From: Janibacter indicus
GTDB lineage: Bacteria > Actinomycetota > Actinomycetes > Actinomycetales > Dermatophilaceae
Direction: 5' to 3'
DNA length: 64,000 bases
Assembly: GCF_900176385.1 (NCBI RefSeq)
Contig: NZ_FWXN01000005.1
Location: 124,001 to 188,000, forward strand
The notes under the pieces were generated by a model, which saw only the letters and a list, made by a program, of their open reading frames with translations, did no database searches and was not told the origin of the DNA. Below are positions 1 through 64,000 of this stretch, piece after piece (the stretch's first letter is position 1; every line of letters starts with the position of its first letter). Both the position numbers and the translations under genes were made by a program.

Positions 1-167
1 CGGGCGGCGACGAGTCCCGCCTCCTCCATCTTGTCCAGCTCGCGGTAGAGCTGCTGCGGGCTCGCGGTCCAGTAGTTGGCCACCGACACGTCGAAGGCCT
101 TGGCCAGGTCGTAGCCCGACGACTCGTCATGGGCGAGAGCGGTGAGGATCGCGTCCTGGAGGGCCAT
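1..167 (-). CDS. PadR-family transcriptional regulator (3' part outside window)
   Basis: Only the N-terminal ~55 codons are inside the window. The protein begins MALQDAILTALAHDESSGYD and continues through AKAFDVSVANYWTASPQQLY to RELDKMEEAGLV. This is the typical winged-helix start of PadR regulators: a Leu-rich first helix, the SGYDLA motif, and an arginine-bearing recognition helix before the wing. It is transcribed away from the SnoaL-like gene at 270, so the shared 102-bp gap probably holds the operator. PadR proteins are dimeric repressors, often ligand-responsive and usually controlling a divergent neighbour. The ligand cannot be read from this sequence. Confidence 0.85.
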   Translation of the reverse strand, partial: MALQDAILTALAHDESSGYDLAKAFDVSVANYWTASPQQLYRELDKMEEAGLVAA

Positions 168-269
168 GGGGCGATGGTAGGCGTCCCTTCGAGACGGTCG
201 GCCGCCGGCGGCCTCCCTCTCAGGGACCAAGGGGTTCCCCTTATTCACTTTGTTGAGTAGGTTGGCGGC
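168..269. promoter_or_regulatory. Divergent intergenic region between PadR and SnoaL-like genes, with a dispersed repeat
   Basis: Positions 185-228 match the second dispersed repeat family of this window: CCCTTCGAGACGG at one end and CTCAGGGACC at the other. The only AT-rich stretch, about 238-262, lies just before the plus-strand gene and is the likely promoter and PadR target. I see no clear -35/-10 pair. Confidence 0.4.
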
Positions 270-650
270 ATGTTCCGAGACGCAGTGGAAGCCAAGGACC
301 TCGACGCGGTGGACGAGCTGCTCGCGGAGGACGTCGTCTTCCGCAGCCCGGTCGCCCACACCCCCTACCCCGGCAAGGCGATCACGAGCGCGATCCTGCG
401 CGAGGTCGTGGAGGTCTTCGAGGACTTCCGCTACGTGCGCCAGCTGCGTGACGGGTCGGAAGAGGCCTACGTCTTCGAGGCCACGGTCGACGGGCTCGAG
501 ATCACCGGCTGCGACTTCCTCACCCTCGACGACGAGGGCAAGGTCGTCGAGTTCATGGTCATGACCCGCCCGCTCAAGGCATCTCAGGCGCTCGCCGCCC
601 GGATGGCCGAGCGCTTCGAGGCGATCAAGCAGGCGGCCGCCAGCCGGTGA
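270..650 (+). CDS. SnoaL-like / NTF2-fold protein
   Basis: A 126-residue protein with the NTF2-like pattern: an N-terminal helix (FRDAVEAKDLDAVDELLAED), a strand with VVFRSPVAH, and later strands ending FLTLDDEGKVVEFMVMTRPL. Such proteins are small isomerases, hydrolases or ligand-binding domains. No catalytic set is diagnostic here. An in-frame TAG at 258-260 fixes the start at ATG 270, with no good ribosome site, so the transcript may be nearly leaderless. It is divergent from PadR, which suggests PadR control. Its last 26 bp overlap the convergent SGNH hydrolase gene. Confidence 0.75.
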   Translation: MFRDAVEAKDLDAVDELLAEDVVFRSPVAHTPYPGKAITSAILREVVEVFEDFRYVRQLRDGSEEAYVFEATVDGLEITGCDFLTLDDEGKVVEFMVMTRPLKASQALAARMAERFEAIKQAAASR

Positions 651-1395
651 GGTCTGGCCGCTTGGCCACGACCCCGTCACCCGACGAGCGTCCGGTGAGC
701 CGGCGCCCGACCCAGGGGCCGAGATGGCGGCGAGCCCACGCCACCTCGGAGCGAAGGGAGGTCCGCGGCGGATCCCCTTGTGGCACAGCCGCCCACGCGC
801 CGACGTCCGGCACCCCGAGAGCGTCCGCCGCGGCCATCGCCAGACGCTCGTGCCCGAGCGACGACAGGTGCAGCCGGTCGTCGGCCCAGGCCCGCCGGTC
901 CTCGAAGATCGTCCCGGTCGTCATCGCCGGCGGCTCCATCCCGTGCTCGGTCGACAGCCACGCGTAGATCTCGTTGAGCCGGACCCGCCGCCGCGCGAGC
1001 AGCCACCCGGCCGGCGAGACCGACCGGATGTCGGGGATCGGCACGACGACGAGACGCGCCCCCTTCGCCGTGAAGGGGGCGACGATCTCGGCGAGCGTCG
1101 CCCGCAGCACGTCGGGGTCGAAGCGTGGGCGCAGCAGGTCGTTCATGCCCGCGGTGAGCGTGACGACGTCGGGCTCCATCGCCAGCGCCGCCTCGACCTG
1201 CGTCGCGAGCACCTCGTGGGCGCGCAGCCCACGCACGGCGAGGTTGGCGTAGTCGACCTCGCCGTGGTGGGCGGCGAGCAGCTCGGCGAGCCGGTCGGTC
1301 CAGCCGCGCGGGCTGCCGTCGGGCCACGGCTCGTCGCCGATGCCCTCGGACAGGCTGTCGCCGATGGCGACGTAGCGCCGCGGTGGCGTGGTCAT
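625..1395 (-). CDS. SGNH/GDSL-family hydrolase
   Basis: About 256 residues from ATG 1395. Block I is YVAIGDSLSEG near residue 10, with the nucleophilic Ser. Block III is the AGMNDLLRP segment (GxND). Block V is DDRLHLSSLGHERLA, giving the Asp and His of the catalytic set. There is no signal peptide, so a cytoplasmic esterase or lipase acting on acyl esters is likely. It begins only 4 bp after the stop of the dienoyl-CoA reductase gene and is probably co-transcribed with it. An upstream in-frame extension exists but would run into that gene and looks unlike the family. Confidence 0.88.
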   Translation of the reverse strand: MTTPPRRYVAIGDSLSEGIGDEPWPDGSPRGWTDRLAELLAAHHGEVDYANLAVRGLRAHEVLATQVEAALAMEPDVVTLTAGMNDLLRPRFDPDVLRATLAEIVAPFTAKGARLVVVPIPDIRSVSPAGWLLARRRVRLNEIYAWLSTEHGMEPPAMTTGTIFEDRRAWADDRLHLSSLGHERLAMAAADALGVPDVGAWAAVPQGDPPRTSLRSEVAWARRHLGPWVGRRLTGRSSGDGVVAKRPDLTGWRPPA

Positions 1396-1399
1396 GCGA

Positions 1400-3418
1400 T
1401 CAGACCGCGGCGGCGACGCGGGTGCCCTGGTCGATCGCCCGCTTGGCGTCGAGCTCGGCAGCGACGTCGGCACCACCGATGAGGTGCACGGTGACCCCCT
1501 TCGCCTGGAGCTCGTCGTGGAGGGTGCGGTTGGGCTCCTGCCCGGTGCACAGGACGATCGTGTCGACGTCGAGCACCTGCGGCGCGCCGTCGACGGTCAC
1601 GTGCAGACCGTCGTCGTCGATGCGCTCGTAGGTGACGCCCGGGACCATGGTCACCCCGCGGGCCTTGAGCTCGCTGCGGTGGATCCAGCCCGTCGTCATG
1701 CCCAGGCCGGCACCGACCTTGGAGGTCTTGCGCTGCAGGAGGGTCACCTCGCGTGCTGCCGACCGGTGCGAAGGGGAGGTCAGCCCACCCGGCGTGGTCT
1801 CGGCCTCGTCGATGCCCCAGGTCTGCTGGAAGGCCGCGATGTCGAGGCTCGCGTCGTCGCCGGGGTCGGTGACGAAGGCGGCGACATCGAAGCCGATGCC
1901 GCCGGCACCGAGGATCGCGACGCGCTCCCCCACCTCGGCGCCGCCGCGCAGCACGTCGAGGTAGCCGACGACCTTGTCGTGGTCGACGCCCGGCAGCTCG
2001 GGCACGCGCGGGGTGACGCCGGTGGCGATGGCGACCTCGTCATAGCCCTCGAGGTCGTCGGCCTCGACACGGGCGCCGAGCTTGACGTCCACGCCGGTGT
2101 CGGTGAGCTTGTGCCGGAAGTAGCGCAGGGTCTCGTCGAACTCCTCCTTGCCGGGGACGCGCCGCGCGACGTCGAGCTGACCGCCGATGTCGTCCGCGGC
2201 GTCGAAGAGCGTGACGTGGTGGCCGCGCTCGGCGGCGGTCGTCGCAAAGGCCAGGCCGGCCGGGCCGGCACCGACGACGGCAATCCGCTTCGCCAGCCGG
2301 GTCGGGCCGATGACCAGCTCGGTCTCGTGGCAGGCGCGGGGGTTGACGAGGCAGGAGGTGATCTTGCCGGCGAAGGTGTGGTCGAGGCACGCCTGGTTGC
2401 AGCCGATGCACGTGTTGATCGTCTCGGGGGCACCGGCAGCGGCCTTGTTGACCAGCTCGGGGTCGGCGAGGAAGGGCCGGGCCATGGAGATCATGTCGGC
2501 GTAGCCGTCGGCGAGGAGCTGCTCGGCGACCTCGGGGGTGTTGATCCGGTTCGTCGCGACGAGCGGGACGGTGACGGCGCCCATGAGGCGCTTCGTCACG
2601 CCGGCCCAGGCGGCGCGCGGGACCTGGGTGGCGATCGTGGGGACGCGGGCCTCGTGCCACCCGATGCCGGTGTTGATGATGTCGGCACCGGCGGCCTCGA
2701 CCTCGCGGGCGAGCTCGACGACCTCGTCGTGGGTCGAGCCGTCGGGCACGAGGTCGAGCATCGACAGGCGGTAGACGAGGACGAAGTCGTCGCCGACGGC
2801 GGCGCGCACCCGGCGGATGACCTCGATCGGGAAGCGCATGCGGCCCTCGTAGGACCCGCCCCAGTCGTCGGTGCGCTGGTTGGTGCGCGTGACGATGAAC
2901 TGGTTGATGAGGTAGCCCTCGGAGCCCATGATCTCGACGCCGTCGTAGCCGGCCTGCTGGGCCAGTCGCGCACACCTGGCGTAGTCGTCGATGGTGCGCT
3001 GGATGTCGGCCTCGGTCATCTCCCGCGGGACGAAGCGGCTGATCGGCGCCTGGATCGGCGAGGGCGCGACCATCTGCGGGTGGTAGGCGTAGCGGCCCGT
3101 GTGCAGGATCTGCATCGCGATCCTGCCGCCCTCGGCGTGGACCGCGTCGGTGATCAGCCGGTGGTCGGCGACGTCGGCCTCGCTCGTCAGCGTCTTGCCC
3201 CCGGGCAGCGGGGCGCCCTCGTCGTTGGGGGCGATGCCGCCGGTGACGATGAGGCCGGCTCCCCCCTTCGCCCGCTCGGCGTAGAAGGCGGCCATCCGCT
3301 CGAAGCCGTCGGGCTGCTCCTCGAGGCCGACGTGCATCGAGCCCATGAGGCTCCGGTTGCGCAGGGTGGTCCGCCCGACGGTGATGGGCTCGAGCAGGTG
3401 GGGGTACGAGTGAGGCAT
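1400..3418 (-). CDS. fadH: 2,4-dienoyl-CoA reductase (NADPH), FadH type
   Basis: A 672-residue protein, the usual FadH length. Residues 1 to about 330 form an old-yellow-enzyme TIM barrel that binds FMN. A cysteine cluster follows near residue 335 (CIGCNQACLDH, then further Cys residues about 12 and 19 positions on) for a 4Fe-4S centre. A Rossmann FAD site is near residue 378 (VVGAGPAGLA), then an NAD(P)-binding half. The family reduces 2,4-dienoyl-CoA during beta-oxidation of unsaturated fatty acids in the cytosol. ATG 3418 is preferred over the upstream TTG at 3433 because GGAG lies 9 nt before it. The SGNH hydrolase follows 4 bp downstream. Confidence 0.92.
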   Translation of the reverse strand: MPHSYPHLLEPITVGRTTLRNRSLMGSMHVGLEEQPDGFERMAAFYAERAKGGAGLIVTGGIAPNDEGAPLPGGKTLTSEADVADHRLITDAVHAEGGRIAMQILHTGRYAYHPQMVAPSPIQAPISRFVPREMTEADIQRTIDDYARCARLAQQAGYDGVEIMGSEGYLINQFIVTRTNQRTDDWGGSYEGRMRFPIEVIRRVRAAVGDDFVLVYRLSMLDLVPDGSTHDEVVELAREVEAAGADIINTGIGWHEARVPTIATQVPRAAWAGVTKRLMGAVTVPLVATNRINTPEVAEQLLADGYADMISMARPFLADPELVNKAAAGAPETINTCIGCNQACLDHTFAGKITSCLVNPRACHETELVIGPTRLAKRIAVVGAGPAGLAFATTAAERGHHVTLFDAADDIGGQLDVARRVPGKEEFDETLRYFRHKLTDTGVDVKLGARVEADDLEGYDEVAIATGVTPRVPELPGVDHDKVVGYLDVLRGGAEVGERVAILGAGGIGFDVAAFVTDPGDDASLDIAAFQQTWGIDEAETTPGGLTSPSHRSAAREVTLLQRKTSKVGAGLGMTTGWIHRSELKARGVTMVPGVTYERIDDDGLHVTVDGAPQVLDVDTIVLCTGQEPNRTLHDELQAKGVTVHLIGGADVAAELDAKRAIDQGTRVAAAV

Positions 3419-3497
3419 GGTCGACGACTCCAATGGTCAATTTGTTGTCTAGGTGGAGTCTGCCACGCGGACCGGCGTCGGCGAAAGGTGCGGTGAC

Positions 3498-3968
3498 TCA
3501 GCCGACGCCCTGGTCGACGAGGCGCCATCGCTCGTCGTCGCCGTTGCGGGCGAACACGTAGCCCCAGCTCGTGCGGCTCGTCGCGGCGAAGGACCCGTCG
3601 GACTGGAGCACCCGGAACTGCACCGGCACGTACTGCACCTGCCGCCAGTCGCCGAGGCGGGTGCCGATCCGGTTGTAGGCACGGGCGCTCCCGATGCTGT
3701 CCTCGGCGACGATGAGGTCCCGCTGGCTCAGCAGGTCGACGTAGGAGGGCACGAAGTGCTCGGCCCGCTCCTCGGAGACGATCGCCCGCATCGTGTCGAG
3801 GTCGCGGGCATTGGAAGCGTCGATCCACGCCTGGGCGACCTCCTCCGGCGTCGCCTGCGCCGTCGGCACGGGCACCTGCCCCCGTGGTGCGACGAGCACA
3901 TAACCCCCGACCCCACCCAGCACGACGGCCGTCACGACCACCACGGTGAGCCACTGCCAACGCGACAT
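3498..3968 (-). CDS. Membrane-anchored protein with NTF2-like extracytoplasmic domain
   Basis: 156 residues. One N-terminal membrane segment (WLTVVVVTAVVLGGVGGYVL) with no lipobox cysteine is followed by a domain with the pattern EEVAQAWIDASNARDLDTM and ending WRLVDQGVG, as in NTF2/lumazine-binding-like domains. The function is unknown; an anchored extracellular ligand-binding role is an inference. GAAGGGGG lies just upstream of ATG 3968 and supports this start. It stands alone between the FadH gene and the divergent Fic gene. Confidence 0.7.
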   Translation of the reverse strand: MSRWQWLTVVVVTAVVLGGVGGYVLVAPRGQVPVPTAQATPEEVAQAWIDASNARDLDTMRAIVSEERAEHFVPSYVDLLSQRDLIVAEDSIGSARAYNRIGTRLGDWRQVQYVPVQFRVLQSDGSFAATSRTSWGYVFARNGDDERWRLVDQGVG

Positions 3969-4047
3969 CGCGTCCCCCTTCGATCCCCTGGGGGCACGGT
4001 ACTCCGATGGGCCCGCGACAGCGGGGATCTGACGAGCCGCCCATCCG

Positions 4048-4090
4048 CATAACATAAGTGAAAATGCTTTCCCCTATGTAAGATCGTCAC
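4048..4090 (+). promoter_or_regulatory. AT-rich promoter/operator region of the Fic gene
   Basis: A short AT-rich island in a GC-rich context holds ACATAAG near 4052 and TATGTAAG near 4075, an imperfect inverted pair. TATGTAAGAT would serve as a -10 element. The symmetry suggests a repressor site, perhaps for self-control by the Fic protein's C-terminal winged-helix part. This is inference only. Confidence 0.35.
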
Positions 4091-5290
4091 ATGGCTCGCG
4101 CAGGCGACACCTCGATCACCTGGGAGACCCTGCCGTGGGATCGCGACCCGCGGCAGGCCCTCTCCCGCAGCCAGCGCGCCCGGATCACGTCGACGTACCA
4201 GGCCGCGATCCCCCGACGTATCGCGACGCTCGCTCCCACGATCACGGCGGAGGCTGCTGCGGCAGCCGATGACGCGCGGGCCGAGATCTCTCGCTTCGAC
4301 GCCGAGCTGTCGACCCTGCTGCCGGGTACCGAGCTGGCCCCCCTCGCCTCGGTCCTGCTGCGCACCGAATCGGCCTCCTCCTCGCAGATCGAGGACGTCA
4401 CCGCCGGGGCACGGGCGCTGGCCATGGCGGAGCTGGACCTGGCCCGCCCTGGCAGCAATGCCCAGCTCGTCGCGGCCAATGTCGAGGCCATGCGCCGAGC
4501 CGTCGAGCTCGCCGAGGAGATCTCGCCGGCGTCGATCCTCGCCGTGCACGCGGCCCTCATGCACGGGACGCCGTCTGCCGACCCGGGCACCTTCCGCGAC
4601 CAGCAGGTCTGGGTCGGCGGCTCGTCGGTCTCCCCCCATGGTGCGAGCTTCGTCGCCCCGCACCACGACCGGGTCCCCGCAGCGATCGACGACCTGTGCG
4701 CCTTCATCGAGCGCACCGACGTGCCCCTCCTCGTCCAGTGCGCGATCGCGCATGCGCAGTTCGAGACGATCCATCCCTTCGTCGACGGCAACGGTCGCGT
4801 GGGGCGGGCCCTCGTGCACGCCATGCTCCAGCGCGCCGGCGCGACGACCCGTGCCACCGTCCCGGTCTCCGCCGGCCTCCTCGGCGACACCCGCAGCTAT
4901 GTCGACGCCCTCACGGCCTACCGCGCGGGCGACGCCTCCCCGATCGTCACCCGGTTCGCCGACGCCGCCTTCGCCGCGATCGGCAACGGCCGTCGGCTGG
5001 CGCACGACCTCGTCGAGATCCACGAGACGTGGACCGACCGGATCACCGCGCGGCGCACGGCCGCGATCTGGCGGGTGCTCACCCTGCTGCTGCGGCAGCC
5101 CGTCATCACCTCGGCGACGATCCAGACCGAGATCGGCCTCTCGCAGCCGGCAGCCGATGCCGTGATCGCCCGGTTGCGCGACCACGGCATCGTCAGACGC
5201 GCGAGCGGCAGGCAGCGCTACGTCGCGTGGGTCGCACCTGAGGTGACCAGCGCCCTGGACGCATTCGGCGAGCGGGCTCGACGCGGCTGA
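4091..5290 (+). CDS. Fic-domain protein (AMP-transferase family) with winged-helix tail
   Basis: 399 residues. The N-terminal helical region resembles DUF4172-type Fic proteins. An inhibitory helix motif lies near residue 100 (SSSQIED), and the catalytic motif HPFVDGNGRVGR is at about 228-239. A C-terminal winged-helix segment (ITSATIQTEIGLSQPAADAVIARL) follows. Fic enzymes transfer AMP or related groups to target hydroxyls. The inhibitory motif consensus is (S/T)xxxE(G/N); here the last position is Asp. The linked DNA-binding tail is common in stand-alone Fic proteins and may bind the AT-rich site upstream. Confidence 0.9.
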   Translation: MARAGDTSITWETLPWDRDPRQALSRSQRARITSTYQAAIPRRIATLAPTITAEAAAAADDARAEISRFDAELSTLLPGTELAPLASVLLRTESASSSQIEDVTAGARALAMAELDLARPGSNAQLVAANVEAMRRAVELAEEISPASILAVHAALMHGTPSADPGTFRDQQVWVGGSSVSPHGASFVAPHHDRVPAAIDDLCAFIERTDVPLLVQCAIAHAQFETIHPFVDGNGRVGRALVHAMLQRAGATTRATVPVSAGLLGDTRSYVDALTAYRAGDASPIVTRFADAAFAAIGNGRRLAHDLVEIHETWTDRITARRTAAIWRVLTLLLRQPVITSATIQTEIGLSQPAADAVIARLRDHGIVRRASGRQRYVAWVAPEVTSALDAFGERARRG

Positions 5291-5320
5291 CGTGGCCTGA
5301 CGAAGGGGGCGACGCTGCGG

Positions 5321-6205
5321 TCACACCGCCGACGCCACCTCCAGCAGCGCCGAGGTCGCCGGGCTGAGGCGAGCACCCTTGCGCCACACCGCCGTCAGCG
5401 GACGCTCGAGGTCGAGGGTTGTCGGTACGACGACCAGTCCCCCGGTGTCCACCTCGGCAGCGACCGCTCGCTCCGACACGACCGCCGGCCCCAGGCCGGC
5501 GCGGACCGCACCGAGCAGCGCGGCGGTCGAGCCCGCCTGCAGCGCCACCGTCGGCCGCTGCCCGAGCGCCCGCTCGAAGGTGCTGCGCGTCCCGCTGCCC
5601 TCCTCGCGCAGCACCCAGTCGGCCGCGCCGAGCGCCGGTGCGGTCAGCGGGGAGCGCCGGCGCGCCCACGCGTGACCGGGTGGCACCACGACGACGAGCC
5701 GGTCGGTGCCGACGATGCGGTGCTCGAGGCCAGGGGCCGTCATCGTCGTCTCGACGAAGCCGATGTCGACGAGCCGGCTGCGGACCATGTCGGCGACCCG
5801 GTCGCTGTTGACGACGTGCAGCTGCGGGTGGACCTCGAGGCGCTCACGGAGCTCGCCGAGCCAGCGCGGCAGGATGTGCTCGGCGATCGTCAGGCTCGCG
5901 GCGACGCTCACCTCGCCCCGCCTGGCCCCGCGCAGCGAGGCCAGGCCCGAGCGCATCGTGTCGGCCTCGCGCAGCACCTGCCGCGCCCAGGCGACGACGG
6001 CCTGCCCGTCGGTGGTCAGCCGCGAGCCCCGCGGGGTGCGATCGAGCAGCGTCAGCTGCCAGCGCGCCTCGAAGGCCCGCACCCGGGCACTCGCTGACGG
6101 CTGGCTCAGACCCCGGTCGCGTGCCGCCGCGCTCAGGCTGCCGGCGTCGTCCACCGCGACGACGAGCCGCAGCGTCTCGATGTCGAGATCGGGCAACTCA
6201 GCCAT
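5321..6205 (-). CDS. LysR-family transcriptional regulator, divergent from YeiH-type exporter
   Basis: 294 residues. An N-terminal LysR helix-turn-helix (LVVAVDDAGSLSAAARDRGL, then SQPSASARVRAFEARWQLTL) is followed by the RTPRGSRLTTDG wing and a periplasmic-binding-protein-like effector domain. Its start is only 11 bp from the open frame of the YeiH-family gene. The same pairing exists in E. coli (YeiE/YeiH), where the LysR protein controls the exporter, so it probably regulates gene 6277-7317. Confidence 0.88.
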   Translation of the reverse strand: MAELPDLDIETLRLVVAVDDAGSLSAAARDRGLSQPSASARVRAFEARWQLTLLDRTPRGSRLTTDGQAVVAWARQVLREADTMRSGLASLRGARRGEVSVAASLTIAEHILPRWLGELRERLEVHPQLHVVNSDRVADMVRSRLVDIGFVETTMTAPGLEHRIVGTDRLVVVVPPGHAWARRRSPLTAPALGAADWVLREEGSGTRSTFERALGQRPTVALQAGSTAALLGAVRAGLGPAVVSERAVAAEVDTGGLVVVPTTLDLERPLTAVWRKGARLSPATSALLEVASAV

Positions 6206-6276
6206 AGTCCAAGACTATGACCTGGGGCGTGACCGGGGTCTACTGGGCGGCCTCGACGACCGGCACCGTGGTGGTC

Positions 6277-7317
6277 ATGCAGACGATGACCGCACGGCCC
6301 CCTTCGAGACGCTTGCTGCGCAAGCTCCTCAGGGAGCGAGGCGGACGCACGCTCCTCAGGCAGCGAGGGTCGGCAGCGACCCTCGTCGCGCCGCTGGCGG
6401 CCGCCGCCCTGGCGCTGGCCTTGGGCACGGTGGTCCCGCTGCTCGGCCCCCTGCTCATCGCCCTGATCATCGGGGTGGTCGTGGTCAACAGCCGTCTGGG
6501 CAGCCACCCGGCGATCGCCGGTCACGGCGCCACTCGGTTCCTCCTCCGGCTGGGCGTGGCCGCGCTCGGGCTGCGCCTCCCCTTCGCCGACATCGTCTCG
6601 ATCGGGCCGAGCGGGCTCGTCGTCATCGCGGCCACGGTGCTCGCGACCTTCACCGGAACGCAGTACGTCGGTCGGCGACTCGGCCTCGAGGACGGACTGG
6701 TCATGCTCATCGCCACCGGCTTCTCCATCTGCGGCGCCGCGGCCATCGCCGCCGTAGAGGACACCGTCCGGGCCAGGCAGCAGCACGTCGCCCTGGCCGT
6801 AGCCATGGTCACGATCTATGGCTCGGCGATGATGGTCGCGGTGCCCTGGCTCGCGGGGGTCATCGGCCTGAGCGATGGGCAGGCCGCGATCTGGGCCGGC
6901 GCGAGCATCCACGAGGTCGCGCAGGTGGCCGCGGCGGGCTCGCTCATCGGCACCTCGGCCGTGGCGCTGGCCATGACGGTCAAGCTCGGCCGGGTCGCCC
7001 TGCTCGCACCGCTGTCGGTCGTGCTCGCCCGCACCACCCCAGGCGCGAAGGGAGCGACCGCTCCCCTGGTCCCGTGGTTCATCGTCGCCTTTGTCGGCGC
7101 CGTCGCGGTCCGCACGAGCGGCCTGCTGCCGCAGGGGGTCCTGTCGGTCACCGACGTGCTGACGACGCTGCTGCTCGCGGCCGGCATGTACGGCCTCGGC
7201 ATGGGCATCCGCGCCCGTGACCTGTGGCCGCTGCCGGTGCAGGTGCTCACCCTCGCGACGATCTCGACGCTCATCGCCGCAGGCACCTCGCTGGCGCTCG
7301 TCCTCTCGCTCACCTGA
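6277..7317 (+). CDS. YeiH-family (UPF0324) putative sulfate exporter
   Basis: About 346 residues with roughly ten membrane segments. Family hallmarks are LLIALIIGVVVVNSRLG, GFSICGAAAIAAVEDTV and WAGASIHEVAQVAAAGSLIG. The reading frame is open from 6217, but ATG 6277 or 6286 is more plausible because the earlier start would leave almost no room for a divergent promoter. Residues that follow the start (about RRLLRKLLRERGGRTLLRQR) are encoded by a dispersed repeat, so this N-terminal extension is unlike the family. Members are linked to export of sulfate or related sulfonates. Confidence 0.82.
   Translation: MQTMTARPPSRRLLRKLLRERGGRTLLRQRGSAATLVAPLAAAALALALGTVVPLLGPLLIALIIGVVVVNSRLGSHPAIAGHGATRFLLRLGVAALGLRLPFADIVSIGPSGLVVIAATVLATFTGTQYVGRRLGLEDGLVMLIATGFSICGAAAIAAVEDTVRARQQHVALAVAMVTIYGSAMMVAVPWLAGVIGLSDGQAAIWAGASIHEVAQVAAAGSLIGTSAVALAMTVKLGRVALLAPLSVVLARTTPGAKGATAPLVPWFIVAFVGAVAVRTSGLLPQGVLSVTDVLTTLLLAAGMYGLGMGIRARDLWPLPVQVLTLATISTLIAAGTSLALVLSLT
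6300..6369 (+). repeat. Dispersed repeat family B inside the YeiH gene 5' end, with internal duplication
   Basis: CCCTTCGAGACG at 6300 is followed by CTCCTCAGGGAGCGAGG at about 6325-6341, and then by a near-identical second copy, CTCCTCAGGCAGCGAGG, at 6352-6368. The same end sequences flank the repeats at 185-228 and 14931-14968. The repeat is read in frame as a basic Leu/Arg stretch. Confidence 0.65.
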
Positions 7318-7383
7318 GGGCATGGCGCAGCGACGTCTCGCAGCCCTCTAGGCTCGGGCCCCGGTCGCCGTCGAAGGAGGGGC

Positions 7384-8619
7384 ATGAGCCAGGACCGTCT
7401 CGCGGAGCGCGCACCTGCCGCGACGCCCGCGCCCGGCACGACCACGTGGATCACGCTCGTGGCACTGCTGTCGGCGGGGTGGGCGACCAACCACTTCGCG
7501 GCGATGCTGCCCGTCCTCGCCGAGGTCGCGCACATCTCCAAGCCGGGGCTGGACGCCGCCTTCGGTCTGTATGCCCTGGGTCTGCTGCCGAGCCTGCTGC
7601 TCGGCGGGGGGCTGTCCGACCGGCACGGCCGACGCCCGGTCGTGGTCACCGGCCTGACCCTCGCGGGCCTCGGCAACCTCGTCATGCTCACCTGGTCGAC
7701 GCTGCCCGGCGTCACCGTCGGCCGCCTCGTCGTCGGGCTCGGTGTCGGCATGGTCGCCAGCGCGGGCACAGCGTGGGCGGCCGATCAGGACGAGACGAAG
7801 GGAGCAGCCCGCGCCGGGGTCGTGCTGACGAGCGGCTTCGCCGTCGGTCCCGTGGCCACGGCCCTCATCGCGTGGGCGGTGTCGGGCCGTACCGGCGCCC
7901 ACCTTGCCTTCGCGGTGCCCGTGGTGCTCACGGCGGTCTTCGCGCTGCTCTGCCTGCGGGTGCCCGACCCTGGTCCCTCGCGGGTCGCGGCGCGGCGCGC
8001 TGCCGACGGCGACGACAGTCCCGCGGCGCCCGTGACGGACGAGCGACGACTGGGGCCGGCGCTGGCGGCGTCGCTGCCGATGGCGCTGTGGGTCTTCGCC
8101 TGCGTCACCGTCTCGATGATCGTGCTCACCGAGCGGATCGACGAGCAGTACTCCGGACCCCTGCTGCCAGCCGTGGCCGCGGTCCTGTCGCTCGGCACCG
8201 GTGTCCTCGCGCAGGTGGGGATGCGTCGTGTCGGCGGGTGGCGCGGCCTCGGCGTCGTCGGGGCGGGACTGGCGACGACCGGCTACGTCATCGCGGGGGT
8301 GGCGGGCGCGCAGGTCGGGCTGGCGACCTTCGCCGTCTGCTCGGTGGTCCTCGGCTGCGCCTACGGCCTGTGCCTCGGGCAGGGGCTGCGCGATGTCGAG
8401 CGTCTCGCACCGCTCGCCAGCCGCGGCGTGGCGACCGGCCTCTTCTACGTCGTCTCCTACTCGGGCTTCGCCCTCCCCTTCGTCCTCAACACCTACGAAG
8501 ACAACCTCGGCGCGTCGGCGCCGATGTACGCGCTCGCGGCGCTGGCGGCGACCACCGCGCTGGCGCGACTGCGGCAGGTGCGCCGCAGCAGCGCCGCGGA
8601 CCTCCAGCCGGTCCGCTGA
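7384..8619 (+). CDS. MFS transporter
   Basis: 411 residues with about 12 hydrophobic helices. The MFS signature between helices 2 and 3 is seen as GGGLSDRHGRRPVVVTG. GAAGGAGGGGC just upstream of ATG 7384 is a strong ribosome site. The substrate cannot be inferred; the protein looks like a drug/proton antiporter-sized carrier. A strong hairpin begins at the stop codon. Confidence 0.88.
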   Translation: MSQDRLAERAPAATPAPGTTTWITLVALLSAGWATNHFAAMLPVLAEVAHISKPGLDAAFGLYALGLLPSLLLGGGLSDRHGRRPVVVTGLTLAGLGNLVMLTWSTLPGVTVGRLVVGLGVGMVASAGTAWAADQDETKGAARAGVVLTSGFAVGPVATALIAWAVSGRTGAHLAFAVPVVLTAVFALLCLRVPDPGPSRVAARRAADGDDSPAAPVTDERRLGPALAASLPMALWVFACVTVSMIVLTERIDEQYSGPLLPAVAAVLSLGTGVLAQVGMRRVGGWRGLGVVGAGLATTGYVIAGVAGAQVGLATFAVCSVVLGCAYGLCLGQGLRDVERLAPLASRGVATGLFYVVSYSGFALPFVLNTYEDNLGASAPMYALAALAATTALARLRQVRRSSAADLQPVR

Positions 8620-8659
8620 CGCTACGCCGTTGCTCCGTACTGCGGGGCAACGGCGTAGC
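8618..8659 (+). terminator. Strong hairpin after the MFS gene, built from a repeated 20-mer
   Basis: A perfect 13-bp inverted repeat, GCTACGCCGTTGC (8621-8633) and its complement (8647-8659), flanks a 13-nt loop, right after the stop codon. There is no T-run, as is usual in high-GC bacteria. The left arm belongs to the 20-mer GACGCTACGCCGTTGCTCCG (8618-8637), which recurs exactly on the minus strand at 55169-55188 and with one change at 53306-53325. Confidence 0.65.
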
Positions 8660-8686
8660 AACCGGGCGGAACCGCCGCCCCTCTCC

Positions 8687-8884
8687 TCAGTGCGGCAGCC
8701 CGTGCTCGTCGTACATCGCCTCGAGATCGGCTCTCATGGCCTCGCGGTCGGCATCTGTCGAGGCGTCCCGCATCGCGTCAACGATCTCTCGGACTCGCTC
8801 GACTCGTCTCTCGGCGGAGATGTCGCTCCCGCTGCGACGAGTCCGGCGAGGAGCTGCTCGGGCGTCGCTTCCAGTCGACTCCAT
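8687..8884 (-). CDS. Small protein with VapB-like C-terminal tail, no toxin partner
   Basis: 65 residues from ATG 8884. The charged N-terminal half has no recognisable DNA-binding fold. The end, ADLEAMYDEHGLPH, strongly resembles the toxin-binding tail of VapB antitoxins (compare DLYDEHTGLPR at 44105-44136). A vapC would be expected directly downstream, but that strand runs into the MFS gene terminator. It may be an orphan antitoxin or a decayed remnant; moderate to low confidence that it is expressed. Confidence 0.4.
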   Translation of the reverse strand: MESTGSDARAAPRRTRRSGSDISAERRVERVREIVDAMRDASTDADREAMRADLEAMYDEHGLPH

Positions 8885-9183
8885 GGCTGGACCTCCTACG
8901 TGCGAAGTTACACCCGCGCACAACGACTCAGTTCACGCTGCCTAGAGCAGCTCGTCGAGGACGAGCTCATCCAGTCGCGCGCCGACACGATGCTCGCCCA
9001 CCTCGCTGGTCTGGGTCCCACGTTCGCGTGGGCGGTGCGACGAGCGCAGCGCGGAGCCTCGATACCCGCCCCGCGACCATCACCCACGTTGGCTGCCCTT
9101 CGCGCGGTCGGGCGAGCTGGGGCCGAAGGCGTCTGCCTGAGGCGCTCAGCGACTGTCGCACCCTCGATGCGGGACGAGCCGTC
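8885..9183. other. Intergenic region with dispersed repeat family A and no convincing gene
   Basis: Positions 9034-9062 are a minus-oriented copy of repeat family A (arms TCGAGGCTCC and GTCGCACC around GCGCTGCGCTC). A short open frame on the minus strand ends at 8942 in RLDELVLDELL, but it reads back into the repeat and has no start signal. It may be a gene remnant. Confidence 0.5.
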
Positions 9184-9462
9184 CTACGTCGAGACGTGCT
9201 GGACTCCGTGGACTGCCCGCACGAGTGCCGCCAGCTGCGGATTGACCCCAGCCTCCGACTCGAGTGCCGACTCGACCTGCAGCAGCTCAGCCGGCGAGAG
9301 CCGTAGCACTCGCTCCTCCGCCATCACCGCGCGAGCGCGCTCCAGCGACGCGCCCATGATGAAGGACGTCAGGTCTTGCCCCTGGAGTTCGGCGGCATCG
9401 CGCAGGAGCTTGAGCGAGTCCTCGCTGCAGCGCACGTTGATGCGCTCTGTCTTGGTTGTCAT
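9184..9462 (-). CDS. DUF1778-family antitoxin (ribbon-helix-helix)
   Basis: 92 residues beginning MTTKTERINVRCSEDSLKLL, then AELQGQDLTSFIMGASLERAR. This is the DUF1778 ribbon-helix-helix start found in TacA/AtaR-type antitoxins. GGAGG lies 6 nt before ATG 9462. The C-terminal half should bind and block the neighbouring GNAT toxin. The gene lies downstream of the toxin, which is opposite to the usual antitoxin-first order, and has its own candidate promoter in the 55-bp gap. Confidence 0.85.
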   Translation of the reverse strand: MTTKTERINVRCSEDSLKLLRDAAELQGQDLTSFIMGASLERARAVMAEERVLRLSPAELLQVESALESEAGVNPQLAALVRAVHGVQHVST

Positions 9463-9475
9463 CGGCTGCCTCCTG

Positions 9476-9512
9476 AGCACTTCAGCGTACGCACTCTGTA
9501 TGTACACGGCAA
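9476..9512 (-). promoter_or_regulatory. Candidate promoter for the DUF1778 antitoxin
   Basis: Read on the minus strand, TTGCCG is separated by 17 bp from TACGCT. The spacer contains the near-palindrome TGTACATACA, a possible ribbon-helix-helix operator. It sits between the toxin stop and the antitoxin start. Confidence 0.45.
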
Positions 9513-9517
9513 GTGAC

Positions 9518-10039
9518 TTACAGACCATCGAACGTCGCACGCAGTTCTTTGGTAGTCAGGAATAGATGCATGGGGTTGTCGGCGAAGGGTGTGAAGCCGT
9601 GCGTGGTGTAGAAGGTCACCGCATCGACGTCGAACGCGTGAACTACCACCATCTCGAAGCCAACCTGCGCACTCGCGGTGACGAAGCCCCGAAGGGCATG
9701 CACGAGCAATTGGCGACCAACACCTCGACCGGCGCTCCGCTCGTCCACCGCAAGACGTGCAAGGAGCACTGCTGGGATGGGGTATCGCCTCCTCGGGGAA
9801 CCGTGGAGACGCGCAACCTCGCCCAGCTCTAGTCGATAGGTCGTCGTGGCGTAGTAGCCCAGCACTCCATCGGACTGAGGATCGACGGCAAGGAACGTCC
9901 GGGTGTTGTTCGATCTCTCTTGATGGCCGGCATGCTGCTTGAGCCACGCATCGAGATCAGGCTTGCCACAAGAAAAGCCTGAACGGTCAATCGCCCGGGA
10001 GAACGAAACGATCTCTACGGGGCGCATGCCCTCAGCCAC
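9518..10039 (-). CDS. GNAT-family acetyltransferase toxin (TacT/AtaT-like)
   Basis: Up to 173 residues; ATG 10027 is an alternative start. The segment IDRSGFSCGKPDLDAWLKQH followed by AGHQERSNNTRTFLAV is typical of TacT-type toxins. The acetyl-CoA loop is ERSAGRGVGRQLL, and FYTTHGF carries the expected catalytic Tyr. These toxins acetylate the amino group of charged tRNAs and stop translation. Its partner is the DUF1778 gene at 9184-9462. A small gene of unknown function ends 21 bp upstream and may be co-transcribed. Confidence 0.85.
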   Translation of the reverse strand: MAEGMRPVEIVSFSRAIDRSGFSCGKPDLDAWLKQHAGHQERSNNTRTFLAVDPQSDGVLGYYATTTYRLELGEVARLHGSPRRRYPIPAVLLARLAVDERSAGRGVGRQLLVHALRGFVTASAQVGFEMVVVHAFDVDAVTFYTTHGFTPFADNPMHLFLTTKELRATFDGL

Positions 10040-10060
10040 CCTCGCCCCTCCGTCATTGCC

Positions 10061-10393
10061 CTAGAGCAGCGTGACCCAGTACCAATCCGGCGTGCGGGAC
10101 CCGGGCCACCCGGTCGCCGCGTCGTCGGGAAGGATCTCGCCACCCGGCCACCCGGGGCCGTCGCCACCGACGCGCAAGGCCTGCAGCCGCGCTCGCTCGG
10201 CCATGGCCTCGCGCCACTGGTCGGCCATCTCCCGCTCCTCCGGCCGCTGGAAGCCGACCCAGTCGCCACAGCAGTCGCAGACCTCCATCTGCTCGGCCCG
10301 AGTGGCTGGCCCGCGACGCCACTCGTCCAGAACCCGCTGCGCCAGCGCGGCCAGCTCGCCCGTGCCCAGACCGCTCCGCAGGCCGTCCGTCAT
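10061..10393 (-). CDS. Small protein of unknown function with a CxCC motif
   Basis: About 110 residues from ATG 10393; GTG 10408 is possible and stands against GAAGGGGGA. The motif EQMEVCDCCGDWVGFQRPEE suggests a metal-binding turn, and the C-terminus ends PDWYWVTLL. I do not recognise the family. It precedes the GNAT toxin on the same strand with a 21-bp gap. Confidence 0.55.
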   Translation of the reverse strand: MTDGLRSGLGTGELAALAQRVLDEWRRGPATRAEQMEVCDCCGDWVGFQRPEEREMADQWREAMAERARLQALRVGGDGPGWPGGEILPDDAATGWPGSRTPDWYWVTLL

Positions 10394-10441
10394 CCCACCC
10401 AACGTCACTCCCCCTTCGTCCTCCAGCGACGAGGCCAACAC

Positions 10442-10563
10442 TAGGTGCGGGCACCGACAACGCTCGGGCGCCGGACGGCTTCGAGGCTCCTCGGTCGTAC
10501 CTCAGCCAACAGGGGGGAGCGCTCCCCCTGTCCGCTGGCCGGCGGGAGGACAAGGATGGAGCC
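10442..10563. repeat. Divergent gap with repeat family A and a GC palindrome
   Basis: 10481-10510 is a family A copy (TCGAGGCTCCTCGG ... CCTCAGCCAAC). Directly after it, 10509-10531 is an almost perfect palindrome with arms ACAGGGGG and CCCCCTGT around GAGCGCTC. It could act as an operator or a transcript-end hairpin between the divergent genes. Confidence 0.5.
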
Positions 10564-10965
10564 ATGGCGACCTTCCCGCTCCCACTCCCGTCGACCCAGC
10601 CCGAGCCGCAGCCTGCCGTCGACCTCGGTGGTGGCACCGTGGCGACGCTGCGCTGCGCGGGTGAGGTGGCTCCCTTCGCCCGGCCGGTCGTCGACCGCTA
10701 CCGCCGCCACCACGAGGCGGGCAACACGGAGGACGGGCTGCGGACGATGGTGGGCTTCGGCTTCTGGCAGCTGCGGCAGGACCGGGAGACGCAGTTCGCG
10801 ATCACGGCGCCGGACTACGCGGCGGAAGACTTCGTCGACGCCACGACCGATGTCCGGGAACTACCGATTCTGATCATTCGGCCCTGTTTGAACGAGGAGA
10901 ATGATCGTGATGATCAAAAAGCGCTCGTGAACGAAGATTCTGATCACTCTGAACGAGGATATTGA
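10564..10965 (+). CDS. Unknown protein, probably truncated at its 3' end by foreign DNA
   Basis: 133 codons are open from ATG 10564, preceded by GGAG. Codons 1 to ~98 (to EDFVDATTDV) have normal high-GC usage and contain EVAPFARPVVDRYRRHHEAG and MVGFGFWQLRQDRETQFAI. From about 10860 the sequence turns AT-rich and repetitive and the protein becomes low-quality. The native C-terminus therefore seems to have been replaced. The family was not recognised. Confidence 0.45.
   Translation: MATFPLPLPSTQPEPQPAVDLGGGTVATLRCAGEVAPFARPVVDRYRRHHEAGNTEDGLRTMVGFGFWQLRQDRETQFAITAPDYAAEDFVDATTDVRELPILIIRPCLNEENDRDDQKALVNEDSDHSERGY
10864..10965 (+). repeat. AT-rich repeated segment rich in TGATC
   Basis: GATTCTGATCA occurs at about 10866 and 10939, and GAACGAGGA near 10891 and 10953, with an intermediate GAACGAAGA near 10930. 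Five GATC sites fall within about 100 bp. Composition is far below the neighbourhood. It looks like the end of an inserted or excised element, although no transposase remains. Confidence 0.5.
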
Positions 10966-11061
10966 TCCGAGTCGCCAGCACCATGCCTGCCGCGAAGCAC
11001 TGGTTCGTGGTCCGATCCTCCGAGCCAGGGCGAGCTAGTTGTGGCGTAACCTGTGGGCTGG

Positions 11062-11205
11062 ATGGACCTGACCGACAACCAACTTCTAAGAGTTTATGAA
11101 CAGGTGTATAGCGGCCTTATACGCCCTTATACTTTCGTCCAACTCAACGGAGGCCACCCCTCGTGCAGGTGGCTTGGCCCTAAAGGCGCGAGCGGTAGTC
11201 CTTGA
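11062..11205 (+). CDS. Possible 47-residue foreign small protein
   Basis: From ATG 11062 the frame reads MDLTDNQLLRVYEQVYSGLI and ends PKGASGSP. It uses codons rare elsewhere in this window (AGA, ATA, CTA). There is no clear ribosome site, and its end overlaps the convergent MerR gene. It could equally be the front of a truncated gene or chance. Confidence 0.22.
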   Translation: MDLTDNQLLRVYEQVYSGLIRPYTFVQLNGGHPSCRWLGPKGASGSP

Positions 11206-11539
11206 TCTTCTGGTCGATGACCGCCAGCGCGCGGGTGACGCGGTCTTGCTCGGCCAGGACATGGTCGCGGTGGGTCAGGAGTAGGTTGAGCCGTTCGGCG
11301 ACGCCGGCGGGGTCCTGACTGACGTAGTGGGTGAAGCTCGCGATGTCGGCCAGGGGCATCCCGGTAGCGCGTAGGTGCAGGAGCACTTCCAGCAGGTGCA
11401 CGTCGGCCTCGGTGTAGGCGCGCCGGCCGCCCGCGTCGCGGCCGGGGTTGGGCACGACGCCGCGTCGCTCGTAGTAGCGCAACGTGTCGGGAACCAGACC
11501 GAGGTGCTGTGCGACGTCACCGATCGAGCGGGTGGTCAT
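11180..11539 (-). CDS. MerR-family transcriptional regulator
   Basis: 119 residues from ATG 11539: MTTRSIGDVAQHLGLVPDTL, then RYYERRGVVPNPGRDAGGRRAY. This is the classic MerR winged helix, followed by a dimerisation helix (LLTHRDHVLAEQDRVTRALA). There are no metal-binding cysteines, so an organic or redox effector is more likely. Its start overlaps the aldo/keto reductase stop (ATGA), so both come from one transcript. A MerR-type operator stands at the operon promoter, indicating autoregulation. Confidence 0.9.
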   Translation of the reverse strand: MTTRSIGDVAQHLGLVPDTLRYYERRGVVPNPGRDAGGRRAYTEADVHLLEVLLHLRATGMPLADIASFTHYVSQDPAGVAERLNLLLTHRDHVLAEQDRVTRALAVIDQKIKDYRSRL

Positions 11540-12519
11540 CGGTGCGTTCCGTTTCGCGTGTGGTCCAGGGCATCGAGCACTCTTGGCTCGATGTGGGTCG
11601 ACACGGCCTGGGCGGCGCTGATCAACTGCTCTCGACTCGAGACGCCCACGACGGGGATGACTGGATCGGTGCGCTGAGTCATCCACGCCAGCACCATCTG
11701 TCCAGCGTCCAGCCCGTGCGCGTCGGCGGCGTCGTGGAGGGCAGACAACGCCGACTGTGTCCCTGAGTGGCGGAATCCTTCGGGCAGCTCTCGGTCGGTG
11801 CGGGTGTAGGCGCCGCTGAGCAGCGGCGAGTAGCCCAGCAGCGACACCCCCGCGTCACGGGCCACCACAACCGTCTCCTCGTCCAGCAGGACGTGCGGGG
11901 ACAGATCGGCTGTCGGCGCCGGGGTCAGGTAGGTGAAGCGGTTCTGCAGGGCCGCGTACCGCGGGCCGTCGCCAGCTGCTCCAGTTGCTTCCGCAAGGCG
12001 CGGCGCCGTCAGGTTGCTCGCCGCTATAGCTCGGGTCAGCCCGTCGGTCACCAACTGCTGCAGGCCACCGAGGATCTCGGGCATCGGCACCGTGTCGTCG
12101 TCGATGTGCGCGTAGACCAAATCGACGTGGTCGGTCCGCAGGCGAGCGAGGCTCGCCCGGACCTGCTCGGCCACCGACGCCGGTCGCAAGCCCATGGCGT
12201 CGGACAGGTCCCCGCCCGGCCGGGCGGGCCGGGCCCCGACCTTGGTCGCCAGCGTGACTCGCTCACGTGCCGCTGATCCTCGGGCGGCGACCCACGCGCC
12301 CAAGCACTGCTCTGACTCATCACCGGTCGCGCCCTCGCGCCAGAACGCGTAGTTGTTGGCAGTGTCCACGAAGGTGGCCCCTCGCTCGAGGGCCATGTCG
12401 AGCAGGTCATGGGCAACTGGGACCGCGACATCGGTGCCCCAGTACATCGTCCCCAGGGCCAATGGCGGGATCGCTACGTCGACGCCGGACAACCGCATCG
12501 TGTTCTCAAACGTCGTCAT
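11536..12519 (-). CDS. Aldo/keto reductase
   Basis: 327 residues from ATG 12519. Family features in order are PPLALGTMYWG, the Asp of GATFVDTANNYAFW with the catalytic Tyr, the Lys of VTLATKVGARP, the His in DHVDLVYAHIDD, and VVGVSSREQLISAAQAV near the NADPH pocket. It should reduce aldehydes or ketones with NADPH. It is the first gene of a two-gene operon with the MerR regulator that probably senses its substrate or a related stress. Confidence 0.9.
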   Translation of the reverse strand: MTTFENTMRLSGVDVAIPPLALGTMYWGTDVAVPVAHDLLDMALERGATFVDTANNYAFWREGATGDESEQCLGAWVAARGSAARERVTLATKVGARPARPGGDLSDAMGLRPASVAEQVRASLARLRTDHVDLVYAHIDDDTVPMPEILGGLQQLVTDGLTRAIAASNLTAPRLAEATGAAGDGPRYAALQNRFTYLTPAPTADLSPHVLLDEETVVVARDAGVSLLGYSPLLSGAYTRTDRELPEGFRHSGTQSALSALHDAADAHGLDAGQMVLAWMTQRTDPVIPVVGVSSREQLISAAQAVSTHIEPRVLDALDHTRNGTHR

Positions 12520-12534
12520 GACCCCACCCTGCAA

Positions 12535-12556
12535 CCTGGACCAAACTCCAAGTCAA
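12535..12556 (-). promoter_or_regulatory. MerR-type promoter/operator of the reductase-regulator operon
   Basis: On the minus strand TTGACT overlaps the dyad CTTGGAGTTTGGTCCAGG (halves CTTGGA and TCCAGG), as in promoters where MerR proteins twist an overlong spacer. The -10 is weak (around GCAGGG). The site ends 16 bp before the reductase ATG. Confidence 0.6.
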
Positions 12557-12818
12557 GGATCCGAGAATGAGCGACGTCACCCCGGGTTCATCAGCAATCC
12601 CTTCGGCGGTCGGGATCGGGCAGGATGATTCAAGGATCTGTGAAGGACCGGGGAAGGCCGATCGGAGCCATTCGTCCGTACTCGCTGGGGGTCGGCTCGT
12701 CGTCGCTGCCGGTAGGTGAAGGTCCTCGGTCTCGATGGGCGGCAGCCTCGTGAACTCGTCCTGGAGGTGAGCAAAGTCCACGGAACCACCGCCGCGCGGG
12801 CTCTTGCTGCCGGGACCT
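12557..12818. other. Gap between reductase operon and abortive-infection gene
   Basis: 262 bp with an open minus-strand frame that overlaps the end of the upstream gene and continues through the reductase promoter. Its product is low-complexity Pro/Ser. I see no supported gene or hairpin. Confidence 0.5.
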
Positions 12819-13631
12819 TTACGGACGGCCCATCTGTCGGTCATGTGCGGACAGCATCAGCTCGGCGACCATCGTTGCCTGACGGATCATGAAGCGAGCG
12901 GCCTCCACGGTGACGCCGCTCGGAAGCGTTCGCCCATGCCCAGTGCCATGCGCGTTCCTCAACTCGTTGATGGCCTCGACCACGGTTCGGACGGCTTGAT
13001 AGACCTTCCGGATCTGCTTCCCGCCCTCCGTCGTCGCGTCCACGTTCCGGGGCATCACGCCGAGTTGCTCCATGCTGAGCGACATCACCTCGGGGAAGTC
13101 CATGGTTCGGTCAGGAAGACGCCCGCCTTCTTCGAGGACGAACTTCCCGATTGATTCCAGGAGTTCTTTGGCGGTGCCGAGCAGGAGCCCTGGATCCTCC
13201 GTGTTGCGGCGCAGCCGATTCAGTTGCTCGTTGAGGGCTTCCCGGCTACCTACCTCAAGAATGATGTCCCCGATGGGTTCGAGCCGCCCCTCCCGCGTGA
13301 GTGTCCATCCCACCTGTTGGAGCGCGTTTCGCAGGGCAGACCGCTCCATCTCGAGCGATGAGTCCTGAAATACACCGTGGACACGGAAGGAACTCAAGAG
13401 TTCCTCGACCAAGCGGCGGCCTCCTGCCGGCTCCCGCCATACGGAACGGCAGGCCCTGGTGATGCGGTCCACCTTGTTGGGGCTGTCGATGGAGCCAGAG
13501 CTGTATGGGGCGACGTCCCCGAGCCCGGCCGCATAGAAGGCCGAGGTCAATGAGGAGTGCGACGGTCCTACGCCGCCCTTAACGAAGGTGCTCAATGCCG
13601 CAGCGACCTCGCCGTTCACAGGGTTGTCCAT
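12819..13631 (-). CDS. Abortive-infection family protein (Abi C-terminal-like)
   Basis: 270 residues from ATG 13631. The C-terminal third carries the AbiC-like pattern ELRNAHGTGHGRTLPSG with ARFMIRQATMVAELMLSAH. The preceding region GKQIRKVYQAVRTVVEAINE is also typical. Proteins of this family act in phage exclusion, often as single genes. The N-terminal half is helical and unassigned. It has a sharper, less GC-biased codon use than the core genes around it, fitting a mobile defence gene. Confidence 0.75.
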   Translation of the reverse strand: MDNPVNGEVAAALSTFVKGGVGPSHSSLTSAFYAAGLGDVAPYSSGSIDSPNKVDRITRACRSVWREPAGGRRLVEELLSSFRVHGVFQDSSLEMERSALRNALQQVGWTLTREGRLEPIGDIILEVGSREALNEQLNRLRRNTEDPGLLLGTAKELLESIGKFVLEEGGRLPDRTMDFPEVMSLSMEQLGVMPRNVDATTEGGKQIRKVYQAVRTVVEAINELRNAHGTGHGRTLPSGVTVEAARFMIRQATMVAELMLSAHDRQMGRP

Positions 13632-13667
13632 GTCGTCAGACTATGGGGATCAATCTTCAGGGCCGGC

Positions 13668-14908
13668 GTGGCTCGAGTGATCAGATTCCTTCGAACCCGG
13701 ACAACCGACGACCTGACGCTCGCGCTATGGATCGAGGCCGCCCAGGCGGACGTGCTCAGCCGCGCGGACGTCGATGGTGCGCCGGTAGACATGGCGATGG
13801 GCGTGACCTTCACCAAGGCGGCACTGACGGTCGTCGAAAGGAGCCGGACCGACGAGCTCGTCCTCGTGCGGCGCCCGTCGACGTCGGAGGACGACTCCGG
13901 CTGGCTGGTGCGCACGGCCGAGAAGTCCTTCCTGCGCAACAAGGAGTTCGAGGTCCTCGCCGGGCTGCTCGTGCAGTCGGCCGCCTACCTCGTGCCGCTA
14001 CTCGCGCTGCCGACGGGGACGGTGGCGCGGGTCGCCGACGGCCGCTTCCTCGGGGCCTGGGCCACGCGGGCCACAGACCGCACCGTCACCGATGCTGACC
14101 GGCAGCTGCTCGACGCGGACGGTCGCGGTGCCGGCGCACCCATCGGCGAGCGGAGCCCGGCGGCATCCACCACCGAGACGATCGAAGAGGCCGTCGACGG
14201 CGTGACCCTGCGCGCGCGGACCCGCCCGCAGCTCGCGCCGCTGGCCGGCAGCGTCCTCATGGCCTTCGCCGCCGGCGCGGCCGGTCCGCTGGAGCCCGGC
14301 GCCCGCCTGCAGATGTCGTATGCGCCCTACACGCTCGAGGCCACGGACGAAGGGGGCGTCCTCCTCGTCACGACCCCGGACTTCTCCTCTCCCGAGGCCT
14401 ATCGGGAGCGGGCGACCGATGACCTCACCGGTGCCCTGGTCGGGCAGGTCGAGCAGGTGCAGACGGCTCGCAAGGCGGGTGTCGACGCGGCGCCGGTGCC
14501 ACCGAGACGATCGCGATCCAATCGGCTGCCCTCGACGCGATCGTCCTGGGGCAGCCCGCCGCGTTCGTCATGGAGCGCTTCGAGCTCGACCCCGGCGCGC
14601 AGGCCCTGACCGATGGCACCCGCCGGTCCGGGTGGTCGATCGTCATGACCACCGCGCAGACCGACGAGGAACGCGCGCTGCGCAACATCGACGCGGGCGA
14701 GCTGCAGGCGTGCGACCGCACCTTCGGCCCCTATCTGGCGCTGCCGCTCGGGTCGCTGCTGCAGTTCGCCGGTGGCGAGCTGCACTCGGCGCACCTCGTC
14801 GACCAGGCGAAGCTCGACAAAGTCTTCGAGCGCGGCGAGTACCGCACGATGGGTGAGGTGCTCGCCTCGGGCGAGGCGTCGCGGCCGCTCTTCGTCGACG
14901 CTGACTGA
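13668..14908 (+). pseudogene. Frameshifted two-lobed gene of unknown function
   Basis: From GTG 13668 (or GTG 13677) one frame runs to about 14500, then coding sense moves to another frame that continues to 14908. The first product ends its sense near TARKAGVDAAP. The second resumes TETIAIQSAALDAIVLGQPA and ends EASRPLFVDAD. The two lobes look weakly alike (LEPGARLQMSYAPYTLEA against FELDPGAQALTDG). A single small indel between about 14485 and 14500 explains the break. The family is unrecognised. It may be a true pseudogene or a sequence error. Confidence 0.6.
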
Positions 14909-14930
14909 GTCGGCCTCGCCCTTCCCCACC

Positions 14931-14968
14931 GGTCCCTGAGGAGGCGAGGAACGAGCCGTCTCGAAGGG
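14931..14968 (-). repeat. Dispersed repeat family B
   Basis: Reads on the minus strand CCCTTCGAGACGG, then CTCGTTCCTCGC, then CTCCTCAGGGACC. The ends match the copies at 185-228 and 6300-6341. It lies between two convergent genes. Confidence 0.65.
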
Positions 14969-14991
14969 CCAGTGGGGACCCCTCCCCATGG

Positions 14992-15615
14992 TCAGTCGGG
15001 CTCGTCGGGTGACTGGAGCGGCAGCAGCTCGAGGGCTTCGCTCGTGAGGCGAGCGGTGGTCTCGAGCAGCTCGCCGAGGGATGACGACCGCAGCAGCGCG
15101 AGCTGGTCGAGGACACCGAGCTGGGCGATCCAAACCAGCTGCCAGCTGCGGGTGACCGGGTCGTCGGCCAGCTCGATGTCCGCGGGCAGCGCCGGCGAGC
15201 GGTGCTCGCTCATGACCGTCAGTGCGCGTCGCACGGTGCGCTCGGTCTCGGCCAGGCGCGGGGCGTCGTCGTCGGCCCATGTCAGGTCCGGCAGGCGCCA
15301 CACCTCGGCCCTCGGGTAGGGGTCGTCGGGCAGCCACTCGACGACCTCGATGCGCTCCTGACCACGAGCGATGAGCCCGACCCGACCGCCACCCATCGGA
15401 CGCACCTGCTCGATGCTCGCGACGCACCCGACGGCGAAACGCTGGTCTCCCCCGCCGACCTCGAAGCCCCGCTCGATGAGCACCACCCCAAAGCGCCCGT
15501 CGCCGGCCGCGACGTCGCGCAGCATCGTCAGGTAGCGCGGCTCGAAGACCCGCAGCGGCAGCGGCTGCCCGGGCAGCAGCACCGCCCCGAGGGGGAACAT
15601 CGGCAGCACGGTCAC
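14992..15615 (-). CDS. LON substrate-binding (LAN) domain protein
   Basis: 207 residues starting GTG 15615 (MTVLPMFPLGAVLLPGQPLP). The segment LRVFEPRYLTMLRDVAAGDG is the hallmark of the Lon N-terminal substrate-recognition domain. No AAA+ or protease part is present. Such stand-alone proteins are common in actinobacteria and may present substrates or bind unfolded protein. Its start overlaps the stop of the AbrB-like gene (GTGA), so the two are translationally coupled. Confidence 0.88.
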   Translation of the reverse strand: MTVLPMFPLGAVLLPGQPLPLRVFEPRYLTMLRDVAAGDGRFGVVLIERGFEVGGGDQRFAVGCVASIEQVRPMGGGRVGLIARGQERIEVVEWLPDDPYPRAEVWRLPDLTWADDDAPRLAETERTVRRALTVMSEHRSPALPADIELADDPVTRSWQLVWIAQLGVLDQLALLRSSSLGELLETTARLTSEALELLPLQSPDEPD

Positions 15616-15857
15616 TCGCCATCTGCGGCGGCACGGCGCCGCTCGGCCAACAGCTCGTCGACCAGAGAGCGGCCAGGGGGCAGCGACGACGCGAAGGACC
15701 GCAGCTCTGCCACCGCGTCCGCCTGACGCTCGATGACGACACGACGGCCCTCGACGTGCAGGTGCACCTCGTCACCGGGCGCGAGCCCGAGTGCGGCGCG
15801 GACGTCTGCGGGGATGACGAGACTGCACTCCTGACCCAAGGTGACTGTGGCCTCCAT
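15612..15857 (-). CDS. AbrB/MazE-type swapped-hairpin DNA-binding protein
   Basis: 81 residues. VTLGQECSLVIPADVRAALG and LAPGDEVHLHVEGRRVVIER form the AbrB/MazE/SpoVT barrel. The tail RSLVDELLAERRRAAADGE resembles antitoxin tails that would hold a PIN toxin. No VapC or MazF follows; the LON-domain gene takes that place with a 4-bp overlap. Confidence 0.82.
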   Translation of the reverse strand: MEATVTLGQECSLVIPADVRAALGLAPGDEVHLHVEGRRVVIERQADAVAELRSFASSLPPGRSLVDELLAERRRAAADGE

Positions 15858-16129
15858 GAAGCCATCGTGGCCCGTGTGTCAACGGCGCGCCATCCCCCGA
15901 TCGCTGGCTAACGAGCCCGCACGTGATCGACGCATAGAGGCGCCCCTACACACCCAGCGCCCAGATACTCGCCTACGGCGCGCCGACGAGCAAGGTCCAC
16001 CTCGCCGATGGCCCGCCACCTGAGCGAAGGGGACGGCGCCGCTTGAAGGATCGCCACTTCGATGCCGTCACGAGGGCAGGTTCCGCCACGAGTACCCGAG
16101 CCAGGAACCCAAAGGTCGAGCAACGCTTG
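15858..16129. other. Gap before the IS3 element
   Basis: No gene is supported. It holds only short scattered open frames. The IS3-family element with its 3-bp target duplication starts at its right edge. Confidence 0.5.
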
Positions 16130-16462
16130 CGAGGGTCTGCCCCCGATCTGGTTGACACTCGGGGTTTGCAGTAATCACGCCGCTTCTGCGGTCGCGTAGA
16201 TCATCTCAAACTCGACAGGGGTGAGCTTCCCGAGGGCGCGTTGGCGCCGGCGTCGGTTGTACTTGGTCTCGATCCAGGTGACGATCGCGAGGCGGAGGTC
16301 TTCGCGGGTGTCCCAGCGCTGGGTGTCGAGGACGTTCTTCTGCAGCAGGGAGAAGAAGCTCTCCATGCTGGCGTTGTCGCCGGCGCCGTAGGAGCGGCCC
16401 ATCGAGCCGATCAGGTCGTTGTTCGCGAGCAGCCGCTGGGTCTTCTTGGCCCTGAATTGACC

Positions 16463-17911
16463 AGATTCAATCGATCGTCGCACCACCGGCTGTTTGCATC
16501 GACTGTAGATGCTCCTCGAAGGCCTCGGCGGGAGTCTTCCAGCCAAGGCTCTTGCGGGGTCGTCCGTTGAGCGCCATGGCGACGGCCTGAATCTCGTCAT
16601 TGCTCCACCGCGACAGGTCGGTGCCCTTCGGGAAGTACTGGCGAAGGAGCCCGTTGGTGTTCTCGTTGGTTCCGCGCTGCCACGGGCTGTGCGGGTCAGC
16701 GAAGAACACCGGGATGCCTGTCTCGACCTTGAATGCGGCGTGCGCCGACAGTTCCTTGCCGCGGTCCCAGGTCAGTGATCGCCGCATCTGCTCAGGCAAC
16801 GTCGTCATGGTCGCGGCGAGTGCGTTCTTCATCGTGATCGCGCCGTAGCCGGCCAACGCCGGCCCGTTCTTCACGGTCTGCTTGTGGCGGTACCCCTCCT
16901 CCCGCGGCAGGTGGACGAGCATCGTGAAGCGCGTGGTCCGGTCGACCAGCGTGCCGATCGCTGAACGCTCCAGGCCGATGATCAAGTCGCCCTCCCAGTG
17001 GCCTGGAACCGCGCGGTCCTCCGCTTCTGCGGGGCGCTGGCTGATCAGCACTTCCTCGGTCACGTGCCCCCAAGCCTTCTGACGGTTTCGGGCTCGAGGA
17101 ACGCGCAGCGCACGTCCACTGCGCAGGCAACTGACCAGCTCCCGCTTCAGCGCACCGCGGCCCTCGACGTAGAGCGCTTGGTAGATCGCCTCGTGGCTGA
17201 TGCGCATGGATTCATCATCCGGGAAGTCGATCGGCAACCGACGCGCGATCTGCTCCGGGCTCCACGCCTGCGTCCAACGACGATCCTTGCGATGGGGCTT
17301 GTTACGGCCCTTCCACTCCGGCCCGTCCGGCCCCACTACCTCGCCGTCGGGCGTGTGGACGACCCCGGCCAGCCGGTCCTGGACGTAATCACGCAGCCGC
17401 TCGTTGATCACCATCTTGGCGACCTTCGGTCGCCGTGCTCGTCGCTCGGCGTGCCACTGCGCAACCGTCGCGCGGTACTCGGCCTGCGCTGACCGACTCG
17501 ATGCGCCCCGCCGCAGCTCGCGCGAGATCGTCGACGGATTACGTCCGAGCCTTCGAGCGATCTCGCGGGCGCTGATGTTCTGGGCGTGCCAGATCGCGAT
17601 GTCCTCGCGCTCAGCGAAGGACAGGTAGCGACCCGACACATTGGCGGGCAGGCATGGGTTCACGCCGCCAGAGTGGCGAAACCAGCGGTATCCGACCGGT
17701 TCGGACACGCCGGCCTCCTCGGCCGCGACGTCGGTCTTCACGCCGCGAGCGATAGCCGCCCAGAACGTGACTCGGTCCTGCCGCCACGCGACCGAGGGCC
17801 GTCCCGGTGACGGGATCTGTCCTCGATACGCACGGACCCGCTTCTGCCGTGGGGTTGTTCCCATCGCTTCACCTCTCGATCAAGGTGTTGCGACGACCGG
17901 TTGAATTCGCC
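16463..17911 (-). mobile_element. IS30-family insertion sequence inside the IS3 element
   Basis: About 1.45 kb. Inner ends match over some 23 bp with three changes: ATTCAATCGATCGTCGCAC on the left and ATTCAACCGGTCGTCGCAA on the right, read inwards. The sequence TTGACC, which encodes Gly-Gln of the interrupted orfB, occurs on both sides (16457-16462 and 17912-17917). The exact ends are uncertain by a few bases. Confidence 0.82.
16467..17864 (-). CDS. IS30-family transposase
   Basis: 465 residues. An N-terminal helix-turn-helix (LSFAEREDIAIWHAQNISAR, then EIARRLGRNPSTISRELRRG) precedes the DDE core: GHWEGDLIIG (Asp), LTWDRGKELSAH (Asp) and SPWQRGTNENTNGLLRQYFP (Glu). The stop codon lies within the element's terminal repeat. 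It appears intact and could still be active. Confidence 0.93.
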   Translation of the reverse strand: MGTTPRQKRVRAYRGQIPSPGRPSVAWRQDRVTFWAAIARGVKTDVAAEEAGVSEPVGYRWFRHSGGVNPCLPANVSGRYLSFAEREDIAIWHAQNISAREIARRLGRNPSTISRELRRGASSRSAQAEYRATVAQWHAERRARRPKVAKMVINERLRDYVQDRLAGVVHTPDGEVVGPDGPEWKGRNKPHRKDRRWTQAWSPEQIARRLPIDFPDDESMRISHEAIYQALYVEGRGALKRELVSCLRSGRALRVPRARNRQKAWGHVTEEVLISQRPAEAEDRAVPGHWEGDLIIGLERSAIGTLVDRTTRFTMLVHLPREEGYRHKQTVKNGPALAGYGAITMKNALAATMTTLPEQMRRSLTWDRGKELSAHAAFKVETGIPVFFADPHSPWQRGTNENTNGLLRQYFPKGTDLSRWSNDEIQAVAMALNGRPRKSLGWKTPAEAFEEHLQSMQTAGGATID

Positions 17912-18531
17912 TTGACCGCCCCTGTCCGAGTGACAGATCGTCCCGGTCGGCGATCGGAGCGCGACGGCGTTGCGCATCGCGGCCCGGGCGAGCGATGACT
18001 TCATCCGTGAGTCGATGGAGTAGCCCACGATCCTGTTCGACCAGACGTCTTTGATCGCGCAGATGTAGAGCTTCCCCTCCCGCGTGGGGTGCTCCGAGAT
18101 GTCCCACAGCCACACCTTGTTCGGCCCATCGGCCACGAACTCGTGACGGACCACGCCGTGCTCGTCGACCACTGCGAGGAGGTCGTCGTGCGGCGCCGGC
18201 CCGGTGGAGCCCGCCTTGCTGCGCTTCTTGTGGTGTGACGCGGTGATGCCCGCGATGCGGCAGAGCCGGTGCACGCGGTTCTCGCCGACTCTGATGCCGT
18301 GCTCGAGGTCGAGCTCGTCGGTGAGGAACCTGTAGCCGAGGGTGGCGTCGTCCTCATGAAGGTCGTAGAGAACGTCGATGAGGTGCGCGTCGTCCCAGTC
18401 CCGCTGACAGACCGGGTCTTTGAGCCACTTGTAGTACCCCTGGGTCGACAAGCCCAGGACCCTGCACGCCACCGCGACCGGCACCCTGATCAGGGCACCG
18501 GCCGCGGCCATCTCACGGACGAGCGGGAAGA

Positions 18532-18819
18532 CTATTTTCCCGGCAGGTTGGCCTGCGACAGGTAGGCAGCTGCCCTGCGCAGGACCTCGTTCTCCTGCTC
18601 GAGGAGCCGGATCCTCTTGTTCGCCTCACGCAGCTGCTTGCGCTCGTCGTCGGTCAGGCCGGTGCGCTTGCCGTCCTCGATATCGGCCTGCTTCATCCAG
18701 TTCGCCAGCGAGCCTTCGGAGATGCCGAAGTCCTTCGCGATCTGCGACAAGGGCGCCTGACCCTTGCGGGCCACGGCCACGACGTCGTCACGGAACTCTT
18801 TGGGGTAGGGCTTTGCCAC
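18532..18819 (-). CDS. IS3-family transposase orfA
   Basis: 95 residues: MAKPYPKEFRDDVVAVARKG, a helix-turn-helix (LSQIAKDFGISEGSLANWMK) and a leucine-zipper-like end (REANKRIRLLEQENEVLRRA). It ends LPGK at a slippery site from which orfB is reached by -1 frameshifting. Confidence 0.9.
   Translation of the reverse strand: MAKPYPKEFRDDVVAVARKGQAPLSQIAKDFGISEGSLANWMKQADIEDGKRTGLTDDERKQLREANKRIRLLEQENEVLRRAAAYLSQANLPGK
18535..18541 (-). other. Programmed -1 frameshift site between orfA and orfB
   Basis: On the minus strand GGGAAAA is followed at once by TAG, the orfA stop. Slipping back one base gives a frame that continues KIVFPLVREMAAAGALIRVP into orfB. This is the usual way IS3 elements make the fused transposase. 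Confidence 0.7.
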
Positions 18820-18944
18820 GGGGACATCCTTCCGCCTAAGGCCGAAACCTCAGAGATCAGGTGTCAACCGAACTCGGGGCAGACCCCGACTGCGCTGTCG
18901 GCGCCTGTCCATAGGTTGCTCAACAACCGCTAGAAGGGAACGAC

Positions 18945-19988
18945 ATGAAGAACTGGGTGTCGACGTGGATGGGTCCGCTCAACTGGGACTTTGCTGAACC
19001 GGGCGCTGGCAAACACGCGCTGTCGCCGTTCTTTCGCACTTGGGGCCCCTGGCTAGCCGCGTCCCTCATCGCAGGGCTAGTGAGCGGTTTGGCAGTCAGG
19101 GGACTCGGGATACCGACCGAGGTAGTGACAACATCGCAACAGCCAGTGATGACCGTCGCCCTTGGCCTCTTCATCTCTGTTCAGTTTCGGGTCAGTCGTA
19201 ACCAGGATGGAGATTTCGAGCCCATCGCAGGTCTTGTGCTTCGGACGGTGACTTCGTCCGCGCTTTTTCTTGGCGCATGCCTCGCGGTGGCCCTGCCCGC
19301 CGCCGGCGACGCCGACTCCGGCTTCCTTGCCGTCCCTACATGGCTTCTGTTCACAACGCTGCTCGCAATACTGCGACCCTTGGACCAGGAGCTGACCCAA
19401 GAACTGGCTGAGCGGGAGTTAAAGCACCTACGGACCGTCAGAACTCAGTTGGCTCGCAGCATCGGCTCTCCAACACGAGGCATTTCCTCTCAAAGGTTCA
19501 TACTGCTGATCTTGGTGCTGTCGCTGATCCCCGCGGCGCTAACAGCTGCGTCTGCTGCCCTTGCGGGCCTCAGCGACCCTGAGGCACTCTTCAATGGCGC
19601 GATGAGCGCGGCAAGCACATGGGTCGTTACCTTGGCGTGGTTCGCGCTCGCCGAAGGGACGATGCAGTTGCGAGCCTCCGCGCGCGCTCGGTCTCTGGGA
19701 CCACTAGCAAGCGCGTTCATGCGCGTGGCGTTCCTCTCTCTAATCATTGGGCTTTTCGCTGGTCTTGGGATCATTTCTCTGTCGCTGCACGTCGTTGGCC
19801 GTATCGAACTACTTCCGTCGCAGTGGTTCCTAGCCGGGAGCTCGTTAACCTTCTCAACTGCCGCCATCACAGCATTGTGGGGCTGGCCAAGCCCTCGACT
19901 TGCAGCGTCCTCCGCCCTTGCAGACATCGACACTCGCATCCGTCTTCTCCACGAACGATCCGCAGACTCACCAGAGTTCAGCATTTAA
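18945..19988 (+). CDS. Multi-pass membrane protein of unknown function
   Basis: 347 residues with about eight hydrophobic segments in two groups (about residues 35-140 and 185-310) separated by a charged stretch (DQELTQELAERELKHLRTVR). GAAGGGAAC precedes ATG 18945. Codon use is less GC-biased than core genes, and the gene lies between two IS elements, so it was probably acquired. Its stop TAA lies inside the 8-bp target sequence of the ISL3 element, so the protein is unaltered by that insertion. The family was not recognised. Confidence 0.65.
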   Translation: MKNWVSTWMGPLNWDFAEPGAGKHALSPFFRTWGPWLAASLIAGLVSGLAVRGLGIPTEVVTTSQQPVMTVALGLFISVQFRVSRNQDGDFEPIAGLVLRTVTSSALFLGACLAVALPAAGDADSGFLAVPTWLLFTTLLAILRPLDQELTQELAERELKHLRTVRTQLARSIGSPTRGISSQRFILLILVLSLIPAALTAASAALAGLSDPEALFNGAMSAASTWVVTLAWFALAEGTMQLRASARARSLGPLASAFMRVAFLSLIIGLFAGLGIISLSLHVVGRIELLPSQWFLAGSSLTFSTAAITALWGWPSPRLAASSALADIDTRIRLLHERSADSPEFSI

Positions 19989-19990
19989 GT

Positions 19991-21468
19991 GGCTCTTCAC
20001 CGATGAGTGTGGGGTGAGCGCGACGCGCCGGGGCGTGGGGTAAGGGTGGAAAGGGTCGAGGCCCTCGAAGATCAGAGGACTCTTACCTCTCCTGATCGCA
20101 AGGACCTCGACGATGCCCGAGCCTACGTTGTGCTGCCGTGTGCGCGGCGGCTACTGCGACCGTTGCGACGTCCTCGTCGGACTACCCGGGCTGCATGTGA
20201 TCGCTGTCGAGCAGCACGGTGACGACCGGTTGGTCGTGACGGTGGAGTCGGCTCCGGAGCCGATGGGATGCCGCTCCTGCGGGGTCATCGCCCGCGGCCA
20301 CGGACGGGTGGAGGTGCGCCTGGTCGACGCGCCGGCGTTTGGCCGGCCGGTGCGGATCATCTGGCGCAAGCGCCGCTGGCTGTGCCTGGAGCCCGCGTGC
20401 GGGGTCGGCTCGTTCGTGGAGCAGGACGACGCTGTCGCGACGCCTCGCGGGTTGTTGACGGCCCGGGCGTGCCGGTGGGCGATCGAGCAGATCCGCCGCG
20501 AGCACGCCAGCGTCAACGGGGTACGGCGCCAGCTCGGGACAGGGTGGCGGACCGTGTGGGAGTCGATCCGGCCGCTGCTGCAGGCCGCAGCCGACGACGT
20601 GTCGCGCTTCGAGGGGGTCGCGATCCTCGGGGTCGATGAACATGTGTGGCATCACGTCTCGACCAAGCCGATCGAGGACGGCGGACGCGGCCCGAAGGAG
20701 CTGACCGGGATGGTCGACCTGACCCGTGATGCGGGCGGGCGCACCAGGGCCCGGCTGCTCGACCTCGTCCCGGGTCGCTCCGGCGCCGTGTACAAGGACT
20801 GGCTCGACCAGCGCGGCCAGGCCTTCCGAGCCCGGGTCGAGGTGGCCACGCTGGACCCGTTCCACGGGTACAAGAACGCGATCGACGACCAGCTCGAGGA
20901 CGCCCGCTCGGTCCTGGACGCCTTCCACGTCGTCAAGCTCGCCACCGCCGTCGTCGACGACGTCCGCCGACGTGTCCAGCAGCAGATCCACGGCCACCGA
21001 GGCCGCAAGAACGACCCGCTGTACCGGATCCGCAACATCCTGCGCGCCGGCGCCGAGAACCTCACCGAGCGACAACGCGCCCGGCTCGAGGCGGCGTGGG
21101 CTGCCGACGAACGCCACCTCGAGGTCGAGGTCGCCTGGGTGTGCGCCCAGCAGGTCCGCTCCGCCTACCACCAGGCCACTCATGCTGCCGGGCGAGCGGT
21201 CGCCGAGAAGATCCTCGACACCTTCGCCTCATGCCCGATCCCCGAGGTCGCCCGCCTGGGCAAGACCCTGAACACCTGGCGCCGCGAGTTCCTCGGCTAC
21301 TTCGACACCAACGGCGCCAACAACGGCGGCACCGAAGCCATCAACGGCCTCATTGAGCTCCACCGCCGCGTAGCCCGCGGCTTTCGCAACCGCGACAACT
21401 ACCGCCTCCGCATGCTCCTCATCGGCGGCGGCCTCAACCTACGACCCCACACTCATCGGTGAAGAGCC
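19991..21468 (+). mobile_element. ISL3-family insertion sequence, complete
   Basis: 1,478 bp with perfect 25-bp terminal inverted repeats starting GGCTCTTCACCGATGAGTGT on both ends. One transposase gene fills the element and its stop lies within the right repeat. Confidence 0.93.
20113..21462 (+). CDS. ISL3-family transposase
   Basis: 449 residues. An N-terminal zinc finger (CRSCGVIARGHG, later CLEPACG) is followed by a helix-turn-helix and a DDE core with ILGVDEHVWHH, VATLDPFHGYKNAI and NGANNGGTEAINGLIELHRR. The protein is full length and the element has perfect ends, so it is probably functional. Confidence 0.94.
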   Translation: MPEPTLCCRVRGGYCDRCDVLVGLPGLHVIAVEQHGDDRLVVTVESAPEPMGCRSCGVIARGHGRVEVRLVDAPAFGRPVRIIWRKRRWLCLEPACGVGSFVEQDDAVATPRGLLTARACRWAIEQIRREHASVNGVRRQLGTGWRTVWESIRPLLQAAADDVSRFEGVAILGVDEHVWHHVSTKPIEDGGRGPKELTGMVDLTRDAGGRTRARLLDLVPGRSGAVYKDWLDQRGQAFRARVEVATLDPFHGYKNAIDDQLEDARSVLDAFHVVKLATAVVDDVRRRVQQQIHGHRGRKNDPLYRIRNILRAGAENLTERQRARLEAAWAADERHLEVEVAWVCAQQVRSAYHQATHAAGRAVAEKILDTFASCPIPEVARLGKTLNTWRREFLGYFDTNGANNGGTEAINGLIELHRRVARGFRNRDNYRLRMLLIGGGLNLRPHTHR

Positions 21469-21615
21469 ATTTAAGTAGTGGCCAGACGTCGCAGGTGTGC
21501 CAAAGGGCTCGCATGCTGGGTCCTTGTTCTCGCCACGCGGAGCCCTCCTCAGCAGCTCGGCCCGTATCCGGACAGCCTTGCGTGCGACCGCTTTCACCGC
21601 CGAGGCAACGCGCCC

Positions 21616-22002
21616 TCACCCGCCGAAGGGCTCGAGCGCGAACCTCCCCCACGCGATGAACGCGAAGGTCACGAGGAAGAACAGGTCGCCGACGAGTAAG
21701 GTGTACTCGCGCCGACGGAACCTGGTCGTACCCGCGCCGATCATGAAGAGCACCAGCCCGCTCGCCGCCAGCGGCACGAGCACCGGGGCCACCCCAACCG
21801 CCGCGGGCAGGACGAGGCCCAGCGCGCCCACCGTCTTGATCGTGCCGATGGCCTTGAGCTGGCCCGCGGTGTAGTCGTCGACCCAGTGCTGCGTCACCGA
21901 CAGCTCGCGGTACCTCCCCTTCGGGAGGAGGATCTGGGTGAGGCCGCCGATGGTGAAGGCGGTGGCCAGGACGATGGCCATGGTCCACAGCAGGGTGTCC
22001 AT
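21616..22002 (-). CDS. DoxX-like four-helix membrane protein
   Basis: 128 residues with four membrane helices. DYTAGQLKAIGTIKTVGALG is typical of DoxX-like proteins. AAGGAG lies 8 nt before ATG 22002. It is divergent from a SigJ-type sigma factor. Such sigma factors are commonly paired with DoxX, carboxymuconolactone-decarboxylase-like or oxidoreductase genes that they transcribe, so it is the likely target. Its exact biochemical role is unknown. Confidence 0.8.
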   Translation of the reverse strand: MDTLLWTMAIVLATAFTIGGLTQILLPKGRYRELSVTQHWVDDYTAGQLKAIGTIKTVGALGLVLPAAVGVAPVLVPLAASGLVLFMIGAGTTRFRRREYTLLVGDLFFLVTFAFIAWGRFALEPFGG

Positions 22003-22083
22003 TGCAGGCTCCTTGATCGGTTACGTCAGCCCGTGCGGGCTCGTCATCTGTCATGACGGCGACCGGAAGCGAGAGGTAACGGG
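22003..22083. promoter_or_regulatory. Divergent DoxX/SigJ control region
   Basis: 81 bp with a hairpin GCCCGTGCGGGC near 22029-22040 and the near-palindrome TGTCATGACG near 22052. I looked for the TGTCACA and CGTC pair used by ECF41 sigma factors; only partial matches (TGTCA, CGTC) are present without the right spacing. Confidence 0.35.
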
Positions 22084-22959
22084 ATGAGCGACGAGGCGCA
22101 GCTGGCGCGGGACTTCGATGCAGAGCGAGCTCGCCTGACGGCGCTCGCGCAGCGGATGCTCGGGTCAAACGCGGAGGCGGAGGACGCAGTGCAGGAGGCG
22201 TGGCTGCGCCTCAGTCGGCAGGCGGCCGGCACGGTGGACAACGTCGCCGGGTGGCTGACGACGGTCGTAGGCCGGATCTGTCTGGACGTGCTGCGCTCAC
22301 GGCGGAACCACCCGCAGGCGAGCCTAGACGAGCGGCTGCCGGAGCTCGTCGTGACCGAGGACGAAGGGGGTCCCGAGGACTCCGCGGTCGTCGCCGACTC
22401 CGTGGGGCTCGCCCTGCTCGTCGTGCTCGACACGCTCGGTCCGGACGAACGCCTGGCCTTCGTGCTGCACGACATGTTTGCCGTGCCCTTCGCGGAGATC
22501 GGCCCGATCGTGGGGCGCTCCCCCGATGCCGCGAAGATGCTCGCCAGCCGCGCGCGGCGCAAGGTGCAGGGCGCTCCTGTGACGGGCGAAGGGAGGGCCC
22601 GCCAGCGCGAGGTCGTCGACGCCTTCGTCGCGGCGGCACGCGAAGGGGACTTCGAGCGACTCCTGGAGCTGCTCGACCCGGACATCCAGTGGCAGACCCA
22701 CCACCCGCACGGTCGGGTCGTGCGCCTGGGCCGCACCGAGATCGTGGCCGCCGCCGACCGTGGCCTGCGCGCCACCGGTGTCGTCCGCCGGGTGCTCGTC
22801 AACGGCGAGCCCGGCATCCTCACCTGGTCCCGCTCCGGCAAGCCGCTCGGCCTCATGGCGTGCACCGTCTCCGGTGGGCGGATCACCGAGGTGGTGGCGG
22901 TCCTGGACCCGACACGGCTCGCCTCGATGGACCTGCCCAGCCCCCACGGCCCTACCTGA
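22084..22959 (+). CDS. sigJ: ECF sigma factor of the SigJ/ECF41 type with SnoaL-like C-terminus
   Basis: 291 residues. Sigma region 2 (ALAQRMLGSNAEAEDAVQEA, WLRLSR) and region 4 (LAFVLHDMFAVPFAEIGPIV, GRSPDAAKMLASRARRKVQG) are joined to a C-terminal NTF2/SnoaL-like domain (VVDAFVAAAREGDFERLLEL). That domain regulates the sigma factor in place of an anti-sigma factor. It probably drives the divergent doxX-like gene. Its last 8 bp overlap the convergent serpin-like gene. Confidence 0.9.
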   Translation: MSDEAQLARDFDAERARLTALAQRMLGSNAEAEDAVQEAWLRLSRQAAGTVDNVAGWLTTVVGRICLDVLRSRRNHPQASLDERLPELVVTEDEGGPEDSAVVADSVGLALLVVLDTLGPDERLAFVLHDMFAVPFAEIGPIVGRSPDAAKMLASRARRKVQGAPVTGEGRARQREVVDAFVAAAREGDFERLLELLDPDIQWQTHHPHGRVVRLGRTEIVAAADRGLRATGVVRRVLVNGEPGILTWSRSGKPLGLMACTVSGGRITEVVAVLDPTRLASMDLPSPHGPT

Positions 22960-24412
22960 TCTCGCCGCGCTGCCGCATCTGCGCCTCCTTGTAGGCCGAC
23001 AGGGCGGCCGCCTCGTCGGGGTCAGTCTCGGCGAGCAGCTCGAGCGCTTCCCCGTCGGAGTCCATGTAGTTGGGCCCGGAGACCCACGCGCTGACGAGCG
23101 GCACGCCCTCCCACGCACCGCCGCGCGCAACGGCGACGACGGCGTGCGACCCGCGCAGGTCGAGGTCGACGCGCCGCACCCGCGCCTTGACGAACTCCGG
23201 CGCAGAACCGACCCGGGCCATCGCCGTCACCGCAGCAGCCTTGAACCCGTCGGCGTCGAACTCGGCGCGCACGACCTGTCGGCAGTCGGTCGCAGCGGCC
23301 GGCTCCTCGGGCGTCAGCGCCGAACCCACCTGTGCGACACCGGGCGCCGCGCCCAGGTCTATGGAGTCTTGGGCAGACCACACGGGAAGTCGACTGGTCC
23401 AGAGTTGCGGTTGACCCTCCGCATCCGTCGGCAGCCGTTGCAACTCGCTCGCCAGGAGATCCCGGCGAACGGTCGCGGCCCGCCACGAGTGACCGCGCTC
23501 CGGCAGACCGTCAGCGATCTCGGCGTGCCAGAGCGCCCCGTCGTCGAGCATGGCGACGACTTCGTCGACGGCCTGCCACACCTGCGAAGGGGGCACCCTC
23601 GGGTGAGCGCGGACGCTCACCACGTCGATGCCGTCCTCGGACTGTGGCTTGGCGACGACGACGGGTCCGGCGGCGGTGGTCTCGACGATCGTCTGCAGAC
23701 CACCGTGGAGCTTGAGCACTCGGCTGCCGTCCGTCACGAGGCTCTCGGTCCAGCGCGGCTCGAGGACGAGCGCAGTGGCGAGGACGACTCGGGTCAGCTC
23801 GTCGACCTGCAGAGGGAAGGAATCGATCAGTCCGTGGGTGTGCTGCGAGGCCCATGCGTCGAGCGCCATCTGGTCAGGGACGGGGCGCTCCACATCGACG
23901 GGGGTCGTGACGTCATCGGCAGCCCACGCACCCACTGCCGCGGCGAGGGTGGGGTGCGGCTCCGCGAGCAGCCGCCGTGCCACTGCGCTCGCCTCGTCGG
24001 CCGGTATCCCGAGCGTCTGCTCGAGAGTCACGCGATCGTCACCGGTGACGTGCTCGGCGACAGTGGCCAGGAGCAGCCAGAGCCCGGCGTGGGAGACGAC
24101 CGGCGCGATTGCTTGGTCAAGCTCCTCGCGGCAGCGGGCCGCGTACTGCGTAACGGCTCGAGCAACGGTGCGGTCAGGTGCCGGCACCGGCGTGAAGTCG
24201 CCGGGACTCCCTTCGACCTCGTCGCGCTGACCGCAGGTCAGGCACTCGACCCTCCACACCCCGGGGACGATCAGGCAGCCACTCAGGCGTTCCCACGGCG
24301 TGGCCGCCACCTGCTCCGCCGTCTCGGCAGTGGGCATCCCCATGACGCGGTGGTGGGTGGCGTGGGACCCGCAGCGGTCGCAGCGCAACCGGCTGGCTGG
24401 GACTTCGCTCAT
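22952..24412 (-). CDS. Zinc-ribbon serpin-like protein
   Basis: 486 residues. The N-terminus has two CxxC knuckles (LRCDRCGSH and VECLTCGQ), a zinc-ribbon-like module. A divergent serpin-like body follows: HAGLWLLLATVAEH near residue 110, LDAWASQHTHGLIDSFPL near 200, then ELTRVVLATALVLEPRWTES. A hinge-like sequence, DGFKAAAVTAMARVGSAP, is near 388-405, and late strands read AWEGVPLVSAWVSGP. Serpins trap serine or cysteine proteases through a reactive loop after such a hinge. There is no signal peptide, so it would act inside the cell. It overlaps the upstream TY-chaperone-like gene by 4 bp (ATGA). The serpin assignment is by motif only. Confidence 0.6.
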   Translation of the reverse strand: MSEVPASRLRCDRCGSHATHHRVMGMPTAETAEQVAATPWERLSGCLIVPGVWRVECLTCGQRDEVEGSPGDFTPVPAPDRTVARAVTQYAARCREELDQAIAPVVSHAGLWLLLATVAEHVTGDDRVTLEQTLGIPADEASAVARRLLAEPHPTLAAAVGAWAADDVTTPVDVERPVPDQMALDAWASQHTHGLIDSFPLQVDELTRVVLATALVLEPRWTESLVTDGSRVLKLHGGLQTIVETTAAGPVVVAKPQSEDGIDVVSVRAHPRVPPSQVWQAVDEVVAMLDDGALWHAEIADGLPERGHSWRAATVRRDLLASELQRLPTDAEGQPQLWTSRLPVWSAQDSIDLGAAPGVAQVGSALTPEEPAAATDCRQVVRAEFDADGFKAAAVTAMARVGSAPEFVKARVRRVDLDLRGSHAVVAVARGGAWEGVPLVSAWVSGPNYMDSDGEALELLAETDPDEAAALSAYKEAQMRQRGEIR

Positions 24413-25278
24413 GGCGTCTCCTGTCGGTCACGCGCCTGGGGCAGGAACTCGTCCTCCCAGCCATCGATGATGCTGAAGAGGTGCTCCAGGTGCTCGCGCA
24501 GGTGCTCGGGCACGAAGGGGCTGACCAGCATGTCGACCATGACGAGGAAGTCCTCGTCGTCGAGCACGACGAACTTCAGCGCATGCGTGCACTCGTTGAG
24601 CCGCTGGGCGATCCGGGTGGCCTCATCGAGGTCACGCTCGTGGTGCGGCAGCGTGCAGCACATGCGGATGCGCGGCGCTCGGCTCGACGGCCGCACCAAG
24701 ATCGACGTGTCGTAGAAGTGGACGATGGCGTCACCGTCGTCGGTCGTGTTCACCTCCCCCACGAGAGGGCCAAGGGCGATGGCGACGAGTGCATTGACCT
24801 CCGCCCGACTGGTGGGTCGGGCGCCGTCGGCGAGCAGCGGGCTGGTCTCCCAGGGCTCGCGCGTCGGTGGCGTCAGGACTGCGCTCGGGCTGGTGAGCAG
24901 CGCGGGGTCGACGACGCCGAACCCTTCGCGCAGTGCCGTGATCACGGCCGCGGCCGCCTCGTCGGGTCGCGAGATGTCGTAGTACTTGCCGTAGGTCGGC
25001 TCCTGCCGCGTCGGGCACACCATCCCCAGCCGGCGGACCCTGGCCTGCTGCGCGCGACTCATGCGCCAGGTACGAGCCAACGTCATGTTGGAGGCGACTT
25101 CGACGAGCACCTGCGGCAGGACGACGTTGAGCTCGACGAAGGGAGCGTCCCCCACCTCGTGTGCACTCGTGCGGTCGAGAGAGATCCGGAAGATTTCCCC
25201 CTCGCCAAACCGCTCAATGACCGCCACCAGGCGCTCGTGGAAGTCCCTCCACGCCGCCTCGACCCGCTGATCGAACAT
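24409..25278 (-). CDS. TY-chaperone-like protein (YbjN/type III chaperone fold)
   Basis: 289 residues from ATG 25278, with GGAGGGGAGC just before it. It begins MFDQRVEAAWRDFHERLVAV. Two alpha/beta halves resemble the actinobacterial 'T3SS chaperone and YbjN peptide-binding' proteins: VEVASNMTLARTWRMSRAQQ and, near the end, PFVPEHLREHLEHLFSIIDG. Such folds bind peptides or unfolded partners. It is coupled to the serpin-like gene, so it may be that protein's partner. A similar gene lies at 36736-37527. Confidence 0.55.
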   Translation of the reverse strand: MFDQRVEAAWRDFHERLVAVIERFGEGEIFRISLDRTSAHEVGDAPFVELNVVLPQVLVEVASNMTLARTWRMSRAQQARVRRLGMVCPTRQEPTYGKYYDISRPDEAAAAVITALREGFGVVDPALLTSPSAVLTPPTREPWETSPLLADGARPTSRAEVNALVAIALGPLVGEVNTTDDGDAIVHFYDTSILVRPSSRAPRIRMCCTLPHHERDLDEATRIAQRLNECTHALKFVVLDDEDFLVMVDMLVSPFVPEHLREHLEHLFSIIDGWEDEFLPQARDRQETP

Positions 25279-25399
25279 GCCCCGCTCCCCTCCGTCGACC
25301 TGCTCCACAGCGTAGGTGGGACCACCGACAGCGATCCCTGCTCGACAGGGTCTGACGGGTGACGCTGACGGCCCAACGGGGAGATCAGGCCCTGGATTG

Positions 25400-25960
25400 T
25401 CAGCGCACCATCACGAAGCCGAGCCGCTCCGCAAACTCGCCGTGGTGCTTGCGGATGTACGTCTCTGCGTAGCTGCTCCGCTGGTAGTAGCTGAGCGCGG
25501 AGAAGAGCAGGAGCTCGAAGGCCAAGCACTCCATCCAGTCGACATCCTTCGTGAAACCGGTGATCGCCTTGGCGCCGAGCGCCTTCAGCAGTTCCTGCTG
25601 CTGGTCCTCGTCCGTCAGCACGGAACACGACCCGAAGTGGAGCACCTTCTTCTTCAAGGCTCCTGACGGCAGTTTCTGACCGGTGGACACGAGGTCGATC
25701 GACTTCCGCCCTGTGTACACCTTGCCGGGACTCCCGTGCATGGCGATGTAGCCGATGGTGAAGTCTTCGTGCTGCTTCTGCCCCAGCCTCTTCAGCTGTT
25801 TGTCGAAGTCCTCGGGACTGTTGATCACCACATGGGCATATCGCGCAGCCCCCGCCGCCTGAAGTGCATTGAGCACGGGGGTCACACTGCGCACGTCTCG
25901 GACGCTGGGGGACCACTTCGACTCCATCGCCCAAATTGCCGGCCTCTTCCATCGCGCCAT
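25400..25960 (-). CDS. Caspase/CHAT-like protein (DUF6642-type)
   Basis: 186 residues from ATG 25960, with AGGAG 5 nt upstream. The pattern is that of a small clan CD (caspase-like) fold: a strand then FTIGYIAMHGSPGKVYTG with a His-Gly, and KKKVLHFGSCSVLTDEDQQQ with a Ser-Cys at a strand end, followed by AITGFTKDVDWMECLAFELL. His and Cys would form the dyad. It follows the broken coiled-coil gene by 38 bp on the same strand and precedes the TY-chaperone/serpin pair. Protease activity is inferred, not shown. Confidence 0.6.
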   Translation of the reverse strand: MARWKRPAIWAMESKWSPSVRDVRSVTPVLNALQAAGAARYAHVVINSPEDFDKQLKRLGQKQHEDFTIGYIAMHGSPGKVYTGRKSIDLVSTGQKLPSGALKKKVLHFGSCSVLTDEDQQQELLKALGAKAITGFTKDVDWMECLAFELLLFSALSYYQRSSYAETYIRKHHGEFAERLGFVMVR

Positions 25961-25998
25961 GGCCACTCCTCGTTCGACATCGGGGACACACGGTCAAG

Positions 25999-26777
25999 CT
26001 AGTAGAGCCGCGGGGTGAAACGCCCCATCACGGCCAGCTTGAAGTGGGCCGTCATCGTGGCAGTTCCCGACGGGTCCACGGACGTGGGCACCGGGAAGAT
26101 CCGATCGGCGCCGTGCTGGTTCATCGTCGCCTCGGGCTCGCCGAAGCCATGCTTCCGCGTCGGCACTCCGCGACAGCCCTTGGGAAGCTGCTTCAGGTAG
26201 TGGTCGGCCGAACCTTCGAAGGTTCCGTCAGACCTCACCCGCACGTAGTCAGTCAGCGCGCAACTGGCATCCCAGACGGCCTGGGCCGCCGTACCCAGCG
26301 TGTCCAGCTCCTGCACGTCGGCAACGAGCCCGAGGTCTCCGGTGAACTCGACTCCAGGCAGTTCACTCCAGGCAGTTCACCCGCGACGATGTCAAGGACG
26401 TTCGACGGCCGCGCGCTCCCCTCGACACCCTCCATCGTCTCGAGCTGCGCGAAGGCCGCCTCGTGGTCGCCCTTCTGGCGCAGGCGATCTCGCAGCCACG
26501 CCCCCTGCCTCTCGAGCCGCTCGATCTGGTCGCCCGGGTCCGCCTCCTCGAGCTGAGCGTCCTCGATTAGCTCGGCGGCAGCCCTGGTCTCGTCCTCGAG
26601 GCGCCGGATCTCTTCCTGCTGCTGGTCGACCTTGCGACTGAGCTCCGACAGCGCACCGTCTACCGCGTGCGCTCGCGCAGGAGCCTGACTGCCGACTCGA
26701 TCGGCGACACCGGGTCCACAGTCGTCGGCGAAGGGAAGGCCGCCGGCTGACTGAGTGAGTGAGAACGACGGCCTCAT
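25999..26777 (-). pseudogene. Coiled-coil protein gene broken by a 14-bp tandem duplication
   Basis: The upstream frame encodes a coiled coil (LSELSRKVDQQQEEIRRLED, EADPGDQIERLERQGAWLRD) and then AGELPGV. The coding sense then shifts frame, resuming VQELDTLGTAAQAVWDASCA and ending MTAHFKLAVMGRFTPRLY. Removing one copy of the 14-bp repeat at 26351-26378 restores AGELPGVEFTGDLGLVADVQ across the break. The N-terminus (before about SELSRK) also looks degraded. It lies upstream of the caspase-like gene in the same direction. Confidence 0.75.
26351..26378. repeat. Tandem 14-bp duplication causing a frameshift
   Basis: ACTCCAGGCAGTTC is present twice head to tail. Fourteen is not a multiple of three, which breaks the coiled-coil gene. 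Such slippage is reversible. Confidence 0.9.
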
Positions 26778-26855
26778 TTCTTTCTCGTCGTTGAGTCGCG
26801 TCGATGTCGGTGCGACGCCTTAGGCTCACGCCAACACCACCAACGAAAGGGAGAG

Positions 26856-28829
26856 ATGGCGCCAGTCGGCTTCAACGACAAAGTTGCGTTCGTCTGGAAG
26901 GTCGCCGACAAGTTGCGCGGCACCTTCAAGCAGCACGAGTACGGCTCAGTGATGCTTCCGCTCCTGGTCCTGCGGCGCATGGACTGCGTCCTCGACTCGA
27001 CGCGAGATGACGTCCTTGCCAAGGCCGTCGAGGTCGGGGTGCTCGCGCCGGACGGCAAGACGCTTGGCAAGACCGTGGACGGCGGTATCGACCTCCTGCT
27101 CAAGAAGGCTGCTGGCCACCGCTTCTACAACCTGTCACCGTGGACGTTTTCGTCGATGCTGCACAACGACAAACAGCTGGCGGACCAGTTGACGACGTAC
27201 ATCCGCAGGCTCTCCCCCGACGCCGAGCGAGTCATCGAGGCCTACCACTTCGACGACAAGATCACGAGGATGGACGAGGCAGACATCCTGTACTCGGTCC
27301 TGGCGGACTTCGCAGGGATGGATCTCAGCCCTGACGCCGTGAGCAACGAGGCGATGGGGTACATCTTCGAGGAGCTCCTGCGGAAGTTCTCCGAGATGAG
27401 CAACGAGACGGCTGGTGAGCACTACACGCCGCGCGAGGTCATCGACCTCATGGTCCAGCTTCTGCTGCAGGGCAAGGCCCACGCTGAACTCGTGTCCAAC
27501 CCGAAGCCCGTCCGCACGGTCTACGACCCTGCTGCAGGCACCGGCGGGATGCTCATGGGCGCCGCGCACGGCATCACCCAGACCAACACGGGCGCCATGG
27601 TCAAGGTCTTCGGCCAGGAGCTCAACCCGTCGACTTGGGCCATCGCGCAGTCCGACCTGCTCATGCAGGATTCCGACCCCGACCAGATGGCGTCCGGCAA
27701 CTCCTTGACCCAAGACCACTTCGCCGGCAAGACCTTCGACTTCATCCTTGCCAACCCGCCCTATGGCGTGGACTGGAAGGCCTACGCCCAGCCGATCCAG
27801 GACGAGCACGCGGACAGGGGGTTCCACGGCCGCTTCGGCGCTGGGCTCCCCCGAGTCTCCGACGGGTCGCTGCTCTTCCTCCAGCACATGCTGTCCAAGA
27901 TGAAGACCAACGGTTCCCGCGTCGGCATCGTCCTGTCTGGCTCGCCGCTCTTCTCCGGCGCCGCTGGGTCGGGCGAGTCTGAGATCCGGCGGTGGATCCT
28001 GGAGCAGGACTGGCTCGAGGGCATCGTCGCTCTGCCGGATCAGATGTTCTACAACACCGGTATCTCGACCTACGTGTGGATCCTTACCAACGCCAAAGCG
28101 GATGAAGATCGGGGCATCGTTCGCCTCGTGGACGGGCGTGACTTCGGGACCAAGATGAAGAAGTCCTTGGGCGACAAGCGCAAGGAACTCACGCCCGACG
28201 CCATCAACCAGCTCGCGCAGCTCTACGGAGGCGCGCTGGACGAGTTCGCCGAGCACGACAAGGTTCGCCTCCTTCGCCGCGAGGAGTTCGGCTTCCACCG
28301 GATCACCGTTGAGCGTCCCCTGAGGCGAAGGTGGGAGGTGACTCCTGAGGTCGTCTTGGCCGAGACCTTCACCGCGTTGTCACACCTCGTCGGGCGTCAC
28401 TTCGAGACGGAGAAGGCGCTGCTCGCGGAGGTTGCGGACCTGTCCACCAAGGACAAGAAAGCGTTCGCGAAGGCCTGCGCCATCGCCGACCCTGAGGCGC
28501 CGGTGATCACCAAGAAGGGCCACCCCGAGCCGGACCCCGAACTTCGTGACCAGGAGAACGTGCCGCTGCCCGAGGGCTTTTTCGACCTCGACGAAGCGAG
28601 CCGCCCCGACGTCCTCAAGGCAGAAGCGGAGCGACACCTCGCCGAGGAGATCCACCCGTACGTCCCAGATGCCTGGATCGACCACACCAAGACGAAGGTG
28701 GGTGTGGAGATCCCCTTCACCCGGCAGTTCTACGTCTACACGCCACCACGGCCGGTCGAGGAGATCGCCGCCGAGATCCGCGCGCTCGAAGGGGAGATCC
28801 AGGGCTGGATGAAGGGGCTTGGGCTGTGA
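26856..28829 (+). CDS. hsdM: Type I restriction-modification system, DNA methyltransferase subunit
   Basis: 657 residues. Helical N-terminal domain (FNDKVAFVWKVADKLRGTFK), then the N6-adenine methylase core: motif I DPAAGTGGM near residue 225 and motif IV NPPYG near 300. SAM binds at the first and the target adenine at the second. HsdM pairs with HsdS to methylate the host site. GAAAGGGAGAG stands before ATG 26856. Its stop overlaps the HsdS start (GTGA). Confidence 0.95.
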   Translation: MAPVGFNDKVAFVWKVADKLRGTFKQHEYGSVMLPLLVLRRMDCVLDSTRDDVLAKAVEVGVLAPDGKTLGKTVDGGIDLLLKKAAGHRFYNLSPWTFSSMLHNDKQLADQLTTYIRRLSPDAERVIEAYHFDDKITRMDEADILYSVLADFAGMDLSPDAVSNEAMGYIFEELLRKFSEMSNETAGEHYTPREVIDLMVQLLLQGKAHAELVSNPKPVRTVYDPAAGTGGMLMGAAHGITQTNTGAMVKVFGQELNPSTWAIAQSDLLMQDSDPDQMASGNSLTQDHFAGKTFDFILANPPYGVDWKAYAQPIQDEHADRGFHGRFGAGLPRVSDGSLLFLQHMLSKMKTNGSRVGIVLSGSPLFSGAAGSGESEIRRWILEQDWLEGIVALPDQMFYNTGISTYVWILTNAKADEDRGIVRLVDGRDFGTKMKKSLGDKRKELTPDAINQLAQLYGGALDEFAEHDKVRLLRREEFGFHRITVERPLRRRWEVTPEVVLAETFTALSHLVGRHFETEKALLAEVADLSTKDKKAFAKACAIADPEAPVITKKGHPEPDPELRDQENVPLPEGFFDLDEASRPDVLKAEAERHLAEEIHPYVPDAWIDHTKTKVGVEIPFTRQFYVYTPPRPVEEIAAEIRALEGEIQGWMKGLGL

Positions 28830-30103
28830 GGACCATCCCCATCCGGCATGTTGCAGACGTCTGGACGAGCAGCGTCGACAAGCACACAGTCGAGGGCGAA
28901 CTCCCAGTCCAACTGTGCAACTACACCGACGCCTACAAGAAGGACCGGGTCCGGCCCGGCCCCGACCTCATGAAAGCAACCGCGACGCCCGAGGAGATCT
29001 CGCGAAACAGGCTCAAAGTCGGCGACTCTGTCTTCACGAAGGACTCGGAGGATCCGCGAGACATCGGCATCTCGGCGTTTGTTGACGAAGAGGCCGATGA
29101 CTTCGTCTGCGGATATCACTTGGCGATCGCTCGTCCCCACGCCGAAACGCACCCCCGGTTCCTTAATTGGTCGCTTCGCAGTCGACCCGTTTTGGAGCAC
29201 TTCGGGAACCACGCGGCAGGAATCTCGCGGTATGGCATCGGGCTCAGTGACCTGCGGTCGGCCCCAATTCCACTGGTGGCGAATCACGAGCAGCGGCGGA
29301 TCGCCGACTTCCTCGACGACCGCGTCTCCCGAGTCGACCGGATCATCACCGCACGCCGCGAACAACTGAGCCAGTTGTCTGAGTCCGCTGCTCGGCGATC
29401 CTACGACGCCGTCAGGGGGGCGAACACCTCAACCGACTTTCGTGAGAGCGGACTGCCTTGGCTGGGTTCAATTCCTGCTTCTTGGCCGGTGCTAAGCGTC
29501 GGTAGTCAGTTCTCCGTCGAACTGGGAAAGATGCTCGACGATAAGCGGCAGACCGGAGCTCACGCTCTGCCCTACCTGCGAAACACTAACGTCCAATGGG
29601 ACTCCATCTCGGTCAATGACCTGAAGACAATGGACATCCCGCTGACCGAGTACCCCAGATACACCGTGAAGCCCGGTGATCTGCTGATCTGCGAGGGCGG
29701 CCAACCCGGCCGCAGCGCGATCTGGAACGGCGACATCTCGCCGCTAGGCTTTCAGAAGGCCCTGCACCGCGCCCGTTCCCGCGGTCGCAGCCTGCCCAGT
29801 TGGCTGCTGGAATGCTTGCGCGTGGCCGCAAACCTAGACGTCTTCGCCAGTGGCTCAGGCCAGACGACGATCGCGCACTTGACTAATGAGCAGTTGCGCC
29901 AGCAGCGCTTTCCGTTTCCAGATCCAGCAGTGCAGGAGGATCTGCTGAGTCGGCTGGCGGCGCACCGGCATCGGATCGCATCCACCATCTCTGCACTTCA
30001 CCGGTCAATTGATCTGCTGACCGAATGCAAGTCGTCTCTTATCAGCGCTGCCGTGACCGGCGAGCTCGACGTAACCACTGCAGGCTCAAACATCCCGGGG
30101 TGA
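28826..30103 (+). CDS. hsdS: Type I restriction-modification system, specificity subunit
   Basis: 425 residues from GTG 28826. Two target-recognition domains are each followed by a conserved helix (EQRRIADFLDDRVSRVDRII near residue 155; VQEDLLSRLAAHRHRIASTI near 370), the usual HsdS layout. The first domain looks shortened, beginning almost at the N-terminus. Lower GC in the second recognition domain fits exchange of domains by recombination. The recognised sequence cannot be read from this protein. Confidence 0.9.
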   Translation: MRTIPIRHVADVWTSSVDKHTVEGELPVQLCNYTDAYKKDRVRPGPDLMKATATPEEISRNRLKVGDSVFTKDSEDPRDIGISAFVDEEADDFVCGYHLAIARPHAETHPRFLNWSLRSRPVLEHFGNHAAGISRYGIGLSDLRSAPIPLVANHEQRRIADFLDDRVSRVDRIITARREQLSQLSESAARRSYDAVRGANTSTDFRESGLPWLGSIPASWPVLSVGSQFSVELGKMLDDKRQTGAHALPYLRNTNVQWDSISVNDLKTMDIPLTEYPRYTVKPGDLLICEGGQPGRSAIWNGDISPLGFQKALHRARSRGRSLPSWLLECLRVAANLDVFASGSGQTTIAHLTNEQLRQQRFPFPDPAVQEDLLSRLAAHRHRIASTISALHRSIDLLTECKSSLISAAVTGELDVTTAGSNIPG

Positions 30104-30106
30104 CTC

Positions 30107-33094
30107 ATGGCCAACACGACCGAAGCAACCTTCGAGGCCAACATCGAGGCCCACCTAACCAGTCATGGGTGGTCGGCCCTGGCTCCAAAGACCTACGACC
30201 GCGACCTTGGTCTTTTCCCCGACGAGCTGATCGCCTACGTTCAGGCATCGCAGCCGCAGGCTTGGGACAAGCTCGTGAAGCACCACGGCGGGGAGAGCAA
30301 CGCCAAGTACAAGTTCGTGGCCGCCGCCGCCAAGGCCATCGACCACCAGGGCACGAGCGCCGCCCTTCGTGGGTGGATCAAGGACACGGGCGTGAAGGTC
30401 CGCCTCTGCTCCTTCAATCCAGCGCACTCCCTCAGCCCTGAGCTCACGCACGCCTATGAGTCGAACCGGACCGCAGTGGTTCGGCAACTTCACCACTCTG
30501 AGTCCAACACGCACGACTCGCTGGACCTCGTCCTCGTCGTCAACGGCATCCCCGTGGCGACCGCCGAGCTCAAGAACCAGTTCACAGGTCAAGGCGTCGA
30601 GCACGCGATGGCCCAGTACCGGGCCGACCGCAACCCGCACGACAAGATCTTCGCCCAGCGAACGCTCGTGCACTTCGCCGTCGACCCCCATCAGGTCACC
30701 ATGACGACGAGACTCGCGGGCGACGCCACCCGGTTCCTTCCCTTCAACCAGGGCAGCGCGGGCCCCGGACGCTCCGGCACCGCCGGCAACCCGCCGAGCC
30801 CGGGCTACCAGACGGCATACCTCTGGGAGGACGTCTGGCAGCGAGACGCATGGCTGCAGATGCTCGAGACCTTCATCCATGTCGAGGGTGGCCGAGTCCT
30901 GTTCCCCCGCTTCCACCAGTGGCACGCCGTGCGTTCCCTGCTCACCGCGACCCGCGCAGACGGAGTGGGCGTCGACCGACTGATCCAACACTCTGCCGGC
31001 TCGGGCAAGTCCAACACCATCGCGTGGACCGCACACTCCCTCTCACGACTGCACGGCGAAGACGACAAGCCGATCTTCGACAAGGTCGTCGTCATCACCG
31101 ACCGCAAGGTGCTCGACAAGCAGCTCCAGGACACGGTCGCCGGCCTCGACCACACGCCCGGCACGATCGTGCGGATCGACCAGAAGTCCAGTCAGCTGAA
31201 GGACGCCCTGCAGGGCAGTGCCGCCCGCGTCATCATCACGACTCTCCAGAAGTTCCCAGTCGTCGCAGACCTGGCCGCCGAAGAGGCAGCCAAGGGCGGG
31301 GCGCAAGGCGTGGCAGGCAAGCACTTCGCGGTCATCGTCGACGAGGCACACTCGTCGACCTCCGGTGACTCCATGTCGAAGCTCAAGCAGGTTTTGGGTA
31401 GCAGTCAGGACGCACTCGCCGAGGCTGAGGCCGCGGAAGCTGCGGCTGAGGCCGAGGCGGACGAGCAAGGCATCCTGCTCACGTCCGCACAGTCGCACGG
31501 CAAGCAGTCCAACCTGTCCTACTTCGCCTTCACCGCGACTCCGAAGCCGAAGACCCTGGAGATCTTCGGACAACTCAACTCCGAAGGCGTCAAGGTACCC
31601 TTCCACACCTACTCGATGCGCCAAGCGATCGACGAGGGGTTCATCCACGATGTCCTGACCAACTACACGACCTACGACGTGTTCTACAAGCTGTCGACAT
31701 CACGGCCTGACAAGGACCCCGAGGTCGATGCTGCGAAGGCCAAGGTGGAGATGGCCCAGTTTGCCTCGTTGCACCCCCACATGATGGAGGCCAAAGCCAA
31801 GATCATCGTCGAGCACTTCCGGGACAAGACCGCCCACAAGATCAACGGCCAAGCCAAGGCCATGGTCGTGACGCGGTCACGGCTCCACGCGATCAAGACG
31901 AAGCAGGCCATCGACGCCTACATCGCCGCACAGGGCTACGACAATGGCCCCCACCCCCTTCGGACGCTCGTGGCATTCAGCGGAACCGTCACGGACGAGG
32001 ACAACGACGTCACCTACACGGAGGCCGGTATCAACGGGTTCCCGGAGAGTCAGTTGCCCAAGGAATTCCACGACAACTACCAGGTCCTGGTCGTCGCGGA
32101 GAAGTACCAGACCGGCTTCAGCGAAGCGCTGCTCCACACGATGTACGTCGACAAGAAGCTTGGAGGGGTCAAGGCGGTCCAGACCTTGTCCCGCCTGAAC
32201 CGAACGACGCCTGGCAAGGACGACACCTTCGTCCTCGACTTTGCCAACAGCGCGGAGGAGATCCAGGAATCGTTCGCCCCCTTCTACGAGACGACCCTCG
32301 CCCAGCCGACCGACCCAAACGTGCTGCATACCATGGAGATCGACATCAAGTCAGCTCCTGTCTTCGCCCACGAAGAGATGATGGCCGCCGTTACCGCCCT
32401 CCTGAGCGGTGACCCAGCACAGCAGCCCGTGATCTACACAAACGTCGCCCCCGCCGTTGGTCGCTACCTCAATCTCGATGAGGTCGAGCAGGACTGCTAC
32501 CGGAGCAAGGTCGCCCAGTTCTGCCGCATGTACTCCTTCATGTCCCAGGTGATCCAGTGGCACGATCCGGAGCTCGAGCTGCTCTTCCTCTTCGGGAAGC
32601 TGTTTCTCGCAGACCTTCCGAAATCAACACAGGATCCGATGCCGCAGATCAGCAAGCTTGTGCAGCTCACGCATCTGGCGCTCCGGCAAAACTCAAGCGG
32701 TGCCATCACGCTCAAGGCCACGGAGGAACCGGGCGTCGCCCTTCCTGGTCAGGGCAAGGGCTCGTCTTCCGAGCCGCTGATGGACCGGCTTTCGGCGCTC
32801 GTCGCGGCGATGAACGAAAAGTTCGGCATCTCTCTGGACAGCAGCGATATCAAGTGGATCGACCAGCAGTGGAACACGGTGCTTGGCGACGTCGAACTGG
32901 CGACCGTCGCCAAGCACAACGACCGCAGTCAGTTCGACCTGGTGCTCGAGGAGAAGGTCGACGATCTCGTGCTTGATCGGCACGCGAAGAACGGCGAGCT
33001 GTTCAACCAGTTCTTCGGCAACCCCGAGTTCAAGAAGATGCTGCTCAGCCACCTGAGCAGCACTTACAACGAGTTCAGGAAGCAGTCCGCCTAG
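30107..33094 (+). CDS. hsdR: Type I restriction-modification system, endonuclease/translocase subunit
   Basis: 995 residues. The nuclease motif DLVLVVNGIPVATAELKNQF near 140-155 supplies the PD-(D/E)xK residues. The helicase-like motor shows Walker A SAGSGKSN near 295, VDEAHSS near 410, FTATPKPKT and QTLSRLNRT. It translocates and cleaves DNA unmethylated at the HsdS site. It starts 3 bp after hsdS, so hsdMSR forms one operon. All catalytic motifs are intact. Confidence 0.95.
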   Translation: MANTTEATFEANIEAHLTSHGWSALAPKTYDRDLGLFPDELIAYVQASQPQAWDKLVKHHGGESNAKYKFVAAAAKAIDHQGTSAALRGWIKDTGVKVRLCSFNPAHSLSPELTHAYESNRTAVVRQLHHSESNTHDSLDLVLVVNGIPVATAELKNQFTGQGVEHAMAQYRADRNPHDKIFAQRTLVHFAVDPHQVTMTTRLAGDATRFLPFNQGSAGPGRSGTAGNPPSPGYQTAYLWEDVWQRDAWLQMLETFIHVEGGRVLFPRFHQWHAVRSLLTATRADGVGVDRLIQHSAGSGKSNTIAWTAHSLSRLHGEDDKPIFDKVVVITDRKVLDKQLQDTVAGLDHTPGTIVRIDQKSSQLKDALQGSAARVIITTLQKFPVVADLAAEEAAKGGAQGVAGKHFAVIVDEAHSSTSGDSMSKLKQVLGSSQDALAEAEAAEAAAEAEADEQGILLTSAQSHGKQSNLSYFAFTATPKPKTLEIFGQLNSEGVKVPFHTYSMRQAIDEGFIHDVLTNYTTYDVFYKLSTSRPDKDPEVDAAKAKVEMAQFASLHPHMMEAKAKIIVEHFRDKTAHKINGQAKAMVVTRSRLHAIKTKQAIDAYIAAQGYDNGPHPLRTLVAFSGTVTDEDNDVTYTEAGINGFPESQLPKEFHDNYQVLVVAEKYQTGFSEALLHTMYVDKKLGGVKAVQTLSRLNRTTPGKDDTFVLDFANSAEEIQESFAPFYETTLAQPTDPNVLHTMEIDIKSAPVFAHEEMMAAVTALLSGDPAQQPVIYTNVAPAVGRYLNLDEVEQDCYRSKVAQFCRMYSFMSQVIQWHDPELELLFLFGKLFLADLPKSTQDPMPQISKLVQLTHLALRQNSSGAITLKATEEPGVALPGQGKGSSSEPLMDRLSALVAAMNEKFGISLDSSDIKWIDQQWNTVLGDVELATVAKHNDRSQFDLVLEEKVDDLVLDRHAKNGELFNQFFGNPEFKKMLLSHLSSTYNEFRKQSA

Positions 33095-33164
33095 GTGCGA
33101 CCGCACGCAACCAACCGAGGCCGCAGAGCGACCGGCACGCAGCACCCGAGAGAGAAGGCACGTC

Positions 33165-35054
33165 ATGGAAGCGAAGACCTACCCGCTGCAGGACATTCTG
33201 AAGCCCGAGCGCAGGTACATCATTCCTACGTTTCAGCGAGACTACGAGTGGACACTTGAAGGGCAGTGGAGGCTTCTCTTCGAAGACTTGGCCTCCACGA
33301 GTGATCGGCTTCTGGAGGTCCGCAACAGCGGCCTGGAGGGTGTGCACCTCAAGACCAAGGAAAAGTCCATCTCGCCGCACTTCTTGGGTGCAATTGTCTG
33401 CGCGAGTCTTCCCTTCGCGACCGGCGGAGTGGCGCTCCGGTCCGTGATCGATGGGCAACAACGGTTGACCACCCTTCAACTGTTGATCCGCGGACTGTTG
33501 GACGCCCTGGTCGAGCAGGGTTCCGACCGTGCCAAGGCAGTGCGTCGAATGCTGCGCAACCCCATGGACGTCGTCGAAGCAGACGAAGAGGTCTACAAGC
33601 TGTGGCCCCGCCGCAAGGATCGCGAGTTCTGGCCGCTCGTGATGTCCGAGACTCTGCCCGACGACCCGGCCGGCTCGGACAACCACGCCTATCTGCAAGC
33701 GCGTGCATTCTTCGCAGAAGCCGCGAGAGAGTACGCGAAGGATGAACACGGCGAAGTGCGGGCCGACCGTCTCATCAGTCTGGCGGACACCCTCTCCAGC
33801 CTCTTCATGCTCGTCGTCATCGACCTTGATGACCAAGATGACGCCCAAGTCATCTTTGAGGTGCTCAACGGGCGACAGACCAAGCTTTCGGCGATCGACC
33901 TCGTCAAGAACCTCCTCTTCCTGCGCGCCGAGGTGAACGAGGACGACGTTGAGGCTCTTTATGACGAACACTGGGCGCAGTTCGATGACCCCTGGTGGAA
34001 GCAAACTGTAGGACGTGGTCACGCTGCGCGTGGGCACCGGGACGTCCTGCTGTCCGTGTGGCTCACAGCAGCTCTTGGCGAAGAGGCCAACGTCAGTCAC
34101 CTCTACCGGGAAACCCGGAGGTACCTCGACGATGGGCCCTCCACACAGGAAGTTCTGCAAGAGCTAAGCCGCTACTCCGTCGCCTACCGTACAATCTACG
34201 GAGAGCTGCCCATCGCCGACGCGCGGCTTGCGGTGGCCTATCGACGCATCCGCTCTCTCGACATCACAACGGCAATCCCAGTCCTGACATGGCTGGCGAC
34301 ACTGGACGACCAGACGCTACCCCTCCCGCATCACGTTCGCGCAGTGCGCGCAGTCGAGTCCTGGGCGCTGCGTCGCGCGTACGTTGGCTGGCAGACCCGC
34401 GGCTACGGCGCGCACCTGGCCAAGGTGCTCCGGTCCGGCAAGGTGGCCCAAGCGGAGGGCTCCAACATCGCGAACGCGGTCATCCAGGCCCTCGGCTCCG
34501 GTGCGCTCGCGTGGCCCGACGACGCACAGGTTCGTGATGCGTTCCAGCATCGGCAGTTCTACGGCAACGTGTCGCAACTGCGAATCCGCCTACTGCTCGG
34601 CGCAATCGACGAGCAGCTCCGCTCCGAGAATTCGCATGAACCCGCCGCAGTGATCGAGTACGACAATCTCCAGATCGAGCACGTGCTGCCGCAGAGTTGG
34701 GTCAGTCACTGGCCCCTCTACTCCCCCGAAGGCCCACAGCTCGCCCAAGACAAGGATGACCCCGTGTGGCTCAAGCACAGTCAAGAGCGAGACCTTGCCC
34801 TAAACCGCATCGGCAACCTCACACTGGTGACGGGCACCTTCAACCGAGAGGCCTCCAACAAGGCCTGGGACGTTAAGAGGCCAGAGTTTGCCAAGCAAAA
34901 GACACTGGTCATCAACCATGACGTGGCCTCTAGCGAGGTCTGGGACGAGCAGCACATGAAGGAGCGCGCTGGGCACCTAGCCGATGTCGTCATCCGCATC
35001 TGGCCAGACGCAGAGCGCCTCTCCGTCCACGGTGACTGGGGGTCCGGGACCTGA
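33165..35054 (+). CDS. GmrSD-type (DUF262-DUF1524) type IV restriction enzyme
   Basis: 629 residues. The N-terminal DUF262 domain has IIPTFQRDYEW near residue 20 and VIDGQQRLTTLQLL near 95, thought to drive nucleotide-dependent action. The C-terminal DUF1524 HNH nuclease has IEHVLPQSW near 504 and NRIGNLTLVTGTFNREASNK near 548. GmrSD enzymes cut DNA with modified cytosines. It follows hsdR by 70 bp in the same direction, complementing the type I system, which acts on unmodified DNA. Confidence 0.9.
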   Translation: MEAKTYPLQDILKPERRYIIPTFQRDYEWTLEGQWRLLFEDLASTSDRLLEVRNSGLEGVHLKTKEKSISPHFLGAIVCASLPFATGGVALRSVIDGQQRLTTLQLLIRGLLDALVEQGSDRAKAVRRMLRNPMDVVEADEEVYKLWPRRKDREFWPLVMSETLPDDPAGSDNHAYLQARAFFAEAAREYAKDEHGEVRADRLISLADTLSSLFMLVVIDLDDQDDAQVIFEVLNGRQTKLSAIDLVKNLLFLRAEVNEDDVEALYDEHWAQFDDPWWKQTVGRGHAARGHRDVLLSVWLTAALGEEANVSHLYRETRRYLDDGPSTQEVLQELSRYSVAYRTIYGELPIADARLAVAYRRIRSLDITTAIPVLTWLATLDDQTLPLPHHVRAVRAVESWALRRAYVGWQTRGYGAHLAKVLRSGKVAQAEGSNIANAVIQALGSGALAWPDDAQVRDAFQHRQFYGNVSQLRIRLLLGAIDEQLRSENSHEPAAVIEYDNLQIEHVLPQSWVSHWPLYSPEGPQLAQDKDDPVWLKHSQERDLALNRIGNLTLVTGTFNREASNKAWDVKRPEFAKQKTLVINHDVASSEVWDEQHMKERAGHLADVVIRIWPDAERLSVHGDWGSGT

Positions 35055-35158
35055 CGAAAGTCGTGATTCGGCCTCTGTCCAAGGCCGAGGGCGACACCCA
35101 GATCCCCGAGTACCGACCTACGTCGACGGCGCGAGTGCGGAAGCGCCCCGACCGCGCT

Positions 35159-36736
35159 TCACCGTCGGCCAATGCCCCCAGCCGAAGAAAGGGCCAGCGC
35201 GGCCCGGAACCCACGGTTGGGGTGAGCGTCCGGCAGTGCCGACACAACCCCCTTCGTCGCGGTGTCGAGGTCCACGCCGCCGATCATGGCGTACGCGATG
35301 CCCACCGTGGGGGTTCGGGACTGGGCGGCCACGCAGTGGACGAGGACCTGGTGGCCTTCGGCCCGAAGGGAGGCCACCGTCCGGGCTGCGTCGGTGAGGA
35401 CGAAGTCGAGGTTGGGGTTGGCCTCGGGTTGCGGCTCGTCGATGAGGCGGAAGGGCACCTGTGCCACGCCCGCCGGCACCTGCTCCGAGCCGGTGAGGCA
35501 GAGGCTGACCACGGCGGTGATCTCCTCCGGCAGTTCGTCGAGCGCCAGCACGTTGCCGAGCCAGACGCCCTCGTCGCAGGGGTGCCGCACAAGGACCGGA
35601 CGGTGCGTCTGGTGGTAGGCGATGCGCTCGACGCCGGGCCAGCCGTAGGCATTGGGCCGACCGCCGCGCGCAGCCAGCGTGGCCGCCTCGACGAGGTCCT
35701 CCGAAGTACGGCCCGGATAGCCGTGGACGATGCGCCGCCACTCGGCCGGGACCGCAGACGCGCCCCATCGCGCACCGAGCAGGCCGCCGGCGATCGCCGC
35801 AACCGTATCGGTGTCATTGCCGATACGGATGGCGGTGTCGAGCGAGTGCTGCAGGTGCAGGCACGGCACGTCATCCGGCACGGGCGTGTGGTGGATCGCC
35901 GACCACGCAGCCTGGAGTGCGGTGACGACGTAGCCGTTGGGGCTGAACGTCGCCGGCTCCCGGGATTCGGCCTCCTCTATGCGCTCGGTCCAGAAGGCCT
36001 GCGCCTCCTCCGACAGGTACGGCAGCCCGACCCGCACATCGAGCTCGCCTTCGAGCACCGCGTGCCGGATGGCGTGCGACCACAGCGCGCACGCCTGCCC
36101 AGCCCGCTCGTCCGTGTGCGTCAGCGCAGAGACCGCCTCCGCAGCGGCCGTGAGCCGCTGCGGGTCGTCGAGGTGCGCCAGCGCGACCGGTGAAGTGCGC
36201 ATCAGCGAGCCGTTGCCGCCGGTGCGGGCGTGGAGGGTGGCTGCGGCTTGGGTCATGCGGGTGCTCAGGTCGCCTGGTTTCGAGGCTCGTCGCAGAGCTC
36301 CTCGCTCCTCAACCAGCGTGGGGTTGACTCCTCGCTCCTCAACCAGCGTGGGGTTGACTCCTCGCTCCTCAACCAGCGTGGGGTTGGCTCCTCGCACCTC
36401 AACCAGCGTGGCGCCCAGGACCTTGCGGGTCTGGGTGCCGATGTCGGGCGGGCCGGAGGCGTACCAGTCGAGGAAGCCCTGGGCGACCTCGTCGAGCGCC
36501 TCCGGGGAGGTGAGGTCCGCCCCCTTCGCCGCGGTGGCGAGGACCGGCCACGTCATGGCCGTGTCGTCGGTCCACTCGCCGGGCGCGAAGTTACCCAGGC
36601 CGCCGCCGATCATCGCCGGACCGTCGGGTCCGACTGCGGCGCAACCGAATTCGTAGCCGGCGCCGAGGGCATCGCCCGTCGCAGAGCCGAGGACGGCACC
36701 GCACGCGCGGTCCGTCTGTGCACTGGTGAGCCGCAT
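35159..36736 (-). CDS. ADP-ribosylglycohydrolase fused to a dual-specificity phosphatase-like domain
   Basis: 525 residues. N-terminal DraG-type ADP-ribosylglycohydrolase: GEWTDDTAM near residue 53 and GNDTDTVAAIAGGLLGA near 310 supply the metal-binding Asp/Thr set. The C-terminal part has VLVHCVAAQSRTP, the HCx5R loop of cysteine phosphatases. Predicted to remove ADP-ribose from proteins or nucleic acids and a phosphate from an unknown target. Residues near 108-147 are repeated VNPTLVEERG encoded by an expanded dispersed repeat. Its ATG shares one base with the stop of the upstream TY-chaperone-like gene (TGATG). Confidence 0.88.
   Translation of the reverse strand: MRLTSAQTDRACGAVLGSATGDALGAGYEFGCAAVGPDGPAMIGGGLGNFAPGEWTDDTAMTWPVLATAAKGADLTSPEALDEVAQGFLDWYASGPPDIGTQTRKVLGATLVEVRGANPTLVEERGVNPTLVEERGVNPTLVEERGALRRASKPGDLSTRMTQAAATLHARTGGNGSLMRTSPVALAHLDDPQRLTAAAEAVSALTHTDERAGQACALWSHAIRHAVLEGELDVRVGLPYLSEEAQAFWTERIEEAESREPATFSPNGYVVTALQAAWSAIHHTPVPDDVPCLHLQHSLDTAIRIGNDTDTVAAIAGGLLGARWGASAVPAEWRRIVHGYPGRTSEDLVEAATLAARGGRPNAYGWPGVERIAYHQTHRPVLVRHPCDEGVWLGNVLALDELPEEITAVVSLCLTGSEQVPAGVAQVPFRLIDEPQPEANPNLDFVLTDAARTVASLRAEGHQVLVHCVAAQSRTPTVGIAYAMIGGVDLDTATKGVVSALPDAHPNRGFRAALALSSAGGIGRR
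36278..36418 (-). repeat. Dispersed repeat A expanded to a 30-bp tandem array inside the glycohydrolase gene
   Basis: After a family A half (TTTCGAGGCTCGTCGC at 36278), the unit starting CTCGCTCCTCAACCAGCGTG is present at 36301, 36331, 36361 and, with changes, 36391. The period is 30 bp, so frame is kept and each unit adds ten residues (VNPTLVEERG). Confidence 0.88.
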
Positions 36737-37527
36737 CAGGCCACCTCTCCCCCGACGCGCAGCGCCAGGTCGTCTCGGGTCTTCATGGCGTTGAGGAAGA
36801 CGGCCATGGTCGTCATCAGGTGGTTCGGGGCGAAGGGCATCGTCTCGACCATCGCGGTCTGCACGATGTCACGACCGATGACCTGCCACCGCACCCACGG
36901 GTTGGAGCGGTTGATGATGCCGACCTCGACCGCCGCCTGGCGCCGCGAGCGCGCCCCGTGGGCGACGCGCGTGTTGATGACAATGACCGACGCATCCCGC
37001 ATCACCTGCACCCAGACCCGCTGGCCGAGGTGCTCGACGAAGAGGTCGTCGTCCTCGTCGCGGAAGACCTCGTAGTCGTCGCTCAGCGCCTCCTCGACGA
37101 TGTCGACCAGCGCCTCCCGGTCGGTCTCGACGTACACCTCGGGGGCCGGGCGCGGCCCCCCCGTCCAGGCCAGCCCGAGGACCGGCGCGAGCTGCGCGCA
37201 GGGCCCCTGGGCCCGGTGCGTCAGCAGCTGCGGGTGCGGCACACCGACGATGTTGCGCAGCAACATGATCGCCCGGTGGACGAGCGGCTCCCGCCCGATC
37301 GCGTGGTTCTCGGTGTACTCGTCGTCACCGACGGTCGCGCAGAGCGCGCCGCCTTGCATGCGGAAGGCCACCACCGGCACCTCCACCCGCTCCCCCACCT
37401 CGAGGACCAGCCGGTCCTGCGGGTAGCCCATCGCCTCGACGAGCGTCAGCAGCCTGCGCTCGAAGGCCTTCCACGCGGCGTTGATCTCCTCGACCCCCGC
37501 CGCCATCTCCTGCTCGGTCATGGCCAT
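36736..37527 (-). CDS. TY-chaperone-like protein, paralogue of 24409-25278
   Basis: About 263 residues. ATG 37527 or 37521 are both possible, with GGGAGGGG upstream. It starts EEINAAWKAFERRLLTLVEA, similar in layout to FDQRVEAAWRDFHERLVAVI of the other copy. The C-terminal half (WVQVMRDASVIVINTRVAHG, then NHLMTTMAVFLNAMKTRDDL) fits the YbjN/type III chaperone fold. It is the first gene of an operon with the ADP-ribosylglycohydrolase fusion and may chaperone it. Confidence 0.55.
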   Translation of the reverse strand: MAMTEQEMAAGVEEINAAWKAFERRLLTLVEAMGYPQDRLVLEVGERVEVPVVAFRMQGGALCATVGDDEYTENHAIGREPLVHRAIMLLRNIVGVPHPQLLTHRAQGPCAQLAPVLGLAWTGGPRPAPEVYVETDREALVDIVEEALSDDYEVFRDEDDDLFVEHLGQRVWVQVMRDASVIVINTRVAHGARSRRQAAVEVGIINRSNPWVRWQVIGRDIVQTAMVETMPFAPNHLMTTMAVFLNAMKTRDDLALRVGGEVA

Positions 37528-37544
37528 CACATCCCCTCCCGTTC

Positions 37545-37595
37545 GATTTAACCCCTTGAACGCGCTAACTATAACACCTCATCCGCGCTAAAGTG
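37545..37595. promoter_or_regulatory. Candidate NrtR-type operator region between divergent genes
   Basis: CGCGCTAA occurs twice, at 37561-37568 and 37584-37591, 23 bp apart (about two helix turns). The stretch between contains AACTATAAC, whose complement GTTATAGT could be the -10 of the minus-strand operon. A NUDIX/NrtR-like gene starts just to the right, and NrtR proteins repress from such intergenic sites. Confidence 0.5.
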
Positions 37596-37601
37596 CACGT
37601 C

Positions 37602-38330
37602 ATGGCTCGCCGCAACCTCGACAGCTACCCCCGCCCCGGTGTCACCGTGGACCTGGCGGTCCTCACAGTCACCGACGCGGGCACCGACGACGCGGTGCTG
37701 CGGGTGCTCGTGCAGGAGCGGACCGACCCTGACGGTCGGGTGCTGCCGGGGCGCTTCCTCCGCGAGCGGCAGACCGTGGTCGACACCGTCCAGGAGGTCT
37801 TCGAGCACAAGGTCGGCGTGCGCCCCAGCGAAGTCACTCCCCCGCGACTGCTGCGGCTCTTCGACGCGCCTGACCGCGACGACCGCACCTGGGCGATCTC
37901 CGTCGCCCACTCCGTGTCCATGCCCGAGGCGGAGCTCGAGGGCGCGACGGGCGACCTGGTCACCGTCTCGTCGGACGGAGCACTCGCCGACGGCGGCCCG
38001 ATGCTGTGGGACCACGACGAAATCGTCTCTGCCGCAGTTGAATCACTGCGTGAGCGCTACGAGTTCCGCTTCCGCAACGACAGCCCGCCGCCGGACCCCG
38101 ACGGCTTCCTGCCCGAGCCCTTCACGCTGCACCAGCTGCGCAAGGTGCACGAGGCGGTCATCGGCGAGGAGCTGCACAAGGACAACTTCGCGCGGCGGAT
38201 GAAGCCTCAGCTCACGCCCGTGATGCGGGGTGGCGATGTGGTGAGGTCCACCGCGCACCGAGGGCGTCCGGCGACTCTGTACTGGCGATTGACCTCGCCC
38301 GGCAATCAGCCGGTCAACACCCGCGGTTAG
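37602..38330 (+). CDS. NUDIX-domain regulator of the NrtR type
   Basis: 242 residues from ATG 37602. N-terminal NUDIX-like domain (VDLAVLTVTDAGTDDAVLRV; LPGRFLRERQTVVDTVQEVF, a degenerate NUDIX box) followed by a winged-helix domain: PFTLHQLRKVHEAVIGEELH, then KDNFARRMKPQLTPV. This is the layout of NrtR, which senses ADP-ribose or related NAD metabolites and represses NAD-linked genes. The canonical box glutamates are largely missing, so it probably binds rather than hydrolyses. It is divergent from an ADP-ribosylglycohydrolase operon. Confidence 0.85.
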   Translation: MARRNLDSYPRPGVTVDLAVLTVTDAGTDDAVLRVLVQERTDPDGRVLPGRFLRERQTVVDTVQEVFEHKVGVRPSEVTPPRLLRLFDAPDRDDRTWAISVAHSVSMPEAELEGATGDLVTVSSDGALADGGPMLWDHDEIVSAAVESLRERYEFRFRNDSPPPDPDGFLPEPFTLHQLRKVHEAVIGEELHKDNFARRMKPQLTPVMRGGDVVRSTAHRGRPATLYWRLTSPGNQPVNTRG

Positions 38331-38368
38331 GCCGAACATTGTCAGGCCTGCCCGTTATTGTCAGCGTC

Positions 38369-39706
38369 GTGGCAACGGAAAGAGACACCAGCAAGGCGGA
38401 CGGATCGGCGACACCCGTTTGGACCCTGACGACTCAAGACGCGTCTGACGCATTGGCCATGCCAGTGAGCGACCGCCTCACGCCGGAGCGCTTGTCTGAA
38501 TTGCGTTCTGCTATGGCCACTTTCTCGGCTACCCCGCTCGTCACGCTCGAGGCCCACCCACTGCCCAGGGGTCGGCGGTCGACCGGCCTGCCCTTGGACG
38601 CGGCCAGCCCGTTGGCACGTGAACTCGCGGGGCTCGTCAAGGCACAAGCCGATGGGGTGCCGGAAGTAGCCAAACTCGCCGAGTCGGGCGAGACCTTGTA
38701 CCGGATGGTGGTTCCCGCCAAAGTTGCGGGCCAAATGGGGTCCGGCCTCGTGACGTCCATGACCCCCAAGTCCGCCTCCAAGCCGGGCGTCTACGACAAC
38801 TTGGTCAATGTCGCGACTGGCAAGACCGTGAGTAAGGCGACGTTCGTTCCGGTTGCAGGCGCCACTGGTGCCGGTGCAACAGCTGGAACGGCAACAGGGA
38901 CAGCGGTCGGGACGGTAGCCGTCGGCTCGGCGATCACAATTGCAGCCCCGCTCGTCCTCATGGCCGTCGCAGTGGGGATGAGTGCGCACGCCGAGCAGGA
39001 GCGCCAGAGGGCGATCGAGCAAATAACTGAACTCCTCGAGAAGCTCCACGACGCCGAGTTGGATCGTGAGCGGAACTCGCTGGATGCCTGCCAAGATGCG
39101 ATCGAGAAGGCAACGGCCATGCTTCTCGATCGCGGTCGAGTCGGCGCTTCCCTCGGCCTCGACTCGGCGTCTTACGCGATCAGCACCGCGATCAAGGCGG
39201 CCGCCCGCCGCACACAGAAGTGGGAAGACGCGCTGCGGGCATTCGACGACGCTCGACCCGAGGTCGATGAGCTCGAATCGGCCTTCCCCGGCATCTCGTC
39301 GGGGGCCGGTGAGTTCCGTGCTCACTTGGAACTGGCGGCTCTGGCCATCGCGTTGAAGCGACGCGTGGTCATCCTCCAAGGCGTTGAGGCAGGACAGGGC
39401 GCTGAGGACAACCCCTTCGAGAACTTCATGCGCAGTCTCAAGGACGATCAACGACGAATCGACGAGTTGGAGGAACGCATTCGAACCGTGCTCCTGCGCC
39501 TGTCGGCCCTCGAACTTCGCCCGCCGTCTCGCTTGTTGGATCGCCTCATGACCCGCAAACAGGTCGACGACCTCCTGGAAGCTTCATATCGCCTTCGGTC
39601 GCTGGGTGAGGGGATCCACATGAGCAGCGGCCCTACGGATGTTGTCATCGAGGTCGAGCAACACAAGGACGGATCGCTTCATGTACTCCCCGCCCGTGGC
39701 GCCTGA
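38369..39706 (+). CDS. Unknown helical protein with a Gly/Ala-rich hydrophobic hairpin
   Basis: About 445 residues from GTG 38369; the frame is open from 38339. A central segment near residue 160-205 (GATGAGATAGTATGTAVGTV, AITIAAPLVLMAVAVGM) could cross or insert into a membrane. It is followed by long charged helices (QERQRAIEQITELLEKLHDA; DDQRRIDELEERIRTVLLRL). The layout recalls helical toxins or phage-defence effectors, but no family is recognised. ATTGTCAG occurs twice just upstream (38338 and 38357). Confidence 0.55.
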   Translation: MATERDTSKADGSATPVWTLTTQDASDALAMPVSDRLTPERLSELRSAMATFSATPLVTLEAHPLPRGRRSTGLPLDAASPLARELAGLVKAQADGVPEVAKLAESGETLYRMVVPAKVAGQMGSGLVTSMTPKSASKPGVYDNLVNVATGKTVSKATFVPVAGATGAGATAGTATGTAVGTVAVGSAITIAAPLVLMAVAVGMSAHAEQERQRAIEQITELLEKLHDAELDRERNSLDACQDAIEKATAMLLDRGRVGASLGLDSASYAISTAIKAAARRTQKWEDALRAFDDARPEVDELESAFPGISSGAGEFRAHLELAALAIALKRRVVILQGVEAGQGAEDNPFENFMRSLKDDQRRIDELEERIRTVLLRLSALELRPPSRLLDRLMTRKQVDDLLEASYRLRSLGEGIHMSSGPTDVVIEVEQHKDGSLHVLPARGA

Positions 39707-39730
39707 CGCTTGCACATCGGGGTAGCAGCC

Positions 39731-39754
39731 ACTGGCTCAGGGAACCGAGCCAGG
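39731..39754 (+). terminator. Hairpin after the helical protein gene
   Basis: CTGGCTC and GAGCCAG pair around a short loop about 25 bp after the stop codon. No T-run follows. Confidence 0.4.
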
Positions 39755-39908
39755 TTGTGTGCTCAGGCTGGCTAGTGGAGGACGCCCAGTGCCCACGTCA
39801 GCCGTTGCGAGCTTGGCGCAAATTTCACGGCACACCAGTGAGCCGAGCCACGAACTCCTGGGCCCGACGCACCGTCGGTGTCAGGGGGTCCGTCTAGCGT
39901 CACCGCCC

Positions 39909-40703
39909 ATGCACCTCACCGGCGAAGCAATCGGTCACGTCATCGCCCACCTACTCGGCGAGCCCGACGCCACAGTAGATCGCGATCGCACCATCCCGAC
40001 GCTTCTGATTGAGCTCGACGACTTCCTCGCTGGTGGCCTACGCACCGGGCAGACCACGGTCATCGCTTCTCGACCCGGCGAGGGTTCGTCGACGTTCGCC
40101 CTGGGTCTGGCGCGAGCGGCGGCTCTGCACCAAGGGATATCGACACTCCTCATCGCACCTGACGCCCCGGAGTCAGAGGTGGTCATGCGACTCATCTCCG
40201 CCGAGACCCACATCCCGCTCCAGCGCCTGCGCAGTCGCACCTTGGACGAGGGCGAGCTCCGACGGTTGCGAGAGCGTCGCAGACGACTCGAGTCCGCGCC
40301 GGTGTCCAACTTCGCCGGCAGTCCTCCGGCCGGCATCCTCCTGGACACTGTCGGCGCGATGACCTTCGAGGAAGACCTGCGCCTCGTCATCGTCGACGGA
40401 CTCACCACACTCGGTGCCTCCACCCGCGAGTCGGTCGCGCGGATGTGCGCCCGGGCCCGCGAGGACCATCACGCGCTCGTCCTCGTCGGCGGGGTCCTGC
40501 CGAGGTGGTCAGGGGCCGGCACGGCGCCTGGACTCGACGACCTGCGCGAGCACGACTCCCTCGCGGACATCGTCGACACCGTGCTGGTGCTCGAGCCCCA
40601 TGAACCTCCCGCTGTGGCCGTCCACGTCGTCAAGCACCGGTACGGGCCGACCGGCACAGTCCGCGTCGCTCACTCCGCCCACACCAGTTTGCCCTCGGTA
40701 TGA
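39909..40703 (+). CDS. Stand-alone DnaB-like (SF4/RecA-fold) ATPase domain with degenerate P-loop
   Basis: 264 residues from ATG 39909. It matches only the C-terminal ATPase half of DnaB-type helicases: TLLIELDDFLAGGLRTGQTT, VIASRPGEGSSTFALGLARA, then LRLVIVDGLTTLG as Walker B. DnaB has GKS/T in its P-loop; here the Lys position is Ser (GEGSS). The primase-binding N-terminal half is missing. It may be a non-helicase ATP-binding relative. It stands alone after a 200-bp gap. Confidence 0.65.
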   Translation: MHLTGEAIGHVIAHLLGEPDATVDRDRTIPTLLIELDDFLAGGLRTGQTTVIASRPGEGSSTFALGLARAAALHQGISTLLIAPDAPESEVVMRLISAETHIPLQRLRSRTLDEGELRRLRERRRRLESAPVSNFAGSPPAGILLDTVGAMTFEEDLRLVIVDGLTTLGASTRESVARMCARAREDHHALVLVGGVLPRWSGAGTAPGLDDLREHDSLADIVDTVLVLEPHEPPAVAVHVVKHRYGPTGTVRVAHSAHTSLPSV

Positions 40704-40749
40704 GTCCAGTTTCGGGGCCGGACGTGGGCTAGGAAGTTATCGTCGCGGC

Positions 40750-41466
40750 ATGAGTGCATCGACTTGGCGACCGGACGATGACCTATCCAGTCGGGCGCGC
40801 ATCATTGCCCTCGAAATTGTCAGCTCATCCAAGGCTCAGGGGGACCTCGCCGCCTACTACGCCGTGGATGGTGACTACGCGGGGGCGACCTTCGCAGGTC
40901 TTGGTGACAACGATCCCTTCCGCATCACCCCCACGGACCTTCTGGCCGTCACCAGCCTCTCGGTGTCTATCCCTCCTCTGTCTGTCCGGCGCTTCACGTC
41001 GGCAGTACTCGCGCCCAAGGTCAGTCGGCTGCTCGGAGCCCTACCTACCGATGTCGACATCCGCTCCGGCGAGGCGCTCGCACCTGCCATGTCGCAGTTC
41101 TACGACTTCGTTAAGAGTTGCCTCCGTAGATCCACCAGTGATTCGTCCAACGGCTGGGTCACCGCCTCGAAGATCTGCGCGCGCAAGCGACCTCTACTGT
41201 TCCCGGTCCGGGACTCGGTCGTCGTCGATGTCTTGGGCTTGAAGGGAAGTTACCCGGACGACTGGCCAGTCTTTGCCGCCCTCATGGATGACCGGGAACT
41301 AACCGACCGCGTGCACGCTCTGGTCGGTGAGGTCGCCGAGAACAACGGCGTCGACATCGGCGATCCGTCGCTCACGCTGAAGCACCTGGATGTGTTGATC
41401 TGGATGCACGGCATCCGGCAACGAAAGGCAACGACGGACGCCTCCACGCCGCCTCCGCCAGACTGA
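40750..41466 (+). CDS. DUF6308-like protein of unknown function
   Basis: 238 residues from ATG 40750. QGDLAAYYAVDGDYAGATFA and FRITPTDLLAVTSLSVSIPP followed by LLGALPTDVDIRSG resemble the DUF6308 layout (a YY motif, then 'ITPxDLLAV'). The C-terminus (LKHLDVLIWMHGIRQRK) is helical. No catalytic motif is evident. The family assignment is tentative. Confidence 0.5.
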   Translation: MSASTWRPDDDLSSRARIIALEIVSSSKAQGDLAAYYAVDGDYAGATFAGLGDNDPFRITPTDLLAVTSLSVSIPPLSVRRFTSAVLAPKVSRLLGALPTDVDIRSGEALAPAMSQFYDFVKSCLRRSTSDSSNGWVTASKICARKRPLLFPVRDSVVVDVLGLKGSYPDDWPVFAALMDDRELTDRVHALVGEVAENNGVDIGDPSLTLKHLDVLIWMHGIRQRKATTDASTPPPPD

Positions 41467-41487
41467 GACCAGCGAAGGAGGGACGAC

Positions 41488-41807
41488 ATGGACCATCACC
41501 ACCGCAACCCGTGGGCGACCGCCGGGCGGGTGCTCGCCGCCCTCATCACCACCGCGGCGGCGGTCTGCAGCGTGGTGCTCGCCCTCCTCGTGGTCGAGTC
41601 GCGACTGGGCCCCACGAGCAACGACCCGCACGGGTACACGCTCATCTTCGGCTCCCTCCTGCTGGTGCCCACGTCCATCGACGGGGGGGCGCCCTCCCCT
41701 TCGTCCCACCGCGGCGGAGGCGTCCGGCGCGCACGGTTGCCGCCGTGGCCTCGGTCGTCTGGGTCGTGGTGGCACTCCTGGTGGCGGGGTTCGCCCTGTC
41801 CGGCTGA
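41488..41807 (+). pseudogene. Small membrane protein frameshifted at a G7 run
   Basis: From ATG 41488 (GAAGGAGG upstream) the frame encodes two membrane segments (AALITTAAAVCSVVLALLVV; LIFGSLLLVPTSIDGG). At the run of seven G at 41683-41689 the sense frame changes and continues ALPFVPPRRRRPARTV and VASVVWVVVALLVAGFALSG to a stop at 41807. Six Gs would give an intact protein of about 105 residues. Sequence error, true mutation or phase switching are all possible. Confidence 0.65.
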
Positions 41808-41859
41808 TGCGCCTCCGGCGTCCCCGAACGTTGTCAGTGGTCACCGATTGACTGTGCTC

Positions 41860-42990
41860 ATGACCGACATGGTGATGAGGCCGGCGGTGCAGCCGGCGGG
41901 GGTGGGGGCGGTTTCGAGGCTTCGACCGCAGGCGACCTCGCGCCTCGACCTGCGTGAGGCGCACATCGACATCGACGCGGAGATCTCCGCGCTCGAGGCA
42001 CACCTCGCGGAGCGCCTCGCGGCCCGCGAAGCGCAGACCACCGAGGACACCACCCCGTGGGTCCTCGACCACAGCGACGACGAGTGGACGAGCTCCGGAG
42101 CGGTCGGCCAGTCCGCCTTCGGACGGCGCGCCCACCGCACTCCCCTGCTGACCGCGGAGCAGGAGGTCGTCCTCGCCCGCCGCATCGAGGCCGGCGCCTT
42201 CGCGCAGCAGCGCCTCGACTCCGGTGTCGAGCTGCGCCGCACCGAGCGCCGCGGCCTCGAGCACGTCGTGCGCACCGCCGACGAAGCCCGCGAGCAGATG
42301 ATCCTCGCCAACGTCCGGCTCGTCACGAGCATCGCGCGCAAGGCGCTGCCGCGCGTGGGTCACGGCATGCAGTTCGACGACGTCCAGCAGGCCGGGCTCA
42401 TGGGCCTCATGCGCGCGGTCGACAAGTTCGACCACACGCTCGGCCACAAGTTCTCCACCTACGCCACGTGGTGGATCAAGCAGAGCATCGGCCGCGCCAT
42501 CGATGACGAGGCCCGCGTGGTCCGCATCCCGGTCCATGCCCTCGAGTCCGCGCGCCGCATCGACACCCCAAGGCGAAGGGAGGGACTCACCTGGCAGGAG
42601 TGCCTCGCCGACCCCGGTCGGCTCGGTGTCGACGTCACCCGCGACGACGTCGCGAGGGCCCGCGCCCATTTGCGGCCGTGCCTGAGCCTCGACCAGGTCG
42701 GCGCAGAGCTCGACGTCGTCGACGACGACCCGGGCCTCGACCCGATCGAGCAGTGCATCGACCGGCTCGACGACGAGGCCGACGTCCACGACCTGCTCGA
42801 GAGCCTGGTCGAGCTGCCTGGCCTCGGCACTCGCGCGGTCACCGTGCTGCAGCTGCGGCACGGGCTCACCGGCCAGCCGCCGATGACCCTCGACGAGATC
42901 GGCAAGCGCTTCGGCGTCACCCGCGAGCGGATCCGCCAGATCGAGAAGAGGGCACTCGATGCCCTTCGCGAGCGCGTCGAGACACGTTGA
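41860..42990 (+). CDS. Sigma-70 family RNA polymerase sigma factor (group 2/3)
   Basis: About 376 residues; starts at ATG 41860, 41869 or 41875 are possible. Region 1.2-like LLTAEQEVVLARRIEAG, region 2 (LANVRLVTSIARKALPRVGH, KFSTYATWWIKQSIGRAIDD), region 3, and region 4 (LDEIGKRFGVTRERIRQIEK RALDALRE) are present. It therefore recognises both -10 and -35 elements and probably serves stress or stationary phase. Codons for about SRLRPQATSRLD (41911-41950) come from a family A dispersed repeat, so the N-terminus is partly repeat-derived. Confidence 0.9.
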   Translation: MTDMVMRPAVQPAGVGAVSRLRPQATSRLDLREAHIDIDAEISALEAHLAERLAAREAQTTEDTTPWVLDHSDDEWTSSGAVGQSAFGRRAHRTPLLTAEQEVVLARRIEAGAFAQQRLDSGVELRRTERRGLEHVVRTADEAREQMILANVRLVTSIARKALPRVGHGMQFDDVQQAGLMGLMRAVDKFDHTLGHKFSTYATWWIKQSIGRAIDDEARVVRIPVHALESARRIDTPRRREGLTWQECLADPGRLGVDVTRDDVARARAHLRPCLSLDQVGAELDVVDDDPGLDPIEQCIDRLDDEADVHDLLESLVELPGLGTRAVTVLQLRHGLTGQPPMTLDEIGKRFGVTRERIRQIEKRALDALRERVETR

Positions 42991-43022
42991 CCAACCAACT
43001 TCACCAACCTAGCGTTGACGGT

Positions 43023-43241
43023 GTGGAGGTCACGGTGCACGAGGCCAAGACCCACCTCTCGCGACTGCTGCGGAGGGTGGAGGCTGGCGAGACGATCGTC
43101 ATCCGGCGGGGCGCCCACCGGTTCGCGATCCTCAGCCCTGCGCCCTTGGTCACCGAGCAGCGCATGCTCTGGGGCGACCTCGCCGGCTCCTTGCCCGACG
43201 ACTTCGACGCGCCCCTGGCCGACTTCGCCGACTACTCATGA
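43023..43241 (+). CDS. Phd/YefM-type antitoxin
   Basis: 72 residues from GTG 43023: VTVHEAKTHLSRLLRRVEAG, then ETIVIRRGAHRFAILSP. This is the Phd/YefM DNA-binding half; the acidic tail (DDFDAPLADFADYS) would bind a PIN toxin. Its stop overlaps the start of a vapC remnant (ATGA). Confidence 0.85.
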   Translation: MEVTVHEAKTHLSRLLRRVEAGETIVIRRGAHRFAILSPAPLVTEQRMLWGDLAGSLPDDFDAPLADFADYS

Positions 43242-43478
43242 CGCGATATCTGCTCGACACCAATGTCGTGGTCCGCCTGCTCCTCGGCGACCGCGACTCC
43301 ACTCGCCCGGGGCCACGGAACTCATCAGCGACCCAGGCAACGAACCACTGCTGAGCGCTGGCACCACCGCGACCCCTTCGACAGGCTCCTCGTCGCACAG
43401 GCTCTCTGCGAAGAAGCGATCGTGGTGACGAGCGACCCGCAGATCGACGCCTACGACGTCGCCACGCTCAGGGCCTGA
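43238..43478 (+). pseudogene. VapC (PIN) toxin remnant
   Basis: Starts MTRYLLDTNVVVRLLLGD with the first PIN Asp, then loses frame. A second frame gives ATELISDPGNEPLLSA, and a third gives HHRDPFDRLLVAQALCEEAI and TSDPQIDAYDVATLRA to a stop at 43478. The middle of a normal ~130-residue VapC (about 50 residues) is deleted. The toxin is dead although its antitoxin is intact. Confidence 0.85.
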
Positions 43479-43505
43479 CCACGGCGCGAGCAACCCCCCT
43501 TCGCC

Positions 43506-43886
43506 TCAGGAAGCGGACGAACGCCGCTCCGCCAGCCTCTCCAGCAGCCGCTCCTCCGCATCCGCGCCGGGCGCCACTCCCCCGGGCACCCGCACGAGGA
43601 AGACCACGCCGAGCAGCCACCACAGGCCGAGGATCACGTAGGGCTGCACGTCGAGCATCGCGGGCATCCCGGGGACGTAGAGCGCGAGCAGGCAGGCGGT
43701 GGTGATGACGGCGGCGACGCCCACGGCGATGCCGCCGGCTGCCGAGCGACCACCGACCCGCAGCGGGCGGTGCATCTCGGGCTCACGACGACGCAGCACG
43801 ATGAAGACGGCGGACACGAGCAGATAGGTGATGACGATCGACACCGAGCTCGAGTCGACGAGCCAGCCCATGGGCCCGAACATCAA
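43506..43886 (-). pseudogene. C-terminal fragment of an APC-family amino-acid permease
   Basis: About 126 codons encode three membrane helices: SSSVSIVITYLLVSAVFIVL, RRREPEMHRPLRVGG, then GIAVGVAAVITTACLLALYV and VILGLWWLLGVVFLVRV. This is the usual end of an APC transporter of 450-500 residues. The upstream two-thirds are absent, replaced at about 43880 by VapB coding sequence on the other strand. Confidence 0.75.
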
Positions 43887-44139
43887 GAACGAACGCGCCC
43901 ACGGTCTGGCGCGTCAGGCTGCCGCGGCCACGGGCAAGAGCCAGACCGAGGCCGTCGAGGAGGCGCTCATCCGACTGCTCGCGGACTACGGCATCGGATC
44001 GGACGAGCCACAACTCACGGCGAGGACCGCCCGAGTCCACAGCATCGTGCGGGCGTACGTCGACACCCCGCCCGGCCCCGAGCGCGCAGTCACCGATGTG
44101 GACGACCTCTACGACGAGCACACCGGGCTGCCCCGATGA
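43870..44139 (+). CDS. VapB-type antitoxin
   Basis: 89 residues: NIKNERAHGLARQAAAATGK and SQTEAVEEALIRLLADYG are typical VapB, and the end DVDDLYDEHTGLPR is the toxin-binding tail. The ATG at 43870 lies in sequence shared with the permease remnant, so the native promoter and ribosome site have probably been lost. Its stop overlaps the next start (ATGA). Confidence 0.75.
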   Translation: MGPNIKNERAHGLARQAAAATGKSQTEAVEEALIRLLADYGIGSDEPQLTARTARVHSIVRAYVDTPPGPERAVTDVDDLYDEHTGLPR

Positions 44140-44195
44140 TCGTCGGCTCGTCCGCGCGCGGCCCAGGCTTCCCCGCGATCACGAGTCCGAGCTGA
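44136..44195 (+). pseudogene. Front end of a second vapC, cut after a few codons
   Basis: MIVGSSA matches the VapC start MIV(D)SSA but the metal-binding Asp position is Gly. Sense is lost within about seven codons; the frame stops at 44195. The rest of the toxin is absent. Confidence 0.55.
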
Positions 44196-44203
44196 GTCCG
44201 GCG

Positions 44204-44773
44204 ATGTCGAGCTACGCAGGCGCCTGCGAGGTGTGCACCGCCGTGTGCCTCCACGCCGCCCGCCACCCCAGCGTGCGGCAGGTGGCGGAAGCCGACTGGG
44301 TGCAGATCCGCCACTGCAGCCGGTGCGGCGCGTGGTGGGACATGCAGCCCGCCAACCGGCCCGCCGTCATCACGCGGGACGAAGCTGCACGCCGGGTGCC
44401 CGACGCCGACGGCTGGATCGTCGTCGGCCCCCTGCTCGAGCCCCGCGACCCCGACGCCCTCCTCTTCGACGTCCAGCGCGTCGACGCGCACCCGGGCGAC
44501 CAGGTCGACCTGCACCGTCAGGTCGAGCTCGCGGCCGACGCCACCCTGCGTGACGTCGTCGTCACGGTGGTGGAGCCCTTCGTGTGGAGCGCGCCGCGCA
44601 CGACCTGGCTGGTCTGCGGCCAGACCGAAGGGGGCGCATGGGTGCCCCTTGCCGAGGTGGTCACCGCAGGGCCACCAGAGACGCACGGCACCCGGATGCT
44701 GTTGGCGGACAGCTCCGCTCGTGAGTTCGCGGGCGGGTCCCGTCTGGAGATCTCCTGCCTGTCGCCGCGGTGA
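44204..44773 (+). CDS. Unknown protein with two cysteine pairs
   Basis: 189 residues from ATG 44204: GACEVCTAVCLHAARHPSVR and WVQIRHCSRCGAWWDMQPAN give two Cx2C knuckles of a probable zinc ribbon. The rest (VVTVVEPFVWSAPRTTWLVC) is mixed alpha/beta. The family is unrecognised. It begins just after the truncated vapC. Confidence 0.6.
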   Translation: MSSYAGACEVCTAVCLHAARHPSVRQVAEADWVQIRHCSRCGAWWDMQPANRPAVITRDEAARRVPDADGWIVVGPLLEPRDPDALLFDVQRVDAHPGDQVDLHRQVELAADATLRDVVVTVVEPFVWSAPRTTWLVCGQTEGGAWVPLAEVVTAGPPETHGTRMLLADSSAREFAGGSRLEISCLSPR

Positions 44774-44990
44774 CGGGCGCCTACTTCCCCGCGAAGACCG
44801 CCTTGGTCACCGGGCCGCCACCGGCTTGCCCTGGGTGGTGGAGCGCTGCACCGTCCACGTCGCCTCGGCATCGTCTGTCCTGGCCGTGCTGACCGCGGTC
44901 GATCGGCTGGTGGATGTCGTGCCGAGCGATCAGGCAGCAACAGCGTCGACCGACATGTCCGCCTGACGGCCACGCCACCGTGGGCTCCGG
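44774..44990. other. Gap without a supported gene
   Basis: 217 bp. A minus-strand frame reading GPVTKAVFAGK near its left end looks like the tail of a lost gene but has no start. Nothing else is recognised. Confidence 0.4.
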
Positions 44991-45554
44991 TCACCTCGAG
45001 GACGTGAGGAACCCGCGCAGCGCCTTCGTCAGCACGGGCGAGACGAGGTAGACCATCGCCCCCACGATGAGGGCGACGTTGATCGCCGTGGCGAGCAGGA
45101 AGGGCAGGCCGAGGTCCTGCCAGATCGGGGCGACGAGCCACAGGACGATCGAGGCGAGCGGCCAGATGCCGAGCCACGTGACGACGGCCGTCTTCCACTT
45201 CGGCACCTGTGTCCCGCTCGGCACGTTCGGGCCGAGGAACCACTCGTCGATCGCGCGGAGACGACGGTGCTCGGGCTCTGCCTCCGCATGCGGGCGCATA
45301 CGAGCCAGGATCTCCCGTCGCTCGGCGGAGCCATCCCAGCGAGCCAGGTCGTCCTCGGACGCGAAGTGCACCACGACCTGGTGCTGGCCGCCCTCGGTCT
45401 CCGGCGGGATGAGGTCCGCACCGAGGAAGCCGTGGTGCCGGCGCATCAGGCCGAACATCTCCCGGACGAGCTCCTCGTACTGCTCGGCGTGCCCGGGAAG
45501 CGCCCGCCGCCGGGCGATCCGGGTGACGGCCGACTGGTTCGCACCATCAGACAC
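44991..45554 (-). CDS. Antibiotic-biosynthesis-monooxygenase-like protein with membrane tail
   Basis: 187 residues. N-terminal ABM/dimeric ferredoxin-like domain (VTRIARRRALPGHAEQYEEL, GFLGADLIPPETEGG, QVVVHFASEDDLARW), then two membrane helices (VVTWLGIWPLASIVLWLVAP; LLATAINVALIVGAMVYLVS). This soluble-plus-membrane form is common in bacteria. ABM domains of this type often bind small aromatics or haem; the role is unknown. Confidence 0.82.
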   Translation of the reverse strand: MSDGANQSAVTRIARRRALPGHAEQYEELVREMFGLMRRHHGFLGADLIPPETEGGQHQVVVHFASEDDLARWDGSAERREILARMRPHAEAEPEHRRLRAIDEWFLGPNVPSGTQVPKWKTAVVTWLGIWPLASIVLWLVAPIWQDLGLPFLLATAINVALIVGAMVYLVSPVLTKALRGFLTSSR

Positions 45555-45735
45555 GGGAGATCTCGCTCTCTCCTCCGGGCGCGGCCGCTACCGCGCCGAT
45601 CCTCCCGAGCCCACCATGGCCGGCGCCGCGGTGGGCGAGACGTTCGCCGGCAGGGAACGGCAGGCTGGGCCCGGACAACCAGGTCGCTCACGCCCGACGA
45701 GAGGAGCCCGGAGTCGTCGGCGCAGCTGTAACGCC

Positions 45736-45766
45736 TTGACCTACCGTTCCAGGTCGCAGGGAGTGC
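45736..45766 (+). promoter_or_regulatory. Possible MerR-type promoter upstream of the oxidoreductase operon
   Basis: TTGACC overlaps a dyad GACCT - 8 bp - AGGTC (45738-45755), the shape of MerR-family operators. The -10 is weak. It lies about 50 bp before the first start codon. No MerR gene is adjacent. Confidence 0.35.
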
Positions 45767-45817
45767 CCTCCAGCCGTACGGTGAGGTACCGACCCGACCC
45801 CAACGCCAAGGACTGCC

Positions 45818-46316
45818 ATGGAGACCGACATCACCCTCGTGGTCGACGGCGAACGTCGCTCGCTCACGCTCGACACCCGCACGAGCCTGCTCGACGCGCT
45901 GCGTGAGCATCTCGGCGTCACCTCGCCCAAGAAGGGCTGCGACCACGGCCAGTGCGGCGCCTGCACCGTCTTGCTCGACGGTCGCCGGGCGACGTCCTGC
46001 CTGACCTTCGCCGTCGCCCAGGACGGCGCGGAGGTGGTCACTGCCGCCGGCCTTGCCCGGGACGGGCTCCATCCGGTGCAGCAGGCCTTCGTCGACAACG
46101 ACGCCTTCCAGCGGCTTCTGCACACCCGGCCAGGTGTGCTCCGCGGTCGGGATGCTCGAAGAGCTCGAGCAGGGCAGCCCCAGCTATGTCACCGAGGACC
46201 TCACGAGCACCGCCTCCGCGGACGACGACGAGATCCGCGAGCGCATGAGCGGCAACCTCTGCCGCTGCGGGGCCTATGGCGGCATCCGCTCGGCCATCCG
46301 CGAGGTCTCGTCATGA
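45818..46316 (+). pseudogene. 2Fe-2S subunit of a xanthine dehydrogenase/aldehyde oxidoreductase, frameshifted
   Basis: The first part has the plant-type cluster motif KKGCDHGQCGACTVLLDG near residue 40. The expected FQCGFCTPGQ motif is broken after CAG at 46113: two bases (TG) are missing, which removes one Cys codon and shifts the frame. The second frame then reads GFCTPGQVCSAVGMLEELEQ, SGNLCRCGAYGG and ends at 46316. As read, the subunit cannot be made whole. Confidence 0.85.
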
Positions 46317-47302
46317 AGCCTTTCGAGTACCGCCGCTCCGAGGACGTCGCGGGCGCGATCGCCCTCGCGACGTCCGGCCCGCAGGCGCGCTATCTCGCCG
46401 GCGGGACCAACCTCGTTGACCACATGCGTCTGGGCCTGGAGTCACCGCAGCTGCTCGTCGACGTCAGCCGGCTGCCGCTCGACGGCATCGAGGACCTCCC
46501 CGACGGTGGCCTGCGCATCGGCGCCACGGTGCGCAACAGCGACCTCGCGGCCGACCCCCGCGTCCGTGAGCGATACCCCGTCCTCTCTCGTGCCCTGCTC
46601 GCCGGGGCCTCGGGACAGCTGCGCAACCTCGCCACCACGGGCGGCAACCTGCTCCAGCGCACCCGCTGCCCGTACTTCCAGGACGTGACGACGCCGTGCA
46701 ACAAGCGTGAGCCGGGCACCGGCTGCTCCGCGATCGGTGGCTACACCCGTGACCACGCCGTCGTCGGCGCCTCCAACGCCTGCGTCGCCGTCCACCCCTC
46801 CGACATGGCCGTCGCGATGCTCGCGCTCGACGCCATCGTTCGCGTCGAAGGACCGGACGGGCCGCGCGAGATCCCTCTCGACGACTTTCACCGCCTGCCC
46901 GGCGCGCACCCCGAGCGGGACACGGTCCTCGCCGCCGGTGAGCTCATCACCGGCGTCGACGTGCCGGCCACCCCCTTCGCCCGGCGCTCGGAGTACCGCA
47001 GGGTGCGCGACAGGGCCTCCTACGCCTTCGCCCTCGTCTCGGTCGCCGCGGCCGTCCACGTGGACGAAGGGAGGATCGCCGACCTGCGCATCGCCTGCGG
47101 CGGCATCGCCCACAAGCCGTGGCGGGCCCGCGCCGCTGAGGACGTGCTGCGCGGCCGGGCTCCGGACGCGGCGGCCTTTGCCCAGGCGGCCGAGGCGGAG
47201 CTCACCGACGCGACCCCGCTGCCCGACAACGGGTTCAAGATCCCGATGCTGCGCCGGACCATGGTCTCGGTCCTGCGCGACCTCACCGAGGAGGTCCGAT
47301 GA
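46313..47302 (+). CDS. FAD-binding subunit of a molybdenum oxidoreductase (PaoB/YagS-like)
   Basis: 329 residues from ATG 46313. FAD sites are ARYLAGGTNLVDHM near residue 30 and LATTGGNLLQR near 110. RCPYFQDVTTPCNKREPGTG is the Cys-bearing insertion that holds a 4Fe-4S cluster in PaoB-type enzymes. It is intact and overlaps both neighbours by 4 bp (ATGA), so it would be translated from the operon even though its partners are broken. Confidence 0.88.
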   Translation: MKPFEYRRSEDVAGAIALATSGPQARYLAGGTNLVDHMRLGLESPQLLVDVSRLPLDGIEDLPDGGLRIGATVRNSDLAADPRVRERYPVLSRALLAGASGQLRNLATTGGNLLQRTRCPYFQDVTTPCNKREPGTGCSAIGGYTRDHAVVGASNACVAVHPSDMAVAMLALDAIVRVEGPDGPREIPLDDFHRLPGAHPERDTVLAAGELITGVDVPATPFARRSEYRRVRDRASYAFALVSVAAAVHVDEGRIADLRIACGGIAHKPWRARAAEDVLRGRAPDAAAFAQAAEAELTDATPLPDNGFKIPMLRRTMVSVLRDLTEEVR

Positions 47303-49399
47303 CCGACATGATCACGCCCCGCGCGATGGGCACCGACCGGGCCCGCCACGACGCCGTCGCCAAGGTCACCGGCACCGCGCCGTACGCCGCCGACCACGAG
47401 CAGGCCGAGCGGGTGCACCTCCACCCGGTGCAGGCCACCATCGCCCGCGGCCGCATCGCCAGCATCGACACCAGCGCCGCTGAGGCGCTGGACGGGGTGA
47501 TCCTCACCCTGACGCACCTCGACGCCCCCCGGCTCGCGAGCTCCGACGACACCGAGATGCTCATCCTGCAGAGTGACGAGGTCGCCTTCCGCGGTCAGCT
47601 CATCGGTGCTGTCGTGGCGCGCACCAGCGAGACGGCCCGCGAGGCCGCCTCCCTCGTGAAGGTCACCTACGAGGAGCAGCCCGTCGACGCCACCCTGTCG
47701 GCCGAGCGCGACGACCTCTACGCACCCGACGAGGTCAACGCCGGCCACGAGACGGACACCGCGAGCGGTGACGTGGACGCTGCCTTCGAGGCGGCCGAGG
47801 TACGGCTCGAGCAGACGTACACGACGCCGATGGAGCACAACAACCCCATGGAGCCGCACACGACGGTGGCCCTGTGGCAGGAGGAGCACCTCACGCTGTG
47901 GGACTCCATCCAGGGCGCCCACACCGCGCGCTCCGCCCTCGCCCCCCTGCTCGGGCTCGAGCCGGAGCAGCTGCGGGTGCTCGCCCCCTTCGTCGGTGGT
48001 GGCTTCGGCTCCAAGGGCAAGCCGCACTCCCACGAGGTGCTCGCCGCGATGGCCGCCATGCGGCTGCCCGGCCTGTCGGTCTCCTTCTGCGTGACCCGCC
48101 AGCAGATGTTCACCCTCACGGGCTACCGGACCCCGACGATCTCCCGGGTGCGCCTCGGCAGCGACCGGCAGGGACGGCTGTCGGCGATCTCCCACGACGT
48201 CGTCGAGCAGAGCGCGACTGTACGAGTTCGCCGAGCAGACGGCCGCACCCACGCGCACGATGTACGCAGCGCCGCACCGCCGCACGACCCACCGGCTCGC
48301 GACGCTCGACGTGCCGGTCCCCTTCTGGATGCGCGCGCCCGGTGAGTGCCCGGGCATGCACGCTCTCGAGGTCGCGATGGATGAGCTGGCGATCGCCTGC
48401 GAGCTCGACCCCATCGAGCTGCGCGTGCGCAACGACACCGCGATCGACCCGGACACCGGCCTGCCCTTCACCCACCGCGACCTCGTTGGGTGCCTGCGCG
48501 AGGGAGCGCGGCGGTTCGGCTGGGCCGACCGCGACCCGCGACCGGGACGACGGGAGGGCGACTGGTTCGTCGGGACCGGCGTCGCCGCGTCGACCTACCC
48601 GGCACTGATGATGACGGGCAACGTGGCCCGCGTGACGTACGACGGCGATCGATACCGCGTGGAGATCGGGGCGACGGACATCGGCACCGGGACGTGGACC
48701 GCCCTCGCGCAGATCGCCGCCGACGCGCTCGAGTGCCCGGTCGAAGACGTCGATCTGCGGATCGGCGACAGCGACCTGCCGACGGGCAGCCTCGCGGGTG
48801 GCTCGACAGGTACCTCCTCCTGGGGCACGACCGTCGTCACCGCGGCGCGCGCCTTCCGCGAGGAGCACGGGCGCACGCCCGCCGCGGGGGCGACGACGCA
48901 GGCCGAGCAGCCGGAGAGCGATCTCACCGAGCGCTTCGCGCCGCACTCCTTCGGGGCGCAGTTCGCCGAGGTGCGGGTGCACGCCGAGACCGGCGAGGTG
49001 CGGGTGCCGCGCATGCTCGGCGTCTTTTCCGTCGGGCGGATCATCAACCCGCGCACCGCGCACTCCCAGCTGACCGGCGCGATGGTCATGGGCCTGTCGA
49101 TGGCACTGCACGAGCACAGCGTGCTCGACGAACGCTGGGCTCACGTCGTCAATCACGACCTCGCCGGCTATCACGTCGCCGCGCACGCGGACGTCGCCGA
49201 CATCGAGGCGGTGTGGCTCGACGAGACCGACGAGCACATCAACCCGATGGGCTCGCGCGGCGTCGGCGAGATCGGCATCGTGGGTGCCTCGGCAGCGGTG
49301 GCCAACGCGACCTATCACGCCACCGGTATCCGGGTGCGCGAACTTCCGCTGACGCCCGACCTCTTCCTCAGGGGCGACCCGCAGCGCGTGGCACGGTAG
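47299..49399 (+). pseudogene. Molybdopterin-binding subunit of the oxidoreductase, frameshifted
   Basis: The first frame encodes VAKVTGTAPYAADHEQAERV, VGGGFGSKGKPHSHEVL (Mo cofactor contact) and ends its sense at SHDVVEQSA near 48214. The second frame continues RLYEFAEQTAAPTRTMYAAP, FWMRAPGECPGMHALEVAMD, and GSRGVGEIGIVGASAAVANA with the catalytic Glu, ending at 49399. A two-base loss (or one-base gain) near 48211-48216 explains it. The direction of the shift is the same as in the 2Fe-2S gene. Confidence 0.85.
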
Positions 49400-49613
49400 G
49401 CGGACCGACACTCAGGCGCTCTCCTCGACGCCCCGTCGCCGGGATCTCCTGTCGCGACGCGACTGCGGTGGGCACCGCATTGCCTGCGGCCATCGAGAGG
49501 GCCGCGACGGTGGACTCGCCCACGTCGACATCGGGCCGGGCCCGCCTGGTCGTGCGCGCGGCTGGGTCGGCGCTGGTCGGCGTCCGCCACCGGGGTAGCA
49601 GCCGGTCGCGCTG

Positions 49614-49640
49614 ACTGCAGCACGACGACGGTGCTGCAGT
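49614..49640 (+). terminator. Hairpin downstream of the oxidoreductase operon
   Basis: ACTGCAGCAC and GTGCTGCAGT form a perfect 10-bp stem around a 7-nt loop (GACGACG). Confidence 0.5.
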
Positions 49641-49725
49641 CCGCTCCCTTCGCCTCAGGAGTCACCGTGGCCGCAGCTCATCGGGCCAGGCGCCCCATCG
49701 TCAGTCCCCCTGCTCGAGCCGCGTA

Positions 49726-49870
49726 ACGTCAAAGTCGACGCCCGCCTCACCGGCCAGTACCGCGTCAACGGCGGCCAGTGGCAGGACATCGCCACCGTCG
49801 CCGACCTCCAGAACGAGCCCGTCGACACCCTCGAGGTCCTCGGCACCCGCACCCGCCTAACCTCCTGACC
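49726..49870 (+). pseudogene. Duplicated 3' fragment of the secreted PKD-like protein gene
   Basis: About 140 bp nearly identical to 54909-55060: both read KVDARLTGQYRVNGGQWQDI, then ATVADLQ(D/N)EPVDTLEVLG and TRTRLTS. Differences are a few single bases and loss of 8 bp (TACACCTA-like) just before the stop. There is no start or signal peptide, so it is a fragment. Confidence 0.85.
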
Positions 49871-49930
49871 GGGCTGCCACCGAACCCGAAGTGAGCGGAC
49901 ACGGCGGAACAGCGACTGACCACGGCAACC

Positions 49931-49976
49931 GGATCTCGAGGCTTCGGCCGCGGACGGCCGCGCACCTCGATCAGCG
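49931..49976 (+). repeat. Dispersed repeat family A
   Basis: TCTCGAGGCTTCGGCCGCGG followed by GGCCGCGCACCTCGATCAGC. It matches the arms of the copies at 9034, 10481, 36278, 41911, 51081 and 53139. Confidence 0.6.
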
Positions 49977-50021
49977 TGTGGCGTCGGGAATTAGTTGCCG
50001 AGACAACCAGTTACACCGGTC

Positions 50022-51071
50022 ATGCACGCCTTCGGATTCTTGAGCTTCGGGCACTACGGCCACGGCAGCGGGCCGGGTGACCCCGACGCCGGTCAGGCCC
50101 TGCGCGACGCCGTCGAGATCGGGGTCGGGGCTGACGAGATCGGCGTCAACGGCGCCTACTTCCGCGTCCACCACTTCGCCCGGCAGGCCGCCGCGCCCAT
50201 GCCGGTCCTGTCGGCGATCGCCGCCCGCACCCGCCACATCGAGGTCGGCACCGGCGTCATCGACATGCGCTACGAGACCCCGCTTCAGCTGGCCGAGGAG
50301 GCCGCCGCCCTCGACCTGATCTCCGAAGGGAGGGTCGCGCTCGGCGTGAGCCGGGGGTCACCGGAGCCGGCCCTGCGCGGGTGGGAAGCCTTCGGCCACA
50401 CCGGTGCCCGCGATCCGCGCGGCGCCGACATCGCCCGCGAGCACTTCGACACCTTCATGTCCGCGATCCGCGGGGACCAGGTCGTCGACGCCGACCCGAC
50501 GCAGGGTCCCGCCGGCCGGCTGCGGGTCGAGCCGCACTCCCCCGGCCTCGACCGCCGCATCTGGTGGGGCGCCGGCAGCCGCGAGACGGCCGAGTGGACC
50601 GCCCGCCAGGGCGTCAACCTCATGAGCTCGACCCTGCTCACCGAGGCGACCGGCGCCTCCTTCGGCGAGCTGCAGCGCGAGCAGATCGAGCTCTACCGCG
50701 CCGCGTGGCGCGAGGCCGGCCACGACTGGGCGCCGCGGGTGTCGGTCTCGCGCAGCATCTTCCCCATCGTCAGCGACCTCGACCGGCACTTCTTCGGCCT
50801 GCAGGGCCAGGGCAGCAGCGACCAGGTCGGCGTCATCGACGGCTTCCGCTCGACCTTCGGCAAGACCTATGCCGCCGAGCCCGACGTCCTCGTCGAGCAG
50901 CTCAAGGCCGACCCGGCCATCGAGGCCGCCGACACGGTCATGCTCACCATCCCCAGCCAGCTCGGGGTCGACTACAACCTGCACATCCTCGACTCCTTCG
51001 CCCAGCACGTCGCCCCCGAGCTCGGGTGGCGCCGCAACAGCGACGGTCCCGTCGCAGCACTGCCGGCCTGA
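50022..51071 (+). CDS. LLM-class flavin-dependent oxidoreductase (luciferase-like monooxygenase)
   Basis: 349 residues from ATG 50022: MHAFGFLSFGHYGHGSG, GADEIGVNGAYFRVHHFARQ, then RTRHIEVGTGVIDMRYETPL and ISEGRVALGVSRGSP. This is the TIM-barrel FMN-binding pattern of bacterial luciferase relatives. The substrate is unknown. There is no clear ribosome site. It shares direction with the NAD(P)H-binding protein 75 bp downstream, separated by a family A repeat. Confidence 0.88.
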   Translation: MHAFGFLSFGHYGHGSGPGDPDAGQALRDAVEIGVGADEIGVNGAYFRVHHFARQAAAPMPVLSAIAARTRHIEVGTGVIDMRYETPLQLAEEAAALDLISEGRVALGVSRGSPEPALRGWEAFGHTGARDPRGADIAREHFDTFMSAIRGDQVVDADPTQGPAGRLRVEPHSPGLDRRIWWGAGSRETAEWTARQGVNLMSSTLLTEATGASFGELQREQIELYRAAWREAGHDWAPRVSVSRSIFPIVSDLDRHFFGLQGQGSSDQVGVIDGFRSTFGKTYAAEPDVLVEQLKADPAIEAADTVMLTIPSQLGVDYNLHILDSFAQHVAPELGWRRNSDGPVAALPA

Positions 51072-51080
51072 CCCCCTTCG

Positions 51081-51120
51081 GGTCTCGAGGCTCCTCGCTG
51101 CGCTCGTCGCACCTCGACCA
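51081..51120 (+). repeat. Dispersed repeat family A, best-preserved copy
   Basis: GGTCTCGAGGCTCCTCG, then CTGCGCTCGTCG, then CACCTCGACCA. The outer arms (TCGAGG / CCTCGA) and inner arms are complementary, giving a hairpin. Confidence 0.7.
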
Positions 51121-51145
51121 CCGGATCCCAACAGATAGGAACACC

Positions 51146-51790
51146 ATGAGCACCATCGTCATCTTCGGCGGCACCGGATACGCCGGCGGCAACATCGCCC
51201 GCGAAGCCGTCTCCCGCGGCCATCAGGTCATCTCCTACAGCCGCACCGCCCCGGCCGAGCAGGCCGACGGCGTCGAGTACCGCACCGGCTCGCTCACCGA
51301 CGACGCCGTCCTCGCGCAGGCCGCGGCAGACGCCGACGACCTGGTCGTGGCCACGCACGGTGCCGACGTCGGCGGCTCCCCGCTCGTCGACCACGTCGGC
51401 CGCCTCACCTCGGCCGCGATCGAGCACGGCGCGCGCCTGTCCTTCGTCGGTGGCGCCGGTTCGCTCCACGTGGCGAAGGGGGGTCCCCGCCTCCTCGACA
51501 CCCCCGACTTCCACGAGGACTGGAAGCCCGAGGCCCTCTCCCACGCCAAGGTCCTCGACGCCCTGCGCGAGGCGCCGCAGGAGCTGCGCTGGTTCTACGT
51601 CTCCCCCGCGGCCCTCTTCGGCTCCTTCGCCCCCGGCGAGACGACCGGTAGCTACCGGCTCGGTGGCGACGAGCTCGTGACCGACGCCGAGGGCAACTCG
51701 GAGATCTCCGGGACCGACTTCGCGCTGGCCTACGTCGACGAGATCGAGCAGGGCAAGCACCCGCGGCAGCGGTTCACCGTCGCCCACTGA
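51146..51790 (+). CDS. NAD(P)H-binding atypical SDR/epimerase-like protein
   Basis: 214 residues from ATG 51146 (TAGGA upstream): MSTIVIFGGTGYAGGNIARE is an N-terminal Rossmann GxxGxxG. SFVGGAGSLHVAKGGPRLLD, WFYVSPAALFGSFAPG and the end DFALAYVDEIEQGKHPRQRF are typical of the NmrA/YwnB-like group. It probably acts as an oxidoreductase or redox sensor. A strong hairpin follows. Confidence 0.88.
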   Translation: MSTIVIFGGTGYAGGNIAREAVSRGHQVISYSRTAPAEQADGVEYRTGSLTDDAVLAQAAADADDLVVATHGADVGGSPLVDHVGRLTSAAIEHGARLSFVGGAGSLHVAKGGPRLLDTPDFHEDWKPEALSHAKVLDALREAPQELRWFYVSPAALFGSFAPGETTGSYRLGGDELVTDAEGNSEISGTDFALAYVDEIEQGKHPRQRFTVAH

Positions 51791-51797
51791 GGCCGAT

Positions 51798-51837
51798 GAC
51801 CTTCGGCCCGGGCGGCGGACCGCCCGGGCCGAAGGTC
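51798..51837 (+). terminator. Strong terminator-like hairpin
   Basis: An 18-bp perfect stem, GACCTTCGGCCCGGGCGG (51798-51815) with its complement (51820-51837), around the loop CGGA, 8 bp after the stop codon. There is no T-run. Confidence 0.75.
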
Positions 51838-51911
51838 AAGATCCGGTGACGACCTCGGCGACTCGCGGACAGACAGCGCAATGTGTGCTGCGCAGTGTCA
51901 CGGTGGAGGGC

Positions 51912-52037
51912 ATGAACCTCACGACTGGCCTCATGACAGGGGCGGCCATGATCTCGGTCGCCGGCCTCCCCTTCGTCATGGCCTGGGTCGAGCAGACCCT
52001 GATGACCAACACCCGCGTCAAGCCTCCGCGGAGCTGA
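51912..52037 (+). CDS. 41-residue small membrane protein
   Basis: ATG 51912 is preceded by GGAGGGC. The product MNLTTGLMTGAAMISVAGLP then FVMAWVEQTLMTNTRVKPPRS has one hydrophobic helix and a basic tail. The start signal is good and it stands in its own gap after a terminator. It ends 1 bp from the convergent flavin oxidoreductase stop. Function unknown. Confidence 0.5.
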   Translation: MNLTTGLMTGAAMISVAGLPFVMAWVEQTLMTNTRVKPPRS

Positions 52038-52038
52038 C

Positions 52039-53106
52039 CTACGCCACGAAGTCCGGCCACCCCGCGTCGAGGTAGTCGACGAAGCGGTCACTCACGCTCT
52101 CCGCGTGCAGGTGCTCCCGGGTCACGGGCAGCGCCTGCATGGCGAAGGCCCCGTCCGCCTCCACCCTCCGCGGGAAGTCGTGGTGGACGATCGCGGCGCG
52201 GCCGAGATCGACGAAGTCGGCTCCCTTCGCCAGGCACCACCGCGCCTGCTGAGCCGAGCGGATCTTGCCGGCGACACCCAGGCGGGTGTGGCCCCTATGG
52301 AGACCGGTGAAGGCGTCGATGAGCAGGTCGCCCTCCTCGTCGACGGTCATGAAGGCGTCCCACAGCGACATGTCGACGTAGTCGACGAGGCCGGAGTCGA
52401 GGACCCACTGGGCGACGGTGACGCCTTCATCGAGGACGATCCCGTTGCCCTGCGGCGTGAGGCGGATCCCCACCTGGAAGTCGGGGTCGGTCCGCTCCCG
52501 GATCCCACGCAGGACGTCGAAGAGCATCCGAGCACGGTCCTCGAGGGAGCCGCCGTAGCCGTCGGTGCGGTGGTTGTGCCGGCCGTCGAGGAACTGGCAG
52601 ATGAGGTAGCCGTGGGCACCGTGCACCTCGACGCCGTCGAAGCCGGCGCGCTCCGCACGTTCGGCACCGACGACGAAGTCCTCGACCGCCTGCTGCACCT
52701 CGCCGGTGCTCAGGGCGCGGACCCCGCGCTCGGGGTCGGCCCACGGGGCGACGTTGTCGACACCGGTGACGGTCGGGTCGGAGCGGCGGCCGCCGTGGTG
52801 CAGCTGGACGGACGAGACGCTGCCGGCCGCGCGGATGCCGTCGGCCAGACGCGTCAGGCCCGCGAGGTGCCGGTCGTCGCTGATGCCGAGTTGCCCGCCC
52901 CACGCCTGCCCCGCCCGAGACACGTAGGTCGCGCAGGTCATCGTCAGGCCGAAGCCGCCTTCGGCACGGGCCACGAGCCATCGGTACTCGTCGTCGGAGA
53001 GGGTGCCGTCGGCGTGGCTCTGGGTGTTGGTGAGCGGGGCGAGGGCGAAGCGGTTGGCCCAGGCAGCGCCGTGCCCCAGCTCGAGGCGCTCGTGGAGAGT
53101 GGTCAT
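52039..53106 (-). CDS. NADH:flavin oxidoreductase (old yellow enzyme family)
   Basis: 355 residues. FMN-binding TIM barrel with RFALAPLTNTQSHADGTLSD, SVQLHHGGRRSDP, FDGVEVHGAHGYLICQFLDG, RHNHRTDGYGGSLEDRARML, and a C-terminal FVDLGRAAIVHHDFP phosphate site. It has no Fe-S or second Rossmann domain, unlike the FadH at 1400-3418. It probably reduces activated alkenes. A repeat array lies directly upstream. Confidence 0.9.
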   Translation of the reverse strand: MTTLHERLELGHGAAWANRFALAPLTNTQSHADGTLSDDEYRWLVARAEGGFGLTMTCATYVSRAGQAWGGQLGISDDRHLAGLTRLADGIRAAGSVSSVQLHHGGRRSDPTVTGVDNVAPWADPERGVRALSTGEVQQAVEDFVVGAERAERAGFDGVEVHGAHGYLICQFLDGRHNHRTDGYGGSLEDRARMLFDVLRGIRERTDPDFQVGIRLTPQGNGIVLDEGVTVAQWVLDSGLVDYVDMSLWDAFMTVDEEGDLLIDAFTGLHRGHTRLGVAGKIRSAQQARWCLAKGADFVDLGRAAIVHHDFPRRVEADGAFAMQALPVTREHLHAESVSDRFVDYLDAGWPDFVA

Positions 53107-53138
53107 GGCGCCATCCTCTCAACGCCCGGCCGGCCGCA

Positions 53139-53300
53139 CGCTGGTCGAGGTGCGAAGCCAACGCTGGTCGAGGTGCGAAGGCCGCCAGGCCTGAGGTGCG
53201 AAGCCACCGCTGGTCGAGGTGCGAAGGCCGCCAGGCCTGAGGTGCGAAGCCAACGCTGGTCGAGGTGCGAAGGCCGCCAGGCCTGAGCCTCGAGACCCCA
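53139..53300 (+). repeat. 46-bp tandem array derived from repeat family A
   Basis: CGCTGGTCGAGGTGCGAAG begins at 53139, 53162, 53208 and 53254 (one 23-bp step, then two of 46 bp), joined by GCCGCCAGGCCTGAGGTGCG. The array closes with AGCCTCGAGACC, an inverted family A arm. No gene is present; 53107-53442 otherwise holds only the 20-mer repeat and the lipoprotein promoter. Confidence 0.8.
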
Positions 53301-53305
53301 GATCC

Positions 53306-53325
53306 GACGCTACGCCGCTGCTCCG
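53306..53325 (+). repeat. Copy of the 20-mer found after the MFS gene
   Basis: GACGCTACGCCGCTGCTCCG differs at one base from 8618-8637 and from the complement of 55169-55188. It is bracketed by CAGATCCG on the left and CAGATCCGG on the right. Confidence 0.65.
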
Positions 53326-53442
53326 TACGACGGGTCAGATCCGGTGCCTGTGGATCGTCGAGATGCGATCAGCGGAGATCTCGCTACCGTGGATGCAGTT
53401 CGGGGGCGGGCTCTGCCCCACATGCGACGAAGGGGAGAACCC

Positions 53443-54057
53443 GTGCAGTCCACGCGAGGTGCAGCGATCCTTGCTGCCGTGGCGGTCCTGACCGGTGGCC
53501 TGGCGGCCTGCGGCGACGACAGCGAGCCGCAGGAGTCGACGACCACCGCCTCCCCGATCGACCGCAGCACCGACTCCCCCTCGTCGTCGGAGTCGAGCTC
53601 TTCGTCGGGGTCCGAGACCTCGTCCGCGTCGGGCGAAGGGAAGGTCGCCAAACTGCCCGAGGAGGCCCAGGCCAAGACGAAGGAAGGCGCGATTGCCTTC
53701 AACGAGTGGTACCTAACCCAGGTAGGCGAATCCCTGAAGACTGCGGACTCAACAACTGTTCGTGCCTACTCGAGCGACTGCGCCTTCTGCGACGAGATCG
53801 CCAAAACGGCGGACCAGTTCGCCAAGGACGGGATCACGGCAGACAAGAACCCCTATTCTCTCCAGGTCCAATCTGCCAAGGCTCGCACGGACTCTGGATA
53901 CCGTGTCGAAGTATTGTTGAACATCTCGGAGTACCGAAAAGTTGCCTCGGATGGCAGGAGAGGCCCAGCAGTTAAGCCCTCCTCAATCACTCTCGTGACC
54001 AATACGAAACAGAGCGCCGAGGGCTGGCGGATCCATGAAGTGGTCCGAACCAAATGA
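53443..54057 (+). CDS. Lipoprotein of the DUF6318 type
   Basis: 204 residues from GTG 53443, with AAGGGGAG 6 nt upstream (an in-frame ATG is at 53422). A signal peptide with the lipobox LAAC is near residue 20, followed by a Ser/Thr-rich linker. The folded domain, AIAFNEWYLTQVGESLKTAD and YSSDCAFCDEIAKTADQF, contains the CxxC seen in DUF6318 lipoproteins. From about 53740 the codons become much less GC-rich. Its stop overlaps the next start (ATGA), so it is paired with the secreted protein. Confidence 0.75.
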   Translation: MQSTRGAAILAAVAVLTGGLAACGDDSEPQESTTTASPIDRSTDSPSSSESSSSSGSETSSASGEGKVAKLPEEAQAKTKEGAIAFNEWYLTQVGESLKTADSTTVRAYSSDCAFCDEIAKTADQFAKDGITADKNPYSLQVQSAKARTDSGYRVEVLLNISEYRKVASDGRRGPAVKPSSITLVTNTKQSAEGWRIHEVVRTK

Positions 54058-55058
54058 GCAGCTTTAGGCGGACGTGCGCACTCACAGCAGCGGTTTTTGC
54101 CCTCGCAGCCTCACCAACGGCGGCCGCGACAGCCGAGCCGGTCACCCCAACTCCAACTCCCACTCCCACCCAGACGCAACTTCCAGAGATTTCGGGAGAC
54201 GACGACACCCTCAGCGCGCTTGGAAACAGCGGCACGGATATGTCGGGTGGCCAGGGCCAGAAGCCTCCGCCTGGCGCCAACGGGCCGAGCGGGGCGTCTG
54301 GATCAGACGACGGCAAAGGCGCACCCAAGGTCAAGAACGCGCCCAAGGACGTCAAGGTCCAGGTCAACAGCGAACCATGCTCAAACTTCGGGGTCGAGCA
54401 GTGCTCCCAAGCCCGAGCCGCCTGCGACAGCGCCGCCGGTGGCAGCAACTACCAGCCACCCACCATCACCTGGGTCAAGGTCGATGACGGGCCCTGGACC
54501 TACAACGGCATGACGTGTGGTCCCCCGACCAGCATCAGCATCCCTGGTGTGGAGGGCGCCGTCCAGGTCCAGCCCCCGCCAGTGCCGACCATGGCCCAGA
54601 TCCAGACCGCCTTCCGCGAGCTGCCCTTCAGCAAGCCCAGCGTCTCGGTCCAGCCCAAGGGCAACAAGACCCTCAAGGGCCTGAAGACCTTCTACGCCGC
54701 CACCTGGCCCGACGACTCCGGACTCCAGCCCGGCGAGACGAGCAAGCCGGTGAAGCTGCTGTCCTGGACCATCGACTTCCGGGTCGCCGCGCAGGACTAC
54801 CGCTACGACTTCGGCGACGGCACCACCTCAGGGTGGACGACCAGCACCGGCGGCACCTACCCCGACGGGGACGTCACCCACACCTACAAGAACACCGGCG
54901 ACAAGGACGTCAAGGTCGACGCCCGCCTCACCGGCCAGTACCGCGTCAACGGCGGCCAGTGGCAGGACATCGCCACCGTCGCCGACCTCCAGGACGAGCC
55001 CGTCGACACCCTCGAGGTCCTCGGCACCCGCACCCGCCTGACCTCCTACACCTACTGA
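54054..55058 (+). CDS. Secreted protein with Pro/Thr linker and PKD-like domain
   Basis: 334 residues. Signal peptide TCALTAAVFALAASPTAAAT followed by VTPTPTPTPTQTQ and a Gly/Ser/Pro-rich region. Later DYRYDFGDGTTSGWTTS and DVTHTYKNTGDKDV match a PKD-like beta fold (DFGDG). There is no membrane anchor or sorting signal, so it is probably released or held through its lipoprotein partner. The first ~180 bp have lower GC than the rest. A copy of its last ~45 codons is at 49726-49870. Confidence 0.72.
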   Translation: MSSFRRTCALTAAVFALAASPTAAATAEPVTPTPTPTPTQTQLPEISGDDDTLSALGNSGTDMSGGQGQKPPPGANGPSGASGSDDGKGAPKVKNAPKDVKVQVNSEPCSNFGVEQCSQARAACDSAAGGSNYQPPTITWVKVDDGPWTYNGMTCGPPTSISIPGVEGAVQVQPPPVPTMAQIQTAFRELPFSKPSVSVQPKGNKTLKGLKTFYAATWPDDSGLQPGETSKPVKLLSWTIDFRVAAQDYRYDFGDGTTSGWTTSTGGTYPDGDVTHTYKNTGDKDVKVDARLTGQYRVNGGQWQDIATVADLQDEPVDTLEVLGTRTRLTSYTY

Positions 55059-55168
55059 CCGGGCAGCGACGCCACGTTCCGCTCCGCATGATTCACAGCA
55101 CGAGTCAGGGGCGTACCGGCCGATTCAGCCATGCCAACACGGTCACCAGGAGCGCGTGACCCACCAGC

Positions 55169-55188
55169 CGGAGCAACGGCGTAGCGTC
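55169..55188 (-). repeat. Third copy of the 20-mer, inverted
   Basis: The minus strand reads GACGCTACGCCGTTGCTCCG, identical to 8618-8637. Confidence 0.7.
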
Positions 55189-55245
55189 CGATTCCCCCCC
55201 TTCATCCCCTCCCCGCTGCCCTCACCCAAGCGCGAGACTGGCCTC

Positions 55246-56085
55246 ATGGCTCTCACCGACGCTGCCTACCAGTCCGACCCCGGCGGTCCCCTCGACGTCG
55301 ACCACGAGCTCTACGACCGCATCGGGTCGATGACTCAGGGCCGGGAGCTCGTCGACTCCTTCACCATCCCGATCCGCAGCGGCCGGGCCTGGGAGGTCCC
55401 CGCCGGGCACGTCTGCCGCATCGTCACCATCGAGGGCCCGCAGGTCGCCGACCTCAACCTCTGGAACCTGCACGACCCCCGCGAGCGCCTCTGGGCCGCC
55501 CGCACCCGCCAGCTCCAGGCCGCCCACGTCTCGCTCCACGACCGGCTGTGGTCGACCCTGCCCTTCCTCCGCCCGCTCGTGACGATCACCGGCGACTCCC
55601 TCGCCGACTACGGCGTCGACGACGACGGGGGCCGCGTCCACGACCTGCTCGGCACCCGCTGCGACCCCTACGTCAACCAGATGCTCAACGACGCCCCCTT
55701 CGACTACCACTGCCACTCCAACCTCACCCGGGCCGTGCGGCCGTGGCATCTCACCGAGCTCGACGTCCACGACGTGCTCAACGTCTTCCAGTGCACCGGG
55801 CTCAACGACCGCGACGAGTACTTCATGAAGACCTGCCCCGCCAAGCAGGGCGACTACTTCGAGTTCTTCGCCGAGATCGACGTGCTCGCGGCTCTGTCCA
55901 CGTGCCCGGGCGGCGACCTGTCGGTCCCGATGTTCGGCCCGGACGCGGGCGACGCCGAGTCCGTCTGCCGCCCGCTCGGCATCGAGGTCCACCGGGTCCC
56001 GGACGAGGCGCTCGAGGGCTGGTCCCCGCCGGCGCGCGCCGCCTACGCGCAGGACCACGGGCTGGCGGCCCGCCCCTGGAGGTGA
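55246..56085 (+). CDS. DUF1989 (urea carboxylase-associated) family protein
   Basis: 279 residues from ATG 55246. AWEVPAGHVCRIVTIEGPQV, ADLNLWN, then GTRCDPYVNQMLNDAPFDYH CHSNL and VFQCTGLNDRDEYFMKTCPA are the conserved blocks. Cys and His residues in 'HVCR', 'CHSN' and 'CP' probably bind metal. Relatives lie beside urea carboxylase genes, but none is nearby here, so its substrate is open. The frame extends upstream, but that part is repeat and spacer. Confidence 0.85.
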   Translation: MALTDAAYQSDPGGPLDVDHELYDRIGSMTQGRELVDSFTIPIRSGRAWEVPAGHVCRIVTIEGPQVADLNLWNLHDPRERLWAARTRQLQAAHVSLHDRLWSTLPFLRPLVTITGDSLADYGVDDDGGRVHDLLGTRCDPYVNQMLNDAPFDYHCHSNLTRAVRPWHLTELDVHDVLNVFQCTGLNDRDEYFMKTCPAKQGDYFEFFAEIDVLAALSTCPGGDLSVPMFGPDAGDAESVCRPLGIEVHRVPDEALEGWSPPARAAYAQDHGLAARPWR

Positions 56086-56107
56086 GGGGCTCCCCCTTCG
56101 CCCGAGG

Positions 56108-56842
56108 TCACCGACGCCCCCGCCACCCGGAGTCGTTGTGGTCATTGCGCCCGCCGACCACGACCCAGGTCCGCGCCCCCTGCGGCGTGACGTGCAACGA
56201 GAGCCCACGGGGATAGAAGCCGGACGACCCGCTGGCGAAGACCCGGCCGGGTGGCATCGGTGCCGGCCTCACGCCCCGACCCCACGAACCGATCGGGGTC
56301 GCCATGACCTGCGGCCCCCACGGCACATCCGTGACGTCGTGCACGAGCGCTGGCGGGGCCCCGGCGAGGATCCGACTCACCCGCAGGTGCGTCCTGACCG
56401 CGCCCCAGACGACGCCGAGCCCGACGGCCCCGAGCACCGCGAGGAAGGCGACGAGCCCGAACTGCCACACCCCGGGCGACGAGGTGTGGGTGTCGTCGTC
56501 GGCCACCCACACCTGCATCTGGTCGCCGACCTGGTCGTGGCCGCCGCACTCCGTGACGGTGTCGACCCGGCTCCGTCCGTCCTGCTGCCACTCGAGCGTC
56601 AGGTGCTTCCGCGTGCCATAACTCCGACGGCCGGAGCGGCACCGCCCGTCGACCTCGATCTGGGTGATCGTCGCGGTGTACTCCTCGCTCTGCCACAGGA
56701 CGTGCTGACGCGTCTCGCTGTCGACGGCGACCAGCCCGAGGCCGGCGACCGCCACCGCGAGCAGCGCCACGCACCAGGCGATCGCCTTCTTGATCGCAGA
56801 CCGGACGTAGTGGTGGAGCAGGCGGATCTCGGAGGGCGGCAC
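56108..56842 (-). CDS. Two-helix membrane protein, DUF3592-like
   Basis: 244 residues. Membrane helices AWCVALLAVAVAGLGLVAVD and WQFGLVAFLAVLGAVGLGVV flank an outside domain (EYTATITQIEVDGRCRSGRR, VTECGGHDQVGDQMQVWVAD) of the DUF3592 type. A C-terminal cytoplasmic part follows (TDVPWGPQVMATPIGSWGRG). Function unknown. Confidence 0.6.
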   Translation of the reverse strand: MPPSEIRLLHHYVRSAIKKAIAWCVALLAVAVAGLGLVAVDSETRQHVLWQSEEYTATITQIEVDGRCRSGRRSYGTRKHLTLEWQQDGRSRVDTVTECGGHDQVGDQMQVWVADDDTHTSSPGVWQFGLVAFLAVLGAVGLGVVWGAVRTHLRVSRILAGAPPALVHDVTDVPWGPQVMATPIGSWGRGVRPAPMPPGRVFASGSSGFYPRGLSLHVTPQGARTWVVVGGRNDHNDSGWRGRR

Positions 56843-56929
56843 AGCCAGATGTCTACCAGCGGCGCCCTTGCCCGCGCCTGAGGCGAGGGGGGAGCACTCC
56901 CCTTGGCCACGGGCGGGGTCCGCATCAAG

Positions 56930-57883
56930 CTAGTGCCGCACCCCGCGCATCGCCCGACGGACCGCCTCGTCGAAGCCGACGAGACCCTGCGCCGGCAGAC
57001 CCACGAGCTCGTCGAGGTCGTGCTCGCGACGCACGACCTCGTGCACGAGGCTGCCGACGAGGGGTTTGGCCACGGCGGCGTCGACCGGCGTGATGAGCCC
57101 GACCCAGTGGCTGGCGAGCCACGGCGTGAGCACCGGCAGCGTGAGCACCACCCGTCGCCGCAGCCCGGTCACTGCCGCGAAGCGCTGGATCATCTGCTTG
57201 TAGGTCAGCACCTCGGGACCGCCGATGTCGAAGGCTCGGTCGACCTCCGCGGGCAGGGAGGCCGCACCGACGAGGTAGTGCAGCGCGTCGTCGATCGCGA
57301 TCGGCTGGATCCGGTTGCGCAACCACTGCGGGGCGACCATCACGGGTAGCCGCTCGGTGAGGTAGCGCAGCATGTCGAAGGAGACCGACCCGTTGCCGAG
57401 CACGACCGCTGCCTGGAGGACGGCCGTCGGCACCGGACCGTCGAGCAGGATCTGCCCGACCTCGACGCGCGAGGCGAGGTGCTCCGACAGGTCCGCACCC
57501 TCGGGGTGCAAGCCGCCGAGGTAGACGATGCGCTCCACGCCAGCCTCGCCCGCGGCCGCGGCGAAGCCCTCAGCGAGCTCTCGGTCGCGGCGCGCGAGAT
57601 CCCCCCCGCCGTCCATCGAGTGCACGAGGTAGTAGGCGACGTCGGTCCCCGACAGCGCCCGGCGCAGGTCGGCCTCGGACGTCGCGTCGCCCTCGACGAC
57701 CTCGACACGGTCGGCCCAGTCGCGGCCGCGCAGTCGCTCGCTCGAGCGCGTGAGGACCCGCACCTTCCAGCCGTCGTCGAGCAGTCGGGGCACGAGCAGC
57801 CCGCCGATGTAGCCGGTGGCGCCGGTGACGAGTGCGGTGCCGGGCTCTTCCGGCGCGGCGAAGGGGGTGGAAGCTTCGGTCAT
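56930..57883 (-). CDS. NAD(P)H-binding SDR-like protein (YbjT type)
   Basis: 317 residues. ALVTGATGYIGGLLVPRLLD is the Rossmann motif. VAYYLVHSMDGGGDLARRDR, VERIVYLGGLHPEG and VLQAAVVLGNGSVSFDMLRY follow the YbjT/ComplexI-assembly-like pattern. Members of this group often sit in photolyase and carotenoid regions. It ends the minus-strand run begun at 64000 and starts 7 bp after the CPBP gene stop, so it is likely part of the same transcript. Confidence 0.85.
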   Translation of the reverse strand: MTEASTPFAAPEEPGTALVTGATGYIGGLLVPRLLDDGWKVRVLTRSSERLRGRDWADRVEVVEGDATSEADLRRALSGTDVAYYLVHSMDGGGDLARRDRELAEGFAAAAGEAGVERIVYLGGLHPEGADLSEHLASRVEVGQILLDGPVPTAVLQAAVVLGNGSVSFDMLRYLTERLPVMVAPQWLRNRIQPIAIDDALHYLVGAASLPAEVDRAFDIGGPEVLTYKQMIQRFAAVTGLRRRVVLTLPVLTPWLASHWVGLITPVDAAVAKPLVGSLVHEVVRREHDLDELVGLPAQGLVGFDEAVRRAMRGVRH

Positions 57884-57890
57884 GGGTGGA

Positions 57891-58613
57891 TCACCTCACG
57901 AGGTCGAGGACGGGGGGCAGGAGGAGGAGCATCGCGCTGGACCACACGACGTGGGTGATCGTCGGCGCGAGGACGCCACCGGTGACCCGGCGCTGGGCGC
58001 CGGTGATCAACCCGAGGACGAGGGCGGCGAGGGCGAGGGCGAAGTTGCCCGTGGCCGCGGTCGCCGCGACGTAGACGACGGTCGTCACCGCGATCGGGTG
58101 CCACCGCTCGACGGCGGCGTACAGCGCCCCGCGGAAGAAGAGCTCCTCGCCGACGCCGGTGACGACGGTGACGACCCAGATCGGGCCGAGCGACCCGTAG
58201 CGGGCGTGGTCGAGCACGTCGTCGATGCGCGCCGCCACCCACGGGACCCGACCGACGACGAGGGCACCCACGACGAAGATCGCCACGGCGAGCAGCGCGA
58301 GCGCCACCGGCTGGACGACCGGCCGGGTTAGCCCGGCATCGCGGGTGTGCGCCCACCCGACGTGCAGCCGGCCCGCCGCCAGCGCGCCGACGACCCACAC
58401 GGCGGCGAGCGCGAGCGCGCCGAGGTAGAAGGACTCGTCCCCCGGCTCGATCCGCAGGGTCAGCCCCAGGACGACCGAGCCCACGACGAGGGTCACGGCG
58501 ACGACGACCCGGCGCCGCCGCACCTGCGCCGGGCTCTCCGACCGTTCGACCGGCACCGGGGTGACCAGGGCGGCCCGGGTGAAGTCCCGCAGCTCACGCG
58601 CCGGGTTGATCAC
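57891..58613 (-). CDS. CPBP-family intramembrane metalloprotease-like protein
   Basis: 240 residues with about seven membrane helices. The family motif is GVGEELFFRGALYAAVE (EExxxR), and THVVWSSAMLLL supplies the second His motif. Related Rce1/Abi proteins cleave prenylated or bacteriocin-related peptides in the membrane. Its ATG overlaps the photolyase stop by 4 bp (ATGA). Confidence 0.88.
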   Translation of the reverse strand: MINPARELRDFTRAALVTPVPVERSESPAQVRRRRVVVAVTLVVGSVVLGLTLRIEPGDESFYLGALALAAVWVVGALAAGRLHVGWAHTRDAGLTRPVVQPVALALLAVAIFVVGALVVGRVPWVAARIDDVLDHARYGSLGPIWVVTVVTGVGEELFFRGALYAAVERWHPIAVTTVVYVAATAATGNFALALAALVLGLITGAQRRVTGGVLAPTITHVVWSSAMLLLLPPVLDLVR

Positions 58614-59995
58614 GAGTCCCTCGCTGCGTCGTAGCGCGCCAGCGCCTCGCGTCGCTCCTCCGCGTGGTCAACGACCCGCTGCGGGTAGCCGTGCGCGTAC
58701 CCCTCGTCGTGGTCCCACGGGGTGTGCGCCGTCGCGCCCGGCAGGTGCGCGAGCTCGGGCACCCAGCGGCGCACGTAGGCGCCGTCGGGGTCGAAGCGCT
58801 CCCCCTGCCGCACGGGGTTGAAGACACGGAAGTACGGCGCCGCGTCCGTCCCGGTGCCGGCAACCCACTGCCAGCCGTGGGAGTTGGAGGCGAGGTCGCC
58901 GTCGACGAGGTGGTCGAGGAAGTGCCGCGCCCCGACCGGCCACCACACGTGCAGGTCCTTGGTGAGGAAGCTCGCGACGACCATCCGCACCCGGTTGTGC
59001 ATCCAGCCCTGCGCCGCGAGCTGGCGCATCCCCGCGTCGACGAAGGGGTACCCGGTCCGCCCCTCGCGCCAGGCCGCGACGAGCCGGTCGGTCTCCGGAC
59101 CCTCGTCGTAGGGCAGGCCGGCGAGCACGTCACGCAGGTCCTGCCAGGCCGAGCCGGGGTGGTGCCAGAGCACGTCGGCGTAGAACTCGCGCCAGGCGAG
59201 CTCGGTGACGAAGCGCTGCGCGCCCTCGCCGTCGCCGTCGGGGTGCGCGGCGAGGTCGGCGAGCAGCGTGCGCGGGTGGATCTCGCCGTGGGTGAGGTGC
59301 ACCGAGATCCGGCTCGTCGCGTCGAGGTCGGGTCGGTCACGAGCGGTGTCGTAGTCGGCGAGGTCGTCGTCGAGGAAGGCCCGCCACCGCTCCCGGGCGT
59401 CGTCCTCCCCCGCTGGTCCGTCGACCGCCTCCTCGTCGGCGGCGGCCAGCACCGCCGGGAGCCCGTCGTCGCCGAGGCCGTCGAGCTGCTCGGCGTCGAC
59501 ACGGCTCCACTCGACGTCAGGCCTTCCCGCAGGCTCCGGCCAGCCGTGGTCGCGCCAGGCCCGGGCGAAGGGAGTGAACACCTTGTAGGGGGTGCCCTCA
59601 CCCGTGCGGACCAGGCCCGGCCCGACGGCACAGGGACTGCCGGTCGTCACCAGCTCGCGACCCGCAGCGGTGAGCTCGTCGGCGACCGCCGCGTCACGCT
59701 CGCGGCCCTCCGGCGTCGTGTCCCGGGTGACGTGCACCCGGTCCGCGCCCACCGCCTCCGCCGCCCGCGCCACGAGGTCCACCGGGTCGCCGACGCGCAC
59801 GACGAGGGCGCCCCCGGTCGCCCGGTGCAGTGCGGCGAGCGAGCGTCGCAACCGCTGCGCCGGCGGGCGCTCGTCGTCCACCTGACCCGGTTCGAGCACG
59901 ACGAGGGGCAGGACCTCCCCTTCGTCATGGGCAGCGAGGAGCGCCGGGTGGTCGGCCAGGCGCAGGTCCCGGCGAAACCACAGCACGCTCGTCAT
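58610..59995 (-). CDS. phrB: Deoxyribodipyrimidine photolyase
   Basis: 461 residues: MTSVLWFRRDLRLADHPALL, KVFTPFARAW, TSRISVHLTHGEIHPRTL, AWREFYADVLWHHP, then YPFVDAGMRQLAAQGWMHNR VRMV and the FAD-site block DGDLASNSHGWQWVAGTG. It uses light to split cyclobutane pyrimidine dimers, with FAD as cofactor. The conserved Trp chain region is intact. It overlaps the SDR upstream and the CPBP gene downstream, placing it within a coupled operon. Confidence 0.94.
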   Translation of the reverse strand: MTSVLWFRRDLRLADHPALLAAHDEGEVLPLVVLEPGQVDDERPPAQRLRRSLAALHRATGGALVVRVGDPVDLVARAAEAVGADRVHVTRDTTPEGRERDAAVADELTAAGRELVTTGSPCAVGPGLVRTGEGTPYKVFTPFARAWRDHGWPEPAGRPDVEWSRVDAEQLDGLGDDGLPAVLAAADEEAVDGPAGEDDARERWRAFLDDDLADYDTARDRPDLDATSRISVHLTHGEIHPRTLLADLAAHPDGDGEGAQRFVTELAWREFYADVLWHHPGSAWQDLRDVLAGLPYDEGPETDRLVAAWREGRTGYPFVDAGMRQLAAQGWMHNRVRMVVASFLTKDLHVWWPVGARHFLDHLVDGDLASNSHGWQWVAGTGTDAAPYFRVFNPVRQGERFDPDGAYVRRWVPELAHLPGATAHTPWDHDEGYAHGYPQRVVDHAEERREALARYDAARDS

Positions 59996-60744
59996 GCTCT
60001 GCCCGCCAGTCGTGACGACAGCGCCGTCCATGCGCGCACCGGCAGGAGGCGGGCGAGTTTCATCGTCACCGCCATGGGCCACGGGAAGACGATCTCGGGT
60101 CGGCCCGACTCGAGGCCGTCGGCGATCTCGCGCGCCGCCTCGTCGGCGTCGATGATGAAGGGCATGGGGAAGGAGTTGCTCTCCGTCATCTCCGTCCGGA
60201 CGAAGCCGGGGCAGACCGTCGTGACGCGGACTCCCTTCGCGGACAAAGACGCTCGCATGGACTCCAGGAGGGTGATCTGGGCCGACTTCGTCGCGGCATA
60301 GGCCTCGGCCCCGGAGAGGCCGCGGTATCCGGCGACCGAGGCGACGCCCACGAGGTGACCGCTGCGTCGGGCGACCATGTCGGGCACGGTCGCGTCGACG
60401 ACGTGCCCGAGACCGAGAAGGTTGACCTCGACGTGCCGGGCGAACTCCTCGGCCTGCCAGTCGGTCGCGTCGAAGGTGTGCCAGTAGCCGGCACACCACA
60501 CGACCGTGTCGATGGGCCCGATGGTCTCGCCCACCTGCCGTGCCCCCTCGAGCACCGCGGCGTGGTCGGTCACGTCGACCGGGACGGTCGCGAAGCGCCC
60601 CCGGGACAGCTCGTCGAGCCGATCCGCCCGGCGCGCGCTCACGGCGACGATCGCTCCGCGCTCGTGCAGCTCCTCGGCGAGAGCCGCGCCGATGCCGCTC
60701 GACGCCCCGACGAGCCAGACCCGCTGCCCCACCAGGCTGCTCAC
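59992..60744 (-). CDS. Short-chain dehydrogenase/reductase
   Basis: 250 residues from GTG 60744: RVWLVGASSGIGAALAEELH (TGxxxGxG type), WCAGYWHTF (NAG variant), GVASVAGYRGLSGAEAYAAT KSA with the Ser-Tyr-Lys set, and VTTVCPGFVRTEM. The C-terminal helix MAVTMKLARLLPVRAWTALS may touch the membrane. It lies between the CFA-type methyltransferase and photolyase genes with 4-bp overlaps at both ends, suggesting a lipid-related substrate. Confidence 0.9.
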   Translation of the reverse strand: MSSLVGQRVWLVGASSGIGAALAEELHERGAIVAVSARRADRLDELSRGRFATVPVDVTDHAAVLEGARQVGETIGPIDTVVWCAGYWHTFDATDWQAEEFARHVEVNLLGLGHVVDATVPDMVARRSGHLVGVASVAGYRGLSGAEAYAATKSAQITLLESMRASLSAKGVRVTTVCPGFVRTEMTESNSFPMPFIIDADEAAREIADGLESGRPEIVFPWPMAVTMKLARLLPVRAWTALSSRLAGRA

Positions 60745-62015
60745 AACAGCACCTCGCGCTCGAGGCGGATCTGCGCCACGTCGAGGTAGCCGGCGGCGAA
60801 GCCGGCCTCGCAGTAGGCGAGGTAGAACTCCCACGTGCGCCGGAAGGTCTCGTCGAAGCCCGCCGCGGAGATCGTCGGCCACTGCTCCAGGAAGCGCTCG
60901 CGCCACCGGCGCAGCGTCACCGCGTAGTCCTGGCCGAAGTGGTGCGCGCTCGTCACCCGCAGCGAGGTGTGCCGCTCGGTCGTCTCCTCGATCGCCCGGG
61001 TCGAGGGGATGAGCCCGCCGGGGAAGATGTGCTTCTGGATCCAGCCGTAGGACCGCCGGGTCGCGAGGTAGCGATCGTGCGACATGAGGATCGACTGGAT
61101 CGCGGCCACCCCACCGGGGGCGAGCAGGTCGTCGATCGTCCGGAAGTAGGTCGGCCAGTACTCCTCGCCGACCGCCTCGATCATCTCGACGCTGACGATC
61201 GCGTCGAACTGCCCGGTCACCTCGCGGTAGTCCTGCAGCCGCACCTCGACCCGGTCGGCGAGCCCGGGGTCGGAGGCGTCGGCCGCGGCGATGCGCTGTA
61301 GCGCCAGGTCCGCCTGCTCGCCCGACAGCGTGATCGTCGTGACGTGCGCCCCCCGGCGGGCGGCGGCGATCGCCAGCGACCCCCAGCCGGTCCCGATCTC
61401 GAGGACCCGGGCGCCGGCCCGCACGTCCGCGGCGTCGAGCACGGCCTCGATCTTGGCGCGCTGCGCTTCGGCGAGGGTCTGCTCGGCCACCGGTCGGCGG
61501 TCGTCGAAGAGGGCCGAGCTGTAGCTGAGCGTCTCGTCGAGGAAGGCGGCGAAGAGCTCGTTGCTCAGGTCGTAGTGCGCCTCGATGTTGGACCGCGACC
61601 CGGAGAGCGTGTTGCGGGTGGCGGCGGGGATGCTCCGGTCGACGACCCGGCGCAGGCGGCTCAGCCCGGCGGGGATCATCGTCGTCATCCGCTCCGCGAA
61701 GGGCACGAGCGCGTCGGCGAGGTCTGTGCCCGGCGCGGCGTCCCAGTCGCCGGCCATGTAGCCCTCGCCGATCCCGATCTTCGGGTGGTGCGCCATCCGC
61801 TCGTAGAGCGCCGTCGGGCGCAGCATCCGCAGGGTCGGCGCGGCGGGGTCGTCGGCCGCGCCGCCGAGCGCGCGACCGTCGGGCAGGGTGACCCGGACCG
61901 GGACCCGGCCGAGCACCGTGGCGAGGATCGGGCGGGCCAGATGTGCGCGCACGCACCACGGTCGCAGGGAGGGCCGGCGCAGGCACAGCGGTCGGTCGAG
62001 TGCGGGGGCAGTCAT
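60741..62015 (-). CDS. cfa: Cyclopropane-fatty-acyl-phospholipid synthase family methyltransferase
   Basis: 424 residues. RSNIEAHYDLSNELFAAFLD, the SAM motif VLEIGTGWGSLAIAAARRGA near residue 200, and SVEMIEAVGEEYWPTYFRTI, FPGGLIPSTRAIEE are the family blocks. It transfers a methyl or methylene group from SAM to membrane fatty acyl chains. In some bacteria such relatives start furan or methyl fatty acid synthesis under photo-oxidative stress. It is coupled to DUF1365 upstream and SDR downstream. Confidence 0.92.
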   Translation of the reverse strand: MTAPALDRPLCLRRPSLRPWCVRAHLARPILATVLGRVPVRVTLPDGRALGGAADDPAAPTLRMLRPTALYERMAHHPKIGIGEGYMAGDWDAAPGTDLADALVPFAERMTTMIPAGLSRLRRVVDRSIPAATRNTLSGSRSNIEAHYDLSNELFAAFLDETLSYSSALFDDRRPVAEQTLAEAQRAKIEAVLDAADVRAGARVLEIGTGWGSLAIAAARRGAHVTTITLSGEQADLALQRIAAADASDPGLADRVEVRLQDYREVTGQFDAIVSVEMIEAVGEEYWPTYFRTIDDLLAPGGVAAIQSILMSHDRYLATRRSYGWIQKHIFPGGLIPSTRAIEETTERHTSLRVTSAHHFGQDYAVTLRRWRERFLEQWPTISAAGFDETFRRTWEFYLAYCEAGFAAGYLDVAQIRLEREVLL

Positions 62016-62776
62016 CTCAGGTCCTCCTGGTGGTGGGGGCTGCGGGGCTGGACCGGCAGGCGCCTGGCCCACAGCCGGATCCCGTGGAGACGGATCAGGG
62101 CGGTGACCCGCCAGGTCATGAGCAGGTGGCGGCCGGCGGTGCGCCAGATCGCGCCGGCGGTCGCTGGCGTCGGCACACCGGTCGTCGTCGCGGTGATCAC
62201 CCGCGTGCTGGCGCGGTCCAGGCCGACGGTCACGGTGACCCGCGCAGGGTCCAGGCGCAGGCTCACCGCGTAGTCGCCCTCGGTGTCGTTGAAGGGCGAG
62301 ACGTAGAACTCCTTGGCCGTCCCGGCTCGCCCGCTCGCGTCGACGTCGAGCAGGTAGGCGTGCCGCTCGCCGTAGGTGTTGTGAACCTCGAGCACGGTGG
62401 CCCGTAGGTGGCCATCGGGAGCGAGGCACCAGTAGACGGTGAGCGGGTCGAAGACGTGCCCGAGGACGCGCGCGTGGGCGAGCATGACGACCCGGTCGGT
62501 GGGATCGAGGTCGACGCCCCGACGAGCGAGGAAGCGCTCGAGGTCGCCACGGATCCCGCCTCCTGCCGCGCCACCCGAGAGGTGGTCGCGCGCCTCGATG
62601 CGGGTGAGCAGCCGCAGCGGCCACCGGTGCCGCGGCAGGTCGGCGAGGTCGACGAGCCACTGGTAGTGGCGGTGGGTGAAGGCGTGCTCGACCGGGGTGC
62701 GGCGTCGGTGGCTGACCGTCCCGACGACGAGGCTCGGCAGGGTCGGCAGCGTGGTGAGCGTGGGCGCGGTGGTCAC
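62012..62776 (-). CDS. DUF1365 family protein
   Basis: 254 residues from GTG 62776, whose start overlaps the upstream stop (GTGA). VGTVSHRRRTPVEHAFTHRH YQWLVDL, VFDPLTVYWCLAPDG, EVHNTYGERHAYLL and KEFYVSPFNDTEGDYAVSLR are the DUF1365 signature blocks. The protein always travels with the FAD oxidoreductase and CFA-like genes seen here, so it belongs to the same lipid modification pathway. Its reaction is not established. Confidence 0.92.
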   Translation of the reverse strand: MTTAPTLTTLPTLPSLVVGTVSHRRRTPVEHAFTHRHYQWLVDLADLPRHRWPLRLLTRIEARDHLSGGAAGGGIRGDLERFLARRGVDLDPTDRVVMLAHARVLGHVFDPLTVYWCLAPDGHLRATVLEVHNTYGERHAYLLDVDASGRAGTAKEFYVSPFNDTEGDYAVSLRLDPARVTVTVGLDRASTRVITATTTGVPTPATAGAIWRTAGRHLLMTWRVTALIRLHGIRLWARRLPVQPRSPHHQEDLR

Positions 62777-64000
62777 CACGACACCCCGAGACGCTGCGCG
62801 GCCTCGACGCCCGAGCGGCACCCGTCCTCGTGGAATCCCCAGCCCAGGTGCGCCCCCGCGAAGGCGAGCCGGTCACCGCCCGCCGTGCGCAGGCGCGCGG
62901 CGGCAGCGACCGCCTCGCGGGTGAAGACCGGGTGCGCGTAGTCCATCCGGGCGACGACACTCCCTTCGGCGAAGTCATCGGCAGAGTTGAGCGAGACGAG
63001 CAACTGGTCACCGGTCTCGTCGAAGCCCTGCAAGCGGTTCATCCAGTAGGTGACGCGGGGCCGGTCGGCGCCACCGCACGTGGCGCTGCGGTAGTTCCAC
63101 GAGGCACGGGCCCGCGGCGCCGTCGGGAGCAGGCTGGCATCGCGGTGCAGCACCGTCGCGTTGCGGGAGTAGCGGATCGCGGCGAGGTCCTCCCTCTCCT
63201 GCAGAGTCGCGTCGGCGAGCAGGGCGAGCGCCTGGTCGGCGTGGGTCGCGACGACCGCCCGGTCGAAGGACGTAACCCCGGCGGCGGTGCGCACGTCGAC
63301 GCCGTCGGGGTGTCGCGTCACGGAGGTGACCGGAGCACTGGTGCGCACCTCGCCCAGCCGCGCGGCGAGCGCGTCGACGTAGGTGGCCGATCCGCCGACC
63401 ACGGTCCGCCACGTGGGCGAGCCGGAGACGCTGAGCATGCCGTGGTGCTCGAGGAAGGCGAAGAGGTGCCGGGCGGGGTAGTCGAGCGAGTCATCGTCCC
63501 CGGACGACCAGACGCAGGAGACGAGCGGCAGCGCGAAGTGCGCCACGAAGTACGACGAGAATCCGCCCGAGGCGAGGAACTCGCCCCACGTCGGGTCGTC
63601 CGGGGACCTCCCTTCCCCCGGTCCGTGCAGGAGCGCCCGTGCGGCCCGGTGGAAGCGCGGGATCTCCCAGAGCATCCGCACGAAGCGGGGGTCGGCCACC
63701 CGCCGGGGCTGCGCGAGCACCGCTGCGGCGCCACGCCCCCCGGCCCACGACAGGCCGCACCCGTCGCAGGTGATGGACATGCTCATCTCGGTCGGCCGAG
63801 TCGCGATGTCGAGCTCGCGGAAGAGCCGCAGAAGGTGGGGGTAGGTGCGCTCGTTGTGGACGATGAAGCCAGAGTCGACCCGGACCTCACCGGCGGCGGT
63901 GTCCACAGTGTGCGTGTGGGCGTGTCCTCCGAGGCGCTCGTCCGCCTCGAAGAGGGTGACGTCGTAGGACCGGGCGAGGATGTGGGCGGCGGTCAGGCCG
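62773..64000 (-). CDS. FAD-dependent oxidoreductase (amine oxidase-like), 5' end outside window
   Basis: The frame is open to the window edge: GLTAAHILARSYDVTLFEAD ERLGGHAHTHTVDT is the FAD-binding segment just after the missing GxGxxG. It goes on with VDSGFIVHNERTYPHLLRLF, and ends with RLAFAGAHLGWGFHEDGCRS, the second FAD contact. Homologues sit with DUF1365 and CFA-type genes and are thought to oxidise or desaturate acyl chains. It is the first gene visible of the coupled operon running to 57891 or 56930. Confidence 0.9.
   Translation of the reverse strand, partial: GLTAAHILARSYDVTLFEADERLGGHAHTHTVDTAAGEVRVDSGFIVHNERTYPHLLRLFRELDIATRPTEMSMSITCDGCGLSWAGGRGAAAVLAQPRRVADPRFVRMLWEIPRFHRAARALLHGPGEGRSPDDPTWGEFLASGGFSSYFVAHFALPLVSCVWSSGDDDSLDYPARHLFAFLEHHGMLSVSGSPTWRTVVGGSATYVDALAARLGEVRTSAPVTSVTRHPDGVDVRTAAGVTSFDRAVVATHADQALALLADATLQEREDLAAIRYSRNATVLHRDASLLPTAPRARASWNYRSATCGGADRPRVTYWMNRLQGFDETGDQLLVSLNSADDFAEGSVVARMDYAHPVFTREAVAAAARLRTAGGDRLAFAGAHLGWGFHEDGCRSGVEAAQRLGVSW

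Follow-up and report, generated by a model that had tools for sequence, protein, structure and literature searches.

ARG-centric systems, named for ADP-ribosylglycohydrolase (ARG), are predicted to undo ADP-ribosylation by phages (PMC9503650). The window (the whole stretch of 64,000 nucleotides of Janibacter indicus that was analysed, in whose positions all coordinates are given) resembles the systems described there in having an ARG with a putative phosphatase-like domain, TY-Chap1/3 proteins, an NrtR-type regulator and restriction genes nearby. The ARG (35159..36736, minus strand; PF03747, E = 2.2e-45) carries this putative domain at the C-terminus (PF00782, DSPc, 1.8e-7; its 31.4 bits fall short of the 33.5 required). 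Its gene overlaps by 1 bp that of a TY-Chap1 + TY-Chap3 protein (36736..37530, minus strand; PF22551, 4.4e-17; PF22552, 1.2e-5, 26.4 bits against a cut-off of 27), and the NrtR-type regulator follows (37593..38330, plus strand; PF21906, 6.6e-13), with its Nudix part matched in the L127 relative only. ARG, TY-Chap and regulator are thus found together within 35159-38330. The initial annotation had overlooked this group, which lies beyond the restriction genes. The latter are hsdM, hsdS and hsdR of a type I restriction-modification system (26856..33094, plus strand; PADLOC) and a gene for a GmrSD-type enzyme (33165..35054, plus strand; PADLOC Orf5 and mREase_IV models); the PADLOC models agree with the initial annotation on both, and these genes adjoin the cassette described below and are no part of it.

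What the window adds to the ARG-centric systems of PMC9503650, in whose main text the words serpin and caspase have 0 occurrences, is a gene for a zinc-ribbon + serpin-like protein, a TY-Chap of its own and a gene for a probable caspase-like protein. These form three intact co-directional ORFs on the minus strand, encoding a DUF6642 protein of 186 aa (25400..25960; PF20347, E = 2.7e-12), a TY-Chap3 + TY-Chap1 protein of 289 aa (24409..25278) and the zinc-ribbon + serpin-like protein of 486 aa (22952..24412). Our preferred reading, held with moderate confidence, is that the serpin-type gene and its TY-Chap partner are an optional accessory of ARG islands, to which Janibacter has added the caspase-like protein. 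The recurring unit would then be a zinc-ribbon-serpin near an ARG-centric system (ADP-ribosylglycohydrolase-phosphatase, TY-Chap and NrtR-type regulator). Homology, conserved residues, gene order, linkage and purifying selection are observed here, whereas co-transcription of the run, proteolysis by DUF6642, inhibition and its direction, chaperoning and an antiviral role are inferred.

The serpin part of the 486-aa protein spans residues ∼80-446 by family profile. Alone, the window protein matches PF00079 with E = 0.0047 and 16.6 bits, below the cut-off of 27; nine of nine family members match PF00079 at E ≤ 0.1, and a profile of these nine matched 109 distinct sequences of solved structures at E ≤ 0.01, the 60 listed being all serpin-named, with PAI-1 the best at 2.3e-14 and conserpin at 2.8e-12. 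In the two alignments shown, the hinge formed a second and weaker stretch (0.06 and 0.015). A profile of the five zinc-ribbon-serpins gave 14 solved matches, all PAI-1, the best at 6.5e-5 over ∼50 residues. Profile comparison therefore makes the serpin homology firm, and the earlier call of a serpin-like protein with a hinge holds; support for the fold itself comes from these profiles only, an AlphaFold2 model from 2 sequences having failed (pLDDT 31.8).

The first ∼73 aa (24194..24412, minus strand) form a zinc-ribbon domain, which had escaped the initial annotation. Zinc ribbons were sought in the loci returned by the serpin-like protein search and in a phylum sample, and the cysteines C11, C14, C57 and C60 are invariant in all five zinc-ribbon-serpins. 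Of the second matches outside these loci, the one examined, in G678 (L128), has no zinc ribbon. In G190, a 76-aa relative of the zinc ribbon is a separate gene behind a TY-Chap.

Serpins generally carry an F-x-G motif before the breach Trp. This motif is missing in the window protein. Compared with bacterial serpins such as thermopin, tengpin and chloropin (PMC8233489, PMC10090351), the window protein is homologous by profile and has a recognisable hinge, and differs by its N-terminal zinc ribbon, a Phe at P14 and its defence-island setting. The hinge reads G389-F-K-A-A-A-V-T396. Against the canonical P17-P9 consensus ExGTEAAAA, the window has A-D-G-F-K-A-A-A-V, so that Gly15 and Ala12-10 are kept and Glu17, Thr14, Glu13 and Ala9 are not (P14 is Phe, P9 is Val); the protein is therefore not classed as a canonical inhibitory serpin. 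It is possible, if somewhat unlikely, that the serpin domain is a non-inhibitory binding or scaffold fold and that the module recognises modified proteins through its zinc ribbon and TY-Chap. The unusual P14 Phe, the lone zinc ribbon behind TY-Chap in G190 and a proposed non-inhibitory clade of divergent Streptomyces serpins (PMC8233489) are consistent with such a role, but hinge residues Ala11, Ala10 and Thr8 are invariant in five of five zinc-ribbon-serpins and the reactive loop is variable. Between the two Janibacter species in which the cassette occurs, J. indicus and J. limosus (G286), the loop stretch is 42% identical versus 68% overall, and residues ∼298-328 are more variable still (30% versus 35% for the loop, in the lowest 20-column windows). 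Under the preferred reading, in which the serpin-type protein is an accessory of ARG islands, the serpin domain would be expected to trap a protease via this variable loop, and the zinc ribbon would serve as a docking part.

The TY-Chap of the cassette scores well above the Pfam cut-off of 27 in both domains (PF22552, TY-Chap3, 2.9e-16, 60.7 bits; PF22551, TY-Chap1, 8e-15, 55.1 bits). Its start is the ATG at 25278, preceded by GGAGGGGAG, and J. limosus uses the same start, its TY-Chap being frameshifted. Both the chaperone gene and its 4-bp overlap with the inhibitor gene, as initially annotated, are borne out: the two ORFs share an ATGA, and the 4-bp overlap of the TY-Chap and zinc-ribbon genes is common to the window, J. 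limosus and G190. No TY-Chap stands directly before the serpin gene in G678, G685 or G686. The TY-Chap of the cassette would most likely keep either the metastable serpin or a peptide ligand in a productive state.

An ARG lies ≤11 kb from four of the five zinc-ribbon-serpin genes, in the window, G678 (which belongs to another order), G685 and G686, and thus in two orders; an NrtR-type gene adjoins the ARG or its TY-Chap in each of these four loci. The lone zinc ribbon of G190 also has an ARG, ∼12 kb away, and J. limosus has the cassette and no ARG match in its genome. The flanks differ, being SigJ/DoxX in the window, an ABC transporter in G685 and G686 and different again in G678. Seen from ARG, the association is rare: among 17 other ARG loci (the best 20 minus G139, G263 and G120; stretches mostly 9-10 kb on each side), none has a zinc ribbon, serpin or DUF6642, and one has a TY-Chap. 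As these islands hold many defence genes, the linkage of ARG and zinc-ribbon-serpin may be island clustering. A zinc-ribbon serpin subfamily near ARG, TY-Chap and NrtR genes in two orders offers a concrete lead, towards phage defence and ADP-ribosylation.

DUF6642, the first gene of the run, was initially annotated as a caspase-like cysteine protease. A His-Gly followed by a Cys is the catalytic-type residue pattern of caspase/CHAT-like (clan CD) peptidases. With its start set from an alignment that includes J. limosus and Pseudactinotalea, the window protein has this order of residues, H75-G76 and then C112, and the His, Gly and Cys are invariant in 11 of 11 aligned members, an alignment that leaves out the distant L040 as well as L036, which is in two frames and truncated where its contig ends. 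The predicted His-Gly and Cys are present and the caspase-like assignment is sensible on the conserved residues; the fold matches are weak. Two of three matches to solved structures were caspases, aligned at the His-Gly (E = 0.079 and 0.89), Foldseek with a low-confidence model gave nothing significant, and hhalign against three CHAT domains returned a probability of 0.2, versus 0.1 for the serpin alignment as a control. We take DUF6642 to be probably caspase/CHAT-like, which would give this unnamed family a likely identity and a setting. It differs from Csx29, SAVED-CHAT and similar CHAT/caspase-like proteins in being a short, stand-alone 186-aa protein, and a structural comparison with them is blunted by the low-confidence model, against which the CHAT scores are equalled by those of the unrelated folds DdvA and Ssu72 (second look, 297 chains). 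A phage origin for DUF6642 was considered and rejected, with neither phages nor two viral-contig scans yielding a match.

Caspase inhibition by serpins is known from animals and viruses. The window and J. limosus share their gene order and much of their spacing, with a DUF6642-to-TY-Chap gap of 121 and 110 bp, respectively, followed by the 4-bp overlap; a scan of 22800-27000 for promoters and terminators found none. Amino-acid identities are 70% for DUF6642, 66% for TY-Chap (first 224 aa) and 68% for the zinc-ribbon + serpin-like protein, and all three ORFs are under purifying selection, with dN/dS of 0.216/1.35, 0.248/0.776 (first 224 codons) and 0.245/0.790, respectively. This order, spacing and identity favour a dedicated pair, in which DUF6642 would be a death protease that the serpin keeps silent until infection sets it free, with TY-Chap as sensor or loader. 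We regard this as unlikely, because the pairing does not extend beyond Janibacter. DUF6642 adjoins two of the five zinc-ribbon-serpin genes (window and J. limosus) and is not a neighbour in the other three (G678, G685, G686), and six of eight same-order genomes with DUF6642 have no serpin-like match. There is likewise no DUF6642 match in G190, and G678, from the phylum sample, is not among the DUF6642 matches of the same-size sample. A genome scan with a 3-sequence alignment returned J. limosus and Pseudactinotalea only, both found before. The initial annotation had proposed a protease-inhibitor defence module and had set rarity of adjacency in other genomes as the test against it; outside Janibacter that test goes against the pair, and on these counts an obligate pair is rejected.

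Within the preferred reading of an optional ARG-island accessory, DUF6642 is first in the same run in both Janibacter species, which makes the serpin a candidate brake on it there. A bolder and improbable extension is that an intracellular zinc-ribbon-serpin, readied by a TY-chaperone, restrains a caspase-like or phage protease within an anti-ADP-ribosylation island, as a bacterial counterpart of serpin caspase control. If true, the module would assign a function within the cell to bacterial serpins, a group described as enigmatic in role. Should DUF6642 turn out to be trapped by the serpin, bacterial immunity would include protease-serpin control.

Defence genes stand beside DUF6642 in six of eight same-order genomes and occur in one of 11 random stretches of 20 kb (Fisher p = 0.006), the test loci being judged unequally (window, L033, L035 and L036 by PADLOC; L014 and L031 by BLAST against genes of the window; L032 and L034 by visual inspection only). 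If the generic single matches MzaA, mad3 and Helicase_II, whose stretches were not located, are counted as one stretch each, the control becomes 4/11 and p = 0.17. Twelve random stretches were drawn and 11 used, and one overlapped another; two further stretches, L199 and L200, which adjoin DUF6642 loci, were excluded, and the lone positive control (L192) shares its contig with a DUF6642 gene ∼15 kb away. In the controls, 93 of 95 proteins of at least 280 aa were scanned, and the remaining two separately. By eye, no defence gene was recognised at three DUF6642 loci outside the order. The defence setting initially proposed for the cassette is supported.

The DUF6642 neighbours in different genomes include BREX, Hma, ZacC, type I RM and GmrSD-like genes. 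This variety, and the varying gene content around each cassette member, is what would be expected if the island had accreted DUF6642, TY-Chap and serpin as chance neighbours with no joint function. We consider this improbable too, given that the 4-bp overlap recurs in three genomes, that five retain the zinc-ribbon-serpin fusion and that four of those five, across two orders, have the nearby ARG.

The large coiled-coil protein initially placed first in a four-gene cassette is not such a member, leaving the three genes above. It is an unrelated gene remnant outside the cassette (25999..26777, minus strand), recognised from ORF pieces and comparisons and split between two reading frames, at 26253-26777 and at 25999-26316. 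Among the loci compared it has no match beyond the window's own genome, and its plasmid relatives, seen in two contexts, stand without the cassette; membership was rejected on these grounds. The relatives, which the C-terminal piece resembles, are ∼570-aa hypothetical proteins on actinobacterial plasmids.

Three genes of the cassette lie co-directionally on the minus strand of the window, and hsdMSR and a GmrSD-type enzyme adjoin them on the plus strand, as described in the initial annotation. First in transcription order is a DUF6642 protein (25960-25400, 186 aa; Pfam DUF6642, 2.7e-12), followed after a gap of 121 bp by a TY-Chap protein (25278-24409, 289 aa; Pfam TY-Chap3, 2.9e-16, and TY-Chap1, 8e-15) and by a protein combining a zinc ribbon with a serpin-like region (24412-22952, 486 aa; Pfam Serpin, 0.0047, under the cut-off). 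The claimed 4 bp overlap between the TY-Chap and serpin-like genes is present. The same stretch is carried by a same-genus relative (G286) and by the named record J. limosus NBRC 16128. A coiled-coil gene had been proposed as a fourth member, and this was rejected: its two pieces lie in different frames, neither has a match outside the window's own genome among the relatives' loci compared, and its C-terminal part matches hypothetical proteins of five actinobacterial plasmids (∼570 aa in the two examined). It is an unrelated remnant. At the island's edge an ISL3-family transposase ORF (20113-21462) is ∼0.15 kb from a DoxX-like gene.

The zinc ribbon occupies the first ∼73 residues of the serpin-like protein, and C11, C14, C57 and C60 are invariant in 5/5 full-length relatives, the window protein counted among them. 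The remainder matches six stand-alone proteins in other genomes at 28-46%, and the two of these that were scanned both scored, at 38 and 41 bits, above the Pfam cut-off of 27 for Serpin. At E ≤ 0.01 a 9-member profile matched 109 different solved sequences; each of the 60 matches shown carries a serpin name, with PAI-1 the best (2.3e-14), and the hinge appears as a weaker second aligned stretch. A profile built from the five zinc-ribbon-serpins gave 14 matches, all to PAI-1, the best (6.5e-5) spanning ∼50 residues. As judged from these sequence comparisons, the serpin homology of the 486-aa protein is firm. Inhibition is not firm, because the hinge, in which Gly15 and Ala12-10 are retained but P14 is Phe and P9 is Val, departs from the consensus ExGTEAAAA (PMC8233489), and because a divergent Streptomyces serpin clade has been proposed as non-inhibitory (PMC8233489). 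Comparison of the window protein with that of J. limosus gives 68% identity overall and 42% in the reactive-loop stretch; residues ∼298-328 are more variable still.

Beyond hsdMSR and GmrSD lie three genes absent from the initial annotation: one at 35159-36736 for an ADP-ribosylglycohydrolase (ARG) whose end is phosphatase-like, one at 36736-37530 for another TY-Chap protein and one at 37593-38330 for an NrtR-type regulator. This group is an ARG-centric system, a type predicted to reverse phage ADP-ribosylation (PMC9503650). The same paper names the TY-Chap families, and its main text has no occurrence of 'serpin' or 'caspase'.

Five genomes yielded a zinc-ribbon-serpin gene: the window's own, J. 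limosus (68%), two further Janibacter (G685, 59%; G686, 57%) and, from a different order within the class, G678 (49% over 427 aa). Four of these genes have an ARG less than 11 kb away (window, 10.7 kb; G678, 3.2 kb; G685, 5.0 kb; G686, 3.9 kb), with an NrtR-type gene adjoining the ARG or its TY-Chap; the exception is J. limosus, which has no ARG match anywhere in its genome. The flank common to G685 and G686 is unlike that of the window, and thus the ARG link is not a single inherited locus. G190, of the window's family, groups an ARG (63%), a TY-Chap (34% over 195 aa) and an NrtR-type gene (65%) at one end of a region of genes labelled by sequence inspection as helicase-, methylase- and restriction-like; at the other end, ∼12 kb off, a TY-Chap gene overlaps by 4 bp a gene for a 76-aa zinc ribbon only. 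Another Janibacter (G682) has broken TY-Chap and zinc-ribbon pieces next to restriction-like genes that share up to 97% identity with those of G190. G686 also has a second ARG fragment (L209:16754-17623; 79% identical to the window ARG over 275 aa) ∼9.5 kb past the first, and in G678 a SIR2-like domain protein (PF13289; L127:10911-12449) adjoins the zinc-ribbon-serpin.

Counted from the ARG side, in 17 other genomes drawn from the 20 best ARG places, an NrtR-type gene was near the ARG in 10 and a TY-Chap in one, 12 kb away; no zinc ribbon, serpin or DUF6642 was found in the stretches taken. Since these were mostly 9-10 kb per side, a link spanning the window's distance would escape detection. 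At most, ARG systems have the zinc-ribbon-serpin as an optional accessory.

The 3′ end of the serpin-like gene overlaps that of a convergent SigJ-like gene by 8 bp. In J. limosus a second, truncated zinc ribbon (L014:9896-10180, 46% identical) adjoins the SigJ-like 3′ end, the place of the intact gene in the window. The site beside the SigJ-like gene seems to turn over cassettes.

Twice in the window a TY-Chap gene is followed directly by a partner, ARG or zinc-ribbon-serpin. Given the chaperone idea for TY-Chap (PMC9503650), we infer that each would serve the protein encoded directly downstream; a metastable serpin would be a natural client. Docking on nucleic acid or protein is a possible role of the zinc ribbon; DNA accelerates one bacterial serpin (PMC10090351). 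DUF6642 is a candidate for the serpin's protease partner in the window and J. limosus; in G678, G685 and G686 the partner must be another protease, unless a distant DUF6642 acts there. Searches mostly outside subscription papers gave no mention of this cassette in titles or abstract openings and no paper on DUF6642 by word, and a word search within a 2026 BREX survey (PMC12839542) met no name relevant to the cassette.

The proposed protease-inhibitor pairing of DUF6642 and the serpin was not borne out by their neighbourhood in genomes outside Janibacter. DUF6642 precedes the TY-Chap and serpin genes in two of the five zinc-ribbon-serpin genomes (window and J. limosus), its absence in G685 and G686 applying to the stretches around their serpin genes; among 297 same-order genomes, eight have DUF6642, 11 a serpin-like match and two both. 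Defence genes lie near DUF6642 in 6/8 same-order genomes: type I RM in the window, J. limosus and G104 (the last also with three GmrSD-like genes), Hma in G277, ZacC in G276 and BREX in G101. None was recognised by eye near DUF6642 in G066 and G029, or at three loci outside the order. One clear defence cluster was present in 11 random 20-kb control stretches (p 0.006 versus 6/8); p becomes 0.17 once three generic single matches in the controls each count as defence. A control stretch on a Pseudactinotalea contig carries a Type II restriction enzyme, a methylase and Druantia DruE/DruF genes (L192:5604-17428). DUF6642 on a Brevibacterium plasmid is 1.3 kb from a gene with the annotation 'abortive infection family protein', which has no PADLOC match, and a distant DUF6642 of a Pseudomonas plasmid is separated by ∼0.8 kb from an ARG. 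In G104, DUF6642 is the first gene of a three-gene run with 4-bp overlaps (L031:7676-9383), between the type I RM and GmrSD-like genes, the other two proteins (167 and 198 aa) having no Pfam match. In Pseudactinotalea the second gene before DUF6642 encodes a DUF6308 protein (L035:10394-11146), and the window has another at 40750-41466, ∼15 kb from DUF6642.
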